NCBI RefSeq assembly: GCF_024171955.1
Contig: NZ_JAMTCS010000001.1
Span: 372,001-436,000 of the forward strand
DNA length: 64,000 bases
Reading direction: 5' to 3'
From: Promicromonospora thailandica
GTDB lineage: Bacteria > Actinomycetota > Actinomycetes > Actinomycetales > Cellulomonadaceae
The position numbers were made by a program, and so were the translations under genes. Shown in pieces: positions 1 to 64,000 of the stretch (position 1 is the first letter of the stretch; the number at the start of each line of letters is the position of its first letter). The notes beneath the pieces are model-generated. The model did no database searches and had not been told where the DNA came from. It saw only the letters and a list, made by a program, of their open reading frames with translations.

Positions 1-796
1 GCGCGAACCGGTAGTTCACCTCGATCGTGCACGCGTCGGGGATGACGTTGCCCGCGATGCCGCCCTCGATCCGCACGGCGTTCAGGCCCTCCCGGTAGAC
101 CAGGCCGTCGACCTCGACCTCGCGCGGCTCGTAGGCCGCGAGCCGGGCGAGCACGGGCGCGGCGGCGTGGATGGCGTTCTCGCCGGTCCACGCGCGCGCC
201 GAGTGGGCCGCGACGCCCCGGGTGCGCACCTCGACGCGCATGGTGCCGTTGCAGCCGCCCTCGATCCCGGCGTTCGAGGGCTCGCCCAGGATCGCGAAGT
301 CGCCGCGCAGCAGGTCCGGGTGGTTCCGGGCCAGGCGGCCGAGGCCGTTCAGGGCCGAGTCGACCTCCTCGTGGTCGTAGAAGATCCACGTGAGGTCGTG
401 CGCCGGCGCGCTGCCCGGCGCCCCGAGCTCCGCCGCCAGCGCGAGGGCGACGGCCACCCCGCCCAGCATGTCGACGGTGCCGCGGCCCCACAGCACGGCG
501 TCGGTGCCGGTGCCGTCCAGGCGCGTGGGCAGGTTGTCCGCGACGGGCACGGTGTCGATGTGGCCGGCGACGACCACGCGCCGGTCCCGGCCCAGGTCCG
601 TGCGGGCGACCAGGGCGTCGCCGTCGCGCACCACGTCGAGGTGCGGCAGGCCGCGCAGGAGGGCCTCGATCGCGTCCGCCAGGGCCTTCTCCGAGCCGCT
701 CACGGACGGGATGTCGCACAGCGCGCGCGTGAGGGCCACGAGATCGGCGTCGGGGCCGGTCGGGTCGGGCAGGGCGGGGGCGGTCACGGTGTCCAC
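1..796 (-). CDS. dapE: Succinyl-diaminopimelate desuccinylase (3' end outside window)
   Basis: M20-family zinc peptidase that hydrolyses N-succinyl-LL-diaminopimelate in the lysine/peptidoglycan (DAP) pathway. About 265 residues are visible from the N terminus; the C terminus lies beyond base 1. The sequence shows the metal-binding motif [15 protein letters not shown], then [11 protein letters not shown] and [12 protein letters not shown], which are hallmark M20 metal-ligand and catalytic-glutamate segments, then [18 protein letters not shown]. The GTG at 796 is chosen because an actinobacterial -10 (TAGGGT, 808-803) lies exactly 6 nt upstream with no Shine-Dalgarno, as expected for a leaderless mRNA. 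A second GTG at 787 is possible. It is divergent from dapD, the enzyme that makes the upstream succinylated intermediate, which fixes the pathway assignment. Confidence 0.93.
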
Positions 797-838
797 AGGG
801 CAACCCTAGGCGCTGGTCACGCCGGTTAGGCTGGGCGC
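797..838. promoter_or_regulatory. Back-to-back leaderless promoters of dapE and dapD
   Basis: Only 42 bp separate the two start codons. Towards dapD, TAGGCT (827-832) is followed by 6 nt and the ATG at 839. Towards dapE, TAGGGT (808-803 on the minus strand) is followed by 6 nt and the GTG at 796. TANNNT placed 6-7 nt before the start codon with no Shine-Dalgarno is the known signature of leaderless transcripts in actinobacteria. No good -35 box is visible for either. Confidence 0.7.
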
Positions 839-1786
839 ATGACGACCGCATGGGGCTTCGGCCTGGCCACGATCGCCGACGACGGCACCACTCTCGACAC
901 CTGGTACCCCGCCCCGGCCCTCGGTGACGCCCCGGCCGGCGTCACGCCGCCCGGGTCCCTGTCCGCGCTCGCCGGCACCGACGACGTGCGGCGCGTCCGG
1001 CACGAGGTCGTGACCACGCAGATCGACCTCGCCGACCCGCCGAAGGACGCGTCCGACGCATACCTGCGCCTGCACCTGCTGTCGACCCGCCTCGTGCGGC
1101 CGCACGGCCTGAGCCTCGACGGCATCTTCGGCGTGCTGGCCAACGTGGTCTGGACCAGCGCCGGCCCGTGCGCCGTCGAGGGCTTCGAGGAGACCCGGCT
1201 GCGCCTGCGCGCCCGCGGCCCGGTGACGGTCTACGGCGTCGACAAGTTCCCGCGCATGGTCGACTACGTGCTCCCGTCGGGCGTCCGCGTCGCCGACGCC
1301 GACCGCGTGCGCCTCGGCGCGCACCTGGCCCCCGGCACCACGGTGATGCACGAGGGATTCGTGAACTACAACGCAGGCACGCTCGGGGCGTCCATGGTCG
1401 AGGGCCGGATCTCCGCGGGCGTCACCGTGGGCGACGGCTCCGACGTCGGGGGCGGTGCGTCGATCATGGGCACCCTGTCGGGCGGCGGCAAGGAGGTCGT
1501 GTCCCTCGGCGAGCGGTGCCTGCTCGGTGCGAACGCGGGCCTCGGTATCCCGCTCGGCGACGACTGCGTGGTCGAGGCGGGCCTCTACGTGACCGCGGGC
1601 ACCAAGGTCACCATCCTGGGCGCGGCCGTCGACCCGACCGGCGACGGCACCGCGGCCGTGAAGGCGCGCGAGCTCGCGGGGCGCAGCAACCTGCTGTTCC
1701 GCCGGAACTCGACCACGGGCACCGTCGAGGTGCTCGACCGCACCGGCGTGGGGATCGAGCTGAACGAGGCGCTGCACGCCAACTGA
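839..1786 (+). CDS. dapD: 2,3,4,5-tetrahydropyridine-2,6-dicarboxylate N-succinyltransferase
   Basis: Converts tetrahydrodipicolinate plus succinyl-CoA to N-succinyl-2-amino-6-ketopimelate in the succinylase branch of DAP/lysine synthesis. The 315 residues match the long actinobacterial DapD form. The C-terminal half is a left-handed beta-helix (hexapeptide repeats) running from about residue 150, for example [50 protein letters not shown] and [16 protein letters not shown]. The N-terminal part carries the family-specific domain with [13 protein letters not shown]. The ATG at 839 follows a leaderless promoter. Its divergent partner dapE catalyses a later step of the same pathway. Confidence 0.95.
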
Positions 1787-1845
1787 TCCCGCCCGATCCA
1801 ACACGCTGACCCACCGCACGACGCCCCGCACCTCAGGGAGCACGC

Positions 1846-2802
1846 ATGGCACTCCTGGCGGCCGGCCCGCCGGCCCCCACCCCTGCCGCGCCGCGACGCC
1901 CGGTCCGGCGCGCCCTCAAGTACCTCGTCGCCATCGGCTCGGTGTGCGCGGTCGCGACGGTGGGCGTCGTCGTCGGCCTCAACCGGCTGAGCGGCGGCGG
2001 GCCCGTCACCGAGCGCTGCACCGCGGAGCTGGACGGTTCGGACTGGTTCCTCTCGCCCGACCAGGCGGACAACGCCGCGCTCGTGGCGGGCACGGCGGTC
2101 GCGCGCGGCCTACCCGCGCGGGCCACGACGATCGGCCTGGCCACGGCACTGCAGGAGTCGAAGCTCATCAACATCGACCACGGCGACCGGGACTCGGTGG
2201 GCCTGTTCCAGCAGCGGCCCTCGCAGGGCTGGGGCACGGCCGAGCAGATCATGGACCCGGTGTACTCGACCAACGCGTTCTACGACGTGCTCGTGAAGGT
2301 CGAGGGGTACGAGGACATGGCGGTGACCGACGCCGCGCAGACCGTCCAGCGCTCGGCCTACCCGCAGGCGTACGCGCAGCACGAGATGCGGTCGCGGGCC
2401 TGGGCGTCCGCGCTGACCGGCAACTCGCGCGGCGTGCTGTCGTGCGAGCTGGGTCCCGTTGCGGACGCCGACCAGAAGGCGCCGGACGCCGCGCGTGACG
2501 TGGTGGCCGGCCGCCTGGGGCGGGACCTCGGCCTGGCACCCGCGACCGCGCAGGCCGACACGAGCCGGCAGGACCCCGCGTCGTCGACGGTGACGGTGGA
2601 CGCGACGCCGCTGTCCCCGGACGACCCGGAGCGCGGCGCGTGGGCCACGGCCCAGTGGGCGGTGGCGACGGCGCAGGCCACGCAGGCCGTCGAGGTGCGC
2701 GTGAGCGACCAGGTGTGGCTCCGGGACGAGGCGGGCTGGCTGCCGGCGGACTCCCGGCTGGCCCCCGGCGAGGTCCGCATCACGGTGGACGTCGCCGAGT
2801 AG
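1846..2802 (+). CDS. Membrane-anchored protein with lysozyme-like fold, function unknown
   Basis: A 318-residue protein with a short proline/arginine-rich cytoplasmic N terminus, one transmembrane segment at about residues 25-47 and an extracellular remainder. Residues about 75-190 contain TAVARGLPARATTIGLATALQESKL, HGDRDSVGLFQQRPSQGWGT and an aligned helix, resembling the lysozyme/transglycosylase-like fold (glutamate in ALQES, then GLFQQ) seen in an uncharacterised actinobacterial family that databases sometimes mislabel. The C-terminal 100 residues are Ala/Asp-rich with no recognised domain. It follows dapD by 59 bp with a GGGAG-type ribosome site before the ATG and may be co-transcribed. 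A role at the cell wall is inference; catalytic activity is not established. Confidence 0.7.
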   Translation: MALLAAGPPAPTPAAPRRPVRRALKYLVAIGSVCAVATVGVVVGLNRLSGGGPVTERCTAELDGSDWFLSPDQADNAALVAGTAVARGLPARATTIGLATALQESKLINIDHGDRDSVGLFQQRPSQGWGTAEQIMDPVYSTNAFYDVLVKVEGYEDMAVTDAAQTVQRSAYPQAYAQHEMRSRAWASALTGNSRGVLSCELGPVADADQKAPDAARDVVAGRLGRDLGLAPATAQADTSRQDPASSTVTVDATPLSPDDPERGAWATAQWAVATAQATQAVEVRVSDQVWLRDEAGWLPADSRLAPGEVRITVDVAE

Positions 2803-2806
2803 CCCG

Positions 2807-2842
2807 CCGCCCCCGCCGAGGTGGTCACCGGGGCGGGGGCGG
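2807..2842. terminator. Bidirectional hairpin between convergent genes
   Basis: An 11-bp perfect stem (CCGCCCCCGCC at 2807-2817 with GGCGGGGGCGG at 2832-2842) and a 14-nt loop lie between the stop codons of the lysozyme-like gene and the peptide ABC ATPase. There is no T-tract, which is usual in very GC-rich actinobacteria. Confidence 0.6.
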
Positions 2843-2849
2843 ACCGGGG

Positions 2850-4667
<1,818 letters not shown>

Positions 4668-4669
4668 GC

Positions 4670-5668
4670 TCAGTCCTTGGTCCGGTTCTGGCGGGGGTCG
4701 AAGGCGTCACGCAGGCCGTCACCGATGAAGTTCACGCACAGGGCGATGGTGAGGATCATGATGCCGGGCCACCAGAACAGCCACGGCCGGGTGGAGAACG
4801 CGGCCTGGTAGTCGTGGATGAGGGTGCCGAGCGAGGTGTCCGGCGGCTGCACGCCGAAGCCGAGGTAGCTCAGCGACGTCTCCAGCAGGATCGCGCTCGA
4901 GATGGAGAGCGTCGCGGACACGATGATCACGCCCACGGCGCTGGGCAGCACGTGCCGGGTGATGATGCGCCAGGCGCCCGTGCCCACGGCCCGCGCGGCC
5001 AGCACGAAGTCCCGCTCGCGCAGCGAGAGCACCTCGCCGCGCACCAGGCGGGCGAGGCTCGTCCAGGTGACGAGGCCGAGCACGAGGGCCAGGCCCCAGA
5101 TGCCGGAGTCGCCGGCCATCCGGCCGAGCACCGCGGCGACGGCGAGCAGCGGGATGATGATGAACACGTCGGTGACGCGCATGAGCACCGACTCGACCCA
5201 GCCGCGGTAGAAGCCGGCGAGGGCACCGACGACGGTACCGACGATGGTCGAGACGATCCCGACGGAGAACGCGATGATGAGCGAGAACTGCGTGCCCCGC
5301 ATCACCAGGGCGAAGTAGTCCTTGCCGCCCGTGTCCTGGCCGAACGGGTACTCCCACGTGGGCGCGCCGTCGCCGATCTTGTCGTACTGCAGCGTGTAGT
5401 CCTTGGGCCACCAGCCGGGGATCGGGCCCACGCCGATGGACGTGAAGGCCACGACGACGAGCAGGCCGAGCACGATCATCGACGTGATGGCACCCCGGTG
5501 CCGGAAGAACCGGCGGGCCACGAGCTGGCCCTGGCTGTAGGACTTGTCCTCGGTGGGCAGCGGCGCGGCGGACCCGCCGGCCGCGAGGCCGACGGCGTCC
5601 GTGCCCGACGCCGAGATCTGCGGCTCGTAGTCCTCGCCGCCCGGGTTGCTGTTCCTGATGTCACTCAT
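4670..5668 (-). CDS. Peptide ABC transporter permease (DppC/OppC type)
   Basis: Inner-membrane subunit of the peptide importer, 332 residues. After an approximately 50-residue polar N terminus it has about six membrane spans and the EAA loop RAVGTGAWRIITRHVLPSAV (about residues 228-247), which docks onto the ATPase. The N-terminal PF12911-like segment (VARRFFRHRGAITSMIVLGLLVVVA) is typical of OppC. The ATG is preceded by AGGAGA. It sits between the B-type permease and the fused ATPase in one operon. Confidence 0.92.
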   Translation of the reverse strand: MSDIRNSNPGGEDYEPQISASGTDAVGLAAGGSAAPLPTEDKSYSQGQLVARRFFRHRGAITSMIVLGLLVVVAFTSIGVGPIPGWWPKDYTLQYDKIGDGAPTWEYPFGQDTGGKDYFALVMRGTQFSLIIAFSVGIVSTIVGTVVGALAGFYRGWVESVLMRVTDVFIIIPLLAVAAVLGRMAGDSGIWGLALVLGLVTWTSLARLVRGEVLSLRERDFVLAARAVGTGAWRIITRHVLPSAVGVIIVSATLSISSAILLETSLSYLGFGVQPPDTSLGTLIHDYQAAFSTRPWLFWWPGIMILTIALCVNFIGDGLRDAFDPRQNRTKD

Positions 5669-5695
5669 GTGTGTGTCTCCTGCCGTGGCCCGCGC

Positions 5696-7216
5696 TCAGC
5701 GCCGGATCCGGGGGTCGAGGGCCGCGTACGCGAGGTCTGCCACGAGGTTCATCACCACGGCGGCGATGCCCGTGACGAGGAAGAACGCCATGACGGGCGC
5801 CGGGTCGACCGCGTTGAGGCCGTCCTGGAACAGGGCGCCCATGCCCTTCCAGCCGAACACCTGCTCGGTGATGACCGCGCCACCGATGAGCGCCGCGAAG
5901 TCGAACGCGACGATCGTCGTGATGGGGATCAGCGCGTTGCGGAACGCGTGCTTGACGATGACCTCGCGCTCCGACAGCCCCTTGGACCGGGCGGTGCGCA
6001 CGTAGTCCTGGTTCAGTGTCTCCAGCATCGACGAGCGCGTGTAGCGCGAGTGCGTCGCCACCGAGACGAGGGTGAGCAGCACCGTGGGCAGCAGGATCTG
6101 CGTGCCCATGTCGAGCACCTGCTCCCAGAAGTCACCGGTGAAGTTCGGCGTCTGCGAGCCGATGGTCGAGATGGGCCGCGACTTGATGCCCAGGAAGCTC
6201 GACCAGTTCGCGATGAGGATGTCGGCCACGACCAGGATGCTGGTGATGACGCCCGTGATGCCGGTGACGAGCATCGCCTGCCGCCGCGCGAACCCGCCCC
6301 AGGCGGCGCCGATGCCGGCCGAGACGAGCAGCGTGAGCACGAACAGCCCGGCGAGCAGCAGCCACGACGGCTGGTTCACGAGCAGCGGCGCGAACGCGAG
6401 GTAGGCGACGGTACCGACCACGGAGGTGGTGAGCGCCGCGTACAGCACGCGCCGGTTGCGCAGGCCGGCCACCAGGGCCGTGACCAGCACGCCTGCGGCC
6501 GCCGAGACCAGGAGCACGCCGCCCAGGCCGAACGTCGGGTTGCGCCACCAGTCGAGCGCGTTGAACACGAACAGCACGACCGCGACGAACGCGAAGGCGC
6601 CGACCCCGGTGACCAGGCGCCGTCGCCTGGTACCGCCGAGCACGGCCTGGAGCACGAAGCCCACCACCAGCGCGGCGACCACGATGGTGGTCGGTGCGTA
6701 CTGGCCCACCGCGATCCAGTTGTTGTACTGGATGGCCGCGAACTCCTTGAGCAGCGTCGCCGCCCAGAACACCGGCAGCGAGAAGAAGAGGAACGCGCTG
6801 AACGTGACCACGTAGTCGAAGCCGGAGTACTGGCGGATGGCCGTGAGGATGCCCAGCGCCACACCGACGACGATGGCGAGCAGCGTGGCGAGCGTGATGA
6901 GCCGCAGCGACGATGCCGCGGCCTGCTGCGTGAGTCCCAGCACGTCGACGCCGTTGATCGTCACGCCGAGGTCGCAGCTGCCGGTGAAGCATCCGGCGAC
7001 ACCCGTGAGCCAGTCCCAGTACCGCTCGAACGGGTTGTCGTCGAGCCGCAGCAGCTCGGCCCGCTGGGCCATGAGCTGCTCGCGGTTCTGCGCGTTCGAC
7101 TCGCGCAGGTCCTTGAGCGGATCTCCTGAGTTGATGACCAGGATGAACATGAGGAACGAGGCGCCCAGCAGGACGAGCGCCGAGACGCCGATGCGCCGGA
7201 GGATGAACTTGAGCAC
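5696..7216 (-). CDS. Peptide ABC transporter permease (DppB/OppB type), enlarged
   Basis: Inner-membrane subunit of the same importer. The N terminus (LKFILRRIGVSALVLLGASFLMF) and C-terminal EAA loop (ARSKGLSEREVIVKHAFRNA) are classical OppB, but the protein is 506 residues against about 310-340 for the usual family. The extra length is a hydrophobic block at about residues 150-330 with roughly five additional predicted membrane helices between the normal second and third spans. The start codon is GTG. It is separated from the upstream binding-protein gene by a strong hairpin, so its expression is probably lower than that of the binding protein. Confidence 0.9.
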   Translation of the reverse strand: MLKFILRRIGVSALVLLGASFLMFILVINSGDPLKDLRESNAQNREQLMAQRAELLRLDDNPFERYWDWLTGVAGCFTGSCDLGVTINGVDVLGLTQQAAASSLRLITLATLLAIVVGVALGILTAIRQYSGFDYVVTFSAFLFFSLPVFWAATLLKEFAAIQYNNWIAVGQYAPTTIVVAALVVGFVLQAVLGGTRRRRLVTGVGAFAFVAVVLFVFNALDWWRNPTFGLGGVLLVSAAAGVLVTALVAGLRNRRVLYAALTTSVVGTVAYLAFAPLLVNQPSWLLLAGLFVLTLLVSAGIGAAWGGFARRQAMLVTGITGVITSILVVADILIANWSSFLGIKSRPISTIGSQTPNFTGDFWEQVLDMGTQILLPTVLLTLVSVATHSRYTRSSMLETLNQDYVRTARSKGLSEREVIVKHAFRNALIPITTIVAFDFAALIGGAVITEQVFGWKGMGALFQDGLNAVDPAPVMAFFLVTGIAAVVMNLVADLAYAALDPRIRR

Positions 7217-7355
7217 GGGTTGGCCCTTCGAGGCGGACGCAGCACGGCGTCTGCTGAGAGGAATGCGATCAGTGGGTCACTGTAGGGCAAAGGATGAAAA
7301 GTGCCGCCATCGCCGCAGCCCGGAGCAAGAAATTATCCGGAGGGGCGCGGACAGC

Positions 7356-7393
7356 CCTGCGGGGAAGGGAACAGGCGCTCCCTTCCCCGCAGG
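7356..7393 (-). terminator. Intercistronic hairpin between binding-protein and permease genes
   Basis: A perfect 15-bp stem (7356-7370 with 7379-7393) and 8-nt loop lies 19 nt beyond the binding-protein stop codon and 140 nt before the permease start. Strong hairpins here usually attenuate or stabilise, so that the binding protein outnumbers the permease. No T-tract is present. Confidence 0.65.
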
Positions 7394-7411
7394 TCCTGCT
7401 TCAGGCTCGCG

Positions 7412-9226
7412 TCAGGAGGCGCGGGCCCACTGCTCGGCGTTCCAGACGATGCCGCTCTGCGCGGCGGTCGGACGCACGTTCTCCACGCTGGAGCTGCTCG
7501 CGATGACGCCCGGGTGGGCGAACAGCGGGATACCGAACAGGGTGTCCCACAGCTGCTTCTCGATCACGACGACCTGCTCGGCGTGCACCGCCTCGTCCGT
7601 GGTGCCGGCCAGGGTCTTCCAGGCCTCGTCCACGGTCTCGTCGGAGTACTTGCCGTAGTTCTGCGGCTGGTCCGTCGCGTAGATGTTCTGGCCCGAGGCG
7701 ATCTGGCCCGAGCCGGCCCACGCGAAGAGCGCGACCTCGTAGTCACCGTTCGGCAGGTCCTTGTCGAAGAAGTCCTCCGCGGCGGAGTCCTCGACGTCGA
7801 AGCCGACCTGGTCGCACGAGGACTTGATGGCCTCGACCTCGGCGGCACGGCGCGGGTTCGGGGCGGCGTAGCCGATCCGGACCTTGGTGCCCTCCTCGAG
7901 GCCGGCGGCCTCGAACTTCTCCTTGGCGGCGTCGAGGTCGACCTCGTCGTAGCGGCCGTCGTAGGACTGCGAGACGACGTCCTCGTAGTTCTCCTGGAAC
8001 GGGAAGACCTCGCGGGCGTTCATGACGACGGCCTCGGGGTCGATCGGCTGGATCAGGTCGTCCACGATCTTCTGGCGCGGCACGCAGAGCGCGAACGCCT
8101 CACGGGCCTCCAGGCTGTCGGAGAAGATGCCCGAGCCGAAGTTGAAGTCCAGGTGCTCCCAGGTCAGCGTCGGGCTGCTCTCGACCGTGACGGCGTCGCC
8201 GAGCTGCTCGAGCTGCTGCACCGTGTCGACCGTGGGGCCGTTCGGGTTGATCGCGTCGAGGTCACCGTTGGCGAGGGCCTGGATCTGGGCGTCGGCCGCG
8301 ACGAAGCGGAACGTCAGCTCCTTGGTGGCCGCCGGGGTGCCCCAGTACTGCTCGTTCGCCTCGAGGGTGATGTACTGGCCGGCCTGCCAGCCGTCGGCCT
8401 TGAAGTTGTACGGGCCGGTGACCGGGGTCAGGGCCGGGTCCGGGACCTGGCCCGGCTGCGACAGCCAGCCCTCGTTCCAGAACTCGGCGGCCTTCTTCAG
8501 GACGCCCATGTCGAGGTCCTGGATCGCCGCGACGAGCTCCTCGGTGGAGACGCCGGCCTGCTCGGCCACGACGTGGGCCGGGAACGGCGAGCTGATCTGG
8601 ATCTTCCAGTCGGCGTAGACCGTCTCGTAGTCGTAGGTGAACGTCTTGGCGTCCGGCGAGTCGGCCTGCGGGCCCTCGGGCACGTAGTCACCCAGGGTCA
8701 GACCCGAGATGTGGTTGAACAGCGGGGTCTCCGTGCCGTCCTCGGTGACCTTGCCGTCCTCGGTGATGGCCTGCGCGGCCCAGTCGAGCACGTAGTCCGC
8801 GTAGGTGACCGGCGTACCGTCCGACCACACGGCCTCGTCGTTGAGGGTGTACTCGACCTGCAGCGGGTCCTCGGAGACGGCCTCGTAGGTGCCGTACGAC
8901 TCGTCGGTGCAGATCGAGCCGTCGTCGCCGAAGTACCAGAAGTTGCTGAACAGGCGGTCGGTCACCGCGCTGTTGTACGTGGAGTAGGTCTCCGGGGTGT
9001 TCGAGTTGTAGCCGAGGAACTCGTCCTCGACGGACACCTTGATCTCGCCGTCAGCGGTGGCCACGTCACCGAGGTCGGCCTTGCACGGGCCGTCGGCCGC
9101 CGCCGAGGTGGCAGTGCTGTCGCCCTCGGCCGGGTCGTCGCTGCCTGCCGGGCTGGTGCACGCCGAGAACAGCAGCGCGCCACTGGCGGCCACTGCGACG
9201 GCGGCGCTCAGTCGCCTGATCTTCAA
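7412..9226 (-). CDS. Peptide ABC transporter substrate-binding lipoprotein (family 5)
   Basis: Extracellular lipid-anchored receptor for peptides, 604 residues. It has a lipoprotein signal, positively charged KIRRLSAAVAVAASGALLFSAC, with the lipobox cysteine at about residue 22, then an acidic Ser/Thr/Ala linker. The SBP_bac_5 fold follows, with EYTLNDEAVWSDGTPVTYADYV near residues 130-150 and a C-terminal region with ARASC-type ends. The start is TTG at 9226, chosen because GAGGAGG lies 4 nt upstream and the signal peptide begins there. It is the first gene of the importer operon. Confidence 0.92.
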   Translation of the reverse strand: MKIRRLSAAVAVAASGALLFSACTSPAGSDDPAEGDSTATSAAADGPCKADLGDVATADGEIKVSVEDEFLGYNSNTPETYSTYNSAVTDRLFSNFWYFGDDGSICTDESYGTYEAVSEDPLQVEYTLNDEAVWSDGTPVTYADYVLDWAAQAITEDGKVTEDGTETPLFNHISGLTLGDYVPEGPQADSPDAKTFTYDYETVYADWKIQISSPFPAHVVAEQAGVSTEELVAAIQDLDMGVLKKAAEFWNEGWLSQPGQVPDPALTPVTGPYNFKADGWQAGQYITLEANEQYWGTPAATKELTFRFVAADAQIQALANGDLDAINPNGPTVDTVQQLEQLGDAVTVESSPTLTWEHLDFNFGSGIFSDSLEAREAFALCVPRQKIVDDLIQPIDPEAVVMNAREVFPFQENYEDVVSQSYDGRYDEVDLDAAKEKFEAAGLEEGTKVRIGYAAPNPRRAAEVEAIKSSCDQVGFDVEDSAAEDFFDKDLPNGDYEVALFAWAGSGQIASGQNIYATDQPQNYGKYSDETVDEAWKTLAGTTDEAVHAEQVVVIEKQLWDTLFGIPLFAHPGVIASSSSVENVRPTAAQSGIVWNAEQWARAS

Positions 9227-9458
9227 TGTTCCTCCTCAGGGGAATGCCGGGGCCGGACAACCGGCACGCGCCACAGCGCGCGACCGGGTGAGACGTCCGT
9301 CACCGTCATGGTTTCCGCTCACGCTACTCACGCGTTGGGAGGATTTGCCCAATTCCGCTGTCGGGCGGAACTGATCGTTACCGACCTGATATCGCCCCGT
9401 AGCGACATCGTCTCCGGGCAACAAAGGTGGAAACCAGGCGTTAACACCTTGGGTGAAA

Positions 9459-9899
9459 TCACACCCACCCGTGCGAACGCGCCACCGCGACGAAGACCCC
9501 GCGCGCGGCGAGCACCTGCTCGGCGGTGAGCGTCGGGACGCCCGCCAGCAGCACCTCGGTCACCTCGGCGGCGAGCTCGCGCTCGGACGGGGCCTCGCCC
9601 GCGGGACGCGCGGCGGCGTCGGGCAGCGGCGGCAGGAACGTGGGGACGCCGCCCAGGGCGCCCGGGCTCGCGCCGACGCCGGCCAGGACCGGTGCGGGCG
9701 CGACGAGGGTGACCGTGGACGCCTTCAGGCCCCGGTCGCCGTCCTCGACGGTGAAGTCCACGACCGCGCCGACGGCCAGGTGCCGCTTGTCGAACTCGAG
9801 GTCGTTCACGTGGATGAACACGTCGTCGCCGCCGGTGTCCGGAGCGACGAACCCGTACCCGCGCACCTCGTCGAACCTGATGACCTTGCCTTGAACCAC
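9459..9899 (-). CDS. Cold-shock-domain protein with C-terminal extension
   Basis: A 146-residue protein. Residues 1-65 form a cold-shock (OB-fold, nucleic-acid-binding) domain with VVQGKVIRFDEVRGYGFVAPD, DVFIHVNDLE and AVVDFTVEDGDRGLKA; the RNP1-like RGYGFV and RNP2-like DVFIH segments are clear. The remaining 80 residues are Ala/Pro-rich and end in a helix (LTAEQVLAARGVFVAVARSHGWV) with no recognised function. The GTG at 9899 begins exactly where the domain begins; GGCGGAG lies about 10 nt upstream. A TACACT -10 at 9942-9937 could drive it with a short leader. It diverges from a GNAT gene. Confidence 0.82.
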   Translation of the reverse strand: MVQGKVIRFDEVRGYGFVAPDTGGDDVFIHVNDLEFDKRHLAVGAVVDFTVEDGDRGLKASTVTLVAPAPVLAGVGASPGALGGVPTFLPPLPDAAARPAGEAPSERELAAEVTEVLLAGVPTLTAEQVLAARGVFVAVARSHGWV

Positions 9900-9993
9900 G
9901 ACACACACTCCGCCTCGTAAGAATCCCTGCGGATCGAGTGTAGGACGGTTGTCCAACTTCTCGCCGCCGGGCGCGCCCGCCGCGCACCGGCGT

Positions 9994-10005
9994 TAGCGTT
10001 CCTTC
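9994..10005 (+). promoter_or_regulatory. Leaderless -10 element of GNAT gene
   Basis: TAGCGT (9994-9999) is followed by 6 nt and the ATG at 10006, with no Shine-Dalgarno. This is the same layout as dapE and dapD. Confidence 0.6.
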
Positions 10006-10539
10006 ATGACGGTCCGCGCGCTCGGCATCCCCGAGGTGCTCCGGCGTGCCGACGAGCTGGCCCGCATCTACCAGCGCGCCTTCGGGTACTCGGACGAGCG
10101 GCGCGACCACTTCCGGGACGCTCGGCTCGCCTACCTCCCCCTGTACGACGGCGCACTCGCGCTCGGCGCCTTCGAGGGCGACGACCTGGTGGGGTTCGTC
10201 TACGGCTTCGAGTACCAGCCGGGCCACTGGTGGCCGCAGCAGGTGGGACCAGCCCTGGCGGACGCCGGGCACACGCGCTGGACGCAGGACGCCTTCGAGC
10301 TCAACGAGCTCGAGGTGCTGCCGGAGCACCAGGGCCGCGGGCACGGGACGGCGCTGCTGCGCGAGCTGCTCGGACAGGTGCCGCACCGGCACACCCTGCT
10401 GTCCACCACGGCCGACCCCGCCGACCGGGCCAAGGTGCTCTACCGCCGGATGGGGTTCGTGGACCTCCTGCCCGGCTTCCGCTACGCGGGCGTGACGGAG
10501 CCGGCCACGATCATGGGACGTCAGCGCGTCCAGGTGTAG
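10006..10539 (+). CDS. GNAT family N-acetyltransferase
   Basis: Acetyl-CoA-dependent acyltransferase of unknown substrate, 177 residues, a single GNAT domain. The acetyl-CoA pyrophosphate loop is ELEVLPEHQGRGHGTALLREL (about residues 102-122, Q/R-x-x-G-x-G/A motif), and the final strand-helix is VLYRRMGFVDLLPGF. The start at 10006 is supported by a leaderless -10. Its 3' end overlaps the next gene tail-to-tail by 19 bp. Confidence 0.88.
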   Translation: MTVRALGIPEVLRRADELARIYQRAFGYSDERRDHFRDARLAYLPLYDGALALGAFEGDDLVGFVYGFEYQPGHWWPQQVGPALADAGHTRWTQDAFELNELEVLPEHQGRGHGTALLRELLGQVPHRHTLLSTTADPADRAKVLYRRMGFVDLLPGFRYAGVTEPATIMGRQRVQV

Positions 10540-11309
10540 GGCGTCGTGGTGGAGACCATGGCGAAGCCGTACCGCTCCAGGACGGGGCGCGAGTACTCGG
10601 TCGAGTCGCTGTGCACCAGCGTCGCCCCGCGGGCCAGCGCCGAACGGGCGCGGGCGGCGGTGAGGGCCCGGTAGATGCCCCGGCCCCGCCACTCCGGCCG
10701 GGTGCTGCCGCCCCAGATCCCAGCGAAGTCCGTGCCGGCCACCGGTTCCAGCCGGCCCGCCGAGACCACCCGTCCGGCGGCCTCGGCGACCCACAGCTCC
10801 ATGCCGTCGTCCAGCGCCTGGCGGCGCAGCACGGCGTTCGCCGTCTCGTCCGACGGCGGGGCGCCGAACACCTCGTCCTGCATCGCGCACATGGCACGCA
10901 CGTCTGCCTCCGCGGTGACCCGGCGCAGCGTGACGCCGTCGGGCAGCGGCACGTCGACCGCGAGCGCCGCCGCCTCGCCGATCATGATCGACTCCGGCTC
11001 GTCGGGCACGAACCCGTGGGTGAGGAGCGCGCCGTGCAGGCCGGGCGCGTGGTCGTGGCCGCGGGTCTTCCACTCGACGCGGGTGATGCCGCCGTCGGCC
11101 CGGAAGTGGGCCACGGCGCCGTCGACCAGGTCGCGGACGCCCGCCTCGTCGGCACCGCCCAGGTCGCGGTAGGTGACGAACCCGCGCCCGCCGAGGAAGG
11201 TGACCAGCCGCAGGGGGCCGAGGCGGGTGACCGAGACCGCGCCGGGCGTCTCGGCGTCGGTGCGGAGCTGGTCGTCGTAGGCCCGCAGCAGGCGAGAGCT
11301 GTCAGTCAT
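10521..11309 (-). CDS. GNAT family N-acetyltransferase
   Basis: A 262-residue protein with a C-terminal GNAT domain (about residues 125-262). The CoA-binding loop is GGSTRPEWRGRGIYRALTAAR, followed by VHSDSTEYSRPVLERYGF. The N-terminal 120 residues form a second, degenerate GNAT-like half. ATG 11309 is preferred over an in-frame codon at 11345 because GGGGG lies 5 nt upstream and the homologous-looking MTDSS start begins there. The substrate cannot be told from sequence. Confidence 0.82.
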   Translation of the reverse strand: MTDSSRLLRAYDDQLRTDAETPGAVSVTRLGPLRLVTFLGGRGFVTYRDLGGADEAGVRDLVDGAVAHFRADGGITRVEWKTRGHDHAPGLHGALLTHGFVPDEPESIMIGEAAALAVDVPLPDGVTLRRVTAEADVRAMCAMQDEVFGAPPSDETANAVLRRQALDDGMELWVAEAAGRVVSAGRLEPVAGTDFAGIWGGSTRPEWRGRGIYRALTAARARSALARGATLVHSDSTEYSRPVLERYGFAMVSTTTPYTWTR

Positions 11310-11361
11310 GCCCCCACACTCGGCCTCCGTGCGCCGTGGCCACAACGGATTTTGCGCCGGG

Positions 11362-13191
11362 TCAGTCCGTGCGGGACTCCGAGGTCAGGGGCAGGCCGTT
11401 GCCGGGGGTGGCCGGGGTCTCGTCCGAGTCGTCGGCGGTGGCCGCCGACGTGGCGAGCTCGAACGGCTCACCCTCGTGCTTCTCCACCCCGGTGTCGACC
11501 GTCTCGGTGAGCACCTGGACCGCCAGTGCCCGCTTGAGCACGAGCGGGTCGTTGGACAGGTCCTTCCAGAGCGCGACGCAGAGGACGAGCATCACCACGA
11601 CGAACGGCAGGGCCGAGACGATGGTGATGTTCTTCAGGCCGTTGAGGGCGCTGGCGGGGTCGTCGCCTCCGGCGAGCAGCATCGCGGCGGCGACGGCGCC
11701 CGTGCTGACACCCCAGAAGATCACCGACTTCTTGCTCGGCTCCTCCGCACCGTTCTCGGACAGGCCGCCCATGATGATCGAGGCCGAGTCCGCGCCCGTG
11801 ACGAAGAAGATGGCCACGAGCACGACCGCGAGGATCATCAGCGCGAACCCGACCCAGGCGGGCACGGGCAGCGCGCCCAGGGTCTGGAAGAAGATGAGGT
11901 CGAAGTTGATGTCGGCCCCGCCCTCGCCGATGGCCGCGAGGGCCGCGCCCATGTCCTGCGCCTGCTCGGCGCGCTCCTGGAGGCCGATGGCGCCGCCCCC
12001 GAAGATCGCGAACCAGACCGTCGAGACGACGGACGGCACGAGCAGCACGCCCGTGACGAACTGGCGCACGGTGCGGCCGCGGGAGATGCGGGCGATGAAC
12101 GGGCCGACGAAGGGCGTCCACGACACCCACCAGGCCCAGTAGAAGATGGTCCAGGAGCCCATCCAGTCGGACAGCGCCTGGTCGCCGGAGGCCGCGGTGC
12201 GGGAGGCCATCTCGGGCAGGTCACCCACGAAGGCGCCGAGCGACGCGGGCAGCACGTTGAGGATGAAGAGCGTGGGGCCGCCGATGAACACGATGACGGC
12301 GAGCAGCAGCGCGAGCCACATGTTGGCGTTGGAGAGCCACTGGATGCCGCGTTCGATGCCGGACACGGCCGACAGCACGAAGAGGCAGGTCAGGACGGCG
12401 ATGATGAGCACGAGGGTCACCGTGCCGACGGACTCCATGACGCCCGAGTGCTGGATGCCGCCGCCGATCTGCAGGGCGCCCAGGCCCAGGGAGCAGGCGG
12501 AGCCGAACAGCGTGGCGAGGATGGCGAGCACGTTGATGACGCGGCCGCCCGTGCCGTTGACGGCCTTGCGGCCGAACAGCGAGGTGAACATGGAGCTGAA
12601 CAGCTGCGAGCGCCCCAGGCGGTAGGTGCCGTAGGCCATGCCGAGGCCCACGATGGCGTACATCGCCCAGGGGTAGAGGGTCCAGTGGAACAGGGTCTGG
12701 CCCATGGCGGTGGCCGCGGCGGCGGGGGTGGAGCCGTCGACGGTGCCGGGCGGGGGCGCCATGTAGAAGTACAGGGGCTCGCCCACGCCGTAGAACATCA
12801 GGCCGATGCCCATGCCGGTGGCGAACATCATCGCGATCCAGGACGGGGTCGAGAACTGCGGCTTCTCGCCGTCCTGCCCCAGGGGGATCCGGCCGAACCG
12901 GCCGAGCGCCACGACGACGACGAAGACGGTGAAGACGGTGGCGGCCGTGACGAACAGCCAGCCGAAGTTCTTCAGCACGCCGTTCAGCGCGCTGTCGGCC
13001 ACCGCGCCGAGGGTGTCGGAGCTGACGAAGCCCCAGACGATGAAGGCGAGCGCGATCAGGCCGGCCACACCGAAGACGACCCGGTCGGTGCCGACCCGGT
13101 GGTCCTGCGGGCCGAGGGCGGCCCGCTCGACGCGGTGCGCGGCGCGCTGCACGCGCCCGAGGAGGGTCTTGGTGGTCTCTGAAGTGCTCAT
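11362..13191 (-). CDS. BCCT-family betaine/carnitine/choline transporter
   Basis: Secondary transporter that takes up compatible solutes, usually with Na+ or H+. About 609 residues with 12 predicted spans. The BCCT signature region is GMGIGLMFYGVGEPLYFYM (glycine-rich unwound helix) and, later, FYWAWWVSWTPFVGPFIARIS with the conserved tryptophans. A 70-residue charged C-terminal tail may sense osmotic stress, as in BetP, but that is inference. ATG 13191 is preferred, with GGGAG upstream; an upstream GTG at 13233 would add 14 residues. Confidence 0.92.
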   Translation of the reverse strand: MSTSETTKTLLGRVQRAAHRVERAALGPQDHRVGTDRVVFGVAGLIALAFIVWGFVSSDTLGAVADSALNGVLKNFGWLFVTAATVFTVFVVVVALGRFGRIPLGQDGEKPQFSTPSWIAMMFATGMGIGLMFYGVGEPLYFYMAPPPGTVDGSTPAAAATAMGQTLFHWTLYPWAMYAIVGLGMAYGTYRLGRSQLFSSMFTSLFGRKAVNGTGGRVINVLAILATLFGSACSLGLGALQIGGGIQHSGVMESVGTVTLVLIIAVLTCLFVLSAVSGIERGIQWLSNANMWLALLLAVIVFIGGPTLFILNVLPASLGAFVGDLPEMASRTAASGDQALSDWMGSWTIFYWAWWVSWTPFVGPFIARISRGRTVRQFVTGVLLVPSVVSTVWFAIFGGGAIGLQERAEQAQDMGAALAAIGEGGADINFDLIFFQTLGALPVPAWVGFALMILAVVLVAIFFVTGADSASIIMGGLSENGAEEPSKKSVIFWGVSTGAVAAAMLLAGGDDPASALNGLKNITIVSALPFVVVMLVLCVALWKDLSNDPLVLKRALAVQVLTETVDTGVEKHEGEPFELATSAATADDSDETPATPGNGLPLTSESRTD

Positions 13192-13327
13192 CACGACGGC
13201 GCTCCCGTCCGCCCGGATCTTCCGGGTGGTCACACGGGGAGCGCCAGGACTCCTTTACACAGGAACGGTCTACAGGCAGCCCTTCACGTTAGCACCACAC
13301 GCAGTTTCACCCCCGGGCGGGGCGTGG

Positions 13328-14200
13328 TCACCCCTTGAGGCCGCTGTGCGCGAGGCCCTGCACGAACTGCTTCTGGGCCAGGAGGAACACCACGAGCACG
13401 GGCAGCACGGTGAGCGTGGTGGCCGCGAGCTGCACGTTCCACATCGGCCCGCCGTAGGCGTCGACGTACTGGGTGAGCGCCTGGGGCAGCGTGAAGTTCT
13501 TCTTGCTGGAGAGGTACACGACGGGCTCGAGGTAGAGGTTCCAGGACTTGAGGAACGTGAAGATCGCCACTGCCCCGAGCGCGGACCGCGACAGGGGCAC
13601 GGCGATGCGCCAGAACACGCCCCACCGCCCGAGCCCGTCGATGCGTCCCGCCTCCTCCAGCTCGACCGGGAGCCCCAGGAAGAACTGGCGCATGATGAAC
13701 ACGGCCAGCACCGCGGGCGCCCCGAGCACCGGGATGACGATCAGCGGCCAGTGGGTGTCGATGAGGCCGAGGGTGTTGACGATGCGGAACAGCGGCACGA
13801 TGGTCACCTCGGACGGCACCAGCAGGCCGACGAGCACGAGGACGAAGAGCGCGTTGGCGCCGGGGAACCGGATGCGCGCGAACGCGTAGCCCGCCATCGC
13901 CGCCACGAGCATGGTGCCGAGCGTCACGAGCACCGCGATGTACAGCGAGTTCCAGTACTGCTGCGCGAACGGCTGCAGCGTGAAGACCCTGCCGTAGGCG
14001 TCCAGGGACGGGTCCTGCGGCCACACGGTGGGCACGCGCCGCAGGATCTCGCTCATCGGCTTGAGGCTGGACGTGGCCATCCACCAGGTGGGGAACACGA
14101 ACGGCAGGCTCAGCACGGCCAGGAGCAGCACGAGCAGCCAGCGGGTGACGCCGCGCCGGGTGCGGGGCGTGAGCCCTCGGGGTCTCACGTCAGACTTCAT
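13328..14200 (-). CDS. Carbohydrate ABC transporter permease (MalG type)
   Basis: Inner-membrane subunit of a CUT1-family sugar importer, 290 residues, six predicted spans. The EAA loop is GRIDGLGRWGVFWRIAVPLS at about residues 188-207, and the C terminus is VQGLAHSGLKG, as usual for MalG-type permeases. It overlaps the MalF-type gene by 11 nt and is the last gene of the LacI-FAD-oxidoreductase-SBP-permease operon. No ATPase gene is present in the operon, so a shared MsiK-type ATPase encoded elsewhere is likely, as known for many actinobacterial CUT1 importers. Confidence 0.92.
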   Translation of the reverse strand: MKSDVRPRGLTPRTRRGVTRWLLVLLLAVLSLPFVFPTWWMATSSLKPMSEILRRVPTVWPQDPSLDAYGRVFTLQPFAQQYWNSLYIAVLVTLGTMLVAAMAGYAFARIRFPGANALFVLVLVGLLVPSEVTIVPLFRIVNTLGLIDTHWPLIVIPVLGAPAVLAVFIMRQFFLGLPVELEEAGRIDGLGRWGVFWRIAVPLSRSALGAVAIFTFLKSWNLYLEPVVYLSSKKNFTLPQALTQYVDAYGGPMWNVQLAATTLTVLPVLVVFLLAQKQFVQGLAHSGLKG

Positions 14201-15080
14201 GGAACACCCACCTCTTGCGCGACTGCCACTGCAGCAGGGTCAGGACGAGGACGATGAGGAAGAGCAGCACGGCCAGGGCGCTGGCGTAGCCGAACTCGTT
14301 GAACCGGAACGCCTGCTGGTACAGGTAGTAGACGAGCACGGTGGTCGAGCTGCCCGGCCCGCCGCCCGTGAGCACGTCGATCTGCGCGAACACCTCGAGC
14401 GAGCCGACGATCGTGATGATCGAGACCAGCAGGATGGTCGGGCTGATCAGCGGGAGCGTGATCGAGCGGAACCGGCGCCACGCGCCGGCACCGTCGAGGC
14501 GGGCCGCCTCGTGGAGCTCCTCGGGCACGCCCTGCAGCGCGGCGAGGAACAGGATCATGTTGAGCCCGACGTTCTTGAAGACCTGCACGATCACGACGGC
14601 GACCAGGGCCGTGGTGGGGTGCCGCAGCCAGTTCGGCCCCTCGATGCCGAGCGCGCCGAGGAAGCCGTTGATGCCGCCGTCGGCCTGGAGCAGGAAGCTC
14701 CAGACGATGGTCCACGCGACGAGCGAGACCACGACGGGCGAGAAGAAGAAGGTCCGGAACGTCGTGGTGCCGGGCAGCTTCTGGTCGAGCAGGACGGCGA
14801 GCAGCAGCGCCAGCGCGATGTTCACCACGACGAGCCCGACCGAGAACCAGAGGGTCGCCGTCAGGGCGTCCGCCAGGCCGGGGTCGGCCGCCATGCGCTG
14901 GTAGTTCTCCGCCCCGACGAACGTGAAGGTGTTCGCCAGGACGTTCCACTCGTGCAGGGAGTACCAGACCACCATGCCGAGCGGCAGCACGACGAAGGCC
15001 AGGGACCCCAGCACCACCGGGGCGACCATGGTGTACCCGACGAGCCGGTCGCGGCGTGCCGCCGCCGACGCTGCTGCCAC
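14190..15080 (-). CDS. Carbohydrate ABC transporter permease (MalF type)
   Basis: Inner-membrane partner of the MalG-type permease, 296 residues with about six spans. The EAA motif is ARLDGAGAWRRFRSITLPLI (about residues 192-211). A typical Trp-rich N terminus reads VLPLGMVVWYSLHEWNVLAN. It starts with GTG, 3 nt beyond the binding-protein stop codon, so is probably translated by coupling. Confidence 0.92.
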   Translation of the reverse strand: MAAASAAARRDRLVGYTMVAPVVLGSLAFVVLPLGMVVWYSLHEWNVLANTFTFVGAENYQRMAADPGLADALTATLWFSVGLVVVNIALALLLAVLLDQKLPGTTTFRTFFFSPVVVSLVAWTIVWSFLLQADGGINGFLGALGIEGPNWLRHPTTALVAVVIVQVFKNVGLNMILFLAALQGVPEELHEAARLDGAGAWRRFRSITLPLISPTILLVSIITIVGSLEVFAQIDVLTGGGPGSSTTVLVYYLYQQAFRFNEFGYASALAVLLFLIVLVLTLLQWQSRKRWVFHEV

Positions 15081-15083
15081 GCC

Positions 15084-16397
15084 TCAGTCCTCCAGGAGCG
15101 GCGTGACCGCCGCGCAGGTGTCGGCCAGCACGGCCTCGACGTCGGCGTCCGGCACCCACAGCGCGTCGAGCTCCGCGCGCACCGTCTCCGACAGCTGGGC
15201 GAAGTTCCTGTGCGCCGGCTTGGTCACCGCGTCCTGGACGCCGTCGACGACCACGGCCTCGAGCTGCTCGGCCGACAGGAGCGGGTTGGCGTCGCCGAGG
15301 GTCTCGCCGTCGAGCAGGGACTGCCGCGGCGGCGGGAAGTAGGCCGCGAGCCGCTCCGCGTTCTCCGCGTTCGTGAAGTACGCCAGGAAGTCGGCGGCCA
15401 CGTCCGGGTGCTCCCCCGCGGCGAAGACGCCGACGCCGGCCTGGCCGACGACGTTCTGCGGGCCGGCCGGTCCGGCGGGCAGCGGCACGACGTCCCAGCC
15501 GAACGAGCCGTCGAGCGCCGAGGCGCGGCTGATCTGCGTGATCGTCATCGCGGCGTCGCCCGCGAAGAAGTCGGCGGTGGTGCCGGGGCCCGGCATGGCG
15601 CCGTCGTCGAACACCGCGTCGTGGAACCATGTGAGGGCGTCCACCATCGCCGGCTCGGTGAAGGTGCACTGCGTCCCGTCCGCGCTCCACGGGGCCGCCT
15701 GCCACCCCGACCAGACCGTCGCCAGGTTCTCCCAGGTCTGGTAGTCGAAGTCGCGCACCACCAGGCCCTGCTTGCCGGAGTCCTTCGCGGTGGCCGCCGC
15801 GATGTCGCGCGCGGCGTCGAACGTCCACCCGCCGTCGGCCACCAGGTCGGCCGGGTCGGGCTGCCCCGCCGCGGAGATCTGGTCGGTGTTCACGAACACC
15901 GCGAACGGGCTGGTCGAGAACGGGTAGGCGTACAGCCCGTCGCCCTCCTCCCACAGCGTGAGGGCGCTGGGCACGAGGTCGTCGAACGCGTAGCCCTCGG
16001 TGTCCTCCAGCACGGGCCGCAGGTCCACGAGGGCGCCGCTGGAGACGAACTCCGGGGCGTTGCTCTCGAAGACCCAGGCCAGGTCGGGCGCGTTGCCACC
16101 TGCGAGCTGGGTGGTCAGGGCCGTGGTGTAGTCGTCGAACGGGATGGTCTCGAACGTGACGCCGGAGACCAGCTCCGGGTTCTCGGCCACGTACGCGTCG
16201 GCGATGGACCGGAACAGCCCGAGCTGGGCCTCGTCGGCCGTCCAGACGGTCATCCGCAGCTCGACGGGCTCGTCGGGGGTGTCGGGCTCGCCCACCGGGG
16301 CATCGGCCCCGCTCGCGCAGGCGGTCAGGGCGAGGGCGGTGCCGAGGACGGCGGCGGTTCCCGCCGTCCGGCGGCCTCGGGTGCGGTGTGCAGACAT
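15084..16397 (-). CDS. Extracellular sugar-binding lipoprotein
   Basis: Solute-binding protein (SBP_bac_1 type) of the CUT1 importer, 437 residues. The signal peptide ends in TALALTACASG, with the lipobox Cys at about residue 27, and an acidic linker follows. The fold shows VELRMTVWTADEAQ, DYTTALTTQLAGGNAPDLAWVFES and AAMTITQISRASALDGSFGWDVVPLP. The ATG is preceded by AAGGGAGA. The ligand is unknown; the flanking LacI regulator and FAD oxidoreductase suggest an oligosaccharide or glycoside. Confidence 0.9.
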   Translation of the reverse strand: MSAHRTRGRRTAGTAAVLGTALALTACASGADAPVGEPDTPDEPVELRMTVWTADEAQLGLFRSIADAYVAENPELVSGVTFETIPFDDYTTALTTQLAGGNAPDLAWVFESNAPEFVSSGALVDLRPVLEDTEGYAFDDLVPSALTLWEEGDGLYAYPFSTSPFAVFVNTDQISAAGQPDPADLVADGGWTFDAARDIAAATAKDSGKQGLVVRDFDYQTWENLATVWSGWQAAPWSADGTQCTFTEPAMVDALTWFHDAVFDDGAMPGPGTTADFFAGDAAMTITQISRASALDGSFGWDVVPLPAGPAGPQNVVGQAGVGVFAAGEHPDVAADFLAYFTNAENAERLAAYFPPPRQSLLDGETLGDANPLLSAEQLEAVVVDGVQDAVTKPAHRNFAQLSETVRAELDALWVPDADVEAVLADTCAAVTPLLED

Positions 16398-16428
16398 CAG
16401 TTCTCCCTTGGACTGATCGGGGGGTGCT

Positions 16429-18051
16429 TCAGTACGGGTACACGCCGTCGGGCCAGTGCAGCTCGACGCCCGTGGCGACGAGCTCGGCCTGGTAGTCGGC
16501 GAGCTGGTCCGGCTCGGACTGCACGGAGTGCGGCGTGCGGCCGGTGGCGAGGCAGTGCGCGGCCAGGTGCCCGGCGGCCTCGCCGACGTTCCACTCCACG
16601 GGGTGCAGCCGGTAGCACCCGTTGGTGATGTGCGTGGTGCCGATGTTCTTGTTGCCCGCCAGCAGGTTGGTGGTGCGGCGCGGCAGCAGGGCGCCGAGCG
16701 GGATCTCGAACGGGGTGGACGGCACGTCGATGTAGGTGTCGCCGCCCGTGGAGGGGTGCAGGTCGATGCGGTACATGCCCACGCCCACCGAGTCGGCGTA
16801 CCGGGTGGCGCCCCGGTCGCCGCGCACGGCGTAGGAGACGTCGTTCTCGGTGACCGTGGTGACCGCCCTGATGCGGCGCGACTCCCGGTGGTAGGCGGCC
16901 TGCGCCAGCCCGTCCGCGCTGCCCATGACGTCGGGGCGCAGCCGCAGGCCGGGGAACCCGGTGCCGCCGTCGGGCCGCGGCGCCTCGGTCTGCATCCAGT
17001 AGAGCATCGAGAGGCTGAGCTGCCGGGCGTCGGCGATCCGGGCCTCCTCCACGTCGCGCGGCACGTCGAGCACGTGGCCCAGGAAGTAGTCGATGCTCGG
17101 CCAGTTCACGAGGCACAGGTCGCTCGCGTAGAACCCCGGCGCGTGCAGGTCGCGTGCGGCGATGCGGCGGAACAGCCACAGGTTGCCGTCGCCGGCGTTC
17201 TTGGACTGGTCGGCGTCCACCGCGAGCGGGTCGTCCCCCGGGTTCGGCGTGAACGACCGCTTCTCCAGCGCGAGGGTGCGCGGGTTGGGCGCCGTCCACG
17301 ACAGGAGCTGCTCGCCGCCCCAGGCGGCGGGCGCGTAGGTGCGCCAGAAGTCGTAGCGCTCGGGCCTGTCGATGGTGTGGTCGCCGTCGGTGTGCTCGAC
17401 GACGAAGCACACGCTCAGGGCCTGGACGTTGTCCGGCTGGGCCTCGTCCGGCGCGCTGGGCTCCCCCGTCTCGTGCCGCGACTCGAACCCGGTGACGTAC
17501 TCCGTGCCGGTCAGCGGCAGCAGCTCGCCGGTCTCGGTCGCGTCCACCGTGTAGGCCGCCGCGACGGTCACGTCCTCGCCGCCGACGACCGAGCGCAGCG
17601 TCACCGACGCGACCCGGTCGCCGTCGGTCGTGGCCGACACAGGACGTACCCGCTCGAGCAGCCGGATGCGGCCCGTGGACCGGTACGGGGCCAGCATCTC
17701 CTCGAGCACGCCGACGGCGACGCGCGGCTCGTGGCACAGCTTGGACACCCAGCCGGCGCCCGGGTTGAGCTCCGCCCGGTCCCGCGCCCCGTCGGTCAGC
17801 GGGTAGCGACGGCGGTAGACGTCGCGGATGCCCTCGCGCAGCGCGCGGTACCGGGCCGTGACGCCGAACCGTTCGACCCACGGGTGCTCGTCCGGCGGCA
17901 CGGCCTGCGAGGTGAGCTGCCCGCCGATCCACGGGTGCTCCTCGGTGAGGACGACGCGGGCGCCGCGGTCGGCGGCCGCGAGCGCCGCGGCGATGCCGCC
18001 GAGCCCGGCGCCCACCACGAGCACGTCGGTCTGCAGGTCTGGAGAGGTCAC
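16429..18051 (-). CDS. FAD-dependent oxidoreductase (FAD_oxidored / PF12831-like)
   Basis: Predicted flavoenzyme of 540 residues. The N-terminal dinucleotide fold is DVLVVGAGLGGIAAALAAADRG followed by VVLTEEHPWIGGQLT (residues about 8-50). A C-terminal FAD-contact region reads LLAGNKNIGTTHITNGCYRLH (near residue 465). The overall pattern, including TVDATETGELLPLTGTEYV, matches a family frequently found inside carbohydrate operons but biochemically poorly known. It lies between the LacI gene and the sugar-binding protein, so it probably oxidises or dehydrogenates the imported sugar or its aglycone; this is inference. Confidence 0.83.
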   Translation of the reverse strand: MTSPDLQTDVLVVGAGLGGIAAALAAADRGARVVLTEEHPWIGGQLTSQAVPPDEHPWVERFGVTARYRALREGIRDVYRRRYPLTDGARDRAELNPGAGWVSKLCHEPRVAVGVLEEMLAPYRSTGRIRLLERVRPVSATTDGDRVASVTLRSVVGGEDVTVAAAYTVDATETGELLPLTGTEYVTGFESRHETGEPSAPDEAQPDNVQALSVCFVVEHTDGDHTIDRPERYDFWRTYAPAAWGGEQLLSWTAPNPRTLALEKRSFTPNPGDDPLAVDADQSKNAGDGNLWLFRRIAARDLHAPGFYASDLCLVNWPSIDYFLGHVLDVPRDVEEARIADARQLSLSMLYWMQTEAPRPDGGTGFPGLRLRPDVMGSADGLAQAAYHRESRRIRAVTTVTENDVSYAVRGDRGATRYADSVGVGMYRIDLHPSTGGDTYIDVPSTPFEIPLGALLPRRTTNLLAGNKNIGTTHITNGCYRLHPVEWNVGEAAGHLAAHCLATGRTPHSVQSEPDQLADYQAELVATGVELHWPDGVYPY

Positions 18052-18103
18052 GCGAGATCCGTCCTGTCGGGGGTTGCGGTGCGGGGGCGGGTCACCGGTT
18101 CGG

Positions 18104-19186
18104 TCATGGGGCGTCCGGCCCGGGCGCTGCGGCGGCCACCGTGGCGCCCGCCACGTCCGGGCAGACGAGCACCTGGTGCAGCTCGGCGTCGGTCACGGCG
18201 GCGGGCCGGCGGCCGTCGCGGTCGCGCCGCGGCTCGTCGTCGGCGACCAGGCGCGAGAGCAGGTACAGGGCGCGGGCGCCCATCTCCTCGCGGGGTACGG
18301 AGAAGCCGGACCAGTCCCGGCCGCCGCGGCGCGGGTGGTGCGGCTGCCCGAGGAGCAGCACGGACACGTCGCCGGGCACGCTCCGCCCGCGGCGTTCGAG
18401 CTCGTCGGCGAGCTCCTCGGGGTGGTTCTCGGGCGCCACGACGACGGCGGTGAACCGCTGGTCGAGGATCTCGTCCGCGGTGGCGGCGACGTCCTCCAGC
18501 TCGACGAAGCGGGTGGTGAGGCCGTGGGTCTTCATGGCGGTGCGGTAGCCCTCGACGCGGTCGAGCGTGGGCTGGTCGGTGCCGCGCAGGCCCACGTACC
18601 CGATGCGCCGGTGCCCGTGGGCCACCAGGCGGTCGATCTGCCGCACGGTGCCGCCCACGTAGTCGGCGCCGACGTAGGGCAGGCGGCCGCCGTCGCTGCC
18701 GCGCTTGCCGATGAAGACGAACGGGTAGTTGGTGTCGAGCAGGTGCTGCAGCTCGCCGCGGTGCTCGTGCTGGCCGAGCAGCAGGCAGCCGTCGGCCACG
18801 CCGAGCCGCTGCCAGCCCTCGCGGGTGAGCCGGCGGCGCCCGTCGGCCACCGGGGCGCTGGTGAACAGGAGGATGTCGACGCCGAGCCGTTCGGCCGCGT
18901 GCTCGATCCCGGTGAGGAAGGGGCCGTAGAAGTCGCGGCTGGCGCGCGGGAAGGTGGCCTCGTAGGTGAAGACGCCGAGGATCTGGGCGAGCCCGCCCGC
19001 CAGGCGCTGCGCGGCGGGGTTGGCGGTGTAGCCGGTGATGCGGATGGCGTCGAGCACGCGCTGCCGCGTCTCCTCGCTGATCCGCACGCCCGCGGGGGTG
19101 CTGCCGTTGAGCACGAAGGAGACGGTGGCCTGGCTGACGCCGGCCATGGCGGCGACGTCGGTCTGGGTGATGCGGCGACGTGGCAC
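18104..19186 (-). CDS. LacI-family transcriptional regulator
   Basis: Sugar-responsive DNA-binding repressor, about 360 residues. The helix-turn-helix ITQTDVAAMAGVSQATVSFVLNGS is at residues 4-27, the hinge helix region is YTANPAAQRLAGG, and a periplasmic-binding-like sensor domain follows (GVFTYEATFPRASRDFYGPFL onwards). GTG 19186 is chosen because GAGGAGGA lies just upstream. It is the first gene before the FAD oxidoreductase and sugar importer, and likely controls them and itself through the dyad at 19263-19281. Confidence 0.9.
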   Translation of the reverse strand: MPRRRITQTDVAAMAGVSQATVSFVLNGSTPAGVRISEETRQRVLDAIRITGYTANPAAQRLAGGLAQILGVFTYEATFPRASRDFYGPFLTGIEHAAERLGVDILLFTSAPVADGRRRLTREGWQRLGVADGCLLLGQHEHRGELQHLLDTNYPFVFIGKRGSDGGRLPYVGADYVGGTVRQIDRLVAHGHRRIGYVGLRGTDQPTLDRVEGYRTAMKTHGLTTRFVELEDVAATADEILDQRFTAVVVAPENHPEELADELERRGRSVPGDVSVLLLGQPHHPRRGGRDWSGFSVPREEMGARALYLLSRLVADDEPRRDRDGRRPAAVTDAELHQVLVCPDVAGATVAAAAPGPDAP

Positions 19187-19262
19187 GGCTCCTCCTCGAA
19201 CGCCCGGTCGGGTCATCGTCGACACCGGGAGTCTCCGGGGGCGCGGAGCGCGCGGTCAATCA

Positions 19263-19281
19263 GATGATGCGCATTATTAGC
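19263..19281 (-). promoter_or_regulatory. Probable LacI operator and -10 region, proximal copy
   Basis: An imperfect dyad centred on ATGCGCAT (8 of the first 10 positions on each side of the centre pair) lies 77 nt upstream of the LacI start. Read on the minus strand it contains TAATAAT, a good -10. A 13-nt part (19269-19281) recurs with one change at 19336-19348. An A/T-rich run is conspicuous in this very GC-rich DNA. Confidence 0.5.
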
Positions 19282-19310
19282 AACCCGCCCGGTGGCTCCG
19301 CAGGCGCGTG

Positions 19311-19327
19311 ACCGCCCCGGGGGCGGT
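19311..19327 (-). terminator. Hairpin after the ThrE-like gene
   Basis: Inverted repeat ACCGCCCC / GGGGCGGT with a single base between (so about a 6-bp usable stem), 36 nt beyond the stop codon of the ThrE-like gene and upstream of the LacI promoter. Confidence 0.4.
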
Positions 19328-19335
19328 CGGATGGG

Positions 19336-19348
19336 GCGCATTATCAGC
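19336..19348 (-). promoter_or_regulatory. Second copy of the LacI-upstream motif
   Basis: Twelve of 13 bases match the copy at 19269-19281, 67 bp away. On the minus strand it reads as a TGATAAT -10-like element. The dyad around it is weaker than in the proximal copy. It may be an auxiliary operator or upstream promoter. Confidence 0.35.
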
Positions 19349-19362
19349 GCCCTCGTGGCCGC

Positions 19363-20760
19363 TCAGCGGCGGACCCGGGCCCGCGAGCGTGCGACGCCCT
19401 CGAGCGTGGCGCGCACCGGCGTGCCGAGGTAGATGCCGAGCGACGCGCCCGCCGCGAGGGCCAGCCCCACCGAGGCCGCCAGGACCAGCGAGCCCGGCCC
19501 GCCGCCCGCACCCGCCGCGGGGTCGGCGTGCACCATGCCGAGCAGCCCGTAGAACACCGCGCCGCCGGGCACCAGGGGCACGATCGCCGCCGTCGTCACC
19601 GCGACGGACGGGACGTGCAGGTTGTGGGCCACCAGCACGCCGACGAAGCTCGCGACCAGGGCCGCGAGACCGCTCGCCGCGGCCACGTGCAGGCCCGCCG
19701 CCGACGCCGCTGCGTACCCCAGGGCCGTGATGCTGCCCAGCAGGGCGCTCACCACGACGATGCGCGCGCCCGCCCCGTTGAACAGGGCGACGGAGACCGC
19801 GATGACGACCGCGCCGGCGACCTGGCCGGGCAGCGGGCCGAGCGGGAGCGGGCCGTCCGGCAGCGTCATCCGGTAACCCACCACGCTCCCGAGCTCCAGG
19901 CCCGCCAGGATGCCCACCACCAGCCCGAGGGTCTGGAGGGTGAGGTCGAGGATGCGACCCGCCGCGGTGAGGGCGAAGCCGTCGATGGCGTCCTGCGCCG
20001 CGCCCACCACGGTCAGGCCCGAGAGCATGAGCACGATCCCGGACGCCACGATGATGGACGGCCGCACCCCGGTGAACGGCTCGACGCCCGCCGCCGCGAG
20101 CGCCGACACGGTGACCGCGACGACGGTCGTGACGAAGGCACCGGCGATCTGGCTGAAGAACGAGGGCACGCGCAGCCGGGCGAGCCCCGACTGGGTCGAC
20201 GCGGCGGCCAGGGCCGCCACGAACGTCAGGGCCACGACCGTCGCGGTGCCGCCGGACAGGATGCCGACGCCGACCGTGAGCAGCGCCCGCGCCACGACGA
20301 CGACCTGCGGCCGGTACCGGAACGGCACACGGCGGATGGCCCGGAAGCGCGTCCGGGCCTCGGCGAGGTCGAGCCCGCCGTCGATGTCGACCAGCAGCGC
20401 CTGGAGCCGCTGCAGCTTGGTGTGGTCGGGTGCGGCCACGCGGACCACCCGCAGCAGGGTGTGCGGCCACCCCTCGCCGCTGCGCTGGTAGGACAGCGCG
20501 ATCGACGTGTACGTCACGTCCACGTGCACGCCGTGCAGGCCGTACGCCTCCGCGACCCGCGTGACGGCGAGGGTGACCTCGTGGGCGGACGCGCCGACGG
20601 CGAACATCTGCTCGCCGACGCGCATGGCGAGGTCGAGGGCGCGCAGCACCATGGCGTCGTCGACGGCAGGCTGTATCTCGGTGTCGGGCACGTCGGCGGG
20701 GTCGGCGCGCAGGACGCGGCGCACCGTCGAGTACAGGCTTCGGCGAGGTGGCTGCGGCAT
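19363..20760 (-). CDS. Threonine/serine exporter family protein (ThrE-like)
   Basis: Membrane protein of about 465 residues resembling ThrE of Corynebacterium: an N-terminal DUF1212 domain (ALDLAMRVGEQMFAVGASAHEVTLAVTRVAEAYGL at about residues 38-72, then DVTYTSIALSY) followed by about ten membrane spans including the C-terminal DUF3815-like half (VPGGAVFYGLLGMV). ThrE exports threonine and serine by proton motive force; substrate here is inferred from family. ATG 20760 is preferred because the preceding 14 codons are arginine-rich and lack homology-like character. It diverges from the APH-like gene. Confidence 0.85.
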   Translation of the reverse strand: MPQPPRRSLYSTVRRVLRADPADVPDTEIQPAVDDAMVLRALDLAMRVGEQMFAVGASAHEVTLAVTRVAEAYGLHGVHVDVTYTSIALSYQRSGEGWPHTLLRVVRVAAPDHTKLQRLQALLVDIDGGLDLAEARTRFRAIRRVPFRYRPQVVVVARALLTVGVGILSGGTATVVALTFVAALAAASTQSGLARLRVPSFFSQIAGAFVTTVVAVTVSALAAAGVEPFTGVRPSIIVASGIVLMLSGLTVVGAAQDAIDGFALTAAGRILDLTLQTLGLVVGILAGLELGSVVGYRMTLPDGPLPLGPLPGQVAGAVVIAVSVALFNGAGARIVVVSALLGSITALGYAAASAAGLHVAAASGLAALVASFVGVLVAHNLHVPSVAVTTAAIVPLVPGGAVFYGLLGMVHADPAAGAGGGPGSLVLAASVGLALAAGASLGIYLGTPVRATLEGVARSRARVRR

Positions 20761-20888
20761 CGACCCATTCTGTGCACGACTGCGCGCACGACGCCGCCGC
20801 ACCGGCCTCCGCCGTCGCCGTCCGGCCCGGAGGGGTTGCCGTCGCCGCCCGGCCCGGCCACGATCGTCGCCTCACGACCGGGGAACAC

Positions 20889-21713
20889 ATGACGCGCAGG
20901 GAACGCCTGGACCGGTACCTCGCCCGGGCCGCGGAGCGGTTCGGCGTGCGGCCGGACGGTACGCCCGTGGCCGGCGACTTCGACCGGACGCTGGCCGTGC
21001 GGGTGTCCGGCGCGGGCGGCGCCGCGTGGCTGCGGGTCACCGCCCAGCCGCCCGCGTGGGCGGCCGGCGACGGCTGGGACGGCATCGCGGCGGCGACCGG
21101 CGCGCCCTTCGACCAGATCCCGATGCCCCGGCACCTCGCCACGGCGGAGTGGACCGACGACGGCGACGTCGTCCGCGCCGACCTCGTCACCCACGTCGGC
21201 CACCCCGCCGTGACCACCGGACTCGTGCTCCGGCACGACGTCGACCTGCCCGACGCGTGGTGGGCCGCGCTGCGGTCCGGCCTGGAGCCGCTGCGCCGCG
21301 TCCGGACCGGACGCGCCGCGCTGACCCCGCAGGCGCTCGCCGACACGCTGCTGGCGACGTTCGGCCTCGTGGTGGACCTGGACCGGGTCCGGTGGGAGAC
21401 CGCCCACGGCGACCTGCACCTCGGCAACCTCACCGCCCCGGAGCTCACCATCCTGGACTGGGAGACGTGGGGCCGCGCCCCGGCCGGGTACGACGCCGCC
21501 GTGCTCGCCTGCTCCGCCGTGCTGCGGCCCACCGTCGCGGACCGGGTCAGGGCCGAGTTCGCCGACGTGCTCGGCACCTACTCGGGCGCCGTCGCGCAGC
21601 TCGCGGCCGCGGACCGGTACCTGGCCCTGGTGCGCCTCGGGCGGCACCGGGACGTGGCGCTGCCCCTGCGGCGGCACGCCGAGTCGCTGCTGCGGGACCT
21701 GCGACGGGACTGA
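20889..21713 (+). CDS. Aminoglycoside-phosphotransferase-like kinase
   Basis: Predicted small-molecule kinase of 274 residues in the APH/choline-kinase superfamily. Brenner's motif is AHGDLHLGNLTAPELTILDWETWGRAPAGYD (catalytic Asp in HGDLHLGN, metal Asp in LDWE; about residues 176-206). The N-terminal lobe is short. The substrate is unknown and resistance should not be assumed. ATG 20889 has GGGGAA upstream; longer reading would run into the divergent promoter region. Confidence 0.78.
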   Translation: MTRRERLDRYLARAAERFGVRPDGTPVAGDFDRTLAVRVSGAGGAAWLRVTAQPPAWAAGDGWDGIAAATGAPFDQIPMPRHLATAEWTDDGDVVRADLVTHVGHPAVTTGLVLRHDVDLPDAWWAALRSGLEPLRRVRTGRAALTPQALADTLLATFGLVVDLDRVRWETAHGDLHLGNLTAPELTILDWETWGRAPAGYDAAVLACSAVLRPTVADRVRAEFADVLGTYSGAVAQLAAADRYLALVRLGRHRDVALPLRRHAESLLRDLRRD

Positions 21714-21723
21714 CGCGCGCCCC

Positions 21724-23499
21724 TCACGGCACGCGGAACGTGACCGTCTGCACCGGGTTGTCGAACTCGGTGGTGCGCAGCGACACGCGTGCCGCCCAGT
21801 CCCCCGTGGTCGGCAGCACGACCTCGCCCGCGTACACGCCCGGCGCCCGGGACCCGAGCGGCACCAGACCGAGGTCGACGTCGCCCGACGTCAGGCCGAC
21901 CTCCGGGGCCGCGTACCCCTCGAACGGCTCGCCCGCCGCGTCCGTCATCGTGACGGTCACCGTGGCCGGGCCGACGGCGGGCGGGTCGAGCGAGACCGCG
22001 GCCGTGACGCCGTCGAGCCGCACCGCCTCGGTGACGGCGGCGGCGCTCGGCTGCCCCGCGACGGTCCGGTCCTCCTCGGGGCTGCGGTCCACGAGGAAGC
22101 CCGTGACGCCGAGCACGGCGACCAGCACCGCCGCCTCCGCGAGCGCGGTGCGGACCACGAGCCGGGCCGGAGCGGTGCGCTCGCGGGGGCGGCGCGCGGC
22201 GCGCAGGCGGGTCAGCAGCCCGTACCGGTTCCACGCGGCCAGCCCGACGGCGACCAGCGCGACGAGCACCTTGACGAGCAGGAGCACGCCGTAGCCGCTC
22301 CCGACCAGCGCGGCCCAGCTGCCGGCGACGCGCCAGGCGAGCACCACGCCCGCGACCACGAGCACGGCGAGCACGCCCGCGGCGACGGCGGAGAACCGGC
22401 CGAGCACGAGGGCGCCCGCGTCGTCGTGCACGAGGTCGCCGAGCACCAGGACGACGGCGACGAGCCCGCCGAGCCACACGGCCCCGGCGACCAGGTGCAG
22501 CACGTCGACGCCGACCACGAGCGCCTCGGGCGAGGCCGCCCGGGTGTGGCCGGTGAACGCGGGGGCGGCGAGCGCGAGCAGGCACCCGGCGAGCACCAGC
22601 AGGGTGCGGGTCCGGTCCGGGGCGACGGCGGGGAGCCCGCCGGCGGCCACCGCGAGCCCCAGGGTCACGGCGGCGGGGACGGCGTACTCGGCGGGCGCGA
22701 GCGCGCTCCACGTGCCCGCGTCGGCGATCGCGGAGACCGGGACACCGAGCTGGTAGAGCGCGACGACCGGCACAGCCGCCCACCAGCCGAGCGCCGCGAC
22801 GCCCGCGGCCACGCGGGCGACGCGGCGCAGGCGGGCGCGGGGCCGGTCGGCCACGGTGTCGCGGAGCGCGGCCTCGGCCGCGCCACGGCGGGCGGCCGCG
22901 CCGCCCCGCGGACGGGCGCCCGCACCGCCCCGCACACGGGCGCCCGCGCCGCCGCGGGGAACGGCCGGCGCGCCGGGGCGCGGCAGGAGCAGGACCGAGA
23001 AGGCCGCGACCCCCGCCGCGACGAGCAGCCCGACGTACCCGGCAGCGCGGACGACGCCGAGCGCCGGCGGTGCCTCGGTCGCCGCGTCGGCCCCCGGCAC
23101 GTCCACGACGTCGCTCGGCGCCCCGACCGAGAAGCTCAGCGACCCGCCGATCGGGTGACCGTCCTCGGAGACGAGCCGCCACAGGATCACGAGCGTGCCC
23201 TCGCCGACCTCCTCGTCGAGCTCGACCACGAGCCGCTCCCCGCGCACAATGGCCGACGCCGCGACCTCCTCCCCCGCCGCGTCGAACACCCGGGTGCCCG
23301 AGGGGACGCCGAGCACGGACTCGTCGAACGTGAAGGTGATCCGCTCGGGTGCGGCGTCGAGCACGGCCCCCTGGGCCGGGTCGGACTCCAGGAGCGTGGC
23401 GTGCGCCGCCGCCCTGTTCGCGGGGGCGATCAGCAGCGCGCACAGGAGGGTGAGCAGGAGCAGGACGGCGCCGCCGCGCCGGACGTCGACGGCTGTCAC
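21724..23499 (-). CDS. CopC-CopD-YtkA fusion, copper resistance/uptake membrane protein
   Basis: A 591-residue protein. After a signal peptide, the CopC beta-barrel starts at the copper-binding histidine (AHATLLESDPAQG, His about residue 33), continues through ITFTFDESVLGVPSGTRVF and ends near EDGHPIGGSLSFSVG. Residues about 150-460 form the multi-span CopD domain (TGHTRAASPEALVVGVDVLHLVAGAVWLGGLVAVVL). Residues about 490-591 are a YtkA/FixH-like domain (VSLDPPAVGPATVTVTMTDAAG). A glycine/arginine-rich cytoplasmic loop near residues 175-205 is low complexity. The GTG overlaps the stop of the YcnI gene (GTGA), so translation is coupled. Periplasmic-type copper handling is the known family role. 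Confidence 0.9.
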   Translation of the reverse strand: MTAVDVRRGGAVLLLLTLLCALLIAPANRAAAHATLLESDPAQGAVLDAAPERITFTFDESVLGVPSGTRVFDAAGEEVAASAIVRGERLVVELDEEVGEGTLVILWRLVSEDGHPIGGSLSFSVGAPSDVVDVPGADAATEAPPALGVVRAAGYVGLLVAAGVAAFSVLLLPRPGAPAVPRGGAGARVRGGAGARPRGGAAARRGAAEAALRDTVADRPRARLRRVARVAAGVAALGWWAAVPVVALYQLGVPVSAIADAGTWSALAPAEYAVPAAVTLGLAVAAGGLPAVAPDRTRTLLVLAGCLLALAAPAFTGHTRAASPEALVVGVDVLHLVAGAVWLGGLVAVVLVLGDLVHDDAGALVLGRFSAVAAGVLAVLVVAGVVLAWRVAGSWAALVGSGYGVLLLVKVLVALVAVGLAAWNRYGLLTRLRAARRPRERTAPARLVVRTALAEAAVLVAVLGVTGFLVDRSPEEDRTVAGQPSAAAVTEAVRLDGVTAAVSLDPPAVGPATVTVTMTDAAGEPFEGYAAPEVGLTSGDVDLGLVPLGSRAPGVYAGEVVLPTTGDWAARVSLRTTEFDNPVQTVTFRVP

Positions 23500-24212
23500 G
23501 GCTGCCGGTGGCGGCGGATCAGGGCCACCGCACCCGCCAGGGCGCCCGCGGCCAGGACCGCGAGCCCGCTGTAGGTGACCAGGGGGTCACCTTCGCCGGC
23601 GGCGTCGGGGGCGGGGACCGGCTCCGGCTCCGTTGCCGGCTCCGACTCCGAGGCCGGCTCGGATCCGGCCGAAGGCTCGGCGGACGCGGCGTCGGCGTCG
23701 TCGGCCGACGCCGACGGGCTCGGGTCCCCGCCACCGGTGACGACGACCACGGGTGCGGGACGCTCGAGGTCGGCGTGGTCCTGCGCGTCCTGCGCGACCT
23801 CGGTCCACGCCGCCTCGCCCGCCTCGCAGCGCTGCACCACGGGGAACACGAGCGTCGCGCCGGGGTCGTCGGGCAGGCGCACGGAGAGCTCGACGGCGGC
23901 GTGCTCGCCGTCGGGCAGGGGTTCGTCCGCGGTCCACGTCAGGGCGTCCCCGGACCGGTCCACCGTCCAGCCGTCCGCGTCGCGGGCGGTGACGTCCGCG
24001 ACGCCCTCGGGCAGGCGGACCGACATCGCAGTGGTCGCCGAGCCGGCGCACCCGTGCGGCACCTCGACCCGGAGCACGGCGGTCGCCCCCGCGGCGGTGG
24101 TCGACGGTGTGATGGTCACGTGGGCCGACGCCGGCACGGACCCGAGGGTCACGAGGACGGCCGCGGCCAGGCCGGACAGGGCCGTGCGCCGCACGGCGGT
24201 CGTGCTCTTCAT
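23496..24212 (-). CDS. YcnI-family (DUF1775) exported copper-binding protein
   Basis: A 238-residue secreted, membrane-tethered protein. A signal peptide ends in GSVPASA and the mature protein begins with HVTITPSTTAAGATAVLRVEVPHGC, the DUF1775 start in which the N-terminal His binds Cu(II) in characterised YcnI. Other landmarks are ATTAMSVRLPEGV and AVELSVRLPDDPGATLVFPVVQRCEAGEAAW. A Ser/Glu/Pro-rich linker (about residues 160-205) leads to a C-terminal membrane helix and RRHRQP. ATG 24212 has GGAGAG upstream. It is the first gene of a two-gene copper operon with CopCD. Confidence 0.9.
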   Translation of the reverse strand: MKSTTAVRRTALSGLAAAVLVTLGSVPASAHVTITPSTTAAGATAVLRVEVPHGCAGSATTAMSVRLPEGVADVTARDADGWTVDRSGDALTWTADEPLPDGEHAAVELSVRLPDDPGATLVFPVVQRCEAGEAAWTEVAQDAQDHADLERPAPVVVVTGGGDPSPSASADDADAASAEPSAGSEPASESEPATEPEPVPAPDAAGEGDPLVTYSGLAVLAAGALAGAVALIRRHRQP

Positions 24213-24299
24213 GGAACTCTCCGACTCTGGAGGTGGCCCGCACACCTAATCAGCGGGCCGAACTGCTGTCAAGAATGTGAACCGATGCGGCCGGAACCA

Positions 24300-24347
24300 T
24301 TTACTCCACCCTGCGCCCCGCGTACGGTGGTTCACGTCACTGAACCA
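24300..24347 (+). promoter_or_regulatory. Promoter and operator of the tautomerase gene
   Basis: TTTACT (24300-24305), a 17-bp spacer and TACGGT (24323-24328) form a good vegetative promoter. The perfect inverted repeat TGGTTCA-N6-TGAACCA (24328-24347) begins on the last base of the -10, a typical repressor position. The half-site GTGAACC recurs at 24277-24283, near the divergent YcnI gene, and at 24359-24365. Confidence 0.65.
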
Positions 24348-24402
24348 AGGTCGGCTCCGTGAACCTGGCGACCGCCAGGCCCGACCCCACCGGAGGGAAG
24401 AC

Positions 24403-24627
24403 ATGCCCAACATCACCGTCGAGCTGCTCCGCGGCCGCACGATCGAGCAGCGTCGCGAGTTCGCCAAGGCCGTGGCCGACAGCGCCGTCGAGATCCTGGG
24501 CGCCCGCCGCCAGGACGTCCGCATGGTCTTCAGCGAGATCACCCCCGACATCGTCGCCAACGGCGGTGTGCTGGCCAGCGAGGACGAGAGCCGCGCCGGC
24601 GTGGTCGCGGCGCTCGCCGACGACTGA
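24403..24627 (+). CDS. 4-oxalocrotonate-tautomerase-family small enzyme
   Basis: A 74-residue tautomerase-superfamily protein. The mature N-terminal proline (after Met in MPNITVELLRGRT) is the catalytic base of this family. The beta-alpha-beta pattern continues as TIEQRREFAKAVADSAVEILG and VRMVFSEITPDIVANGGVLA. The usual family length is 60-80 residues. GGAGGGAAG precedes the ATG. It stands alone between a repressor-like operator and a strong bidirectional terminator, so it is a single-gene unit; the substrate is unknown. Confidence 0.87.
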   Translation: MPNITVELLRGRTIEQRREFAKAVADSAVEILGARRQDVRMVFSEITPDIVANGGVLASEDESRAGVVAALADD

Positions 24628-24658
24628 GGCACGCGAGCCGCGCACGGCACGGCACGCG

Positions 24659-24698
24659 GGGCGTGGGCCCGGAGGACGAATCCTCCGGGCCCACGCCC
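24659..24698. terminator. Strong bidirectional terminator
   Basis: A perfect 18-bp stem (24659-24676 with 24681-24698) closes a CGAA tetraloop. It is placed between the tautomerase stop and the stop of the convergent ThuA-oxidase gene, which ends 9 nt further on. Confidence 0.85.
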
Positions 24699-24706
24699 GT
24701 GCTGCG

Positions 24707-27700
24707 CTACTTCACCCGGAGCGTCACCCGGGTCTCGGCGGCGAGGACGAGGTCGCTGCCGAGGTAGGAGACCGTCACGGTGACGTCCTTCCCCTTCACC
24801 TGCGGCACCTCGAACCGCACGCGCCCGTCCTGGACCGTGCCGAGCACGGTCGGGCCGTCCTTCACCACGAGCCGCACCTGCCCCGTCGCCGGGACGTCGT
24901 ACGGCGCGGTGAGGGACACGTCCACCACCGTCTTCTTGTCCTTCCCCTTTCCGCTGTTCGCGGCGGAGATCTCCATCGTGGCGACCACCTTCTCCACGAC
25001 GACCCGCACCTTCGACGACGACGCCGCGTGGTCGCCGTCCCCGCCGTAGCGGAGCGTGAGGTCGTGGACCCCCGGCGCCAGCGACCGGGCCGGCAGGACG
25101 ATCGTGCCCCGCCCGTCCGCGATCGTCGCCGTGCCGAGCGGCTCGGTGCCGTCCCGCAGCTCCACCTCGCCGGTGGCCGTGTCGGGCGACACCGCCAGCG
25201 AGACCGAGCCCGCCGTGCCGTAGACGACGGGCAGCGCCACGCCGGCCACGGCCGTCGCCGTCGGGGACTTCACCGTGACCGTCACGGTGGCCGCTGCGGA
25301 CCGGTCCTTCCCGTCGTCGGCCCGGTAGGTGAACACGTCCTTGCCGTTGAACCCGGCGTCGGGCGTGTAGGTGAACGAACCGTCCGCCGCGAGGGTGACC
25401 GTGCCGTTGGCCGGCTGGGTCACCGCCGTCGCGGTGAGGACGTTGCCGTCCTCGTCGGTGTCGTTGGCGAGCACGCCCGGCGCCGGGAGCGTCAGCGGCT
25501 GCCCGCCCACGGCCGCGTAGGCGTCGTCGCGCGCCACCGGCGCGGTGTTGACCGGCGGCTGCTCCTTCTCCTCCACGGTGATCGTCACGGTCGTCGCGGC
25601 CGACGACGCGGTGCCGTCGGACGCCCGGTAGGTGAACGTGTCGGTCCCCGCGTACCCGCTGTCGGGCGTGTAGGTGAAGGACCCGTCCGCCGCCAGCTCG
25701 ACGTCGCCGTGGGCCGGCTGGGTGAGCCCCGTGGCCGTCAGGTCGTCGCCGTCCGCGTCGGTGTCGTTCGCGAGGAGACCCGGCGCCTGGACGGTCAGCG
25801 GCTCGTCCTCCACCGTGCCGTAGGCGTCCGCGGCACCCACGGGGGCCGCGTTGGCCGGCGGGCCCGCGTAGAGCTCACCCACCTGCTCCTCGGTCAGCTC
25901 GTACCCGAACATCCGGAAGTCGTCGACGAGCCCGTCCCAGCGGGCGTCCGGCCAGCTGGTACCACCGATGAGGTTCGTCGTCGTCCGGCCGTCCACGCCC
26001 ACGTCACCGATGTCCACGGTGAAGTCGTCGCGGGTGGCCTGGAGCTCGCCGTCGAAGTAGATCTTGCCGACGGAGCCGCTCTGGGTGAACACCACGTGCG
26101 TCCACTCGTTCAGCGGCAGGTCGTTGCCCTGCCCCAGCACGAGCCGTTCCTGGGCGCTGCCCGGGGTACCCGGCGCCTTGAACGTCGCCGCGAAGCCGGT
26201 GGCCCCGTTGACCTGGGTGTTCGACTGCAGCAGGAAGAACGTGTCCGTGCTGCTGCCGATCTGGAGCAGGGGCACCCAGGTGGGCAGGGCGTCCGGCCGC
26301 GCCCAGATGGAGACGCTGAACTGGTCGTCCATGCCCGCCTCGATGTCGTCGGGCAGCTCGACCTGGTTGCCCGTGCCGGACGCGCCGCCGGGCAGGTTGA
26401 TGCCCGCGCCGAACCGCCCGGTGGGCGTCCAGCCCGTCGCCCCGGAGAGCGTCGCCGCCCCGATCGAACCGTCCAGACCCGTGTTGGCCGCCGTCGACCC
26501 CTGGCCCTCGTCGAAGGCGTAGTGGATCGGCGTGCCCTCGCCGGGCGGCGGCCGCTCGACCGTGTGCTCCACCGTGTGGGCGGAGTCGCGCCAGCCGTCG
26601 TCGGCGAGGAAGCGGACCTCGACCTCGTGGGCGCCGGACTTGAGCGCGACGTCGGTGAACGTCACCTCCCCGTCCGCCACGTCGACCTGCCCGCCGAGGC
26701 GGGAGCCGTCGACCCACAGCTCGGCGACGCCCGCGGGCGCGCCGCCGGACGCGGCCGCGACCGTGGCCGAGACCGTGACCGGCTCGCCGAACGGCGACGG
26801 GGAGCCCGGCTCGACGCTGACCGTGGTGGTCGTGGCGAGCGCGGTGCCGTCGTCGTACAGGGCCGCGACGTCGGCGTCGCCGAGCGCCGAGGTGTAGACC
26901 CGGACGTCGTCCAGCAGGCCGTCGTAGGCCGGGTCCGGGAACCCGTTGCGGCCGAGCCAGTTGTTCGCCGTCGGGCCCACGTCGGTCATGTCGATCGTGA
27001 GGTCGTCGCGCGACGCGATCGGCTCGCCGTCGAGGTACAGCGTGCCGGTGGCACCCTGCCGCGTGAAGGCGACGTGGTTCCACTCGCCCGCCACGACGTC
27101 CCGGGTCGGCGTCGCGTAGACCCGTTCCTGGAGCGCCGCGCCCTTGGCCTTGAAGGTGGCCGCGAGCCCCGTCGCGCCGGCGGCGTTGGTCTGCATCTGG
27201 ATCTGGAAGAAGCTGCCCGTGTCGCCGGTCCCGTCCCCGATGTGGAACAGGCCCGTCCAGCCCGTCTTCGTGTCGGGCCGCACCCAGAACGACGTGGTGA
27301 AGCTGTCCTCGCCCTGCAGCAGGTCGTCGGGCAGGTCGACGGCGTTGGCGGTGTCGCCGCCGGCCAGGTCGAGGGCGCCGCCGAACACGCCGTCCTCGCT
27401 CCAGCCCGTGGCGCCGGTCAGGGTCGCCGCGCCCACGTCACCGTCGGTGCCGCTGTTGGCGCCCCGGGTCCCGGAACCCTCGTCGAAGGCGTAGTGCACG
27501 GGCACGTCGGACGCGCCCGGGTCGGAGCCCACGACGACGACGTCGTCGATCATGACGCCCGCGCCCGAGTCACCGCCGCTCAGGGTCAGGTCCTGCGAGC
27601 GCGACTGCGCCGTGAACGTACCCACGTACGTGCCGAACCTGGTCTGCGAGGACAGGTCCGTGCCCGCCGTCAGGGTCGTGGTCAGGTCACCGACCGAGAG

Positions 27701-30475
27701 GTCGGCGGTGCCGGGCGCGGAGCCGGCGGACCGGCTGTCGCGCGCGTACCGCAGCGAGATGCGGTACTCGCGGCCCGGGTCGAGGCCCTTGACCGTGCGG
27801 GTCAGGCTGCCCTCGTCACCCACGGCGAGGTGGTAGCCCGTGAGGCCGAGGCCGCCCTGGCCAGGTCCCGCGGCGCGGACGAGCTGCACCTCGCTGTCGA
27901 CCTCCCACGGGGACATGCGGCCGTTGCCGGGCTCGACGTCCACCACGGCCGGCGGGTTGGCGGAGCGCCACTCGGCCGGGATGCGCGGGTACTCGAGCTG
28001 GTCCACGAGGTGTGGCGAGCGGGCGTCCATCTCGACCGTCGGGTCGATCTGGACGATGTCGGCCACCGACGGCGTGCCGTCCTCGTCGAACACGAACAGC
28101 ATGTACGCGCCGGGCGGCGCGTAGGTGCCGTCGACCGGCGTCTCGATCGTGAGCGTGTCGCCGTCCTGGGCGAACGCCAGGTCCTGGAAGTTCTGGTCGT
28201 TGTTGAACCCGTGCGTCACCGACCCGTTGCGCACCAGCGTGACGCGCGAGACGTCGGTGTCGGCCCGCACGTCGAACACGCCGTCGTAGCCGACCTTCTT
28301 CGGCACGGCCGTGACCTCGGGGCGCTCGGCGAGCTCCTCGCCGTCGAACAGGTAGGCGGGCGAGTAGAACTCGACGTCCGTGTAGCTGCGCGGACCCGGC
28401 GTGCCGCCGCCGCCCACCATGAGGCGGCCGTCGGGCAGGAGCAGGGCCGTCGAGTGGTACAGGCGGGCGTGCTCGTAGGGCACGTCGACCTGCGTCCACT
28501 CGCCGGTGTCGGGGTTCCAGATCTCGGCGGTGGTGACGTAGCCGCCGTTGCCGTTGTTGTCGCGCGAGCCGCCGGTGACGATCACGTTGCCGTCGGGCAG
28601 CACGGTCGAGGTGGCCCAGTGCCGCGCGTACCGCATCGGCTCGGTCGCCTCGACCACCGGCGCGTCGGTGCCGCCGGTGATGTCGACGGTGAAGCCGGCG
28701 CGGGCGCCGTCCGGACCGCCGCCGTTGGCCCACCAGCCACCGCCGACCTGCAGGATCTTGCCGGGGCGGTACATGGTCGCCGTCGACGTGGCGCCGACCG
28801 GGTTGCCGAGCGTGCCCTGGTTGGCGACCGCCGCGGGCAAGGTGCCGCGCAGCGTGATCTCGCCGTCGCCCGAGGGGTCGAGCTCGTACATCTGGGTGCC
28901 GGTGATGTTGAAGACGTTGCCGTTGCCCGGCGCCACGAAAGCGCGCGGGTACCACCAGCGGTTCTCGTCGGGCCCGTTGCCGCCCCCGCCGTCGCCGTAC
29001 GCGGCCGCGCTGGTGGCACCGTCCAGGAGCTTCCAGGAGCTGCCCTCGTCCGGCGTGTAGCGCTCGGGGGTCAGCACGCCCGGGCCGCCGGGGCCGCCCT
29101 TGAGGCTGCCGCCCTGCACGACGATCGAGCCGTCCGGCAGCGTGGTGCCCGTCGGGTACCACCGCGGGTAGTTCATCGGGGCCTCGGTGCGCAGCCCCTG
29201 GTTGGTGGTGTAGCTCGTGACGCCGATGGCCGCGTCGTTGGGGGCGTTGCCGCCCAGGCCGTCGTCACCGCCCACCGTGAAGGTGGCGCGGCGGTGCGGC
29301 ACCTGGACCTGCATCGAGCAGAACAGGTCGGTGTAGGTCGAGTTCTCGACGAGCCCCGAGACGAGGTTCGCCGTGGTGCGCTCCTCGGACGGGTCCCAGA
29401 CGTCGATCTCCATCTGGCCGCCCTGCACCACGCACGAGTTGCCCTCGAAGTCGTAGGGGGTGTTGTCGGTGCAGCCGGACGACACGCTGCCGAACGACTG
29501 GACCTTGCCGTCGGACGTCAGCGCAGCGTTGATCGGCACCAGCGGCCACGGCGTCACGCCGCTCCAGGAGCCCTGCTCGGCCTTGCTCGGCGGCGAGCAG
29601 TCGGCGGGGAGCAGACCCGACGCGTAGGCGAGGCCGTGCTTCATCTGGGTGCGGATCGGCGCCTCGGAGTAGGCGGTGCCCTCGTGCCCCATGCCCGAGT
29701 ACCACGACCGGCCGGCATCGATCTCCTGGCACCACGTGATCGGGTGGCTGGTGCCGTTGTGGCCCATGCCGTAGGACGTCTCGTCGGCCTCCAGCAGCGT
29801 GCGCACGTTCGGGGCCGGGTTGACCAGCCAGTCGTACCACTCGTCGCTGCGGGTGAAGCTCTCCGACAGGCCCTGGGTCAGGGGGTGCGTGGCGTCCTTG
29901 ACCACCACGCGGCCCGGCCGCACCGCCGGGTTCTCCGGGTGCCCCTCGGACATCGCGCCCACGAGCCGGGCGTAGAACGGGTTCACGTCGTGCTCGCTCT
30001 GGCCCACCGACCAGCCCGCGTAGTGCATGCCCATGTACCCGCCGCCGCCGCGGATGTACTCCTCCAGCGCGGCCCGCTGCGCCACGTCGAACAGCACGCC
30101 ACCCGTCTGCGCGAAGACGACGGCGTCCTTCGTGGCGAGGTTCTGCGTGGTGAACGCCGCGGCGTTCTCGGTCTCCTCGATCTCGACGGGCTGGGCGTAC
30201 TCGGTGCCCAGCTGCGTGGCGAGGTCGCGCACGGCCTGGCGGGCCTGCACGTGCGACGCGTGGAAGTTCGGCTTGTAGAACAGCAGGACGCGCAGCACGC
30301 CGTCGTCGACGGAGCCTGCGCCCGCCAGGACGGGTGCCGCGGGTGCCGGGGCCGCCTGCGCGACACCGGCGCCGAGGGGTCCGGCCACCAGGAGGGCGGC
30401 GAGCGCGGCCGCGAGGTGCGCTCGGCGGGGTCGGCGCGCGTGGTGGCGCCGGTCAGGTCTGCGTAACAGGTTCAT
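24707..30475 (-). CDS. Secreted ThuA / copper-radical-oxidase (AA5-like) multidomain protein
   Basis: 1,922 residues. Signal peptide 1-42. A ThuA (class-I glutaminase-amidotransferase-like) domain spans about 58-292. A galactose/glyoxal-oxidase-like beta-propeller with C-terminal DUF1929-like domain spans about 305-812. All copper-radical positions are visible: C386 (LFCSMQ) and Y440 (RWYPTGTTLPDG) would form the Cys-Tyr cofactor; Y673-H674 (RLYHSTALLLPDG) and H755 (VTHGFNNDQ) would bind copper. A jelly-roll-like segment follows (about 830-985). Two LamG domains lie at about 995-1207 and 1317-1537. Between them is an Ig-like repeat (about 1215-1307). Two cadherin-like VCBS repeats (DDAYAAVGGQPLTLPAPGVLAND) lie at about 1545-1735, then two Ig-like repeats. 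There is no sortase motif, so it is secreted or wall-associated. Expected reaction: O2-dependent oxidation of an alcohol or aldehyde with H2O2 release. Last gene of the kdu-ABC-ALDH strand. Confidence 0.88.
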   Translation of the reverse strand: MNLLRRPDRRHHARRPRRAHLAAALAALLVAGPLGAGVAQAAPAPAAPVLAGAGSVDDGVLRVLLFYKPNFHASHVQARQAVRDLATQLGTEYAQPVEIEETENAAAFTTQNLATKDAVVFAQTGGVLFDVAQRAALEEYIRGGGGYMGMHYAGWSVGQSEHDVNPFYARLVGAMSEGHPENPAVRPGRVVVKDATHPLTQGLSESFTRSDEWYDWLVNPAPNVRTLLEADETSYGMGHNGTSHPITWCQEIDAGRSWYSGMGHEGTAYSEAPIRTQMKHGLAYASGLLPADCSPPSKAEQGSWSGVTPWPLVPINAALTSDGKVQSFGSVSSGCTDNTPYDFEGNSCVVQGGQMEIDVWDPSEERTTANLVSGLVENSTYTDLFCSMQVQVPHRRATFTVGGDDGLGGNAPNDAAIGVTSYTTNQGLRTEAPMNYPRWYPTGTTLPDGSIVVQGGSLKGGPGGPGVLTPERYTPDEGSSWKLLDGATSAAAYGDGGGGNGPDENRWWYPRAFVAPGNGNVFNITGTQMYELDPSGDGEITLRGTLPAAVANQGTLGNPVGATSTATMYRPGKILQVGGGWWANGGGPDGARAGFTVDITGGTDAPVVEATEPMRYARHWATSTVLPDGNVIVTGGSRDNNGNGGYVTTAEIWNPDTGEWTQVDVPYEHARLYHSTALLLPDGRLMVGGGGTPGPRSYTDVEFYSPAYLFDGEELAERPEVTAVPKKVGYDGVFDVRADTDVSRVTLVRNGSVTHGFNNDQNFQDLAFAQDGDTLTIETPVDGTYAPPGAYMLFVFDEDGTPSVADIVQIDPTVEMDARSPHLVDQLEYPRIPAEWRSANPPAVVDVEPGNGRMSPWEVDSEVQLVRAAGPGQGGLGLTGYHLAVGDEGSLTRTVKGLDPGREYRISLRYARDSRSAGSAPGTADLSVGDLTTTLTAGTDLSSQTRFGTYVGTFTAQSRSQDLTLSGGDSGAGVMIDDVVVVGSDPGASDVPVHYAFDEGSGTRGANSGTDGDVGAATLTGATGWSEDGVFGGALDLAGGDTANAVDLPDDLLQGEDSFTTSFWVRPDTKTGWTGLFHIGDGTGDTGSFFQIQMQTNAAGATGLAATFKAKGAALQERVYATPTRDVVAGEWNHVAFTRQGATGTLYLDGEPIASRDDLTIDMTDVGPTANNWLGRNGFPDPAYDGLLDDVRVYTSALGDADVAALYDDGTALATTTTVSVEPGSPSPFGEPVTVSATVAAASGGAPAGVAELWVDGSRLGGQVDVADGEVTFTDVALKSGAHEVEVRFLADDGWRDSAHTVEHTVERPPPGEGTPIHYAFDEGQGSTAANTGLDGSIGAATLSGATGWTPTGRFGAGINLPGGASGTGNQVELPDDIEAGMDDQFSVSIWARPDALPTWVPLLQIGSSTDTFFLLQSNTQVNGATGFAATFKAPGTPGSAQERLVLGQGNDLPLNEWTHVVFTQSGSVGKIYFDGELQATRDDFTVDIGDVGVDGRTTTNLIGGTSWPDARWDGLVDDFRMFGYELTEEQVGELYAGPPANAAPVGAADAYGTVEDEPLTVQAPGLLANDTDADGDDLTATGLTQPAHGDVELAADGSFTYTPDSGYAGTDTFTYRASDGTASSAATTVTITVEEKEQPPVNTAPVARDDAYAAVGGQPLTLPAPGVLANDTDEDGNVLTATAVTQPANGTVTLAADGSFTYTPDAGFNGKDVFTYRADDGKDRSAAATVTVTVKSPTATAVAGVALPVVYGTAGSVSLAVSPDTATGEVELRDGTEPLGTATIADGRGTIVLPARSLAPGVHDLTLRYGGDGDHAASSSKVRVVVEKVVATMEISAANSGKGKDKKTVVDVSLTAPYDVPATGQVRLVVKDGPTVLGTVQDGRVRFEVPQVKGKDVTVTVSYLGSDLVLAAETRVTLRVK

Positions 30476-30562
30476 CGTTGATCCCTTTTCGCACGGTTCT
30501 CATGGAGTTTTCTTGCGCGCGGACACGGCCCGGCCGGCCGATCCCCCGCCCGAGGTCGGCCG

Positions 30563-30580
30563 ACCGGAGCCGGCTCCGGT
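30563..30580 (-). terminator. Palindrome between ALDH and the ThuA-oxidase gene
   Basis: A perfect 18-bp palindrome (9-bp arms ACCGGAGCC/GGCTCCGGT) lies 35 nt beyond the ALDH stop codon and 88 nt before the next start. It may attenuate transcription into the very long gene or be an operator. Repeated GGTGCT/GTGGTGCT motifs lie next to it. Confidence 0.4.
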
Positions 30581-30615
30581 GGTGCTGTGGTGCTAGTGGT
30601 GCTGGTTCGTGCCCG

Positions 30616-32103
30616 TCACCGCAGCTCTGCGATGACCGTCTTGAGCTCGGTGTAGTCGTCCAGCCCGAAGGAGCCGAGCTCACGGCCCCAGCCGGACTGC
30701 TTGAAACCACCCCGGGGCAGGGTGACGTCGTCCGCGTGCCAGGTGTTCAGCCAGACCGTGCCGGCCCGCAGCTTGCCGCCCACCCGGTGCGCGGTGCCCA
30801 GGTCGCGCGACCACACGCCCGCGGCCAGGCCGTAGACCGTGTTGTTGGCCGCCGCGACCACCTCGTCCTCGCTGTCGAACGGGATGGCCGTGATGACCGG
30901 GCCGAAGATCTCGTCGGTCTGCACCGCCATCTGCTCGGTGACGTCGGTGATGAGCGTCGGGGCGAAGAAGTAGCCCCGGTCGGCCGCCGGGTCGGGGCTG
31001 CCCGCCGCGATCGTGGCACCGTCGGCCACCGCACCGCGCACGTAGCCCATGACCTTCTCGTGCTGCTCCTGCGAGACCAGCGGGCCCATCGTGGTGGCCG
31101 GGTCGAAGGCGTCGCCCACGCGGATGGCCTTGGCCGCCGCAGCCACCCCCTCGATGACCTGGTCGAACACCTCGCGCTGCACATACAGTCGCGAGCCGTT
31201 GACGCAGCACTGGCCCTCGTTGAAGTAGCCGGCGAGCGCGGCCCCGGCGATCGCCGCGTCCAGGTCGGCGTCAGCGAAGATGATGTTCGGCGCCTTGCCG
31301 CCGAGCTCCAGCGAGACCTTCTTGAGGTTCCGCGAGGCGCCCGCCGCGATCTTCTTGCCCACCTCGGTGCTGCCGGTGAAGGCCACCTTGTCGACGCCGT
31401 GGTGGTCCACGAGCGCCGCGCCCGCGTCGCCGAAGCCGGGCAGCACGTTGACCACGCCGGCCGGCACGCCGGCCTCGAGCAGCAGCTCGCCCAGGCGCAG
31501 CGCCGTCAGCGGGGTCTGCTCCGCGGGCTTGAGCACGATCGTGTTGCCCGCCGTGATCGACGGGACGATCTTGAACGCGGCCATGGTGAGCGGGAAGTTC
31601 CAGGGCACGATGCCCGCCACCACGCCGATGGCCTCGCGGCGCGTGTACGCGTGGAACTCCTTGCCGGGCACCGACATGGGGATCGTCGTGCCCTCCATCT
31701 TCGTGGCCCACCCCGCGAAGTAGCGGAACAGCTCGGCGGCCACGCCGACGTCGCCGCGGGCCGAGGCGAGACTCTTCCCGTTGTCGAGCGACTCGAGCTG
31801 CGCGAACTCCTCCGCGCGCTCCTCGATCATGTCGCCGATGCGCCACAGCAGGTGGGAGCGGTCGCGCGGGCTCATCCGCGACCACGGCCCGGCCTCGAAC
31901 GCGTTCCGGGCGGCGGTGACCGCGCGGTCGGCGTCGACCGCCGAGGCCTGGGCGACCTGGACGAGCGTCTCCTCGGTCGCGGGATTCACCGTCGCGAAGG
32001 TCTGGCCGTCCTTCGCCTCCACCCACTCGCCGTCGATGAGGAGCTGCTTGGGCGAGGAGAGGAACGCGGAGACGGCGGGCAGGAGCTGGGGATTCTCGGA
32101 CAT
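30616..32103 (-). CDS. NAD(P)-dependent aldehyde dehydrogenase
   Basis: Oxidises an aldehyde to the acid, 495 residues, full ALDH-superfamily length. Visible motifs are VAGIVPWNFPLTMAAFKI, cofactor-binding FTGSTEVGKKIAA, the glutamate in SLELGGKAPNIIF (about residue 262) and the catalytic cysteine in NEGQCCVNGSR (near residue 296). EIFGPVITAIPFDSEDE is the usual C-terminal segment. It belongs to the class-1/2 (betaine or general aldehyde) type. Its position between a sugar importer and a secreted oxidase suggests that it takes the aldehyde product further; that link is inference. Confidence 0.93.
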   Translation of the reverse strand: MSENPQLLPAVSAFLSSPKQLLIDGEWVEAKDGQTFATVNPATEETLVQVAQASAVDADRAVTAARNAFEAGPWSRMSPRDRSHLLWRIGDMIEERAEEFAQLESLDNGKSLASARGDVGVAAELFRYFAGWATKMEGTTIPMSVPGKEFHAYTRREAIGVVAGIVPWNFPLTMAAFKIVPSITAGNTIVLKPAEQTPLTALRLGELLLEAGVPAGVVNVLPGFGDAGAALVDHHGVDKVAFTGSTEVGKKIAAGASRNLKKVSLELGGKAPNIIFADADLDAAIAGAALAGYFNEGQCCVNGSRLYVQREVFDQVIEGVAAAAKAIRVGDAFDPATTMGPLVSQEQHEKVMGYVRGAVADGATIAAGSPDPAADRGYFFAPTLITDVTEQMAVQTDEIFGPVITAIPFDSEDEVVAAANNTVYGLAAGVWSRDLGTAHRVGGKLRAGTVWLNTWHADDVTLPRGGFKQSGWGRELGSFGLDDYTELKTVIAELR

Positions 32104-32157
32104 GGGGGCCTTCCGTGAGGTCGTGGGTGTGGTGGTGCGGGCTGAGGACGGGCGTGA

Positions 32158-33150
32158 CTACTTGATGATCAGCACCTTCGATCGGTCGAGGGTGAGCGCG
32201 ACGGCGGCCACGATGATCGCGCCGTACAGGATCTGCTCGTACGCCGACGGCACGCCGACGATGGGCAGCCCCACGCGCAGCAGCGTCACCACGAGCGCAC
32301 CGGCCAGGCTGCGCCACAGCGAGCCGTGGCCACCCGTGATGGCGGTGCCGCCCACCACGATGGCCGCCACGGCGGGCAGCAGCAGGTTGTCCGCCATGGT
32401 GGGGCTCCCGCTGAAGTTCCGGGACACCAGCATGACGGCCGCCAGCCCCGCGCACGCACCCGACAGCGTGAACGCCCCGACCTTGACCAGGTCCACGGGC
32501 GATCCGGCGAGGCGGGCCGCCGACTCGGAGTACCCGATGGCACGCACCCAGCTCCCGACCGGGGTGAGGCGCAGCACCAGGGACACGACCGCCACGACGA
32601 CCAGGGCGACCACGAAGGCCATCGGCAGCACCCCGGCCACGTAGAGCGTGAGCCAGTGGGTGGTGCCGCGGTCGGACACCGGGATGGGCCCGGCGTCCGA
32701 GATCACCAGCGCGATCGCGGAGAAGATGCTCATCCCGCCGAGGGTGACGATGAACGACGGGATGCGCAGCAGCACGTGGGCGACGCCCTGCAGCGCCCCG
32801 ATCGCACCGGCCACCGCGACGATCGCGAGCGTCGTCAGCCCGCCGAGGTCGGGCAGCCAGAGCGCGAAGAAGACCGTGGCCAGGGAGCACAGCGCGGCGA
32901 TCGACAGGTCGATGCCACCGCACAGGACGACGACGGTGGCCCCGGCGGCGAGCACGACGAGCGGGGCCGCCGTGCGGACCGCCGCCGTGAGGCTGCTCAG
33001 CGTGAAGAACCCCGGGTCGACGACGGTCAGTGCGGCCAGCAGCACGACGAGCGCGATGACCGGCATGAACGACGTGAGCCGCTGGCCCACGGTGGGCCGG
33101 GCGACGACGGGCGCGTCGGAGGCCGGCTGGGCGAGGACGGGCGTGGACAC
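32158..33150 (-). CDS. Ribose-type ABC transporter permease (second of two)
   Basis: Inner-membrane subunit of a CUT2-family sugar importer, about 330 residues. RbsC signature segments are LVVLAAGATVVVLCGGIDLSIAALCSL and VIVGGTAITGGHGSLWRSLAGALVV (GGxxxxGGxG). GTG 33150 is chosen because it lies 2 nt after the ATPase stop and gives the standard length. The operon carries two different RbsC-like permeases, which could pair as a heterodimer. Confidence 0.92.
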   Translation of the reverse strand: MSTPVLAQPASDAPVVARPTVGQRLTSFMPVIALVVLLAALTVVDPGFFTLSSLTAAVRTAAPLVVLAAGATVVVLCGGIDLSIAALCSLATVFFALWLPDLGGLTTLAIVAVAGAIGALQGVAHVLLRIPSFIVTLGGMSIFSAIALVISDAGPIPVSDRGTTHWLTLYVAGVLPMAFVVALVVVAVVSLVLRLTPVGSWVRAIGYSESAARLAGSPVDLVKVGAFTLSGACAGLAAVMLVSRNFSGSPTMADNLLLPAVAAIVVGGTAITGGHGSLWRSLAGALVVTLLRVGLPIVGVPSAYEQILYGAIIVAAVALTLDRSKVLIIK

Positions 33151-33152
33151 GG

Positions 33153-34715
33153 TCAGACCATCTCCTTGACGAGGTCGAGCGGCGTCGGCTTGCCCCCGGA
33201 GGGAGCGGCGATCTCGGTGGTCGCGCGGCCGTCGCTCATCACGACGATCCGGTCGGACATGCCGATCGCCTCCTCGAGGCTGTCGGCGAGCAGCACGGTG
33301 GCCACCCCGCTGCCCGCGAGCTCCCGCATCAGGCGGTACACCTCCGAGCGCGCCCCGATGTCCAGGCCGCGCGTGGGGTGGTCGAGCAGCAGCAGCCGCA
33401 CGTCGCCCGACACGAGCCAGCGCGCGAGCACCACCTTCTGCTGGTTGCCGCCGGACAGGCGCTGGATCGCGGTGCCCCGGTGCGGCGTGCGGATCGAGAG
33501 CCGCTCGATCCACGTGTCCACCAGGGTGGCCTGCTTGCGCGGCCGCACCAGGGGCCCGGAGCAGCGCGCCTGCTGCTTGGTCAGGGTCATGTTGTCGGCC
33601 ACCGACATCGGGCCCACCATGCCCTCGGTCTTGCGCTCCGCCGGCACGTACCCGATGCCCGCCGCGCACGCCGCGCGCGTCCCCGACAGGTCGAGGCGCT
33701 CGCCGTCCAGCTGCACCTCACCCGCCGTGGTGGCCTCGGCGCCGAACAGAGCCCGGCAGAGGTCCTCGCGGCCGGAGCCGTGCACGCCGACGATGCCGAC
33801 GATCTCGCCGGCGCGCACCTCGAGGTCGACGTCGCGGAACGTCCTGCCGGACAGGCCGCGCACCACCAGCCGGGGCCGGCCGGGCTCCTCGGACCGCTCC
33901 GCGAGGCCGTCGTGGTAGTGGTCGTCCGAGCCGGTCGAGCCGATCATCATCCGGTGCAGCTCGGCGGGAGCGGCACCGGCGGCGGGCACCTCGCCCACCG
34001 ACCGGCCGCCGCGCAGCACGGCCACGCGGTCGCACACGTCGAGCACCTCGTCCAGGCGGTGCGAGACGAAGACGACGGAGGCGAACTCGCGCAGCCGCCG
34101 CACCTGCGTGAACAGGGTCTCGATCTCCTTGGACTCCAGCACGGAGGTGGGCTCGTCGAGGATGATCACGGGCGGGTGCGACGTGCGCTCCTCGATGCGC
34201 AGCACCTTGGCGATCTCGACCATCTGCCGGTCGGCGAAGCTCAGCGAGTCGGTGCGCGCGAGGGGGTCGATGTGCGACCCGATCTTGTCGAGCTGCTCCT
34301 GGGCGAGCCGCCGCATCGTGCGCCAGTGGTAGATGCCGCGGCGCACGCCCGGGCCCTCGCTGCCGAGCACGATGTTCTCGGCGGCGGTGAGGTTGGGCAC
34401 CAGCGACTGCTCCTGGAACACCATGCCGAGGCCGTGGTTCGCGGCGTCGACGACGCTCCGCAGCCGCACCCGCTCCCCGCGCACCCAGATCTCGCCGGCG
34501 TCGGGCCGGACGAGGCCGACCAGCGCCTTGAGCAGCGTGGACTTGCCGGCGCCGTTCTCACCGGCCAGGCCGAGCACCTCGTTCTGGTGCACGACCAGGT
34601 CGACGCCGTCGAGCGCCTTGACGCCCGGGTAGTGCTTGACCAGGCCCCGCACCTCCAGGGCGGGCGGGGCCGTCCGGCCGCCCGGCACGGGCCCGGTCTG
34701 CAGGTTCGTGGTCAC
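33153..34715 (-). CDS. Ribose-type ABC transporter ATP-binding protein (RbsA-like)
   Basis: A 520-residue double ATPase of the CUT2 type. The first domain has GENGAGKSTLLKALVG (Walker A), LSFADRQMVEIAKVL and ILDEPTSVLE. The second has the degenerate Walker A region GIVGVHGSGREDLCRALFG, normal for this family, then LSGGNQQKVVLARWL and LLDHPTRGLDIGA. It starts with GTG overlapping the upstream permease stop by 4 nt. Confidence 0.94.
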   Translation of the reverse strand: MTTNLQTGPVPGGRTAPPALEVRGLVKHYPGVKALDGVDLVVHQNEVLGLAGENGAGKSTLLKALVGLVRPDAGEIWVRGERVRLRSVVDAANHGLGMVFQEQSLVPNLTAAENIVLGSEGPGVRRGIYHWRTMRRLAQEQLDKIGSHIDPLARTDSLSFADRQMVEIAKVLRIEERTSHPPVIILDEPTSVLESKEIETLFTQVRRLREFASVVFVSHRLDEVLDVCDRVAVLRGGRSVGEVPAAGAAPAELHRMMIGSTGSDDHYHDGLAERSEEPGRPRLVVRGLSGRTFRDVDLEVRAGEIVGIVGVHGSGREDLCRALFGAEATTAGEVQLDGERLDLSGTRAACAAGIGYVPAERKTEGMVGPMSVADNMTLTKQQARCSGPLVRPRKQATLVDTWIERLSIRTPHRGTAIQRLSGGNQQKVVLARWLVSGDVRLLLLDHPTRGLDIGARSEVYRLMRELAGSGVATVLLADSLEEAIGMSDRIVVMSDGRATTEIAAPSGGKPTPLDLVKEMV

Positions 34716-35725
34716 TTCGTCACCTGGTTCCTACGACGCTGGGGGATGACGGCGGCCGCGACGGCCGCCACGACGATGAGGCCCTGGACGCCGCCCTGCC
34801 AGTACGGGCTGACGCCGACCTGGACGAGGCCGTTGGTCAGCACCGTCACGAGCAGCACGCCGACCGTGGAGTGCAGGATGCCGCCGCGGCCGCCCGTGAG
34901 CAGCGTGCCGCCCACGACGGCGGCCGTGATGGCCGAGAAGTCGTAGCCCCGCCCGGCCTGGACCAGCCCGGCGCTGAGCTGGCTGGTGACCATGACGCCG
35001 GCGAGCCCGTAGAACGCGCCCGCCAGGGTGAAGACCGCCACCTTGTACGGGGCCACGCGTACGCCCGAGAGCGCCAGCACCTCCTCGGCGCCGCCGATCG
35101 CGAAGGCGTACCGGCCCAGGCGCGAGTAGCGCTGCACGAGCCAGCCGAGCAGCACGCAGCCCAGCGCGATCCAGGTCAGGTGGGCCAGCCCGAGGAACCG
35201 CTCGACGGCCCAGCCCTCCAGCATCGGGTCGGCGATGTTGGGCTGCACGCCCGCGAACAGGAGGGTGGCGAGGCCGAGCCCCACGGCCGAGACGCCGAGC
35301 GTCGCCATGAACGAGGGCACCTTGAGCAGCACCAGGGCGAGCCCGCTGAGACAGCCGAGCCCGGCCGCCAGGAGCACCGCGACGGCGATGCCGACGAACC
35401 CGAGGTCGTTGTCGTTGCGGTTGTTGGCGACCAGGAGGGCCACGGTGATCGCGGAGGCCCCCATGATCCCGGGAGCGGAGAGGTCGATCGACCCCATCAT
35501 CAGCACGAAGCTGATGCCGATGGTCACCACGGCGAGCACCGCCGCGGCGTCGAGCACGTTCTGCACGTTGGAGAGCGTGCGGAAGCCGGGGCTGAGGGCC
35601 GCGAACACGCCGAACACGACCACCAGGGCGATCGGCGGGCCCGCGTCCCTCAGGGACACCCCCCGCCGAGGCTGGGGGCGTCGGGCCTGCACGACCTCGG
35701 TGTCGGCCTCGGCGGGGGATGTCAT
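34712..35725 (-). CDS. Ribose-type ABC transporter permease (first of two)
   Basis: CUT2 inner-membrane subunit, about 337 residues, with VVTIGISFVLMMGSIDLSAPGIMGASAI and AAVVGGTLLTGGRGGILHSTVGVLLV, the typical RbsC landmarks. ATG 35725 lies 2 nt after the binding-protein stop codon; the reading frame runs further upstream but inside the coding region of the binding protein. Confidence 0.92.
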   Translation of the reverse strand: MTSPAEADTEVVQARRPQPRRGVSLRDAGPPIALVVVFGVFAALSPGFRTLSNVQNVLDAAAVLAVVTIGISFVLMMGSIDLSAPGIMGASAITVALLVANNRNDNDLGFVGIAVAVLLAAGLGCLSGLALVLLKVPSFMATLGVSAVGLGLATLLFAGVQPNIADPMLEGWAVERFLGLAHLTWIALGCVLLGWLVQRYSRLGRYAFAIGGAEEVLALSGVRVAPYKVAVFTLAGAFYGLAGVMVTSQLSAGLVQAGRGYDFSAITAAVVGGTLLTGGRGGILHSTVGVLLVTVLTNGLVQVGVSPYWQGGVQGLIVVAAVAAAVIPQRRRNQVTK

Positions 35726-35727
35726 GG

Positions 35728-36819
35728 TCACGAGATCGCGCCCTGCGACCGGCTGAAGAGGTTGTCGCAGGCGAAGTCGGCCTCGCTCGTCTCCGGGGAG
35801 ACGAAGTCGGCCACGTTGTCCTGCTGGATGAGGAACTGCTCGGCGAACCAGGCGCGGTCGTCGGCGGCGATGTCCTCGACGGCGAGCTCGCCGGTGGCGA
35901 CGCAGTAGCCGATGGCCAGGCCGATGCCACCCTGCCACGGGCCGTCGCTCGAGACGGTCGCGGTCATGGTGCCCTCCTCGATGGCGGTCAGGGCGTCCGG
36001 CACGGCGTCGATGCCGACCACCGCGACGTCGTCCCGCCCGGCCTGCTGGAGGGCCTCGAGCGCCCCGAGCGCCATGTCGTCGTTGGCCGCCCAGATGCCC
36101 TTGATGTCGTCACCGTGCTTGGTGAGCAGCGTCTTGGTCACCTCGAGCGCCTCGGCGCGGGAGAAGTTGGCGGTCTGGTCGTCGAGCAGCTCGACGTCGG
36201 GGTTGCCCGCGAGCGACTCCTCCAGGCCGGCGAAGCGGTCCTTGGCGGCGCCGGTGTCGAGGATGCCCTGGAGGGCGACGATGCCGCCCGAGCCGCCGAT
36301 GGCCTCGGCCAGCGCGTCGCCGATCTGCCTGCCGGACTCCACCCCGTCGTAGGTGATGTGCGACAGCCAGGAGTCGTAGTCGGCCACGTTCAGGTCGGCC
36401 GGCTTGTTCCACTGCGTCACGAGGTAGGCACCGGCCGCCTCGGCACCCTCCACGATGGGCGGGGTGTCGGAGTCGCCGTTGGGCAGGATGTTCATGACCA
36501 GGCACTCGGTGTCGCCGGCGAGCAGCTGGCTGATCTGCTCCTGCTGGCGCGTCGAGTCGCCGTCGTAGGTCAGGCGCTCCTGGGTGAGGCCGACCTGCTC
36601 GGCGAAGGCGTCGCCGCCGTCGAGCCACGAGGCCTCGTAGGGGTTGGACTCGTTGCGGACCTGGCCCACCAGGGTCACGTCGGCGGGGTCGCAGGCGCCG
36701 GAGGCCACGTCGCCGCCGGCGGCCCCGCCGCCGGCGGCCGTCTCGGTGCAGCCCGTGAGGGCGGCGGCCGCGAGGGCCACGCCGAGCACGGCAGCCGTGG
36801 GTCGAGAGGTGAACTTCAT
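35728..36819 (-). CDS. Sugar ABC transporter substrate-binding lipoprotein (RbsB-like)
   Basis: A 363-residue extracellular receptor. Signal peptide MKFTSRPTAAVLGVALAAAALTGC with the lipobox cysteine at residue 24, a Gly-rich linker, then the Peripla_BP_4 fold with DVTLVGQVRNESNPYEASWL, ECLVMNILPNGDSDTPPIVEGAEAAG and GIWAANDDMALGALEALQQAG. It is the first gene of the CUT2 importer set, 60 nt after kduD. Its leader (GGATCAACG before ATGAA) is the same as that of the ThuA-oxidase gene. Confidence 0.92.
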   Translation of the reverse strand: MKFTSRPTAAVLGVALAAAALTGCTETAAGGGAAGGDVASGACDPADVTLVGQVRNESNPYEASWLDGGDAFAEQVGLTQERLTYDGDSTRQQEQISQLLAGDTECLVMNILPNGDSDTPPIVEGAEAAGAYLVTQWNKPADLNVADYDSWLSHITYDGVESGRQIGDALAEAIGGSGGIVALQGILDTGAAKDRFAGLEESLAGNPDVELLDDQTANFSRAEALEVTKTLLTKHGDDIKGIWAANDDMALGALEALQQAGRDDVAVVGIDAVPDALTAIEEGTMTATVSSDGPWQGGIGLAIGYCVATGELAVEDIAADDRAWFAEQFLIQQDNVADFVSPETSEADFACDNLFSRSQGAIS

Positions 36820-36879
36820 CGTTGATCCTCGATTTCGTTGGTGCCGGTGACCGGCGGGGGGTGTCGTAGGGACGGAGGG

Positions 36880-37650
36880 TCAGCGGGCCATCCAGCCTCC
36901 GTCGACGGCCAGCACGTGGCCGTTGACGTAGTCGGCGGCCGGGGAGCTGAGGAAGACGGCAGCTCCGGCGACGTCCTCGGCGGTACCCCAGCGGCCGGCC
37001 GGGATCCGTTCGAGGATCGAGCGTGAGCGGTCCGCGTCCTCGCGGAGCGCCGTGGTGTTGTCGGTGACCATGTAGCCGGGCGCGATGGCGTTGACCTGGA
37101 CGCCGTGCGGCCCCCACTCGTTCGCCAGCGCCTTGGTGATGCCCGCGACGCCGTGCTTGGAGGCGGCGTACGAGACCACCCGGAGGCCGCCCTGGAAGGA
37201 CAGCAGGCTGGCGATGCTGACGACCTTGCCGTGGCCGCGCGCGACCATGGGCCGGCCGAGCTGCTGGGTGAGGAAGAAGAGGCCGTTGAGGTTGACGTCG
37301 AGCACGCGCTGCCAGGAGTCCCGGCCGACGTCGACGGAGTCGGCGCGGTCGATGATCCCGGCGTTGTTGACCAGGACGTCGACCTGCCGCGACGCGTTCA
37401 GGTCGGCGCCGACCCGCTCGACCGCGTCCAGGTCGCTCACGTCCAGGTCGACGACGTCGGCCTTCCCGCCCGCCTCGGTGACCAGGTCGCGCGTGGCGTC
37501 CTGGTGGCCGGGGCGCCCGAGGAGCACGACGTCGGCGCCCGCGCGCGCGAGGCCGACGGCGACGGCCTGTCCGAGGCCCCGGCCCGCGCCCGTCACCACG
37601 GCGCACCGGCCGTGCAGGTCGAAGGGCGAGGTGGCGCCGGTCGCGGTCAC
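36880..37650 (-). CDS. kduD: SDR oxidoreductase, KduD-like (2-deoxy-D-gluconate 3-dehydrogenase family)
   Basis: A 256-residue classical short-chain dehydrogenase: TGAGRGLG at 20-27, NNAG at 95-98, and catalytic S149-Y161-xxx-K165 in the region VSIASLLSFQGGLRVVSYAASKHG. KduD reduces 2,5-diketo-3-deoxygluconate to 2-keto-3-deoxygluconate (KDG). The assignment rests on the direct 4-nt overlap with kduI, its pathway partner, and on KduD-like motifs such as IPAGRWGTAEDVAGAAVFLSS. GTG 37650 overlaps the kduI stop. Confidence 0.85.
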   Translation of the reverse strand: MTATGATSPFDLHGRCAVVTGAGRGLGQAVAVGLARAGADVVLLGRPGHQDATRDLVTEAGGKADVVDLDVSDLDAVERVGADLNASRQVDVLVNNAGIIDRADSVDVGRDSWQRVLDVNLNGLFFLTQQLGRPMVARGHGKVVSIASLLSFQGGLRVVSYAASKHGVAGITKALANEWGPHGVQVNAIAPGYMVTDNTTALREDADRSRSILERIPAGRWGTAEDVAGAAVFLSSPAADYVNGHVLAVDGGWMAR

Positions 37651-38465
37651 AGGTCCTCCAGCGCCACGGGGCTGAGGTCGGTGTAGACGTTGTTCTCCCC
37701 GGCCATGGCCCAGATGAAGGCGTACGACCCGGTGCCGGCCCCCGCGTGGATGGACCACGGCGGGGAGATCACGGCCTCGCGGTTGCGCATCACGAGGTGG
37801 CGCGTGGCGCCGGGCTGCCCGAGGAAGTGGAAGACGCGGTCGGTCTCCTCGAGGTCCACGTAGCAGTAGATCTCGGTGCGCCGGTCGTGCAGGTGCGGCG
37901 GGAAGGTGTTCCAGACGGAGCCGCTGGCGATGACCGTCACGCCGAACTGGAGCACGGAGGTCTGCAGCTCCTGGCCCCACGCGTAGCGGAAGAGGTTGCG
38001 CTCGTTGGCCGCCTCGGCCGAGCCCAGCGCGACCGGCTCCACCTCGGTGTGGCGCAGCGCCGTGGTCGGGTAGGTCGCGTGCGCCGGGGCCGACACGAAG
38101 TAGAAGGCGGCGTCGGCGCCGCCGAAGGTGACCTGGCTCCCCCGGCCCACGAAGAGGCCGTCGAGGTGGTCGAGCTCGTACTTCTCGTCGTCGACGACGA
38201 CGTGGCCCGCACCTCCGACGTTGATGACCCCCAGCTCGCGCCCCTCGAGGTGGGACGCCGTCCCCAGCACCTCGGTCCAGGCGGGCAGCTCCACCTCGTC
38301 GGTGCCGGGGACCGCCCCGCCCACGACCAGCCGGTCGTCGTGGGTGTACGTTCCCCGCACCTCGCCGGCCGCGAAGAGGTCGGGAACGAGGAAGCTCTCC
38401 CGGAGGTCCGCGGTGGTGGCCGTCTCCGCGCCGGACGGAGATGTCGAGTATCGAACCTGGATCAC
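37647..38465 (-). CDS. kduI: 5-dehydro-4-deoxy-D-glucuronate isomerase
   Basis: A 272-residue cupin isomerase that converts 5-keto-4-deoxyuronate (from unsaturated pectin- or glycosaminoglycan-derived uronates) to 2,5-diketo-3-deoxygluconate. The zinc ligands are visible as H191 and H193 (FPPHLHDRRTEIYCYVDL), E198 and H240 (PPWSIHAGAGTGSYAFIWAMAGEN). The length equals that of E. coli KduI (278). GTG 38465 has GAGGGG about 8 nt upstream. First gene of the operon, divergent from an IclR-type regulator. Confidence 0.95.
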   Translation of the reverse strand: MIQVRYSTSPSGAETATTADLRESFLVPDLFAAGEVRGTYTHDDRLVVGGAVPGTDEVELPAWTEVLGTASHLEGRELGVINVGGAGHVVVDDEKYELDHLDGLFVGRGSQVTFGGADAAFYFVSAPAHATYPTTALRHTEVEPVALGSAEAANERNLFRYAWGQELQTSVLQFGVTVIASGSVWNTFPPHLHDRRTEIYCYVDLEETDRVFHFLGQPGATRHLVMRNREAVISPPWSIHAGAGTGSYAFIWAMAGENNVYTDLSPVALEDL

Positions 38466-38483
38466 GAAGTCGCCCCTCGGTTT

Positions 38484-38592
38484 GTGAACTGCGTTCGTCT
38501 ATGTGAACTACGCCGACCATAGACGTGACCCCGGTCACGGGTCAAGGGGCGGAAACCTGTCCATGTATGCGAACTCGCGGTAGTGTCAGAAT
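38484..38592. promoter_or_regulatory. IclR-kduI divergent regulatory region
   Basis: GTGAACT occurs at 38484-38490 and 38503-38509 (19 nt apart, on one face of the helix), and a related GCGAACT at 38569-38575. The first is half of a near-palindrome TGAAC-TGC-GTTCG (38485-38497). A separate dyad CGTGACC-CC-GGTCACG fills 38524-38539. TAGTGT (38581-38586) is a good -10 for the regulator gene. KdgR-type IclR proteins bind RAAAC-N3-GTTTY-like dyads, so the TGAAC-N3-GTTCG site is the best operator candidate. Confidence 0.5.
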
Positions 38593-38641
38593 CACCCCGG
38601 GGCCCGGACCTGGGTACCCCCGCGGCACCAGAGGAGAGTTC

Positions 38642-39439
38642 ATGCAGCGTCAGACGGAGCTTCAGAGGGAGACGGTCACCGAAGCGGGGCCGGTCAAGTC
38701 AGCGGCCCGCGCCCTCGACCTGCTGGACGACATCGCGGCCCACGGCCCCGGCACCCAGCTCCAGCTCTCGACGCGCCTCAACATCCCCAAGAGCAGCCTG
38801 CACGCGCTGCTGCGCACCATGACGGACCGCGGCTGGCTGCAGACCGACCCCACCGGCAGCGTCTACCAGCTCGGGATCCACTCCCTGGTCGTGAGCTCGG
38901 CGTACCTCGACGGCGACCCCGTGCTCGCCCGCGCCACGGCCGTGCTCGACGAGGTGGCCGCCGCCACCGAGGAGACCGTGCACCTCGGCCGGCTCGACGG
39001 GGCCGACGTCATCTACACCGCGAAGCGCGAGTCGGTGCACCCGCTGCGCATGCACTCCGCCGTCGGCCGACGGCTGCCCGCGTACGCCACGTCGCTGGGA
39101 CGTGCGCTGCTCGCCGAGCTGCCGCCCGAGTCCCGCAGCGCCCTGGTGCCGGAGTCGATCGCCGCGATCACGCCGCGCACGACCACCGACAAGGACGCCG
39201 TGCTCGAGATCATCGACCAGGCGGCCTACCAGGGCTACGCCACGGAGAGCGAGGAGTCGTGCCTGGGTGTGCGCTGCTTCGGCGTCGCGCTGCCCTTCAC
39301 CAACAGCTCGGCGGACGCGATGAGCGTCGCCGTGCCGATCAGCCGGCTCGGCAACGGGCGTGAGGACCTGATCATCGAGACGCTGCTCAGCGTGCGGTCG
39401 CGCCTGGCCGCGGTGCACGACAACAGCCTGGTGCGCTGA
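38642..39439 (+). CDS. IclR-family transcriptional regulator of the kdu locus
   Basis: A 265-residue regulator. The winged helix-turn-helix is KSAARALDLLDDIAAHGPGTQLQLSTRLNIPKSSLHALLRTM (residues about 20-61). The effector domain ends with EESCLGVRCFGVALPFTNSSADAMSVAVPIS. KdgR, which controls uronate and pectin catabolism, belongs to this family. ATG 38642 follows GAGGAGAG; the reading frame upstream lacks a plausible start. Divergent position from kduI argues that it controls the operon. A TCCCGGG-C-CCCGGGA repeat (39443-39457) just after the stop may terminate it. Confidence 0.92.
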   Translation: MQRQTELQRETVTEAGPVKSAARALDLLDDIAAHGPGTQLQLSTRLNIPKSSLHALLRTMTDRGWLQTDPTGSVYQLGIHSLVVSSAYLDGDPVLARATAVLDEVAAATEETVHLGRLDGADVIYTAKRESVHPLRMHSAVGRRLPAYATSLGRALLAELPPESRSALVPESIAAITPRTTTDKDAVLEIIDQAAYQGYATESEESCLGVRCFGVALPFTNSSADAMSVAVPISRLGNGREDLIIETLLSVRSRLAAVHDNSLVR

Positions 39440-39492
39440 CCTTCCCGGGCCCCGGGACCTCGAAGGCTCAGGCGGCTCGGCGGCTCGGAGGC

Positions 39493-39933
39493 TCAGGGCG
39501 CGAGGCCCTGCTCGTCCATCTCGGCCTGGCAGTCGTGGCCGCGGGCGAGCGCGGCGCGATAGCGCGCGGCCTCGGTCCGGACGGCGGCCTGGTCCGCCCG
39601 CAGCCGGGTGATCTGCTCCTCGACGGCGGCGGCGTGGCGCTCGAGCAGCGCGATCCGTGTGCGGTGGCTCTCGAGCCCGGCCGGAGCCAGCCGCACGAAC
39701 TCGCGCACCTCCGCCACGGGCATCCCCGTGCGCCGCAGCACCTGGACGAGCCGGACGAAGCCCACGGCCAGCGGCGAGTACCGGCGCCGGCCGTCCGGGC
39801 CCCGGCCGACGTCGGGCAGCAGGCCCGTGCGCTCGTACCAGCGCAGCGTGTCGAGGCTCAGGCCCGTCAGCTCCGAGACCGCGCGGATGCCGATCCCGTC
39901 CGGGGGCGTCGAGGTGCCGCTCACCCGAGCCAC
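39493..39933 (-). CDS. MerR-family transcriptional regulator
   Basis: A 146-residue regulator. The MerR helix-turn-helix and wing are GIRAVSELTGLSLDTLRWYERTGLLPDVGRGPDGRRRYSPLAVG (residues about 14-57), followed by the long dimerisation helix (about 80-140). A single pair of C-terminal residues, HDC, is present but not a metal-site CxxC, so the inducer is probably organic or redox. The GTG is 1 nt after the alcohol dehydrogenase stop, so it is in the same transcript. It resembles AdhR/NmlR-type MerR proteins that act on neighbouring aldehyde-stress genes. Confidence 0.9.
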   Translation of the reverse strand: MARVSGTSTPPDGIGIRAVSELTGLSLDTLRWYERTGLLPDVGRGPDGRRRYSPLAVGFVRLVQVLRRTGMPVAEVREFVRLAPAGLESHRTRIALLERHAAAVEEQITRLRADQAAVRTEAARYRAALARGHDCQAEMDEQGLAP

Positions 39934-39934
39934 A

Positions 39935-40982
39935 CTAGCTCCGCCACGCCGCGGCCCGGCCGGCCACGTCGAGCACGAACCGGTACCGCACGTCGTTCTT
40001 CGCCAGGCGTGCGAACGCCGTGCCGACCTCGGCGAGCGGGAGCACCTCGACGTCCGCCACGATGCCGTGCGCGGCGCAGAAGTCCAGCATCTCCTGCGTC
40101 CGCACCGTGCCGGCGCCCGCGGACAGGGTCATCGTGCGGCCGAGCAGCGCCATGGGCTCCAGGTCGTAGCGGCCGGCCGTGCTGAGCACGACCAACTCGC
40201 CGCCGAGCCGGAGCGTGCGCAGGTACGGCGACCGGTCGTGCTGCGCCGACGCGGTGTCGACCACGAGGTCGAGCGGGCCGGCGGCCCGCATCGCGGCCTC
40301 GTCCGTGGATACGACCACCGCGTCGGCGCCCAGGTCGCGTGCGGCCCGGACCTTGTCCGCCGATGTGGTGAAGACCGTGACGTGGGCCCCCAGCGCCGCC
40401 GCGAACCGCACCGCCAGGTGGCCGAGCCCACCGAGCCCGACGACGCCGACCCGGTCCCCCGCGCCGACGCCCGCCCGCCGCAGCGGGTCGAACGTCGTGA
40501 CGCCCGCGCACATGAGGGGTGCCGCGCCGGCGGGGTCCAGGCCCCGCCGGCAGGTGGTACACGAACGCCTCCCGCACCACGTACTCGGTCGAGTAGGCGC
40601 CGCGGGTCGTGCTGCCGTCGTGCCGGTCGACCCCGCCGTAGGTCGTGGTCGGGAGCTCCTCGCAGTACGTCTCGCGGTGATCGAGGCAGGCCGCGCACAC
40701 GCCGCAGGAGTCGACGACGTTGCCCACGGCCACCGGGTCCCCCACCCGGAACCGGGTCACGTCGGCCCCGACGGCTGCGACCTCGCCCACGAACTCGTGG
40801 CCCGGCACCAGCGGCTCCGCGCCCGGGGCCAGGGCCTCGACGGCGTGGAGGTCGCTGTGACACACCCCCGCGTACGTGACCCGCACCGCGACGTCGTCGG
40901 GGTGCAGGTCACGCCGCTCGAAGGTGTAGGGCCGCAGGTCGTGTCCGGGTCCGAAGGCCGCGTAGCCGGTGGTCTCGCGCAT
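39935..40982 (-). pseudogene. Zinc-dependent alcohol dehydrogenase with a +1 frameshift
   Basis: Two reading frames together form one cinnamyl-alcohol/YahK-type NADP alcohol dehydrogenase. Frame 1, from ATG 40982, has CHSDLHAVEALAPG (catalytic Zn), GHEFVGEVAAVG and the structural-Zn cysteines CGVCAACLDHRETYCEE, and ends in sense at HLPAG. Frame 2 continues with GLDPAGAAPLMCAG, then VGVVGLGGLGHLAVRFAAALG (NADP fold) to the TAG at 39935. The switch lies at a CCCC run (40542-40545 on the plus strand): removing one base restores a 348-residue protein, the family length. Either an inactivating mutation or a sequencing error; the intact MerR promoter and downstream regulator favour an error or recent change. 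Confidence 0.85.
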
Positions 40983-40989
40983 ACCGGCG

Positions 40990-41020
40990 ACGCTACGAGC
41001 TGGAGTGCGCTCCAGCGCAA
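40990..41020 (-). promoter_or_regulatory. MerR-type promoter with 19-bp spacer and perfect dyad
   Basis: Minus strand: TTGCGC -35 (41020-41015), then exactly 19 bp, then TAGCGT -10 (40995-40990). The dyad GCTGGAG-N4-CTCCAGC (40999-41016) lies mostly in the spacer. An overlong 19-bp spacer with a GGAG-N4-CTCC dyad is the defining architecture of MerR-activated promoters. The start codon is 7 nt after the -10, so the transcript is probably leaderless. Confidence 0.8.
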
Positions 41021-41061
41021 ACGCGGCCGACGGACACGGCGCTGCTCGGCCGGCCTCCGGG

Positions 41062-41442
41062 TCAGGCGGCCGGGCGGGGCGCGGAACGGGCCGGGAGCGC
41101 CAGCGCGTGGACGGAAGCGACCGAGGCGAGCGCCGCGTCCAGGGCCTGCGGGGTCAGGCCGTGCTCGGCGACCTGGGCGTGGACCGCGGCGAGCACCTGG
41201 TCGGACGCCGCCCACAGCGGCACGCCGGCCTGGTCGGCCACGTCGAGGAGCATCTGCTCGGCGGTCAGGTCGTCGACCCTGCGCAGGACGGCGACGAGGC
41301 TCTTGGCCCGCTCGACGGAGACCTCGCTGACGACGAGGGCGGGGGCCCCGTCCGGGTGGTGCGACGGCTCCGACTCGTACTCCGACTGGTACGGGGCGGG
41401 CTGGACCTGAGCGGACGGCTGGGCGGTGAGTGACGGCGACAT
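41062..41442 (-). CDS. Small ANTAR-like protein
   Basis: A 126-residue protein. After a 35-residue polar N terminus, the segment SEVSVERAKSLVAVLRRVDDLTAEQMLLDVADQAGVPLWAASDQVL (about residues 38-85) resembles the three-helix ANTAR RNA-binding domain (pattern I-x-x-A-K-x-x-L and spaced alanines). ANTAR domains bind paired hexaloop RNA hairpins and antiterminate. No sensor domain is attached. GGAGG lies 5 nt before the ATG but is part of a hairpin. The match is by eye, so an unrelated helical protein is possible. Confidence 0.55.
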   Translation of the reverse strand: MSPSLTAQPSAQVQPAPYQSEYESEPSHHPDGAPALVVSEVSVERAKSLVAVLRRVDDLTAEQMLLDVADQAGVPLWAASDQVLAAVHAQVAEHGLTPQALDAALASVASVHALALPARSAPRPAA

Positions 41443-41447
41443 ACGAA

Positions 41448-41480
41448 CCTCCAGATCCGATGAGTTGCTGAGATCTGGAG
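41448..41480 (-). promoter_or_regulatory. Leader hairpin that masks the Shine-Dalgarno of the ANTAR-like gene
   Basis: In the transcript, CUCCAGAUC (41480-41472) can pair perfectly with GAUCUGGAG (41457-41449) around a 14-nt loop. Four of the five bases of the GGAGG ribosome site (41452-41448) are inside the 3' arm. A TAGTCT -10 (41511-41506) with TTGCCC 18 bp upstream would start transcription just before it. Confidence 0.6.
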
Positions 41481-41566
41481 CCGCTTCATGACCCCGGGAC
41501 CCACAAGACTAGAGCAAGACCTCGCAAACGGGCAAATATCCCCCAGTGCCTCGAGCGCGCGGATCG

Positions 41567-41602
41567 GGTTCGGGATGCGAGTAACCGCAAACGGGACGAA
41601 CC
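41567..41602 (+). promoter_or_regulatory. Conserved 36-bp element, copy 1
   Basis: GGTTCGGGATGCGAGT, a CGC triplet (41586-41588) and CGAACC (41597-41602) recur in the same order and spacing at 46588-46623: 15 of the first 16 bases match. The ends form an inverted repeat GGTTCG/CGAACC. The element ends 50 nt before the ATG of the 49-residue membrane protein. Confidence 0.6.
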
Positions 41603-41612
41603 TCGGAATAAC

Positions 41613-41633
41613 GGCGACGCGCACTGCGTCGCC
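41613..41633 (+). promoter_or_regulatory. Short hairpin in the leader of the small membrane protein
   Basis: GGCGACGC-N5-GCGTCGCC, an 8-bp stem ending 7 nt before the AGGAGG ribosome site (41641-41646). It does not cover the site. It may stabilise the leader. Confidence 0.4.
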
Positions 41634-41652
41634 ATGACCAAGGAGGTTAGAG

Positions 41653-41802
41653 ATGCCGTCCTGGCTCATCCTCATCATCATCGGTGTCGTGCTCGTGATC
41701 CTGGGAGTCGCCACCGAGATCGGCCAGTTCCTGATCTGGATCGGAGTGGCCGTCCTGGTGGTCAGCCTGGTGCTCGGGCTCGCCCGCCGTACCCGGACGT
41801 GA
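41653..41802 (+). CDS. 49-residue double-span membrane protein
   Basis: A tiny hydrophobic protein, MPSWLILIIIGVVLVILG at the start, a short polar turn ATEIGQ, then FLIWIGVAVLVVSLVLGLA and the positive tail RRTRT. Two membrane helices make a hairpin. Small proteins of this shape are common in actinobacteria and often stress-induced, but their role is unknown. AGGAGG lies 6 nt before the ATG and a strong terminator follows, so the gene is complete and monocistronic. Its promoter region carries the 36-bp element shared with the heptose operon. Confidence 0.8.
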   Translation: MPSWLILIIIGVVLVILGVATEIGQFLIWIGVAVLVVSLVLGLARRTRT

Positions 41803-41817
41803 CGTGACACCTCCGCA

Positions 41818-41855
41818 ACCGGAGCCGGCCGGTGCCCCCACCGGCCGGCTCCGGT
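41818..41855 (+). terminator. Terminator of the small membrane protein
   Basis: A perfect 16-bp stem (41818-41833 with 41840-41855) with a 6-nt loop, 15 nt after the stop codon. Confidence 0.8.
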
Positions 41856-41892
41856 CGTCTCACGCCCGGGTCGCGCTTCGGCGTCGGCCCGG

Positions 41893-41948
41893 GCTGAGTC
41901 GTCGGCGCTGAGTCGTCGGCGCTGAGTCGTCGGCGCTGAGTCGTCGGT
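41893..41948. repeat. Four tandem copies of a 14-bp repeat
   Basis: The unit GCTGAGTCGTCGGC is repeated at 41893, 41907, 41921 and 41935; only the last base of the last copy differs. It lies between a terminator and the EamA gene and is intergenic, ending 27 bp before the proposed EamA start. Confidence 0.9.
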
Positions 41949-41975
41949 GGGCCGGGTCGATGGTGGACTGAGGCG

Positions 41976-42845
41976 ATAGGTGCCCTGCTCGGCCTCCTCT
42001 CGGCCGCCCTCTACGGCGTCGCCGACGCCCTGGGCGGTGTCCTCTCCCGCAGCTGGCCCCCCGTGCGCGTCGCGCTGGCCGGACAGGTCGGCGGGCTCGT
42101 CGTCACCGCGGCGGCGGCGCCCCTCGCGGGCGGCACCGCGCCCACGTCGGCCGACCTGGCCTGGGGCGCGCTCTCCGGCGCCGGAACCGGCGTCGCGATG
42201 GTCTTCCTGTTCCGCGGCATGAGCCGGGGCGCCATGTCCGTGGTCATCCCGGTCAGCGCCGTGGGCGGTCTCGCCCTCCCCGTCCTGGTCACCACCGTGC
42301 TGCTCGGTGAGCGCCCGTCGGCCTGGGCGTGGGCCGGCATCACGCTCGCGCTGCCGGCCCTCTGGCTGGTCTCCCGGACCCGGACGACGACGGCGGACAC
42401 TGCCGCCGGCGTCCGCGACGGGCTGGTGGCGAGCGTCGGCATCGCGCTGCAGTACCTCGCCCTGGCGCAGGCGAGCCCGGGTGCCGGCCTCTGGCCCGTG
42501 ACGTCCGGGCGCGTCACCGCCGTGCTGGTGGTGGCGGCCATGGCGCTGCTGCCCGCCCTGCTGCCCGTGCACCGCGCCGCCCCCCGGCCCGCGCCGGCGC
42601 AGCCCCTGCCCCTACGGGTCACCGCGCTCGCGGGCCTGACCGGCGTCCTCGCCGCTGCCGCCCTCTTCTGCTATCTCCTGGCCACCCGCACGGCGCTGGT
42701 GGCCGTCGCGAGCGCCCTCTCGTGCCTGTACCCGGTGGTGCCGGTGCTGGTGGGCCTGACGTTCCTGCGGGAACGCCCCGGGCGCACGCAGGCGGCCGGC
42801 CTGGTCCTCGCCCTCGCCGCGTGCGCCCTGATCGTCGTGCCGTGA
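41976..42845 (+). CDS. EamA/DMT-family transporter with non-standard start
   Basis: Ten-span drug/metabolite-type permease, about 289 residues if read from 41976. The first helix, GALLGLLSAALYGVADALGG, lies upstream of the first normal start codon (GTG 42063). Between the preceding in-frame stop (41937-41939) and 42063 there is no ATG, GTG or TTG; an ATA at 41976 occupies the place where ATG-GGT-GCC would be expected, with GACTGAGG just upstream. Two EamA halves are clear (SGAGTGVAMVFLFRGMSRGAMSVVIPVSA and the second copy ending RPGRTQAAGLVLALAACALIVV). Either a rare ATA start, a start-codon mutation or a base error. Substrate unknown. Confidence 0.72.
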   Translation: MGALLGLLSAALYGVADALGGVLSRSWPPVRVALAGQVGGLVVTAAAAPLAGGTAPTSADLAWGALSGAGTGVAMVFLFRGMSRGAMSVVIPVSAVGGLALPVLVTTVLLGERPSAWAWAGITLALPALWLVSRTRTTTADTAAGVRDGLVASVGIALQYLALAQASPGAGLWPVTSGRVTAVLVVAAMALLPALLPVHRAAPRPAPAQPLPLRVTALAGLTGVLAAAALFCYLLATRTALVAVASALSCLYPVVPVLVGLTFLRERPGRTQAAGLVLALAACALIVVP

Positions 42846-42942
42846 CTCGACGCGACTCGCCGTGCCGCCGCGCGCCGTCCGAAGGCGAGCGGACCGGGGC
42901 GTCCCTAGTGTCGGAGGGAACCGGACGGCGAAGGAGCATCCC

Positions 42943-43905
42943 ATGCGCATCGGCTACACCCTCATGACCGAGCAGAGCGGACCGCGCGAGCTGGTGCGGC
43001 ACGCGACGGCGGCCGAGGAGGTCGGCTTCGACTTCGAGGTGTCGAGCGACCACTACTCCCCGTGGCTCACCGAGCAGGGGCACGCGCCCAACGCCTGGGT
43101 GCTGCTCGGCGCGGTCGCGCAGGCCACGAGCCGGGTGGGGCTGATGACCTTCGTGACCTGCCCGACCATGCGTTACCACCCCGCCGTGGTGGCGCAGCAG
43201 GCGGCGACGCTCCAGCTCCTGGCGGACGGGCGCTTCACGCTCGGGCTCGGCGCGGGCGAGAACCTGAACGAGCACGTGGTGGGCGAGGGCTGGCCGAGCA
43301 TCGACGTACGGCACGACATGCTCGAGGAGGCGGTTCACGTGATCCGCGAGCTGCTCACCGGTGAGCTCGTGACGTGGGAGGGCGTCCACTTCCGCGTGGA
43401 CTCGGCGCGCCTGTGGGACACGCCGGACGCGGGCGTGGAGATCGGCGTCGCCGTCTCCGGGGAGAAGAGCGTGGAGCGGTTCGCGCCCCTGGCGGACCAC
43501 CTGGTGCAGGCGATGCCCGACGGCGACGTGGTGCGGCAGTGGAGCAGCACGCACCCGGGCACCTCGCGGGTGTACGGCCAGCTACCGGTGTGCTGGGACC
43601 CGGACGAGCAGGCGGCGGTCGAGCGCGCGCACGCCGAGTTCCGCTGGTTCGGCGGCGGGTGGGCGGTGAACGCCGACCTGCCCACGCCGGCCGGTTTCGC
43701 CGCGGCCTCGCAGTTCGTGCGCCCGGAGGACGTCGCGTCGTCGATCGCCTGCGGTCCCGACCTGGACCGGCTGGCCGACAGCGCGCGGCCGTTCCTCGAG
43801 GCGGGGTTCACCGACCTGGCCATCGTGCAGATCGGCGAGCACCAGCAGGACCGGTTCCTCGCCGAGGCCGCCGGCCCGCTGCTCGAACGCCTGCGGAACC
43901 TGTAG
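42943..43905 (+). CDS. F420-dependent LLM-class oxidoreductase (TIGR03557-like)
   Basis: A 320-residue luciferase-like TIM-barrel enzyme related to F420-dependent glucose-6-phosphate dehydrogenase. Landmarks are MRIGYTLMTEQSGPRELVRHATAAEEVGFDFEVSSDHYSPW, RVGLMTFVTCPTMRYHPAVVAQQAATL and GRFTLGLGAGENLNEHVVGEGWP. Members transfer hydride between cofactor F420 and an alcohol or sugar; the exact substrate is unknown. AAGGAG precedes the ATG. A TAGTGT -10 (42906-42911) could drive it separately from the EamA gene. Presence implies F420 synthesis in the host. Confidence 0.85.
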   Translation: MRIGYTLMTEQSGPRELVRHATAAEEVGFDFEVSSDHYSPWLTEQGHAPNAWVLLGAVAQATSRVGLMTFVTCPTMRYHPAVVAQQAATLQLLADGRFTLGLGAGENLNEHVVGEGWPSIDVRHDMLEEAVHVIRELLTGELVTWEGVHFRVDSARLWDTPDAGVEIGVAVSGEKSVERFAPLADHLVQAMPDGDVVRQWSSTHPGTSRVYGQLPVCWDPDEQAAVERAHAEFRWFGGGWAVNADLPTPAGFAAASQFVRPEDVASSIACGPDLDRLADSARPFLEAGFTDLAIVQIGEHQQDRFLAEAAGPLLERLRNL

Positions 43906-43939
43906 CGGAACCTGGGGCGGGGAACCCGGAGCAGCCCGG

Positions 43940-45244
43940 TCACGCCCGGCTGAACCGCAGCCCCAGGTGGTCCATCGTGGCCGGGAGGGGGTCGCCCGCC
44001 AGGTAGCGGCCCCGTTCCACGCGCAGGTCGTGCGCGGCGAGGTGCACGAGCAGGTGGGACGTGACCAGCAGCACGAGGTTGCGGCCCGGGCACGACACCG
44101 GGCCGCCGCTGAAGGGCACCAGGCCCCAGTCGGCGTTGTTGCGGCCGTCCAGCCAGGCCTCCGGCACGAACGCGTCGGCGTGGTCGAGCCGCTCCGGGTC
44201 GCGGTGGAAGAACGCGCTCACGACCGCGAACCCCGTGCCGGCGGGCAGGGTGCGCTCCCCCCAGACCGTGGGCTCCGTCGAGTCCCGCAGCACCACGAGC
44301 GTGGTCGGCCACAGGCGCAGCGACTCCAGCACGCAGGCGCGGGCGTACGGCAGCAGCGCCGTGCCGGGCCCCGGGTCCGCCGACTCGGCGAGCAGCCGCG
44401 CGCGGACCTCGGGCCGGGCGGCGACCACGGCGAGCGCCCGCAGCGTCGCGGCCCCCGCGGCGTCGAACGCGAACAGCCAGTGCGGTACCTGGCCCGGCGC
44501 GGTGGCGGCTCCCGCGGCCCGGGCGGCGGCGGCCAGCGTCCCTGGCTCGGCGGCCCCGGTGCGGTACTCCAGGCGGCGGGCGAGCTCCTGCCGGAGGTCG
44601 TCGTCGCGCGGGTGGAAGACCGACCAGTTGGCGTGCCCGCGCAGCGTGTTCAGCAGGTCGACGAGCTCGTGGTCGCCGCGGGCCGGGGCGCCGAACACGA
44701 TCTCGAGCACGACCTCCCACCAGACCCGGGCGAAGGTCTGCGCGTCGAACCCGCCCGACCCGTGCAGCTCGCGGACCAGGACGCCGGCGCCGTGCCGGAC
44801 GGCGTCCGTGAAGGCGGCCCCGTCGTCGTGCACGGGCAGCTCGGTGCGCAGCGCCGCCTCGTTGAACGGCCGCCGGACCGCGCGGTCGGGCGTCGGGGAG
44901 ATGAGCACGCCGTCGGGCTGGAAGTGCCGCAGCGCGCCGACCTTCTCCGTCGTGGCGGGCGTGAAGGGTTCGGGCGATCCCTCCAGCAGCCGGCGCACGT
45001 GGTCGGGCTGCGTGACCACGACCATGCGGCGCGGCCCGAGGCGCAGCGCGAGCGGGGCGCCGTCGTGCCGCGCGCGCAGCCCGGCCAGGACCGCGCGGGC
45101 CGTGCGGTCCGTCTGGTGGCGCTCGGCCCAGGCGGTGGCCCGCGGCCGGCGGACGATCGCCCCCTGGGCCACCAGCGGCGCGAGCACGGAGGTGGCCACG
45201 CGGACCGTCGCGGCCGGGCCCAGGTCGACGGGCGTGTCCGTCAC
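43940..45244 (-). CDS. Cytochrome P450
   Basis: Haem monooxygenase of 434 residues. The haem-binding loop is FSGGPVSCPGRN with the proximal cysteine C385; the ExxR pair is E307-R310 (ESLRLWP); the I-helix AGAAT lies near 262-267, without the usual acidic residue beside the threonine. The PERF-like segment is EAWLDGR. GTG 45244 overlaps the stop of the alcohol dehydrogenase (GTGA), so the two enzymes are made together. No ferredoxin gene is adjacent. The substrate is unknown; the fused-like unusual I-helix may mean peroxide use, which is speculative. Confidence 0.9.
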   Translation of the reverse strand: MTDTPVDLGPAATVRVATSVLAPLVAQGAIVRRPRATAWAERHQTDRTARAVLAGLRARHDGAPLALRLGPRRMVVVTQPDHVRRLLEGSPEPFTPATTEKVGALRHFQPDGVLISPTPDRAVRRPFNEAALRTELPVHDDGAAFTDAVRHGAGVLVRELHGSGGFDAQTFARVWWEVVLEIVFGAPARGDHELVDLLNTLRGHANWSVFHPRDDDLRQELARRLEYRTGAAEPGTLAAAARAAGAATAPGQVPHWLFAFDAAGAATLRALAVVAARPEVRARLLAESADPGPGTALLPYARACVLESLRLWPTTLVVLRDSTEPTVWGERTLPAGTGFAVVSAFFHRDPERLDHADAFVPEAWLDGRNNADWGLVPFSGGPVSCPGRNLVLLVTSHLLVHLAAHDLRVERGRYLAGDPLPATMDHLGLRFSRA

Positions 45245-46467
45245 GGCCGGCCCGGCTGCTCGGCGGTCCGGTCGGCCGGCACGGTCGGGTCGAGCACCAC
45301 CTTGACGCACCCGTCGTCCTTGGCCTGGAACATCGCGTACGCCTCGGCGGCGCGCTCGAGCGGCCAGCGGTGGGTCCGCAGGTCGAGCACGCCCAGCGGG
45401 TCGGCGGGGTCCTGGACGAGCGGCAGCAGGTCGTCCGTCCAGCGCCGCACGTTGGCCTGCCCCTGGCGGATCGTGACCTGCTTGTCGAACAGCCGCAGCA
45501 TGGGCAGCGGGTCCTTCGCGCCGCCGTAGACACCGGACAGGGACAGCACCCCGCCCCGGCGCACCAGGTCGATGCCCAGGAGCAGCGCGGCGAGCCGGTC
45601 GACGCCCGCGTGCTCCACGACCGGCCGGCCGAGCACGTCCGGCAGCAGGCCCGACGCCTTCTGCATCGCCTCGGCGACCGGCGACCCGTGGGCCTCCATG
45701 CCGACCGCGTCGATGACGGCGTCCGGGCCACGCCCCTCGGTCAGGTCGCGCACGGCGCCGAGCACGTCGGTGCGGCTCTGGTCGATCACGGTGGCACCGT
45801 GCCGCGCGGCCATGGCCAGCCGCTCGGGGACCAGGTCCACGCCGATCACGAGGCCCGCGCCACGATGGGCGGCGACCCGGGCCGCCATCTGGCCGATCGG
45901 GCCCAGGCCGAGCACCACGACCGACCCGCCCTCGGGCACGTCGGCGTACTCGACCGCCTGCCACGCCGTGGGCAGCACGTCCGACAGGTAGAGGTAGCGC
46001 TCGTCCGGCTCGCCGTCGTCCGGCACCACCACCGGCCCGTAGTGCGCCTGCGGCACGCGCAGGTACTGCGCCTGGCCGCCCGGCACCTGGCCGTACAGCT
46101 TCGTGTACCCGAACAGCGCCGCACCGCTGCCCTGGTCGGTCACCTGGGTGGTCTCGCACTGCGACTGGAGCCCGCGCCGGCACATCCAGCACCGGCCGCA
46201 GGCGATCCCGAACGGAACCACCACCCGGTCCCCCACGCGCAGGTCGCCGGCCTCCGGCCCGACCTCCTCCACGACACCCATGGCCTCGTGCCCCAGCACG
46301 TCGCCGGCGTCGAGGAAGGGGCCCAGCACGCCGTACAGGTGCAGGTCGGAACCGCAGACGGCCGTGGACGTGACCCGCACGACGGCGTCGGTCGGCTCCT
46401 CGATCCTCGGGTCCGGCACGTCCTCGACCCGGACCTGCTCCTTGCCCTGCCACGTGAGTGCTCTCAT
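45241..46467 (-). CDS. Zinc-dependent alcohol/formaldehyde dehydrogenase-like protein
   Basis: A 408-residue MDR-superfamily dehydrogenase. Catalytic zinc site VCGSDLHLYG, GHEAMGVVEEVG; structural zinc cysteines in GIACGRCWMCRRGLQSQC; NAD fold VVVLGLGPIGQMAARVAAHRG (about 188-208). Length and the long insertions match the glutathione-independent formaldehyde dehydrogenase/threonine-dehydrogenase-like branch. ATG 46467 begins the domain. It precedes the P450 in a two-gene operon, divergent from the heptose operon. Confidence 0.9.
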   Translation of the reverse strand: MRALTWQGKEQVRVEDVPDPRIEEPTDAVVRVTSTAVCGSDLHLYGVLGPFLDAGDVLGHEAMGVVEEVGPEAGDLRVGDRVVVPFGIACGRCWMCRRGLQSQCETTQVTDQGSGAALFGYTKLYGQVPGGQAQYLRVPQAHYGPVVVPDDGEPDERYLYLSDVLPTAWQAVEYADVPEGGSVVVLGLGPIGQMAARVAAHRGAGLVIGVDLVPERLAMAARHGATVIDQSRTDVLGAVRDLTEGRGPDAVIDAVGMEAHGSPVAEAMQKASGLLPDVLGRPVVEHAGVDRLAALLLGIDLVRRGGVLSLSGVYGGAKDPLPMLRLFDKQVTIRQGQANVRRWTDDLLPLVQDPADPLGVLDLRTHRWPLERAAEAYAMFQAKDDGCVKVVLDPTVPADRTAEQPGRP

Positions 46468-46587
46468 GGTCGCCGTCCGATCTGCTCGGGGTGCACGGTC
46501 TCCGGCCAGCCTCACCCGGGACGCGGTCACCCGCACGTGATCACACCCCGGGAGCGCCTCGCCGCCCGGAAGACTGCACGGAGAAGC

Positions 46588-46623
46588 GGTTCGAGATGCG
46601 AGTGGTCGCGGGGCGCTCGAACG
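46588..46623 (+). promoter_or_regulatory. Conserved 36-bp element, copy 2
   Basis: GGTTCGAGATGCGAGT, CGC at 46607-46609 and CGAACG at 46618-46623 match copy 1 at 41567-41602 in order and spacing. The end lies 48 nt before the GTG of the carbamoyltransferase (50 nt in copy 1). No other copy was found in the window by eye. Confidence 0.6.
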
Positions 46624-46671
46624 TGGTGAGAACCGGAAGAAGCCCGGTGACGATCCTCGGTGGAGGTCACT

Positions 46672-48327
46672 GTGCGAGTTCTCGGAGTGAACGCTCTCTT
46701 CCACGATCCCTCGGCCGCGCTCGTCGTGGACGGCCGGATCCTCGCCGCCGCCGAGGAGGAACGGTTCACCCGGCGCAAGCACGGCAAGCGGCCCGTGCCG
46801 TTCGCGGCCTGGGAGCTGCCGGAGCACGCCATGCGGTGGTGCCTGGAGGCGAACGGGCTCACGCCCGGCGACCTCGACGCCGTCGCCTACTCCTTCGACC
46901 CGGCCCTCGCCGAGCCCGCCGAGGCGATGGGCCTCGCCGACCCGTGGGACTGGCTGCGCCTGCGGTACGCCGAACGGGCCCCGCAGTTCATCGCCACGGC
47001 CCTGCCCGGCCTGGACCCCGGCCTCGTCCGGTTCGTGCCGCACGAGGTGTCGCACGCCGCGTCCGCGGCGCTCGCCGCCCCCTTCCCCGCGTGCAGCGTG
47101 ATGTCGCTCGACGGCCGCGGCGAACGCTCCTCCTTCCTGGCGGGCCGGTACGAGGACGGCAAGCTGGAGGTGCTCGCGACCCAGGACCTGCCCCACTCGC
47201 TCGGCCTGGTCTACGAGTCCCTGACCGAGCACCTCGGGTTCCTGCGGTCGAGCGACGAGTACAAGGTGATGGCGCTCGCGTCCTACGGCCGGCCGCGGTT
47301 CCTGCCCGAGCTGCGGGAGCTGCTACGGACCGACCCGGAGGGCGGCTTCGTCGCCGAGGCCCCCGACTGGTCGCAGTGGGCCGCCCCGGGCTCCCCGGGG
47401 CTCACCGACGGCGGCCTCGGCGACGACCAGGCGGACCTCGCGGCGTCGCTCCAGGCGCGGCTGGAGGAGCTGCTCGTCGAGCTGGCCACGTGGCTGTACG
47501 CGCGCACGGGGGACGAGGCGCTGGCGCTCGCCGGCGGGACGGCCCTGAACTGCGTGGCGAACTCGCGGCTGTGGCGGGGCACCCCGTTCGAGCACGTCTG
47601 GGTGCAGCCCGCGGCCGGCGACGCGGGGACGGCGCTCGGCGCCGCCCTCCAGCTCACGGCCGAGGCGGGCGTGGTGCCCGAGCCCATGACCTCCGCGGCC
47701 CTGGGTCCCTCCTGGTCGGACGACGAGCTCGCCGAGGCGCTGCGCACGGCCCGGATCCCGTTCGGCACGCCGGACGACCTGCCGGAGCAGGTGGCCGCCG
47801 TGCTGGCCGACGACGGCATGGTCGCCTGGTTCGACGGGCGCTCCGAGTTCGGGCCCCGCGCCCTGGGGCAGCGCTCGCTGCTCGCGCACCCGGGCCACCG
47901 GGCCAACACGGAGCGGCTCAACCTGGTCAAGGGCCGCGAGCAGTTCCGCCCGGTGGCGCCCATGGTGCTCCTCGAGCACGCCGAGGAGATCTTCTCGGGC
48001 GGCCCGCTGCCCAGCCCCTACATGCTGTTCGTGCACGACGTCGCCCCGGCCTGGCAGAGCCGCATCCCCGCGACCGTCCACGTGGACGGCACGGCCCGCG
48101 TCCAGACGGTCGACGGCTCCCAGCCCCGGCTGCAGGCGACCCTCCGCGCGTTCCGGGACCGCACGGGCCTGCCGGTCCTGGTGAACACGAGCCTCAACAC
48201 GGCGGGCCGCCCCATGGTCGACAGCCCGCGCGACGCGCTCGAGCTCTTCGGTTCCGCACCGGTCGACGCGCTGGTGCTGGGGCCCCACCTCGTCCGCCGG
48301 GCCGACGCGTTCGGGGGTGCGGCATGA
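46672..48327 (+). CDS. Carbamoyltransferase (NodU/CmcH/TobZ family)
   Basis: Transfers a carbamoyl group from carbamoyl phosphate via carbamoyl-adenylate to a hydroxyl, typically of a sugar or antibiotic. The 551 residues contain the N-terminal ASKHA-fold half (VLGVNALFHDPSAALVVDG, AAAEEERFTRRKH, PHEVSHAASAAL, LTEHLGFLRSSDEYKVMALASYG) and the C-terminal carbamoyl-transfer half (DGRSEFGPRALGQRSLLAHP, FRPVAPMVL, VNTSLNTAGRPMVDSPRDAL). GTG 46672 has GGAGG 5 nt upstream. First gene of the heptose operon; its stop overlaps the next ATG (ATGA). Confidence 0.93.
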   Translation: MRVLGVNALFHDPSAALVVDGRILAAAEEERFTRRKHGKRPVPFAAWELPEHAMRWCLEANGLTPGDLDAVAYSFDPALAEPAEAMGLADPWDWLRLRYAERAPQFIATALPGLDPGLVRFVPHEVSHAASAALAAPFPACSVMSLDGRGERSSFLAGRYEDGKLEVLATQDLPHSLGLVYESLTEHLGFLRSSDEYKVMALASYGRPRFLPELRELLRTDPEGGFVAEAPDWSQWAAPGSPGLTDGGLGDDQADLAASLQARLEELLVELATWLYARTGDEALALAGGTALNCVANSRLWRGTPFEHVWVQPAAGDAGTALGAALQLTAEAGVVPEPMTSAALGPSWSDDELAEALRTARIPFGTPDDLPEQVAAVLADDGMVAWFDGRSEFGPRALGQRSLLAHPGHRANTERLNLVKGREQFRPVAPMVLLEHAEEIFSGGPLPSPYMLFVHDVAPAWQSRIPATVHVDGTARVQTVDGSQPRLQATLRAFRDRTGLPVLVNTSLNTAGRPMVDSPRDALELFGSAPVDALVLGPHLVRRADAFGGAA

Positions 48328-49886
48328 CGCCCGCGCCGTCGTACGCGGTGGTGGTGCCCACCGTCGGGCGCACCCGGCTGGCCGCGCTGCTCGCGTCGGT
48401 GCGGCAGGCGGCGGCCGTCGGGCCCGCACCGGAAGAGGTCGTCGTCGTCGACGACCGCCCCGTGCCGCGGCGCGGCCCGAACCCGCCGCTCGACCTGGGA
48501 CCGGACCCGGTGCCCGGCGTCCGCGTGCTGCGCAGCGCGGGCCGCGGCCCCGCCGCCGCCCGCAACGCCGGCTGGCGGTCCGTCCGCACGGAGTGGGTCG
48601 CGTTCCTGGACGACGACGTGGTCGTGCCCCCGCTCTGGGCCGACGCGCTCGCCCAGGACCTCGCCGCCGCCGGGCCCGACGTCGGCGGGGTGCAGGGCCG
48701 GATCCGGGTGCCGCTGCCGGGGCACCGGCCGCCCACCGACCTCGAGCGCAACACCGCCGGCCTGGAGCGCGCCCGCTGGGCCACGGCCGACATGGCCTAC
48801 CGGCGGGCCGCCCTCCAGGCGGTGCACGGCTTCGACGAACGCTTCCCGCGCGCCTACCGGGAGGACGCCGACCTGGCCCTGCGGGTCCGCGCGGCCGGCT
48901 GGGACCTGGAGCGCGGGGTGCGCACCGTCGAGCACCCGGTGCGGCCGGCGGGCGGTCTCGCGAGCCTGCGCGCCCAGGCCGGCAACGCCGACGACGCCCT
49001 GCTGCGCGCGCTCCACGGCCCCGCCTGGCGCACCCGCACCGAGGCGGGGCCCGGGCGCCTGCCCTGGCACGTCGCCACGGTCGCGGCGGGCCTCACGGCG
49101 CTGGGGGCCGGCGTGACGGCGGCCGCCCTGACCGACCGGGACCCGCACACGACCCGTGTCGTGGCCGCCCTCGCGGGCGCCGCGTGGGCGGGTCTGACGG
49201 CGCGGTTCGTCCACGAGCGGCTCGCACCAGGGCCACGCCCCGGCGACGAGGGCCACGCGGCCGAGGTGCGCCGGATGATCGTCACCAGCGTGCTCATCCC
49301 CGTCGCCGCCGTCGCGCACCGCGTGCGCGGGGCCTGGCGCTGGCGGCAGGGCCTGGGCCGGACCGTGCCGCCCTGGCCGCTGCCGGTGCGGGCCGTGCTG
49401 TTCGACCGGGACGGCACGCTGGTCCGCGACGTGCCCTACAACGGCGACCCGGACGCCGTCGAGCCCCTGCCCGGCGCGCGGCGCGTGCTCGACGGGTTCC
49501 GCGCGGACGGCCTGTTCGTCGGCGTCGTGTCGAACCAGTCCGGCATCGGCCGCGGGATGCTGACCGGCGCCCAGGTCGACGCGGTCGACCGCAGGATCCG
49601 CCGGCTGCTCGGCCGCTTCGACACCTGGCAGCGCTGCCCGCACGCCCCCGAGCAGGGCTGCTCGTGCCGCAAGCCCGAGCCCGGCCTGGTGCTGCGGGCC
49701 GCCGACGACCTCGGGGTGCTCCCGGCGGAGTGCCTCGTGGTCGGCGACATCGGCAGCGACGTCGGCGCGGCGGTCGCGGCCGGCGCGCGCACCGTCCTGG
49801 TGCCCACCGAGGTGACCCGGACCGAGGAGCTGACCCGGGCCCCCGCGGTGGCGGCCACGCTCGACGAGGTGGTGACGCTCCTGTGA
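48324..49886 (+). CDS. Fusion of family-2 glycosyltransferase and GmhB-type heptose bisphosphatase
   Basis: 520 residues in three parts. Residues 1-230 form a GT2 (GT-A) domain with VVVDDRPV, metal-binding FLDDDVV (D96-D98) and EDADLALRVRAAGW. Residues about 248-335 contain two to three membrane helices. Residues 355-520 form a HAD phosphatase with catalytic D361/D363 in LFDRDGTLVRD, VVSNQSGIGRG and the zinc ligands C438, H440, C446 and C448 (CPH...CSC), the pattern of D-glycero-D-manno-heptose-1,7-bisphosphate 7-phosphatase. The phosphatase supplies the third step of ADP-heptose synthesis. The joining of both activities, with the enzyme domain on the same side of the membrane as the GT, is unusual. 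Confidence 0.88.
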   Translation: MTPAPSYAVVVPTVGRTRLAALLASVRQAAAVGPAPEEVVVVDDRPVPRRGPNPPLDLGPDPVPGVRVLRSAGRGPAAARNAGWRSVRTEWVAFLDDDVVVPPLWADALAQDLAAAGPDVGGVQGRIRVPLPGHRPPTDLERNTAGLERARWATADMAYRRAALQAVHGFDERFPRAYREDADLALRVRAAGWDLERGVRTVEHPVRPAGGLASLRAQAGNADDALLRALHGPAWRTRTEAGPGRLPWHVATVAAGLTALGAGVTAAALTDRDPHTTRVVAALAGAAWAGLTARFVHERLAPGPRPGDEGHAAEVRRMIVTSVLIPVAAVAHRVRGAWRWRQGLGRTVPPWPLPVRAVLFDRDGTLVRDVPYNGDPDAVEPLPGARRVLDGFRADGLFVGVVSNQSGIGRGMLTGAQVDAVDRRIRRLLGRFDTWQRCPHAPEQGCSCRKPEPGLVLRAADDLGVLPAECLVVGDIGSDVGAAVAAGARTVLVPTEVTRTEELTRAPAVAATLDEVVTLL

Positions 49887-50989
49887 CGACCCCCGACACC
49901 CTTCCCGGCCGGGTCCTGGCGGTACGGCTCGACAGCGACGGCGACGTGCTCCTGACCGGCCCCGCCGTCCGCGCGCTGGCCGCGACGTACGAGCAGGTCG
50001 ACCTGCTCGTCTCCGAGGCCGGCGCCCAGGCCGCCGCGCTGCTGCCCGGCGTCAGCGAGACCCTCCGGTTCGAGGCCCCGTGGTCCGGCACCGAGCCGCC
50101 CCCGGTCTCGGCGCAGGCCGTCACCGACCTCGTGTCCGACCTCGCCACGCGCCGGTACGAGCTGGCCGTGATCTTCACGTCGTTCCACCAGTCGCCGCTC
50201 CCCATGGCCCTGCTCGCCCGCCTCGCCGGCATCCCCCGCGTCGTCGCCACGAGCGTCGACTACCCGGGCTCGCTGCTCGACGTCCGCCACCGGCGCGGAC
50301 CCGGGCTGCACGAGGTCGAGGCGGCGCTCGAGCTCGCGGACCGGGCCGGCGCCCGGCTGCCGGACGGCGACGACGGCCTGCTGGCGGTCCGCCGTCCGCT
50401 CCCCGCCGTACCCGCGGACGTCGCCGACCCGCCCGACCTCGCCGGCACACCGCCGCGGCGCACCGTCGTCGTGCACCCCGGGGCGTCCGTGCCGGCCCGC
50501 GCACCGCTGCCCGAGGACGCCCGGGCGCTCGCCGAGCGCCTCGCGGACGACGGCTGGGACGTGGTCGTCACCGGTTCCGCGGCGGAGCAGGACCTGACGG
50601 CCTTCGTGGCGGGCGACCACGCCACCGACCTCGGCGGCCGGACGACGCTGGCCGAGCTCGCCGCCGTGCTGGAGTCCGCGGCCTGCGTCGTGGTGGGCAA
50701 CACCGGGCCGGCGCACCTCGCCGCGGCCGTCGGCACGCCCGTGGCCAGCCTGTTCGCCCCCGTCGTCCCGGCCGAGCGGTGGCTGCCCTACGGCGTGCCG
50801 CGCCTCGTGCTCGGCGACCAGACAGCGGCCTGCCGCGCCACCCGCGCCCGGACGTGCCCCGTGCCCGGCCACCCGTGCCTCGCGTCGGTCAGCCCGGAGG
50901 AGGTGGCCGCCGCCGTCGACCGGCTCGCCCGCCCCGTCCCCGCCGCGACGGACGGCGTGGACCCGGCCGACGAGGGGTGGCTGTCGTGA
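49883..50989 (+). CDS. Glycosyltransferase family 9 (heptosyltransferase-like)
   Basis: A 368-residue GT-B protein. GT9 landmarks: VLAVRLDSDGDVLLTGPAVRALAATYEQVDLLVSE at the N terminus, VVVHPGASVPARAPLPEDARALAERL, and the donor-site motif VVVGNTGPAHLAAAVGTPVASLFAPVVPAERW (about residues 270-302). GT9 enzymes usually transfer heptose from ADP-heptose. A cluster of cysteines (CRATRARTCPVPGHPC) near residue 325 resembles the C-x(n)-C pattern of GT9. GTG overlaps the preceding stop. Confidence 0.88.
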   Translation: MTTPDTLPGRVLAVRLDSDGDVLLTGPAVRALAATYEQVDLLVSEAGAQAAALLPGVSETLRFEAPWSGTEPPPVSAQAVTDLVSDLATRRYELAVIFTSFHQSPLPMALLARLAGIPRVVATSVDYPGSLLDVRHRRGPGLHEVEAALELADRAGARLPDGDDGLLAVRRPLPAVPADVADPPDLAGTPPRRTVVVHPGASVPARAPLPEDARALAERLADDGWDVVVTGSAAEQDLTAFVAGDHATDLGGRTTLAELAAVLESAACVVVGNTGPAHLAAAVGTPVASLFAPVVPAERWLPYGVPRLVLGDQTAACRATRARTCPVPGHPCLASVSPEEVAAAVDRLARPVPAATDGVDPADEGWLS

Positions 50990-52005
50990 GGGTGCTGCTC
51001 TGGCACGTGCACGGGTCGTGGACCACCGCCTTCGTCCAGGGCGGGCACGAGTACCTGGTGCCCGTGCTGCCCGGCCGCCCGGCGGACGGGCGCGGACGCG
51101 CCCGCACCTGGGACTGGCCCGCCTCCGTGCACGAGCTGACGCCCGACGGCCTGCGCCGCGCGTTCGACGAGGGCGGCGTGGACGCCGTGCTGCTCCAGCG
51201 GCCGCACGAGGCGCGGCTGCTGCGCGCATGGACCGGCCGCCGGGCCGGGCACGACGTCCCGGCCGTCTACCTGGAGCACGACGCACCGGGCGGCCCCGCC
51301 GCCGCGACCCGGCACCCCATGGCGGACGCCGACGTCGTGGCCGGCGGCCGGGTGCCGGTCGTGCACGTCACCGGCTTCAACGCCCTCATGTGGGACACGG
51401 GCCGGGCCCGGACCGTCGTCATCGACCACGGCGTGCCCGATCCCGGCCCCCGCTGGACGGGCGAGCGCGCGCACGTCGCCGCCGTCGTCAACGAACCCGT
51501 GCGGCGGTGGCGCGCCGCGGGCACCGACGTGCTGCTGCACGTGGCGAGCCGGGTGCCGGCCGAGGTGTACGGGATGGGCACGGAGCACCTGGCGGAGCAC
51601 CTGGGCACCCGCGGCCCGACGGCGGCCGCCACGGCCGGCCGCCTGTACGACCTGCCTCAGGCCGCGCTGCACGACCGCCTCGCCGGCGCCCGCGCGTACC
51701 TGCACCCGTACCGGTGGACCAGCCTCGGCCTCGCGCTGCTGGAGGCCATGGCCCTGGGCCTGCCCGTGCTCGCCCTGCCGGTCACCGAGGCCTACGCCGC
51801 CGTGCCGCCGTCGGCCGGGGTGCTCAGCACCGACCCCGACGAGCTCGCGGCCGTGGCCCGGCGCTGGCTCGCCGACCCCGCGGAGGCCGCCGCGTACGGC
51901 AAGGCCGCCCGGGAGCACGTGCTCACCCGCTACCCGCTCGACGTGTTCCTCGACCGGTGGACCACGCTGCTCGACCAGGAGGTCTCCGCATGGGCACGAG
52001 CATGA
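50986..52005 (+). CDS. Glycosyltransferase family 4-like protein
   Basis: A 339-residue GT-B protein. The C-terminal nucleotide-sugar half shows YLHPYRWTSLGLALLEAMALGLPVLALPVTEAYAAV (E-x7-E-like motif near residue 250) and DPDELAAVARRWLADPAEAAAYGKAAREHV. The N terminus VRVLLWHVHGSWTTAFVQGGHEYLVPV begins a Rossmann-like fold. It looks like a shortened GT4 that acts on the same glycan. GTG 50986 overlaps the GT9 stop by 4 nt. Confidence 0.82.
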   Translation: MRVLLWHVHGSWTTAFVQGGHEYLVPVLPGRPADGRGRARTWDWPASVHELTPDGLRRAFDEGGVDAVLLQRPHEARLLRAWTGRRAGHDVPAVYLEHDAPGGPAAATRHPMADADVVAGGRVPVVHVTGFNALMWDTGRARTVVIDHGVPDPGPRWTGERAHVAAVVNEPVRRWRAAGTDVLLHVASRVPAEVYGMGTEHLAEHLGTRGPTAAATAGRLYDLPQAALHDRLAGARAYLHPYRWTSLGLALLEAMALGLPVLALPVTEAYAAVPPSAGVLSTDPDELAAVARRWLADPAEAAAYGKAAREHVLTRYPLDVFLDRWTTLLDQEVSAWARA

Positions 52006-53300
52006 GGATCGGCATGATCTCGGAGCACGCCAGCCCGCTCGCCGTACTGGGCGAGGCGGACGCGGGCGGGCAGAACGTCCACGTCGCGGCGCTCGCCCGC
52101 CGCCTGGCCGCCGACGGCCACCACGTCGACGTCTACACGCGGCGCGACGACGCCGCGCTGCCCTGCCGCGTACCCCTGACCGACGGCGTGGACGTGGTGC
52201 ACGTGGACGCCGGGCCGCCGAGGCCGCTGCCCAAGGACGAGCTGCTGCCCTGGATGGACGCGTTCGGGGACGAGCTCGCCGCCCGCTTCACCGACCCCGC
52301 GGTACGGCCCGACGTGCTGCACGCGCACTTCTGGATGTCCGGGGTCGCCGCGCTGCGCGCGACCCGGTGGTCCGTCCACCCGGGCGTGCCGGACATCCCC
52401 GTGGTCCAGACCTTCCACGCGCTGGGCACGGTCAAGCGGAGGCACCAGGGGGACGCCGACACGAGCCCGCCCGCGCGCGTCGACCTCGAGGCGGCGCTGT
52501 GCCGCGACGTGGACCTGGTGGTCGCCACGTGCCAGGACGAGGTGCGCGAGCTGCACCGCATGGGCGCCGACGACGACCGGCTCCGGGTGGTGCCCTGCGG
52601 GGTCGACCTCGGGGTGTTCACCCCCGGCCCGCACGGGTCGCGCCGCCCCGACGGCGACGGCACCCTGCGCGTGCTCTCCCTCGGCCGCCTCGTGGAGCGC
52701 AAGGGCGTCGCCACGGTGATCGAGGCGCTCGCGCTGCTGGCCGGGCGCGGCCGGAGCGACGTCGAGCTGGTCGTCGCCGGCGGCCCGCCGGCCGCCGGGG
52801 TGCACCGCGACCCGGAGGCACGCCGCCTGCTCGACCTCGCCCTGCGGGCCGGGGTCGCGGACCGCGTGCGGTTCGTCGGCGCGCTGTCCCACGACCAGGT
52901 GCCCGGCCTGCTGCACGACGTCGACGCTGTGGCCTGCACGCCCTGGTACGAACCGTTCGGCATCGTGCCGCTGGAGGCTGCCGCCTGCGGCCGGCCGGTC
53001 GTCGCCTCGGCGGTGGGCGGCATGCTCGACACGGTGGTGCACGACCGCACCGGGCTGCTGGTACCGCCCCGCGACCCCGAGGCGGTCGCCGACGCGCTCG
53101 AACGGTTGTCGGACGACCGGTACCGGCACCGCCTGGGCGCGGCTGCCCGGGTCCGCGCCGAGCGCAGCTACGGCTGGGCCGCCGTGGCGCGGCAGACCGC
53201 CGACGCCTACGCCGAGGTCGTCGGAGCCCCGTCCACCCGCGGCCGGCCGGACCGGACCGCGACGCGCCCCGCGCCCGTCCCCACCGGAGGAGTCCGATGA
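51990..53300 (+). CDS. Glycosyltransferase family 4
   Basis: A 436-residue GT-B enzyme of the retaining type. Start AGGAGG at 51977-51982 then ATG 51990; it overlaps the previous gene by 16 nt. N-terminal MISEHASPLAVLGEADAGGQNVHVAALARRLAADGHHVDVYTRRDD is a GT4 (sucrose synthase/MshA-like) sugar-acceptor region. C-terminal RVLSLGRLVERKGVATVIEAL and CTPWYEPFGIVPLEAAACGRPVVASAVGGM carry the E-x7-E pair. The donor is unknown; the operon suggests ADP-heptose or a second sugar. Confidence 0.9.
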   Translation: MGTSMRIGMISEHASPLAVLGEADAGGQNVHVAALARRLAADGHHVDVYTRRDDAALPCRVPLTDGVDVVHVDAGPPRPLPKDELLPWMDAFGDELAARFTDPAVRPDVLHAHFWMSGVAALRATRWSVHPGVPDIPVVQTFHALGTVKRRHQGDADTSPPARVDLEAALCRDVDLVVATCQDEVRELHRMGADDDRLRVVPCGVDLGVFTPGPHGSRRPDGDGTLRVLSLGRLVERKGVATVIEALALLAGRGRSDVELVVAGGPPAAGVHRDPEARRLLDLALRAGVADRVRFVGALSHDQVPGLLHDVDAVACTPWYEPFGIVPLEAAACGRPVVASAVGGMLDTVVHDRTGLLVPPRDPEAVADALERLSDDRYRHRLGAAARVRAERSYGWAAVARQTADAYAEVVGAPSTRGRPDRTATRPAPVPTGGVR

Positions 53301-54052
53301 GCGACCGCACCCTCAGCACGGCCGACCAGCAGCCGCCCGGCCGGACCGGCTGGCTGCACCGGCACTGCGCCGACCTCGGCGTCGGCCTCGACTACGTGAC
53401 CGCCGCCCACGAACGGATCGAGGCCTGGGGCGGCGACCTCGCCGACCGGCTGCTGTCCGGGCACCGCCTGCTCGTGGCCGGGAACGGGGGCAGCGCCGCG
53501 GAGGCGCAGCACCTGACCGCCGAGCTCGTCGGGCGGTTCGAGGGCGAGCGGGTGCCGCTCGCCGCGATCGCCCTGCACGCCGAGACCTCCAGCCTCAGCG
53601 CCATCGTCAACGACTACGGGCAGGACGAGATGTTCGCCCGGCAGGTCGCCGCGCACGGCCGGCCCGGTGACGTGCTGCTGTGCCTGTCGACCTCCGGGTC
53701 GAGCGCGAACGTGCTGGTGGCGGCGCGGCGGGCCCGCGAGCTGGGGCTCACCACGTGGGCCCTGACCGGGCAGGCGCCCAACCCGCTCGCCGCGCTGTGC
53801 GACGACGTGCTCGCCGTCCCGTCCGCCTCGGGGTCCGCCGTGCAGGAGGTCCACCTGGTGGTGGTGCACGCCCTGTGCGCGGCGCTCGACGCCCGGGTGG
53901 CGGCGCGGGACCAGGAACGGGATCAAGAACGGGAGCGGGCACGGGTGCGGGAACGGACCCGGGAGCGCACACAGGAGAAGGTCCGGGGGCCAATCCGTGA
54001 CAAGGTCCGGGGCCCGGCGGCCGGCTCGCCCGCGGCGGGAGCGCGCAGGTGA
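53297..54052 (+). CDS. gmhA: Sedoheptulose-7-phosphate isomerase (GmhA-like) with Arg/Glu-rich tail
   Basis: A SIS-domain isomerase, 251 residues, making D-glycero-D-manno-heptose 7-phosphate. AGNGGSAAEAQHLTAELVGRF (61-81, E69 in the position of the catalytic glutamate), VNDYGQDEMFARQV, STSGSSANVL (131-140) and SGSAVQEVHLVVVHAL (H186 as zinc/catalytic histidine) match GmhA of about 190 residues. Residues 204-240 are an unusual charged low-complexity tail of RE/RD/QE repeats. The ATG overlaps the preceding stop. It is followed immediately by hldE. Confidence 0.88.
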   Translation: MSDRTLSTADQQPPGRTGWLHRHCADLGVGLDYVTAAHERIEAWGGDLADRLLSGHRLLVAGNGGSAAEAQHLTAELVGRFEGERVPLAAIALHAETSSLSAIVNDYGQDEMFARQVAAHGRPGDVLLCLSTSGSSANVLVAARRARELGLTTWALTGQAPNPLAALCDDVLAVPSASGSAVQEVHLVVVHALCAALDARVAARDQERDQERERARVRERTRERTQEKVRGPIRDKVRGPAAGSPAAGARR

Positions 54053-55722
54053 CGGCCGCCGGACGCGTGACCCTGGCCTCGGTGCCGGACGCCACGGTGC
54101 CCGACGCCACGGTGCCCGACTTCACGGTGCCCGGCCGTCGGCCGGCGCGCCCGGTCGTGGTCGTGGTCGGTGACGTGCTGCTCGACCGGGACGTCGACGG
54201 CACGGTCACCCGGCTCGCCCCCGACGCGCCTGTGCCGGTGGTCGACGTGACGCACGTGCGCCAGAGCCCGGGCGGCGCGGGACTCGCGGCGCTGCTCTGC
54301 GCCCGGCGTGCCGACGTGGTGCTCGTGACCCCGCTCGCCGACGACGCGGACGGGCGCGAGCTGCGCCACCAGCTCCGCGACGTGGCGCTCGTCGGGCTCG
54401 GCCACGAGGGTCCGACCCGCCGCAAGACGCGCGTGCGCAGCGCGGGTCAGAACCTCGTCCGGGTGGACGACGGCGGTCCGGGCACGCCGGCCGACGTCAC
54501 CGCGAGCACCGCCCTCGTGCGCGACGTCCTCGCGCGCTGCGACGCCGTGCTGGTCGCGGACTACGGCGGCGGCGTGAGCCGCGACCCGGCGCTGCGCGAC
54601 CTGCTCGCCGAGGCTGCCGGCCGGGTGCCCCTCGTCTGGGACCCGCACCCCCGGGGCGGCGCCCCCGTGCCCGGGGCGGCCCTGGTCACGCCGAGCGCGG
54701 CCGAGGCGGAGCGGGCCGCCGCGGACCTCCCCGGACCACCGGCCGGCACCGACGCCGCGGCCGCGGCCGGCGCCCTCCGCCGGGCGTGGGACGCGGAGGC
54801 CGTCTGCGTGACCGCGGGCGAGCAGGGTGCGTTCGTCGCGACCCGCTCGGGCGACGCCGCGGACGACGACGGCCCGGACGACGCCGCGGACGATGACGGC
54901 CCGGACGACGGGCTGCCCGGGCCGGTCCGCCACGTGCCCGCCCCGCCCGTGCCCGGTGCCGACCCGTGCGGCGCGGGCGACTGCTTCGCCGCGGCCGCCG
55001 TCGTCGGCCTGGCCGAGCGCACGAACGTGGGCACCGACGCGGGCACCGACGCGAGGAGCACCGACGCGAGCGGCACCGACGTGACCGCCGCCGAGGTGAT
55101 GGACGCCGTCCAGGAGGCCGTCGCCGCCGCGAGCGCCTGGGTCGCGTCGGGCGGCGCGGACGGCTTCCGCCGCGCCCGCGAGTCCGGCGCGGCGCCCGCC
55201 GCACCGGCCCCGGAGGTCTCGCTCGCGGAGCTCGGCGCCCGGCTGCGGGCGGACGGCGGCACGCTGGTGGCGACCAGCGGCTGCTTCGACCTGCTGCACG
55301 CGGGCCACGTGAGCCTGCTGTCGGCTGCCCGGCGGCTCGGCGACCACCTCGTGGTGCTGCTCAACTCCGACAGCTCGGTGCGCCGGCTCAAGGGGCCGGA
55401 GCGTCCTGTCGTGCCCCTGGAGGACCGGGCCCGGGTGCTGGAGGGGCTGGCGTGCGTCGACGCCGTCGTCGTGCTGGACGACGACGAGCCGTCCGCCGCG
55501 GTGGCCGCGCTCCGGCCCGACGTCTGGGCCAAGGGCGGCGACTACACCTGGCACGACCTGCCCGAGGCGGCGGTCGTGCACGCCTACGGCGGGCGGGTCG
55601 TGACCGTCCCCCGCCTCCGGGGCCGGTCGACCACCGGGCTCGTCAGCCGGGTCCGGGAGTCGGAGCCGGTCGGCCCCGTCCGCGCCGCGACACCCACCGC
55701 AACCACGAGGAGGTCGTCATGA
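54049..55722 (+). CDS. hldE: Bifunctional heptose 7-phosphate kinase / heptose 1-phosphate adenylyltransferase (HldE-like)
   Basis: 557 residues. Residues about 35-385 are a PfkB-type kinase (VGDVLLDRDVDGTVTRLAPDAPVPVV, DYGGGVS, catalytic GAGD at 308-311), which makes heptose 1,7-bisphosphate. Residues about 393-545 are a cytidylyltransferase-like domain (TSGCFDLLHAGHVSLL with H417 and H420, KGGDYT), which adds AMP to heptose 1-phosphate. E. coli HldE is 477 residues; the excess is low-complexity repeats: an N-terminal VPDAT repeat, DAADDDGPD twice (269-286) and GTDA-type repeats (about 328-344). GTG overlaps the gmhA stop. Confidence 0.9.
   Translation: MTAAGRVTLASVPDATVPDATVPDFTVPGRRPARPVVVVVGDVLLDRDVDGTVTRLAPDAPVPVVDVTHVRQSPGGAGLAALLCARRADVVLVTPLADDADGRELRHQLRDVALVGLGHEGPTRRKTRVRSAGQNLVRVDDGGPGTPADVTASTALVRDVLARCDAVLVADYGGGVSRDPALRDLLAEAAGRVPLVWDPHPRGGAPVPGAALVTPSAAEAERAAADLPGPPAGTDAAAAAGALRRAWDAEAVCVTAGEQGAFVATRSGDAADDDGPDDAADDDGPDDGLPGPVRHVPAPPVPGADPCGAGDCFAAAAVVGLAERTNVGTDAGTDARSTDASGTDVTAAEVMDAVQEAVAAASAWVASGGADGFRRARESGAAPAAPAPEVSLAELGARLRADGGTLVATSGCFDLLHAGHVSLLSAARRLGDHLVVLLNSDSSVRRLKGPERPVVPLEDRARVLEGLACVDAVVVLDDDEPSAAVAALRPDVWAKGGDYTWHDLPEAAVVHAYGGRVVTVPRLRGRSTTGLVSRVRESEPVGPVRAATPTATTRRSS
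54853..54906 (+). repeat. In-frame 27-bp duplication in hldE
   Basis: Two adjacent 27-bp units encode DAADDDGPD twice and differ by one base (GAC/GAT). They insert an acidic loop into the kinase domain ahead of its GAGD motif. Confidence 0.9.
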
Positions 55723-56477
55723 CCGTGCCGCCCACCACATCAGCCACGTCCACCACATCCGCCACCACCGCTCCCGCCGTCCCGCCCGCCCCGCGGCCGG
55801 TCGGCACCGTGCTCGTCACGGGCGGCTCGTCCGGGCTCGGTGCCGCGCTCGTCGACGCGGTGTCCGCCGCGGGCGGGACGCCCGCGGTGCTCGACGTCGC
55901 GGAGCCGCGCGCCGACGTGCCGTTCGTGGCCGCCGACCTGGGCGACCCCGGCGCCGCGCAGGCCGCCGTCGACGCGCTGGTCGAGCAGGTGGGGCCGCCC
56001 GACGCCGTCGTGACCGCCGCGGGCATCGACGCGTGCGGTCCCCTGCTGGAGATCGACCCGGAGCGCTGGGAGCGGGTCGTGCGCGTCAACCTGTTCGGCA
56101 CGGTCGCCGTGGTCCGGGCCGCCCTGCCCCACCTGGAGGAACGGCGCGGCACGGTGGTCACGGTCGCCTCGACTCTCGCGCTGCGGGGTGCGGCCGACGC
56201 GACCGCCTACTGCGCGTCCAAGTGGGGCATCCGCGGGTTCAGCCAGGCGCTGGCCGCCGAGTACGCGGGCCGGGTCGGCGTGACGTGCCTGATCCCCGGC
56301 GGCATGCGGACCCCGTTCTTCGACGGCCGCACCGAGCAGTACCGGCCGGGCCCCGACGCCGACCTCAACGACCCCGCGGCGACGGCGGGCGCGGTGCTCA
56401 CGGCGCTCACCCAGCCGCGCGGGAGCGAGATCCGCGAGATGCTCGTCATGGCGTCGGGCGAGGCGTCCTGGCCGTGA
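55719..56477 (+). CDS. Short-chain dehydrogenase/reductase
   Basis: A 252-residue classical SDR preceded by a 25-residue Thr/Ala/Pro-rich segment. TGGSSGLGAA is the NAD(P) motif near residue 34; catalytic region TVASTLALRGAADATAYCASKWGIRGFS with Tyr-x3-Lys near 165-169. It is not the extended-SDR HldD type, which is about 310 residues, so it is not an obvious ADP-heptose epimerase. It may oxidise or reduce the sugar. ACGAGGAGG precedes the ATG, which overlaps the hldE stop. Confidence 0.87.
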   Translation: MTVPPTTSATSTTSATTAPAVPPAPRPVGTVLVTGGSSGLGAALVDAVSAAGGTPAVLDVAEPRADVPFVAADLGDPGAAQAAVDALVEQVGPPDAVVTAAGIDACGPLLEIDPERWERVVRVNLFGTVAVVRAALPHLEERRGTVVTVASTLALRGAADATAYCASKWGIRGFSQALAAEYAGRVGVTCLIPGGMRTPFFDGRTEQYRPGPDADLNDPAATAGAVLTALTQPRGSEIREMLVMASGEASWP

Positions 56478-56502
56478 GGGGACGAGGCGGACGGAGAACA
56501 CC

Positions 56503-57519
56503 ATGACGGTGCTGGTGCTGCGGGCGCTCGGCCTGGGCGACGCGCTGACGGGGGTGCCCGCGCTCCGCGGGGTGCGCCGGGCCTGGCCGGGGCACCGGAT
56601 CGTGCTGGCCGCGCCGCCGGGGGTCGGCACGTGGCTGACCCGCCTGGGGGTGGTGGACGCCGTCCTGCCCGCACGGGGTCTCGGCCGGCTGCCGTGGCCC
56701 TGGGCGGGGCCCGGCGGCGCGAAGGACGCCCCGGGCTGCCTGGCGGTGGACCTGCACGGCCGCGGCCCGCGCAGCCACCAGGTGCTGCAGGCGACCCGGC
56801 CGGACGCGCTCGTCGCCTTCGGCAACCCCCGCGCCGGGCACGTCGGGCCCGAGTGGGTGGCCGGCGAGCACGAGGTGCTGCGCTGGTGCCGGCTGGTCCG
56901 CACCGTCGGCGGGGTCTGCGGCCCGGAGGACCTGCGCCTCGGCCCGCCCGACCCGCCGGGCGGGCGGGGCGAGCACGTCGTGGTGCACCCGGGGGCCGCG
57001 GCCGCCGCGCGGCGCTGGCCCCCGGCGCGCTGGGCGCGGGTGGTCGCGGCGCTGGTCGCCGAGGGTCGTCCCGTGGTGCTGACCGGATCCGCGGACGAGC
57101 AGCGGCTCTGTCACCAGGTGCGCTGTGCGTCGGGCGTGGGCGCGGCCGTCCGGGACCTGTCCGGCCGGCTCTCGCTGCCCGCGCTGGCCGACCTCGTGGC
57201 GTCGGCGCGGCTGCTGGTCAGCACCGACACCGGTGTGGCCCATGTCGCGACGGCGTACGGCACGCCGTCCGTCACCCTGTTCGGGCCTACCCCGCCCGCA
57301 CACTGGGGGCCGCTGATCGACCGGGAGCGGCACGTCGTCGTCTGGCACGAGCAGTCCGGCACCCCGCCCCGCGACGCCAACGCGAACCGCCTGGACCCGG
57401 CCCTCGACCGCGTCTCGGCGGACGACGTGACCGCGGCCTGCGACCGGGCGCTCAGGCCGCGGCCGGCGACCGCTGCCGGAACCACTCCACGGTCCGTGCC
57501 AGCCCGTCCCGCCAGCTGA
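56503..57519 (+). CDS. Glycosyltransferase family 9 (second heptosyltransferase-like)
   Basis: A 338-residue GT-B protein of the GT9 family. VLVLRALGLGDALTGVPALRGVRRAWPGHRIVLAA at the start, VVVHPGAAAAARRWPPARWARVVAALVAEG, and STDTGVAHVATAYGTPSVTLFGPTPPAHWGP (about residues 240-270), the donor-binding signature. It follows the SDR by 25 nt and is the last gene of the operon. Its 3' end overlaps the convergent epimerase gene by 68 bp. Confidence 0.9.
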   Translation: MTVLVLRALGLGDALTGVPALRGVRRAWPGHRIVLAAPPGVGTWLTRLGVVDAVLPARGLGRLPWPWAGPGGAKDAPGCLAVDLHGRGPRSHQVLQATRPDALVAFGNPRAGHVGPEWVAGEHEVLRWCRLVRTVGGVCGPEDLRLGPPDPPGGRGEHVVVHPGAAAAARRWPPARWARVVAALVAEGRPVVLTGSADEQRLCHQVRCASGVGAAVRDLSGRLSLPALADLVASARLLVSTDTGVAHVATAYGTPSVTLFGPTPPAHWGPLIDRERHVVVWHEQSGTPPRDANANRLDPALDRVSADDVTAACDRALRPRPATAAGTTPRSVPARPAS

Positions 57520-58423
57520 CCCGGGGCTCCCAGCCCAGCTCGGACCGGGCCAGCCCGATGTCGGGGCAGCGCATGCCCGGGTCGTGCACGGGGCGCTCGA
57601 CGTGCTCGACCGCCGACACCGATCCCGTCGCCGCGAGCACGTCGGCCGCGATCTGCCGCACCGAGAGCTCGTGCGGGTTGCCGAGGTTCATCGGGCCCGG
57701 GTGGCCGCTGTCCGCGAACGCCAGCAGGCCCGCGACCAGGTCGTCGACGTAGCACAGCGACCGGGTCTGCGTGCCGTCGCCCGCCACCGTGAGCGGCTCG
57801 CCCGCGAGCGCCTGCCGCACGAACGTGGGCACCACGCGCCCGTCGTGCCCGCGCATGCGCGGACCGTAGGTGTTGAAGATGCGCACGATGCCGGTGTCGG
57901 TGCCCGTGGCCCGCCGGTAGCCGGCGGTCAGGGCCTCGCCGAAGCGCTTGGACTCGTCGTACACGCTGCGCGGCCCGACGCTGCTCACGTTGCCCCAGTA
58001 GCTCTCGTGCTGCGGGTGCACCTGGGGGTCGCCGTACACCTCGGACGTCGAGGCCAGCACGAACCGCGCGCCCTGCTCCCGGGCCAGCTCCAGCGCGGCG
58101 CGCGTGCCCCGGGAGCCGGCGTCGAGGGTCTCGAGCGGGTGCTCGAGGTAGTCGACGGGGGACGCGGGCGAGGCGAGGTGCAGCACGAGGTCGGTGCCGG
58201 GCCGCAGGGCGGCGCGGACGGACCGCGAGGTGAGGCCATCGGCGACGTCGCACCGCTCGAACCGCAGCCGCTCGTGCCCGCGCACGCCCGCCAGGTTGTC
58301 CAGGCTGCCGGTGAGCAGGTTGTCCAGGCACAGCACCTCCGCGCCGGAGTCGAGGAGCGCCTCGCAGAGCCTGCTGCCCACGAACCCCGCGCCGCCCGTG
58401 ACGACGGCTCGCACGGGGGTCAC
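57452..58423 (-). CDS. NAD-dependent nucleotide-sugar epimerase/decarboxylase (extended SDR, UXS-like)
   Basis: A 323-residue extended SDR. NAD motif VTGGAGFVGSRLCEALL at residues 8-24; HLASPASPVDYLEHP and active-site SVYDESKRFGEAL (YxxxK); RIFNTYGPRM; NLGNPHELSVRQIA. This combination is closest in style to UDP-glucuronate decarboxylase and related 4,6-dehydratases; ADP-heptose epimerase (HldD) cannot be excluded. The start is GTG 58423 by domain start; a weak GGCGAGA precedes it. It converges on the heptose operon and could modify the same glycan. The 68-bp tail-to-tail coding overlap is odd but both C termini look normal. Confidence 0.82.
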   Translation of the reverse strand: MTPVRAVVTGGAGFVGSRLCEALLDSGAEVLCLDNLLTGSLDNLAGVRGHERLRFERCDVADGLTSRSVRAALRPGTDLVLHLASPASPVDYLEHPLETLDAGSRGTRAALELAREQGARFVLASTSEVYGDPQVHPQHESYWGNVSSVGPRSVYDESKRFGEALTAGYRRATGTDTGIVRIFNTYGPRMRGHDGRVVPTFVRQALAGEPLTVAGDGTQTRSLCYVDDLVAGLLAFADSGHPGPMNLGNPHELSVRQIAADVLAATGSVSAVEHVERPVHDPGMRCPDIGLARSELGWEPRVSWRDGLARTVEWFRQRSPAAA

Positions 58424-58572
58424 GGGTCTCGCCGATCGTCTGGCGCGCTCCCCGGGAACACGGTCCGGTTCTGGCTGCCCATCGGTCGTCCTCTCGCCCG
58501 GGCCCGGCAGCCTGGTCTCGACCACACCGTCCACCCTGCACCCGGCCCGGATCACTCGCAGCGCCGCGCCCG

Positions 58573-58599
58573 GCCGTCACAGCGCAGCCGTCACAGCGC
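58573..58599. repeat. Two 13-bp direct repeats at a gene end
   Basis: GCCGTCACAGCGC occurs at 58573-58585 and 58587-58599. The second copy contains the stop codon of the PRC-barrel-like gene (58591-58593). It probably arose by slippage. Confidence 0.6.
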
Positions 58600-59028
58600 G
58601 GGCGAGCGCCGCGTCCAGCCGGGGGCGAGCCGCACCGTGGCGGGCGCGTCGGTGCGTACGTCCGCGACGTCGGTCCAGCCGACGAGGAAGGTGCCGCGGT
58701 GCCGCCGCCGGACGAGCTGCGGGATCGGCCACGGCGAGCGCACCTCGGTGCGCTCGTACCCCAGGAAGGACCCGCCGCTGCGCGGGCTCACGAGCAGGCC
58801 GACGAGGCGGGCGCGGCCCACCTCGTCGCGGTTCGCGGTGTGGGTGCTGAGCGGGTCTTCGGGATTCTCCCGGTCCTGGTTCTCACGGTCCTGGTCGTCC
58901 CCGGCGTCCTCGGGGTCGGTGCTCTCGGGGCCCGTGACCTCCAGGGCGAACCGCACGTCCACGACGACGCCGAGCGCGGCGCCGTCCGGCCCCAGCACCC
59001 GCGCGTCGAGGAGGTCGCCGACGTTCAC
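58591..59028 (-). CDS. PRC-barrel-like protein with acidic linker
   Basis: A 145-residue protein. VNVGDLLDARVLGPDGAALGVVVDVRFALE is a typical PRC-barrel start; a second strand set follows (RLVGLLVSPRSGGSFLGYERTEVRSPWP). The middle, residues about 36-55, is a DQDREN-repeat acidic linker. The GTG has GGAGGGGG upstream and overlaps the stop of the preceding gene (GTGA). Such proteins accompany NRAMP or MgtE transporters in actinobacteria; a regulatory role in metal transport is inference. Confidence 0.75.
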   Translation of the reverse strand: MNVGDLLDARVLGPDGAALGVVVDVRFALEVTGPESTDPEDAGDDQDRENQDRENPEDPLSTHTANRDEVGRARLVGLLVSPRSGGSFLGYERTEVRSPWPIPQLVRRRHRGTFLVGWTDVADVRTDAPATVRLAPGWTRRSPAL

Positions 59029-59397
59029 CCGTCCCCCTCCGGGTCGTGCCGCCCCCCGGGGATGCGGCCCACCACGTGGTTGCGGAACCAGCGTTCCACC
59101 CAGTTGGCGTCCAGCCGGTCGGACCGGACGGAGAGCTCGATCGCGGTGCCCACGTGAACCACGTCGGACCAGTCGATGCGCGGCAGGCGCGAGGCGGGCA
59201 CCGCCGAAGAGCCGCGTGAACAGCACCGGGCCCACGAGGATCGCCCCGACCTGGACCTCGGCGCCGGGCCGCGCCTCCTGCCCGTCGGTGCCCGTCAGCT
59301 CCAGGTCGTCGACGGCGCGCACGGGCTCGCCGTCGGCGTCGAGCACCTGCCGGCTGAGCAGGTGCAGCCGGGCGTCCACGATGCGTTCGCGCGTCAC
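59025..59397 (-). pseudogene. PRC-barrel-like protein with a +1 frameshift
   Basis: Starting at GTG 59397 (overlapping the NRAMP stop), the frame gives RIVDARLHLLSRQVLDADGEPVRAVDDLELTG and AEVQVGAILVGPVLFTRLFG, then becomes unnatural. The other frame gives VPASRLPRIDWSDVVHVGTA, then ELSVRSDRLDANWVERWFRNH and a TGA at 59025 that overlaps the next gene's GTG exactly as elsewhere in this operon. The 373-nt span is one base more than a multiple of 3. The switch is near 59195-59215. With one base removed the protein is 123 residues. Mutation or base error cannot be told apart here. Confidence 0.75.
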
Positions 59398-60623
59398 GAC
59401 CCCGCCCCCGTCGCGATCATGAGGGGGATCGCGGCCAGGGCCGCCACCACGACGATCACCAGGTACACCGTGCCGAGCGCGTTCACCACGCGCCCGTTGA
59501 CGTACCGGCCCATGTACTGCGGGTCGTTGGCCACGACGAGGATGGGCACGTAGGTCAGCGGCAGCGCGACGGCGGAGAAGACGACCGACATCTCGGTGAC
59601 CGTCACCGGGTCCACGCTGGTCATGAGGATGCCGACGCCGAGCAGCACCGCCACGATCATCGTGAGGTGGAACCGGGCGGCGTGGGCCGGCCTGCGGAAC
59701 TTGCCCCACGACCAGCCCATGTACTGCGCCAGGGAGTACCCGCTGGACAGCGCGGTCTCCAGGGCGGCGCCGAACGTCGCGGCGACGATGCCGACCAGCA
59801 CCACGGCCAGCAGCATGACGCCGCCCGCCTGCGCCACCGGCAGCACGATCTGGGACAGCGACGAGACCTCGATGCCCGCGGGGAGCAGCACGACGGCCGC
59901 GCACGCGGCGATCGTGACCGACAGCATGCCGCCGAGCGGGAACCCGATGAGCACGTTGACGCGGTTGGTCGCGAGGTCTTTGGCCGTCCAGCGCTCCTCG
60001 ACCGCGCCGGAGGAGAAGAAGAACACCTCGTAGGGCGTCATGGCGGCGCCGAACAGGGCCACCGCGTAGTACCAGTACGCAGCCGGGTGCTCGTTCGCGG
60101 GCGGCGACGGCGGCACGGCCTGCCGCAGCAGCTCGCCCCAGTCCGGGCCCAGCAGGAACAGCGCCACCGCGAAGCCGATCAGCAGCAGGCCGAGCAGCCC
60201 GGCGACGTTCTCCATGACGTCGAACTTCACGCGCCACAGCACGAGCCACACGGCCAGCCCTGCCACGGGGATCCAGAGCCGCGGCTCGACGCTGCTGGCC
60301 AGGTGCAGCGCGAGCGCGATGCCGCCGATCTCGGCCGTGAGGGTGAGGAGGTTGATCGCGAACGACGCCACGAGGTTGGCGCCCGCCGCCCGGGGTCCGA
60401 GCCGCTCCCGGATGATCTCGAACGTCGCCCGGCCGCTCACCGCTGCCACGCGCCCGGACATGTTCGCGAAGCGGCAGATGCCGACCACACCCAGGACGAC
60501 CACCCAGACGAGCGACAGCCCGAACCGGGACCCGACGACGGCGTTGGTGACCAGGTCACCGATGTCCACGAAGCCGCCGATGGCCGTGAGGATGCCGAGG
60601 GCGGCGCCCATGACCTTCTTCAC
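59394..60623 (-). CDS. NRAMP-family divalent metal transporter
   Basis: A 409-residue membrane protein with about 11 predicted spans. The GGFVDIGDLVTNAVVGSRFG region (residues 15-35) is the place of the NRAMP metal-binding DPGN motif but reads D-x-G-D, and MTPYEVFFFSSGAVEE (near residue 215) replaces the usual M-P-H/N-x-x-x-H motif. This fits the divergent NRAMP-related branch that may carry Mg2+ or Al rather than Mn2+, which is uncertain. GTG 60623 overlaps the upstream gene's stop. Confidence 0.82.
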   Translation of the reverse strand: MKKVMGAALGILTAIGGFVDIGDLVTNAVVGSRFGLSLVWVVVLGVVGICRFANMSGRVAAVSGRATFEIIRERLGPRAAGANLVASFAINLLTLTAEIGGIALALHLASSVEPRLWIPVAGLAVWLVLWRVKFDVMENVAGLLGLLLIGFAVALFLLGPDWGELLRQAVPPSPPANEHPAAYWYYAVALFGAAMTPYEVFFFSSGAVEERWTAKDLATNRVNVLIGFPLGGMLSVTIAACAAVVLLPAGIEVSSLSQIVLPVAQAGGVMLLAVVLVGIVAATFGAALETALSSGYSLAQYMGWSWGKFRRPAHAARFHLTMIVAVLLGVGILMTSVDPVTVTEMSVVFSAVALPLTYVPILVVANDPQYMGRYVNGRVVNALGTVYLVIVVVAALAAIPLMIATGAGS

Positions 60624-61156
60624 GGGCCACCCGCCGCGGCCAGGGCGTCGTCGACGGCACCGGTGGCGGTGGCGAGGTCGGCGAGCAGCGCGTCGGCGGT
60701 GGGCGGTACGGCGTCCGCGCCGGCCAGGTCTCCCCCGGACCGCGCGGCGGTCCACTCCCGGGCGCGCACGACGACGTCCGTCACGTCGCCGACGGCGGAC
60801 AGCCCCGTGGACCGCTGGTCGGACGAGGTGGCGTCGGGCGGCACGAGCGTGGTCAGCGCGAGCTCCGCGTCGTCGAGCGCACGGAGCTGGTCGAGCAGCG
60901 CCGTGTCGGCCACGGGCCCGGTGAGCCGGCCGCGCGAGAGCTGCTCGACCGTGATCCGGGTGGCCTGCGCCGCCGAGCGGGCCTCCGCGAGCGCGTCGGC
61001 CACCGCGGCGGTGGCCTGCCCCGGCTCCTGGTGGCTCGCGACGGTGCAGCCGGCGGTGGCGGTCAGCGTGCCGGTCAGCGTGGCGGTCAGCACCGAAGCG
61101 ACGACGACGGACCGCGCCGCCCCGCGCCTCGTCGTCCCCACCCGGCCCCCGTGCAT
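60620..61156 (-). CDS. Putative exported protein, function unknown
   Basis: A 178-residue protein with a positively charged N terminus, a hydrophobic stretch (VVVASVLTATLTGTLTATAGC) and a cysteine that could be lipidated, although the -3 residue is not the usual leucine. The mature part is Ala-rich and helical (residues about 45-175), with no recognised domain. First gene of an operon with the NRAMP transporter, overlapping it by 4 nt. A role in metal binding or sensing is only inference. Confidence 0.6.
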   Translation of the reverse strand: MHGGRVGTTRRGAARSVVVASVLTATLTGTLTATAGCTVASHQEPGQATAAVADALAEARSAAQATRITVEQLSRGRLTGPVADTALLDQLRALDDAELALTTLVPPDATSSDQRSTGLSAVGDVTDVVVRAREWTAARSGGDLAGADAVPPTADALLADLATATGAVDDALAAAGGP

Positions 61157-61192
61157 GCCTCCATGGTGCTCACCCGGGCGGATGCTCGCACG

Positions 61193-62596
61193 TCAGCGCG
61201 CTGCGAGGGGTTCCGTGGCCGGGCCGTCGAGCACCGCGCCGTCGGCGGCGAAGCGCGACCCGTGCACGGGGCAGTCCCACGACTGCTCCTGGTCGTTCCA
61301 CCGGACCACCCCGCCCAGGTGCGGGCAGACCCGCGACACCCGACGGGACCCGGCGCGCTGCCCGGACGGGCGGGTCGCGGCGCAGGCCCAGCCGGCCGAC
61401 TGCTCGGCGAACGTCGCGACCGTGTCGCGCGTGGGGCGTGCTGGGCGGGCCCACGGCTCCAGGGCCGGGGCCCAGTACTCGGGGCTCCCCAGCAGGCGGC
61501 CCGCCAGGGCGAGCCCGGCGGCCGCGGCCGTGGTGAGCCCCCACTTGGCGTACCCGGTCGCCACGAGCACCCGGTCGTCGCCGGGCACCGCGGGCCCGAC
61601 CAGGGGCATCCCGGTGTCGCTCGTGTAGTCCTGGGCCGCCCAGGCGTGCCGCGCGGCGCCCACGGGCAGGTGCTCCCGGACCCACCCCTCCAGCGCGGCG
61701 ACGCGCGCCGCCGGGTCGGGCTCCCGGCCCACGGCGAAACCCTCGCCGCCGACCATGAGCAGGTTGCCCGCCGTGCGCAGCGAGCGGGTCGGGGACCCCG
61801 CGGTGATCGACATGGTCGAGGCGAACCCCGGCGGCAGGTCCTCTGCCCGGGCCACGTCCCACGTCGTGATCAGGCTGCGGCCCGCGTGGAGCCGCAGGAA
61901 CAGGCCGCCGACACGTCCCGGCGGGGTGCCGGTGGCCAGGACCACCCGGTCGGCGACGACGGTGCCGCGGGTCGTCCGCAGCGCGACGCCGGTGCCGTGC
62001 CGGCGCACCTGCCGCACGCGGACGCCGTCGTGCACCGCGACGCCGCGGGCGTGCAGCCGGGCGCGCAGGGCCGCGAGCGCCCGCAGGGGGTCCACCTGGC
62101 CCTGGCCGGGGAGCCGCACGGCGCCGTGGTTCGCGCCCGGGTACGGCGGCTCGTCCTCCCAGTGGACGGGCAGGCCGTGGCGCAGGCCCACGGCGAGGAC
62201 GTCGTCGAGCACCGCGGTCTGCTCGGCCGTGGTCGCCACCGTCAGGTCGTCGCGGTCCTCCACGGGCACGCCCACCTCGGCGAGCGTGCGGCGCAGCCAG
62301 CCCAGGCCCGCCGTGCCCGCGGCGACGTAGTGGTGCACCGTGTCCTCCCCGAGGCGGGCGAGCTCGGCGAGCCGGGTGCCCTGCAGCAGCGAGAGCTTGC
62401 CCGTGGAGCGGGCGGTGGTGGTTGCAGCGGCCGCTGTGCCGGCCGGTGCGCCGGCCGTCCCGGCGTCGAGGACGACGACGTCCGCGCCGCCGTCGGCGAG
62501 CAGGTGCGCCGTCACGGTGCCGGTGAGTCCCGCGCCCACCACGACCACGTCGGCGCGCAGGGGGCCGCGCGCCGTCTCCTGGATGCTGTCGTCCAT
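61193..62596 (-). CDS. DAO-type FAD oxidoreductase with C-terminal Rieske domain
   Basis: A 467-residue fusion. Residues 1-375 form a D-amino-acid-oxidase-like FAD enzyme (DVVVVGAGLTGTVTAHLLADGG, GTGVALRTTRGTVVADRVVLATG, RVLVATGYAKWGLTTAAAAGLALA). Residues about 400-467 form a Rieske [2Fe-2S] domain with C424-x-H426 (CPHLGG) and C442-x2-H445 (CPVHGSRF). The same architecture is known in a family of unknown substrate. GGAGGC precedes the ATG. It stands alone between the NRAMP operon and the ANTAR regulator. Confidence 0.9.
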   Translation of the reverse strand: MDDSIQETARGPLRADVVVVGAGLTGTVTAHLLADGGADVVVLDAGTAGAPAGTAAAATTTARSTGKLSLLQGTRLAELARLGEDTVHHYVAAGTAGLGWLRRTLAEVGVPVEDRDDLTVATTAEQTAVLDDVLAVGLRHGLPVHWEDEPPYPGANHGAVRLPGQGQVDPLRALAALRARLHARGVAVHDGVRVRQVRRHGTGVALRTTRGTVVADRVVLATGTPPGRVGGLFLRLHAGRSLITTWDVARAEDLPPGFASTMSITAGSPTRSLRTAGNLLMVGGEGFAVGREPDPAARVAALEGWVREHLPVGAARHAWAAQDYTSDTGMPLVGPAVPGDDRVLVATGYAKWGLTTAAAAGLALAGRLLGSPEYWAPALEPWARPARPTRDTVATFAEQSAGWACAATRPSGQRAGSRRVSRVCPHLGGVVRWNDQEQSWDCPVHGSRFAADGAVLDGPATEPLAAR

Positions 62597-62760
62597 CCTG
62601 CCTCCGATCGCTGCGCCGTGCCCGGACCGTCCCAGGCTGGCACGGGGCGTGCGGACTCGCAGGGGCCGGTCAGGGGGCTGCGGTGGCCGGTGCCCGGGAA
62701 CCGGGCTACGGTCAAGGTGGAGTCAAGACACGGCGCCGGACTGCGATGACGGAGGCCCCG

Positions 62761-63510
62761 ATGACGACACCGACCGCACGTACCACCGCCCAGCAGGCGT
62801 CCGACGCCCGACCCGCAGCCGTCCCCGAGCGGGCCGGCGACCTGGTCAGAACGATCGCCGCGGGCACCCCGGTCGTCTCCGGCCAGTACCGCGTGGCGCT
62901 GGCGACCGGCACGTGGTGGTGGTCCGACGAGGTGTACCGCCTGTACGGGTACGAGCCCGACGAGGTCAAGCCCGGCCGCGCGGTGCTGCGGGCCCGCAGG
63001 CACCCCGACGACCAGGACCGCGTGGTCCACGAGGCCGTGCGCGCGCTGCGCGCCGGCCACCCCTTCACCTGCGCGCAGCGCATCGTCGACACGCACGGTC
63101 GCACCCGCACCCTCATGGTGTCCGGGCAGGCCGTGCGGACGGCGTCCGGCCCGGAGCTGGTGGGCCAGGTGGCCGACGTGACGCCGCTGCAGCGCGAGGC
63201 CGTGGCGCGGGAGGCCCGCCGGGCGGTCGACGGCGCGATGGCCTCGGCGGCGACGATCGAGCAGGCGCGCGGGGTGCTGATGGCCGTGCACGGGCTCACC
63301 GAGGAGGACGCGCTCACCATGCTCACCGAGCGCGCCGCGACCGCGGGCGCCGACCTGCGCAGCGTGGCCGCCCAGCTCCTGGCCGGGCTCGCCGAGCCGG
63401 GGGCGCTCGGCGCCCCCGCGGCCCGGCAGGTGCGCCGTGTGCTCGCCGAGGTGGTGCCGACCAAGCGGTCGCGCGTGCACGACCCGCTGCTCACGCGCCG
63501 GGCGGCCTGA
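62761..63510 (+). CDS. PAS-ANTAR response regulator
   Basis: A 249-residue protein. Residues about 38-150 are a PAS domain (GTWWWSDEVYRLYGYEPDEVKPG, then TRTLMVSGQAVRTASGPELVGQVADVT). Residues about 155-215 are an ANTAR RNA-binding domain (ATIEQARGVLMAVHGLTEEDALTMLTERAATAGADLRSVAAQLL). It acts by antitermination on hairpin RNA. ATG 62761 is preferred over 62746 because GGAGG lies 5 nt upstream. A TACGGT -10 at 62707-62712 may be its promoter. The ligand is unknown. Confidence 0.88.
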   Translation: MTTPTARTTAQQASDARPAAVPERAGDLVRTIAAGTPVVSGQYRVALATGTWWWSDEVYRLYGYEPDEVKPGRAVLRARRHPDDQDRVVHEAVRALRAGHPFTCAQRIVDTHGRTRTLMVSGQAVRTASGPELVGQVADVTPLQREAVAREARRAVDGAMASAATIEQARGVLMAVHGLTEEDALTMLTERAATAGADLRSVAAQLLAGLAEPGALGAPAARQVRRVLAEVVPTKRSRVHDPLLTRRAA

Positions 63511-63519
63511 GGCCGGGGT

Positions 63520-64000
63520 TCACTCCCCCGCGCGCTGCTCCCGCAGCAGGGCCGCGGCCTGGCCGCCGTCGGGCTCCTGCGCCAGCGCGTCGAGCGTCTG
63601 CTCCACCTTCTCCGCCTCCTGGCGCGGCGGGAGCAGCGGCACGTCGGGGTCCACGACGGCCTCGACGAGCACGGGCCGGTCGGCGGCCAGGGCGCGCGAC
63701 CAGGCCTCGCCCACCTGGCCCGGGTCGTCCACGCGGATGCCCTCCAGGCCGAGCAGCCGCGCGTAGTCGGCGTACGGGAAGTCTGGCACCGTCTGGGAGA
63801 CCGGGAACCGCGGGTCGCCCTCCATCTCGCGCTGCTCCCAGCTCACCTCGGCCAGGTCGCCGTTGTGCAGCACGAGGACGACGAACCGCGGGTCGGCCCA
63901 GTCGCGCCAGCGGTGCGCGACCGTGATGAGCTCCGACAGGCCGTTCATCTGCATGGCGCCGTCGCCCGCGAGCGCCACGACGGGCCGGTCGGGGTGCAGC
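63520..64000 (-). CDS. Thiamine-diphosphate-dependent enzyme, C-terminal part (pyruvate oxidase / acetolactate synthase family)
   Basis: Only the C-terminal 160 residues are in the window; the gene continues beyond base 64000. The pyrophosphate motif is VVALAGDGAMQMNGLSELITVAHRW and the second metal ligand is in VLHNGDLAEVSWEQREMEG. The rest is the helical tail of a decarboxylase/oxidase of the PoxB type (PYADYARLLGLEGIRVDDPGQVGEAW). Substrate is uncertain between pyruvate and other 2-ketoacids. Convergent with the PAS-ANTAR gene, 9 bp apart. Confidence 0.85.
   Translation of the reverse strand, partial: LHPDRPVVALAGDGAMQMNGLSELITVAHRWRDWADPRFVVLVLHNGDLAEVSWEQREMEGDPRFPVSQTVPDFPYADYARLLGLEGIRVDDPGQVGEAWSRALAADRPVLVEAVVDPDVPLLPPRQEAEKVEQTLDALAQEPDGGQAAALLREQRAGE

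Follow-up and report, generated by a model that had tools for sequence, protein, structure and literature searches.

The cwg operon and other heptose systems

The cwg operon of Streptomyces coelicolor (SCO6179-6190, cwgA-L) is controlled by sigmaE, induced by vancomycin and named for cell wall glycan synthesis. It has been cited as a sigmaE envelope-stress target in Streptomyces since a 2002 paper, and cwgE is described in print as a putative heptosyl transferase. In the LPS of Pseudomonas a carbamoyl group is carried by heptose II, and the literature assigns it to 7-O for the putative WapO enzyme. A commentary (PMC11461863) gives septacidin as an example of how Streptomyces uses nucleotide-heptoses and describes Aah as a heptosyltransferase that glycosylates protein in E. 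coli.

We analysed a stretch of 64,000 nucleotides from Promicromonospora thailandica, a Gram-positive bacterium from soil, here called the window, in which nine genes lie at 46672-57519 (+). For comparison, the genome bearing the exact published cwg promoter was used as the Streptomyces reference. Among 392 genomes, all from one genus that we took to be Streptomyces, the promoter had a single exact match, and twelve genes in matching order lie downstream of it. The order carbamoyltransferase-GT2-HAD-GT9-GT4-GT4-GmhA-HldE-GT9 is common to both loci, and a CwgA orthologue also lies near the window operon. The window proteins were 45-68% identical to the Streptomyces copies, with 68% for CwgB, 58% for CwgE, 55% for CwgF and 50% for the second GT9 (CwgJ). 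The window differs by a GT2-HAD fusion and an added SDR. Further, cwgA is the first gene of the S. coelicolor operon, whereas its orthologue is convergent in the window. The adjoining CwgK/CwgL GT2 pair is missing; no member of this GT2 family was found between 38001 and 63000 of the window, and one is present in 19 of 53 operon loci.

Judged by the orthology of its genes, the window operon represents Promicromonospora within the cwg operon family of actinobacteria and is hence of an already described kind. A view of it as an unusual cluster was not borne out. The initial annotation had named an assignment to a described product as decisive against its reading; here the operon proved to be published, whereas the literature searched gave no determined product of cwg, nor any actinobacterial wall polymer with heptose or carbamoyl groups.

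Enzymes encoded in the operon and its flanks

Seven of the eight gene junctions have a 4-nt overlap of the sequence RTGA, from which the gene starts were placed, and only the SDR and the second GT9 are separated, by 25 nt. ORF and Pfam checks upheld the coordinates, the single strand and the domain calls of the initial annotation, and for each family named the Pfam score was above its curated cut-off. Good matches were also obtained with the NCBIfam equivalog models for GmhA, HldE and GmhB, but these stayed under the cut-offs, so the enzyme names are based on homology and conserved positions.

The first gene (46672-48327, +) encodes a predicted O-carbamoyltransferase of 551 residues, the CwgB orthologue. 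Both Carbam_trans_N and Carbam_trans_C were found, as in the TobZ/NodU/WapO-type family, and TobZ, GdmN and a novobiocin carbamoyltransferase are among its structurally characterised relatives. The second protein (48324-49886, +; 520 residues) corresponds to CwgC plus CwgD and by Pfam and NCBIfam is a GT2 fused to a HAD-IIIA phosphatase of the GmhB type. The GmhB structures 4pnh, 3l8e and 2gmw align to its residues 345-502. The GmhB-type domain seen earlier is thus present, but it has no gene of its own and forms the C-terminal half of this fusion. Among 53 loci the two halves were fused in 39 and split in 6, and one or both were not found in 8. The Zn-loop pattern was conserved in all 50 loci having the HAD part and DxDGT in 45 of the 50.

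GmhA, the CwgH orthologue (53297-54052, +; Pfam SIS_2), a putative sedoheptulose-7-phosphate isomerase, is matched by many phosphoheptose isomerase structures. In 50 sequences H72, E76, Q183 and H191 were at least 95% conserved, and a stricter C-terminal pattern matched 37. The CwgI orthologue HldE (54049-55722, +; Pfam PfkB and CTP_transf_like) would combine heptose-7-phosphate kinase and heptose-1-phosphate nucleotidyltransferase. It scored 239 bits with the NCBIfam HldE model (cut-off 521), 174.9 with rfaE_dom_II (181.5) and 107 with rfaE_dom_I (345), and the motifs GAGD and HxGH were each present in 51 of 52 sequences. The window HldE has an arginine at the STTR5 position, for which use of several nucleotides was considered, but its relatives do not share this: 1 of 40 sequences had it, the other 12 of the 52 giving no pattern match. 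By homology, GmhA, both domains of HldE and the GmhB phosphatase of ADP-heptose biosynthesis are present. This supports the nucleotide-heptose set proposed at the outset, and the operon has domains for the steps of the Gram-negative GmhA-HldE-GmhB-HldD pathway up to ADP-D,D-heptose. It differs from that pathway in that GmhB is a domain of the GT2 protein and HldD was not detected in the genome. The best genome-wide score with the HldD 6-epimerase model (TIGR02197) was 102.5 bits against a cut-off of 274.6, in agreement with the initial annotation, which had seen no such enzyme.

The SDR (55719-56477, +) was rejected as the missing epimerase, since it is a classical short-chain dehydrogenase/reductase (Pfam adh_short) and no HldD model match passed the cut-off. 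Its Y164 and K168 are at least 95% conserved. An SDR is present in 41 of 53 operon loci, and no homologue was matched in the Streptomyces cwg locus.

Two GT9 heptosyltransferase-like proteins (Pfam Glyco_transf_9) are encoded at 49883-50989 (+), the CwgE orthologue with its start placed from a GTGA overlap, and at 56503-57519 (+), the CwgJ orthologue, which matches heptosyltransferase II and I structures. The first GT4 (50986-52005, +; Pfam Glycos_transf_1 and related) is the CwgF orthologue. The second, the CwgG orthologue (52002-53300, +), was searched with a protein that began at 52014 and was 4 residues short. It scored 246 bits with the NCBIfam MshA model, under the cut-off of 462.5, and also resembles the cyanobacterial structure 6kih, which we take to be a sucrose-phosphate synthase. 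A role as the mycothiol enzyme was ruled out, as a separate MshA over the cut-off is encoded elsewhere in the genome.

The initial annotation had ended the operon at 57519 and overlooked the gene next door. The functional unit probably reaches further, to the convergent gene at 57455-58555 (-), whose protein is 63% identical to Streptomyces CwgA. Four structures matched it under E 1e-40, all of them UDP-glucuronate decarboxylase 1 (2b69, 285 bits), and it is likely by homology to be a UDP-xylose synthase. None of the 25 NCBIfam models listed for it was over the cut-off. It reached 67.9 bits with the HldD model but is far nearer to UDP-glucuronate decarboxylase, so that HldD was dismissed. The start given is that of the longest ORF, and the homology begins near residue 34-49. 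A CwgA-like gene was found in 26 of 53 operon loci. Further, an ORF of the UDP-glucose dehydrogenase family follows the last GT9 directly on the same strand in four loci and convergently in two, one of the latter having been checked with Pfam for the family assignment. At these six loci the enzyme would provide the CwgA substrate.

Upstream of the first gene, GAGAAGCGGTTC at 46581-46592 (+) is a putative promoter or operator element, about 91 nt from the start and present once in the window when 1 mismatch is allowed. All 12 positions were found in 8 of 58 upstream regions, the window included, and 11 of 12 in two more; five of the eight exact sites lie 90-97 nt upstream. No regulon was found for GAGAAGCGGTTC: both further exact matches in the genome, like the two inspected copies of GAGAAGCGCTTC, are within ORFs. 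When 300 nt were scanned upstream of the window operon and of 21 other loci, the sigmaE-type pattern AAC-N15-18-[CG]GTC was not found, so the regulation of the window operon may differ from that of S. coelicolor cwg. The conserved site of the window is a different one.

Recurrence of the operon and its carbamoyltransferase

Of 80 loci, the window among them, 53 in 52 genomes had five or more of the 7 core genes, and 27 fell short of this. The gene order is widespread in Actinomycetota, across many families. Because an identical order is repeated in dozens of genomes, the operon, as read from its genes, is far beyond chance. This wide recurrence led us to reject a rare cluster or a natural-product cluster and did not support the expectation that heptose genes occur in a few actinobacterial natural-product producers.

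The carbamoyltransferase orthologue (E<=1e-200) was found in 34 of 396 genomes, and HldE (E<=1.1e-24) accompanied it in 31 of the 34, compared with 20 of the 362 others, as raw counts uncorrected for shared ancestry. In two of the three genomes without HldE the contig holds the carbamoyltransferase and part of GT2 and then ends, and the third retains only CwgA, carbamoyltransferase and GT2. The gene is unlinked in 8 Geodermatophilaceae-type genomes, all 8 of which still have HldE; in the five loci inspected, HldE sits inside an operon minus the carbamoyltransferase gene. The proposed link between carbamoyltransferase and heptose genes was therefore borne out across genomes. A mere passenger was ruled out, as the carbamoyltransferase follows HldE even when unlinked, with exceptions. 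Three genomes have the operon and gave no carbamoyltransferase match at E<=1e-100, so the product does not depend on carbamoylation. Several quick motif patterns proved overly strict and matched few sequences, for instance 2 of 43 with one for the carbamoyltransferase and 10 of 26 with one for CwgA.

Neither the operon nor the neighbours that recur beside it showed a flippase, polymerase, ligase or lipid-carrier initiating enzyme. In 8 of 53 loci there is a member of an ABC-transporter ATPase family, at scattered positions. LpxC had no match in the genome, with 4 of 14 controls positive, which indicates that the product is not ordinary LPS. Five LCP-family genes are present elsewhere in the genome.

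The predicted product

The surface glycan of the initial annotation was retained as the likeliest product, given the orthology to cwg, which was published as a cell wall glycan operon. We consider it rather likely that the product of the operon is a short and defined oligosaccharide of the envelope, carbamoylated and with heptose among its sugars, whose stepwise assembly in the cytoplasm resembles that of an LPS core. The reactions, the order of the sugars, the site of carbamoylation, the acceptor and the location in the envelope are inferred as follows. GmhA would convert sedoheptulose-7-phosphate to heptose-7-phosphate and the kinase half of HldE would form heptose-1,7-bisphosphate, from which the HAD part of the fused GT2 protein would take off the 7-phosphate. 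The transferase half of HldE would then make the nucleotide-heptose, probably ADP-D-glycero-D-manno-heptose, the form expected because no 6-epimerase was found. The two GT9 enzymes would transfer heptose. UDP-xylose is probably the second feed, with the CwgA-like enzyme converting UDP-glucuronate to it or to a related pentose, and the GT2 and the two GT4 enzymes would add the remaining sugars. The carbamoyltransferase would cap a heptose, as WapO supposedly does at O-7 in Pseudomonas, and genes outside the operon would serve export and attachment. Against this reading stand the equivalog scores under the NCBIfam cut-offs, the lack of heptose in the wall polymers reported for the P. citrea type strain (PMC6801904), and recurrent neighbours in which no flippase, polymerase or ligase was seen.

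A long wall glycopolymer of repeating units, similar to teichuronic or teichulosonic acids, whose polymerisation, flipping and LCP ligation are encoded elsewhere, is unlikely. The cell wall glycan label of cwg and the five LCP-family genes speak for it, as do the non-phosphorylated anionic wall polymers of Promicromonospora in PMC6801904. The same paper reports polymers without heptose for the genus, among them those of the P. citrea type strain, although in a genome of P. citrea ATCC 15908 the carbamoyltransferase is present, together with the beginning of the GT2 gene and a piece of HldE. The lack of a polymerase, flippase, ligase and initiating enzyme noted above is also against a long polymer, and two GT9, two GT4 and one GT2 fit a stepwise assembly.

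It is decidedly improbable that the operon makes a natural product, secreted or intracellular, that contains a carbamoylated heptose along the lines of septacidin-type pathways. Actinobacteria do use nucleotide-heptoses in this way, according to PMC11461863, and several carbamoyltransferase relatives of known structure are antibiotic tailoring enzymes. The window operon differs in that none of its genes would build a scaffold (PKS, NRPS), confer resistance or serve export, and neither its conservation over many families of the phylum nor the envelope-stress control in S. coelicolor is typical of a specialised metabolite. It is very improbable indeed that heptose is attached to proteins or to a phosphoinositol-type lipid and that the carbamoyltransferase modifies the resulting glycan. 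MshA-like enzymes can use inositol-phosphate acceptors, which would suit the second GT4, but its likeness to 6kih means that the likeness to MshA does not fix the acceptor. The precedent for protein heptosylation is Aah of E. coli (PMC11461863), whereas the Aah/TibC model reached only 18 bits against a cut-off of 200, and no dedicated acceptor gene was seen.

The short oligosaccharide resembles the inner core of Pseudomonas LPS in that two GT9 heptosyltransferase-type enzymes and an O-carbamoyltransferase occur in both, WapO being likened by description only. It differs in the window genome being without LpxC and without a 6-epimerase over the cut-off, and in the window having GT4 and GT2 enzymes and a pentose-forming enzyme. 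Tentatively, such an LPS-core-like oligosaccharide of carbamoyl-heptose and pentose might be found phylum-wide on a Gram-positive envelope lipid or the wall and might tune the cell-wall stress response. If true, an oligosaccharide of heptose, pentose and O-carbamoyl would make the cwg product the Gram-positive analogue of the Pseudomonas inner core. The cross-phylum comparison yields a chemical prediction for this product, namely D,D-heptose, a pentose from UDP-glucuronate and O-carbamoyl. In conclusion, the comparison points to a widespread heptose surface chemistry among actinobacteria, beyond Gram-negative LPS and a few antibiotics.

Genes and enzymes of the operon

The nine plus-strand genes at 46672-57519 that had been read from the sequence in the initial annotation were borne out in their coordinates and by domain searches. 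They encode, in this order, an O-carbamoyltransferase, a GT2 glycosyltransferase fused to a GmhB-like HAD phosphatase, a GT9 (GT9a), two GT4 proteins (GT4a and GT4b), GmhA, the two-domain HldE, a classical SDR and a second GT9 (GT9b). Seven of the eight gene junctions are ATGA or GTGA overlaps, and the remaining gap is 25 nt. The operon proteins exceeded the curated Pfam cut-offs. The NCBIfam equivalog scores of GmhA, HldE and GmhB were good, yet under the cut-offs, and their names are therefore based on homology to solved enzymes and on conserved positions, which we take to be the catalytic ones. H72, E76, Q183 and H191 of GmhA were each at least 95% conserved in 50 sequences, the HldE motifs GAGD and HxGH each occurred in 51 of 52 sequences and the zinc loop of the HAD domain in 50 of 50. 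The C-terminal part of HldE (54049-55722) contains the sequence RLRGRSTT. Five residues ahead of STT it thus has an arginine, where relatives mostly have a tyrosine (31 of the 40 sequences showing the pattern). Arginine at this position has been linked to the use of CTP/UTP (PMC11461863).

The Promicromonospora thailandica genome comprises 5.38 Mb in 24 contigs, and the carbamoyltransferases of the five listed Promicromonospora loci are 83-87% identical. Upstream of the carbamoyltransferase gene lies the sequence GAGAAGCGGTTC (46581-46592, plus strand), which was conserved in eight of the 58 upstream regions covered and may serve as an operator or promoter element. Some other loci have fuller palindromes upstream, such as GAGAAGCGCTTCTC. 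A FAD-dependent oxidoreductase is encoded downstream of the operon on the minus strand (61196-62722, stop to stop); members of its family occur just upstream of the carbamoyltransferase in the loci L027 and L028, the L027 relative having DAO and Rieske domains. The minus-strand genes at 33153-38465, for a sugar-type ABC transporter ATPase, a periplasmic binding protein and a KduI/IolB-family protein, from which an IclR regulator gene diverges at 38525, have the look of a separate locus for the uptake and catabolism of a sugar, with no relation to the operon.

Identity with the cwg operon

The operon is the cwg operon, known from Streptomyces coelicolor. Published accounts describe SCO6179-6190 as a vancomycin-induced operon of twelve genes with partial sigmaE dependence, and name CwgE, CwgH and CwgI as a putative heptosyl transferase, a putative phosphoheptose isomerase and a bifunctional synthase/transferase, respectively. 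When the published cwg promoter was compared with 392 genomes of one genus, taken as Streptomyces, one exact match and eight matches with 1-3 mismatches were obtained. In the exact-match genome the promoter lies 147 nt from the start codon, which is the published distance. The twelve genes that follow encode a UDP-glucuronate decarboxylase-like protein, a carbamoyltransferase, GT2, HAD, GT9, GT4, GT4, GmhA, HldE, GT9, GT2 and GT2, and genes 5, 8 and 9 agree with the published names of CwgE, CwgH and CwgI.

In five of the eight near-match genomes (L119, L120, L123, L124 and L127) the short stretch retrieved contained a CwgA gene that was 91-98% identical. Within the 20 kb inspected, L136 retained the GT2, part of the HAD and GT4b, and no operon gene was found in L137 and L138. 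A near match of the promoter alone is therefore not proof of the operon.

Distribution and gene linkage

The operon was recovered from many actinobacterial genomes. A carbamoyltransferase search of genome contigs found 34 loci, spread over many genera of actinobacteria as well as some MAGs. In a phylum sample of 396 genomes, HldE was matched in at least 86 (E<=1e-3) and the carbamoyltransferase in at least 40 (E<=1e-100); scoring covered the top few candidates of each genome, and some matches may therefore have been missed. Around the better HldE matches 39 stretches were retrieved, and further ones were added later. The locus set comprised 80 loci, each 9 kb or longer and the window among them, after L038, L144 and L145 had been left out as repeats; the exclusion list also named L001 and L060, two pieces of the genome that the window comes from. 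At least five of the seven core genes were present in 53 loci, on the same strand in 51 of them. Because two of the loci, L082 and L149, overlap within a single genome, the 53 loci represent 52 genomes. The 53 loci contained the carbamoyltransferase (43), GT2HAD (52), GT9a (53), GT4a (49), GT4b (53), GmhA (50), HldE (52), SDR (41), GT9b (48) and the CwgA-like gene (26), counts that are distinct from phylum frequencies since the 80 loci were picked for HldE or carbamoyltransferase presence. The other 27 mostly had the carbamoyltransferase alone or with few genes; some were cut by a contig end and some had a different HldE type.

Reduced forms, with a carbamoyltransferase match over residues 1-442 and CwgA in L053 (Cellulomonas timonensis), only CwgA, carbamoyltransferase and GT2 in L146 (genome G248) and only GT2, part of the HAD and GT4b in L136 (genome G577), suggest that the operon was lost repeatedly. 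Three MAGs labelled Solirubrobacterales, Conexibacter and Eremiobacterota (L047, L052 and L057) have carbamoyltransferases of 60-66% identity, and two of them contain most of the operon at 41-66% identity. This could be due to transfer or misbinning.

HldE was present in 31 of 34 carbamoyltransferase genomes versus 20 of 362 others in the 396-genome sample, at thresholds (carbamoyltransferase E<=1e-200, HldE E<=1.1e-24) that were set after the lists were seen and with kinship ignored. When the three exceptions were searched directly, HldE was not found. This search lacked an internal positive control, but the same query matched in 17 of 18 genomes taken from among the 34 loci of the genome-contig search. 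The one without a match was C. timonensis, where the CwgA-like gene adjoins the partial carbamoyltransferase. In two of the three exceptions the contig ends past the carbamoyltransferase and part of the GT2, and the third, of a Streptomyces-type genus, retained only CwgA, carbamoyltransferase and GT2. Distant carbamoyltransferases (38-48% identity, six genomes) had no HldE match. In Geodermatophilaceae-type genomes the carbamoyltransferase gene is separate and the rest of the operon together. Against a strict link, no carbamoyltransferase match was found with the operon of the genomes G041, G259 and G333. The GT2 half was likewise not found there, which hints that both enzymes act on the same residue, but L044, with a carbamoyltransferase and no GT2 match, runs counter to this rule. 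The distance matrix of the carbamoyltransferase correlated with those of HldE (r=0.69, n=42) and the CwgA-like protein (r=0.93, n=21), values reached by 0 of 99 permutations each, and the lowest correlation was that of the SDR (0.34-0.45). Shared ancestry alone could be enough to explain these correlations.

Proposed pathway and product

Sedoheptulose-7-phosphate would be converted to a nucleotide-heptose by GmhA, the HldE kinase, the HAD phosphatase and the HldE transferase. Two transfers of heptose would follow, the GT2 and GT4 enzymes would add the remaining sugars and the product would be O-carbamoylated. No HldD scored over the cut-off in the whole genome, which is consistent with the earlier reading that a clear ADP-heptose 6-epimerase is missing and points to the D,D epimer.

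What the initial gene set lacked was the convergent CwgA-like gene on the minus strand (57455-58555), whose protein is 63% identical to CwgA of the exact-match genome. The four structures matched under E 1e-40 were all UDP-glucuronate decarboxylases (2b69, 285 bits). The gene is convergent at the same place in L027, L028, L029, L033, L038, L056, L088 and L089, and also in five Geodermatophilaceae-type loci (L139-L143). Six loci have a UDP-glucose dehydrogenase-family ORF near the operon. In L080, L093, L099 and L100 it is the next ORF past the final GT9 gene and has the same orientation, whereas in L031 and L032 it is convergent at this place (Pfam confirmed the L031 member). This ORF is a likely supplier of UDP-glucuronate, which would be the pentose source. 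Together, these genes make a pentose such as xylose a likely second sugar.

Ordinary LPS is disfavoured by the absence of LpxC from the genome. Neither a polymerase nor a flippase was found among the operon genes or their recurrent neighbours, listed as families in at least six loci and partly judged by eye. Together with the five glycosyltransferases, this would favour an oligosaccharide of defined structure over a long polymer. An ABC-transporter ATPase family, near the operon in eight loci at scattered positions, may be an exporter, and the five LCP-family proteins encoded elsewhere in the genome are candidates for linking the product to the wall. A chemical precedent is Pseudomonas LPS, in which heptose II carries a carbamoyl group and the WapO-type enzyme has been assigned to the 7-O position (PMC6801904, PMC8005017).

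The evidence against this product comes from P. citrea. Strain ATCC 15908, presumably the type strain of the wall-polymer work, has one contig with the carbamoyltransferase and the start of the GT2, and an HldE piece in its genome. The polymers described in the wall analysis, one of Kdn and the other a pyruvylated galactan, are free of heptose (PMC6801904). Unless the reading is wrong, the product would be a minor, stress-induced, neutral or lipid-bound one.

The initial annotation had named an existing assignment of this exact operon to a described product as a refuting result. The operon is in print as cwg, but among the matches listed for the S. coelicolor genes, for cwg and for actinobacterial heptose or carbamoyl groups, in a literature with subscription journals mostly outside its scope, no determined cwg-type product was found. 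The operon is a new member of the known and well-conserved cwg family. New here are the assignment of heptose, carbamoyl and UDP-xylose-type genes to the cwg operon and its wide distribution.
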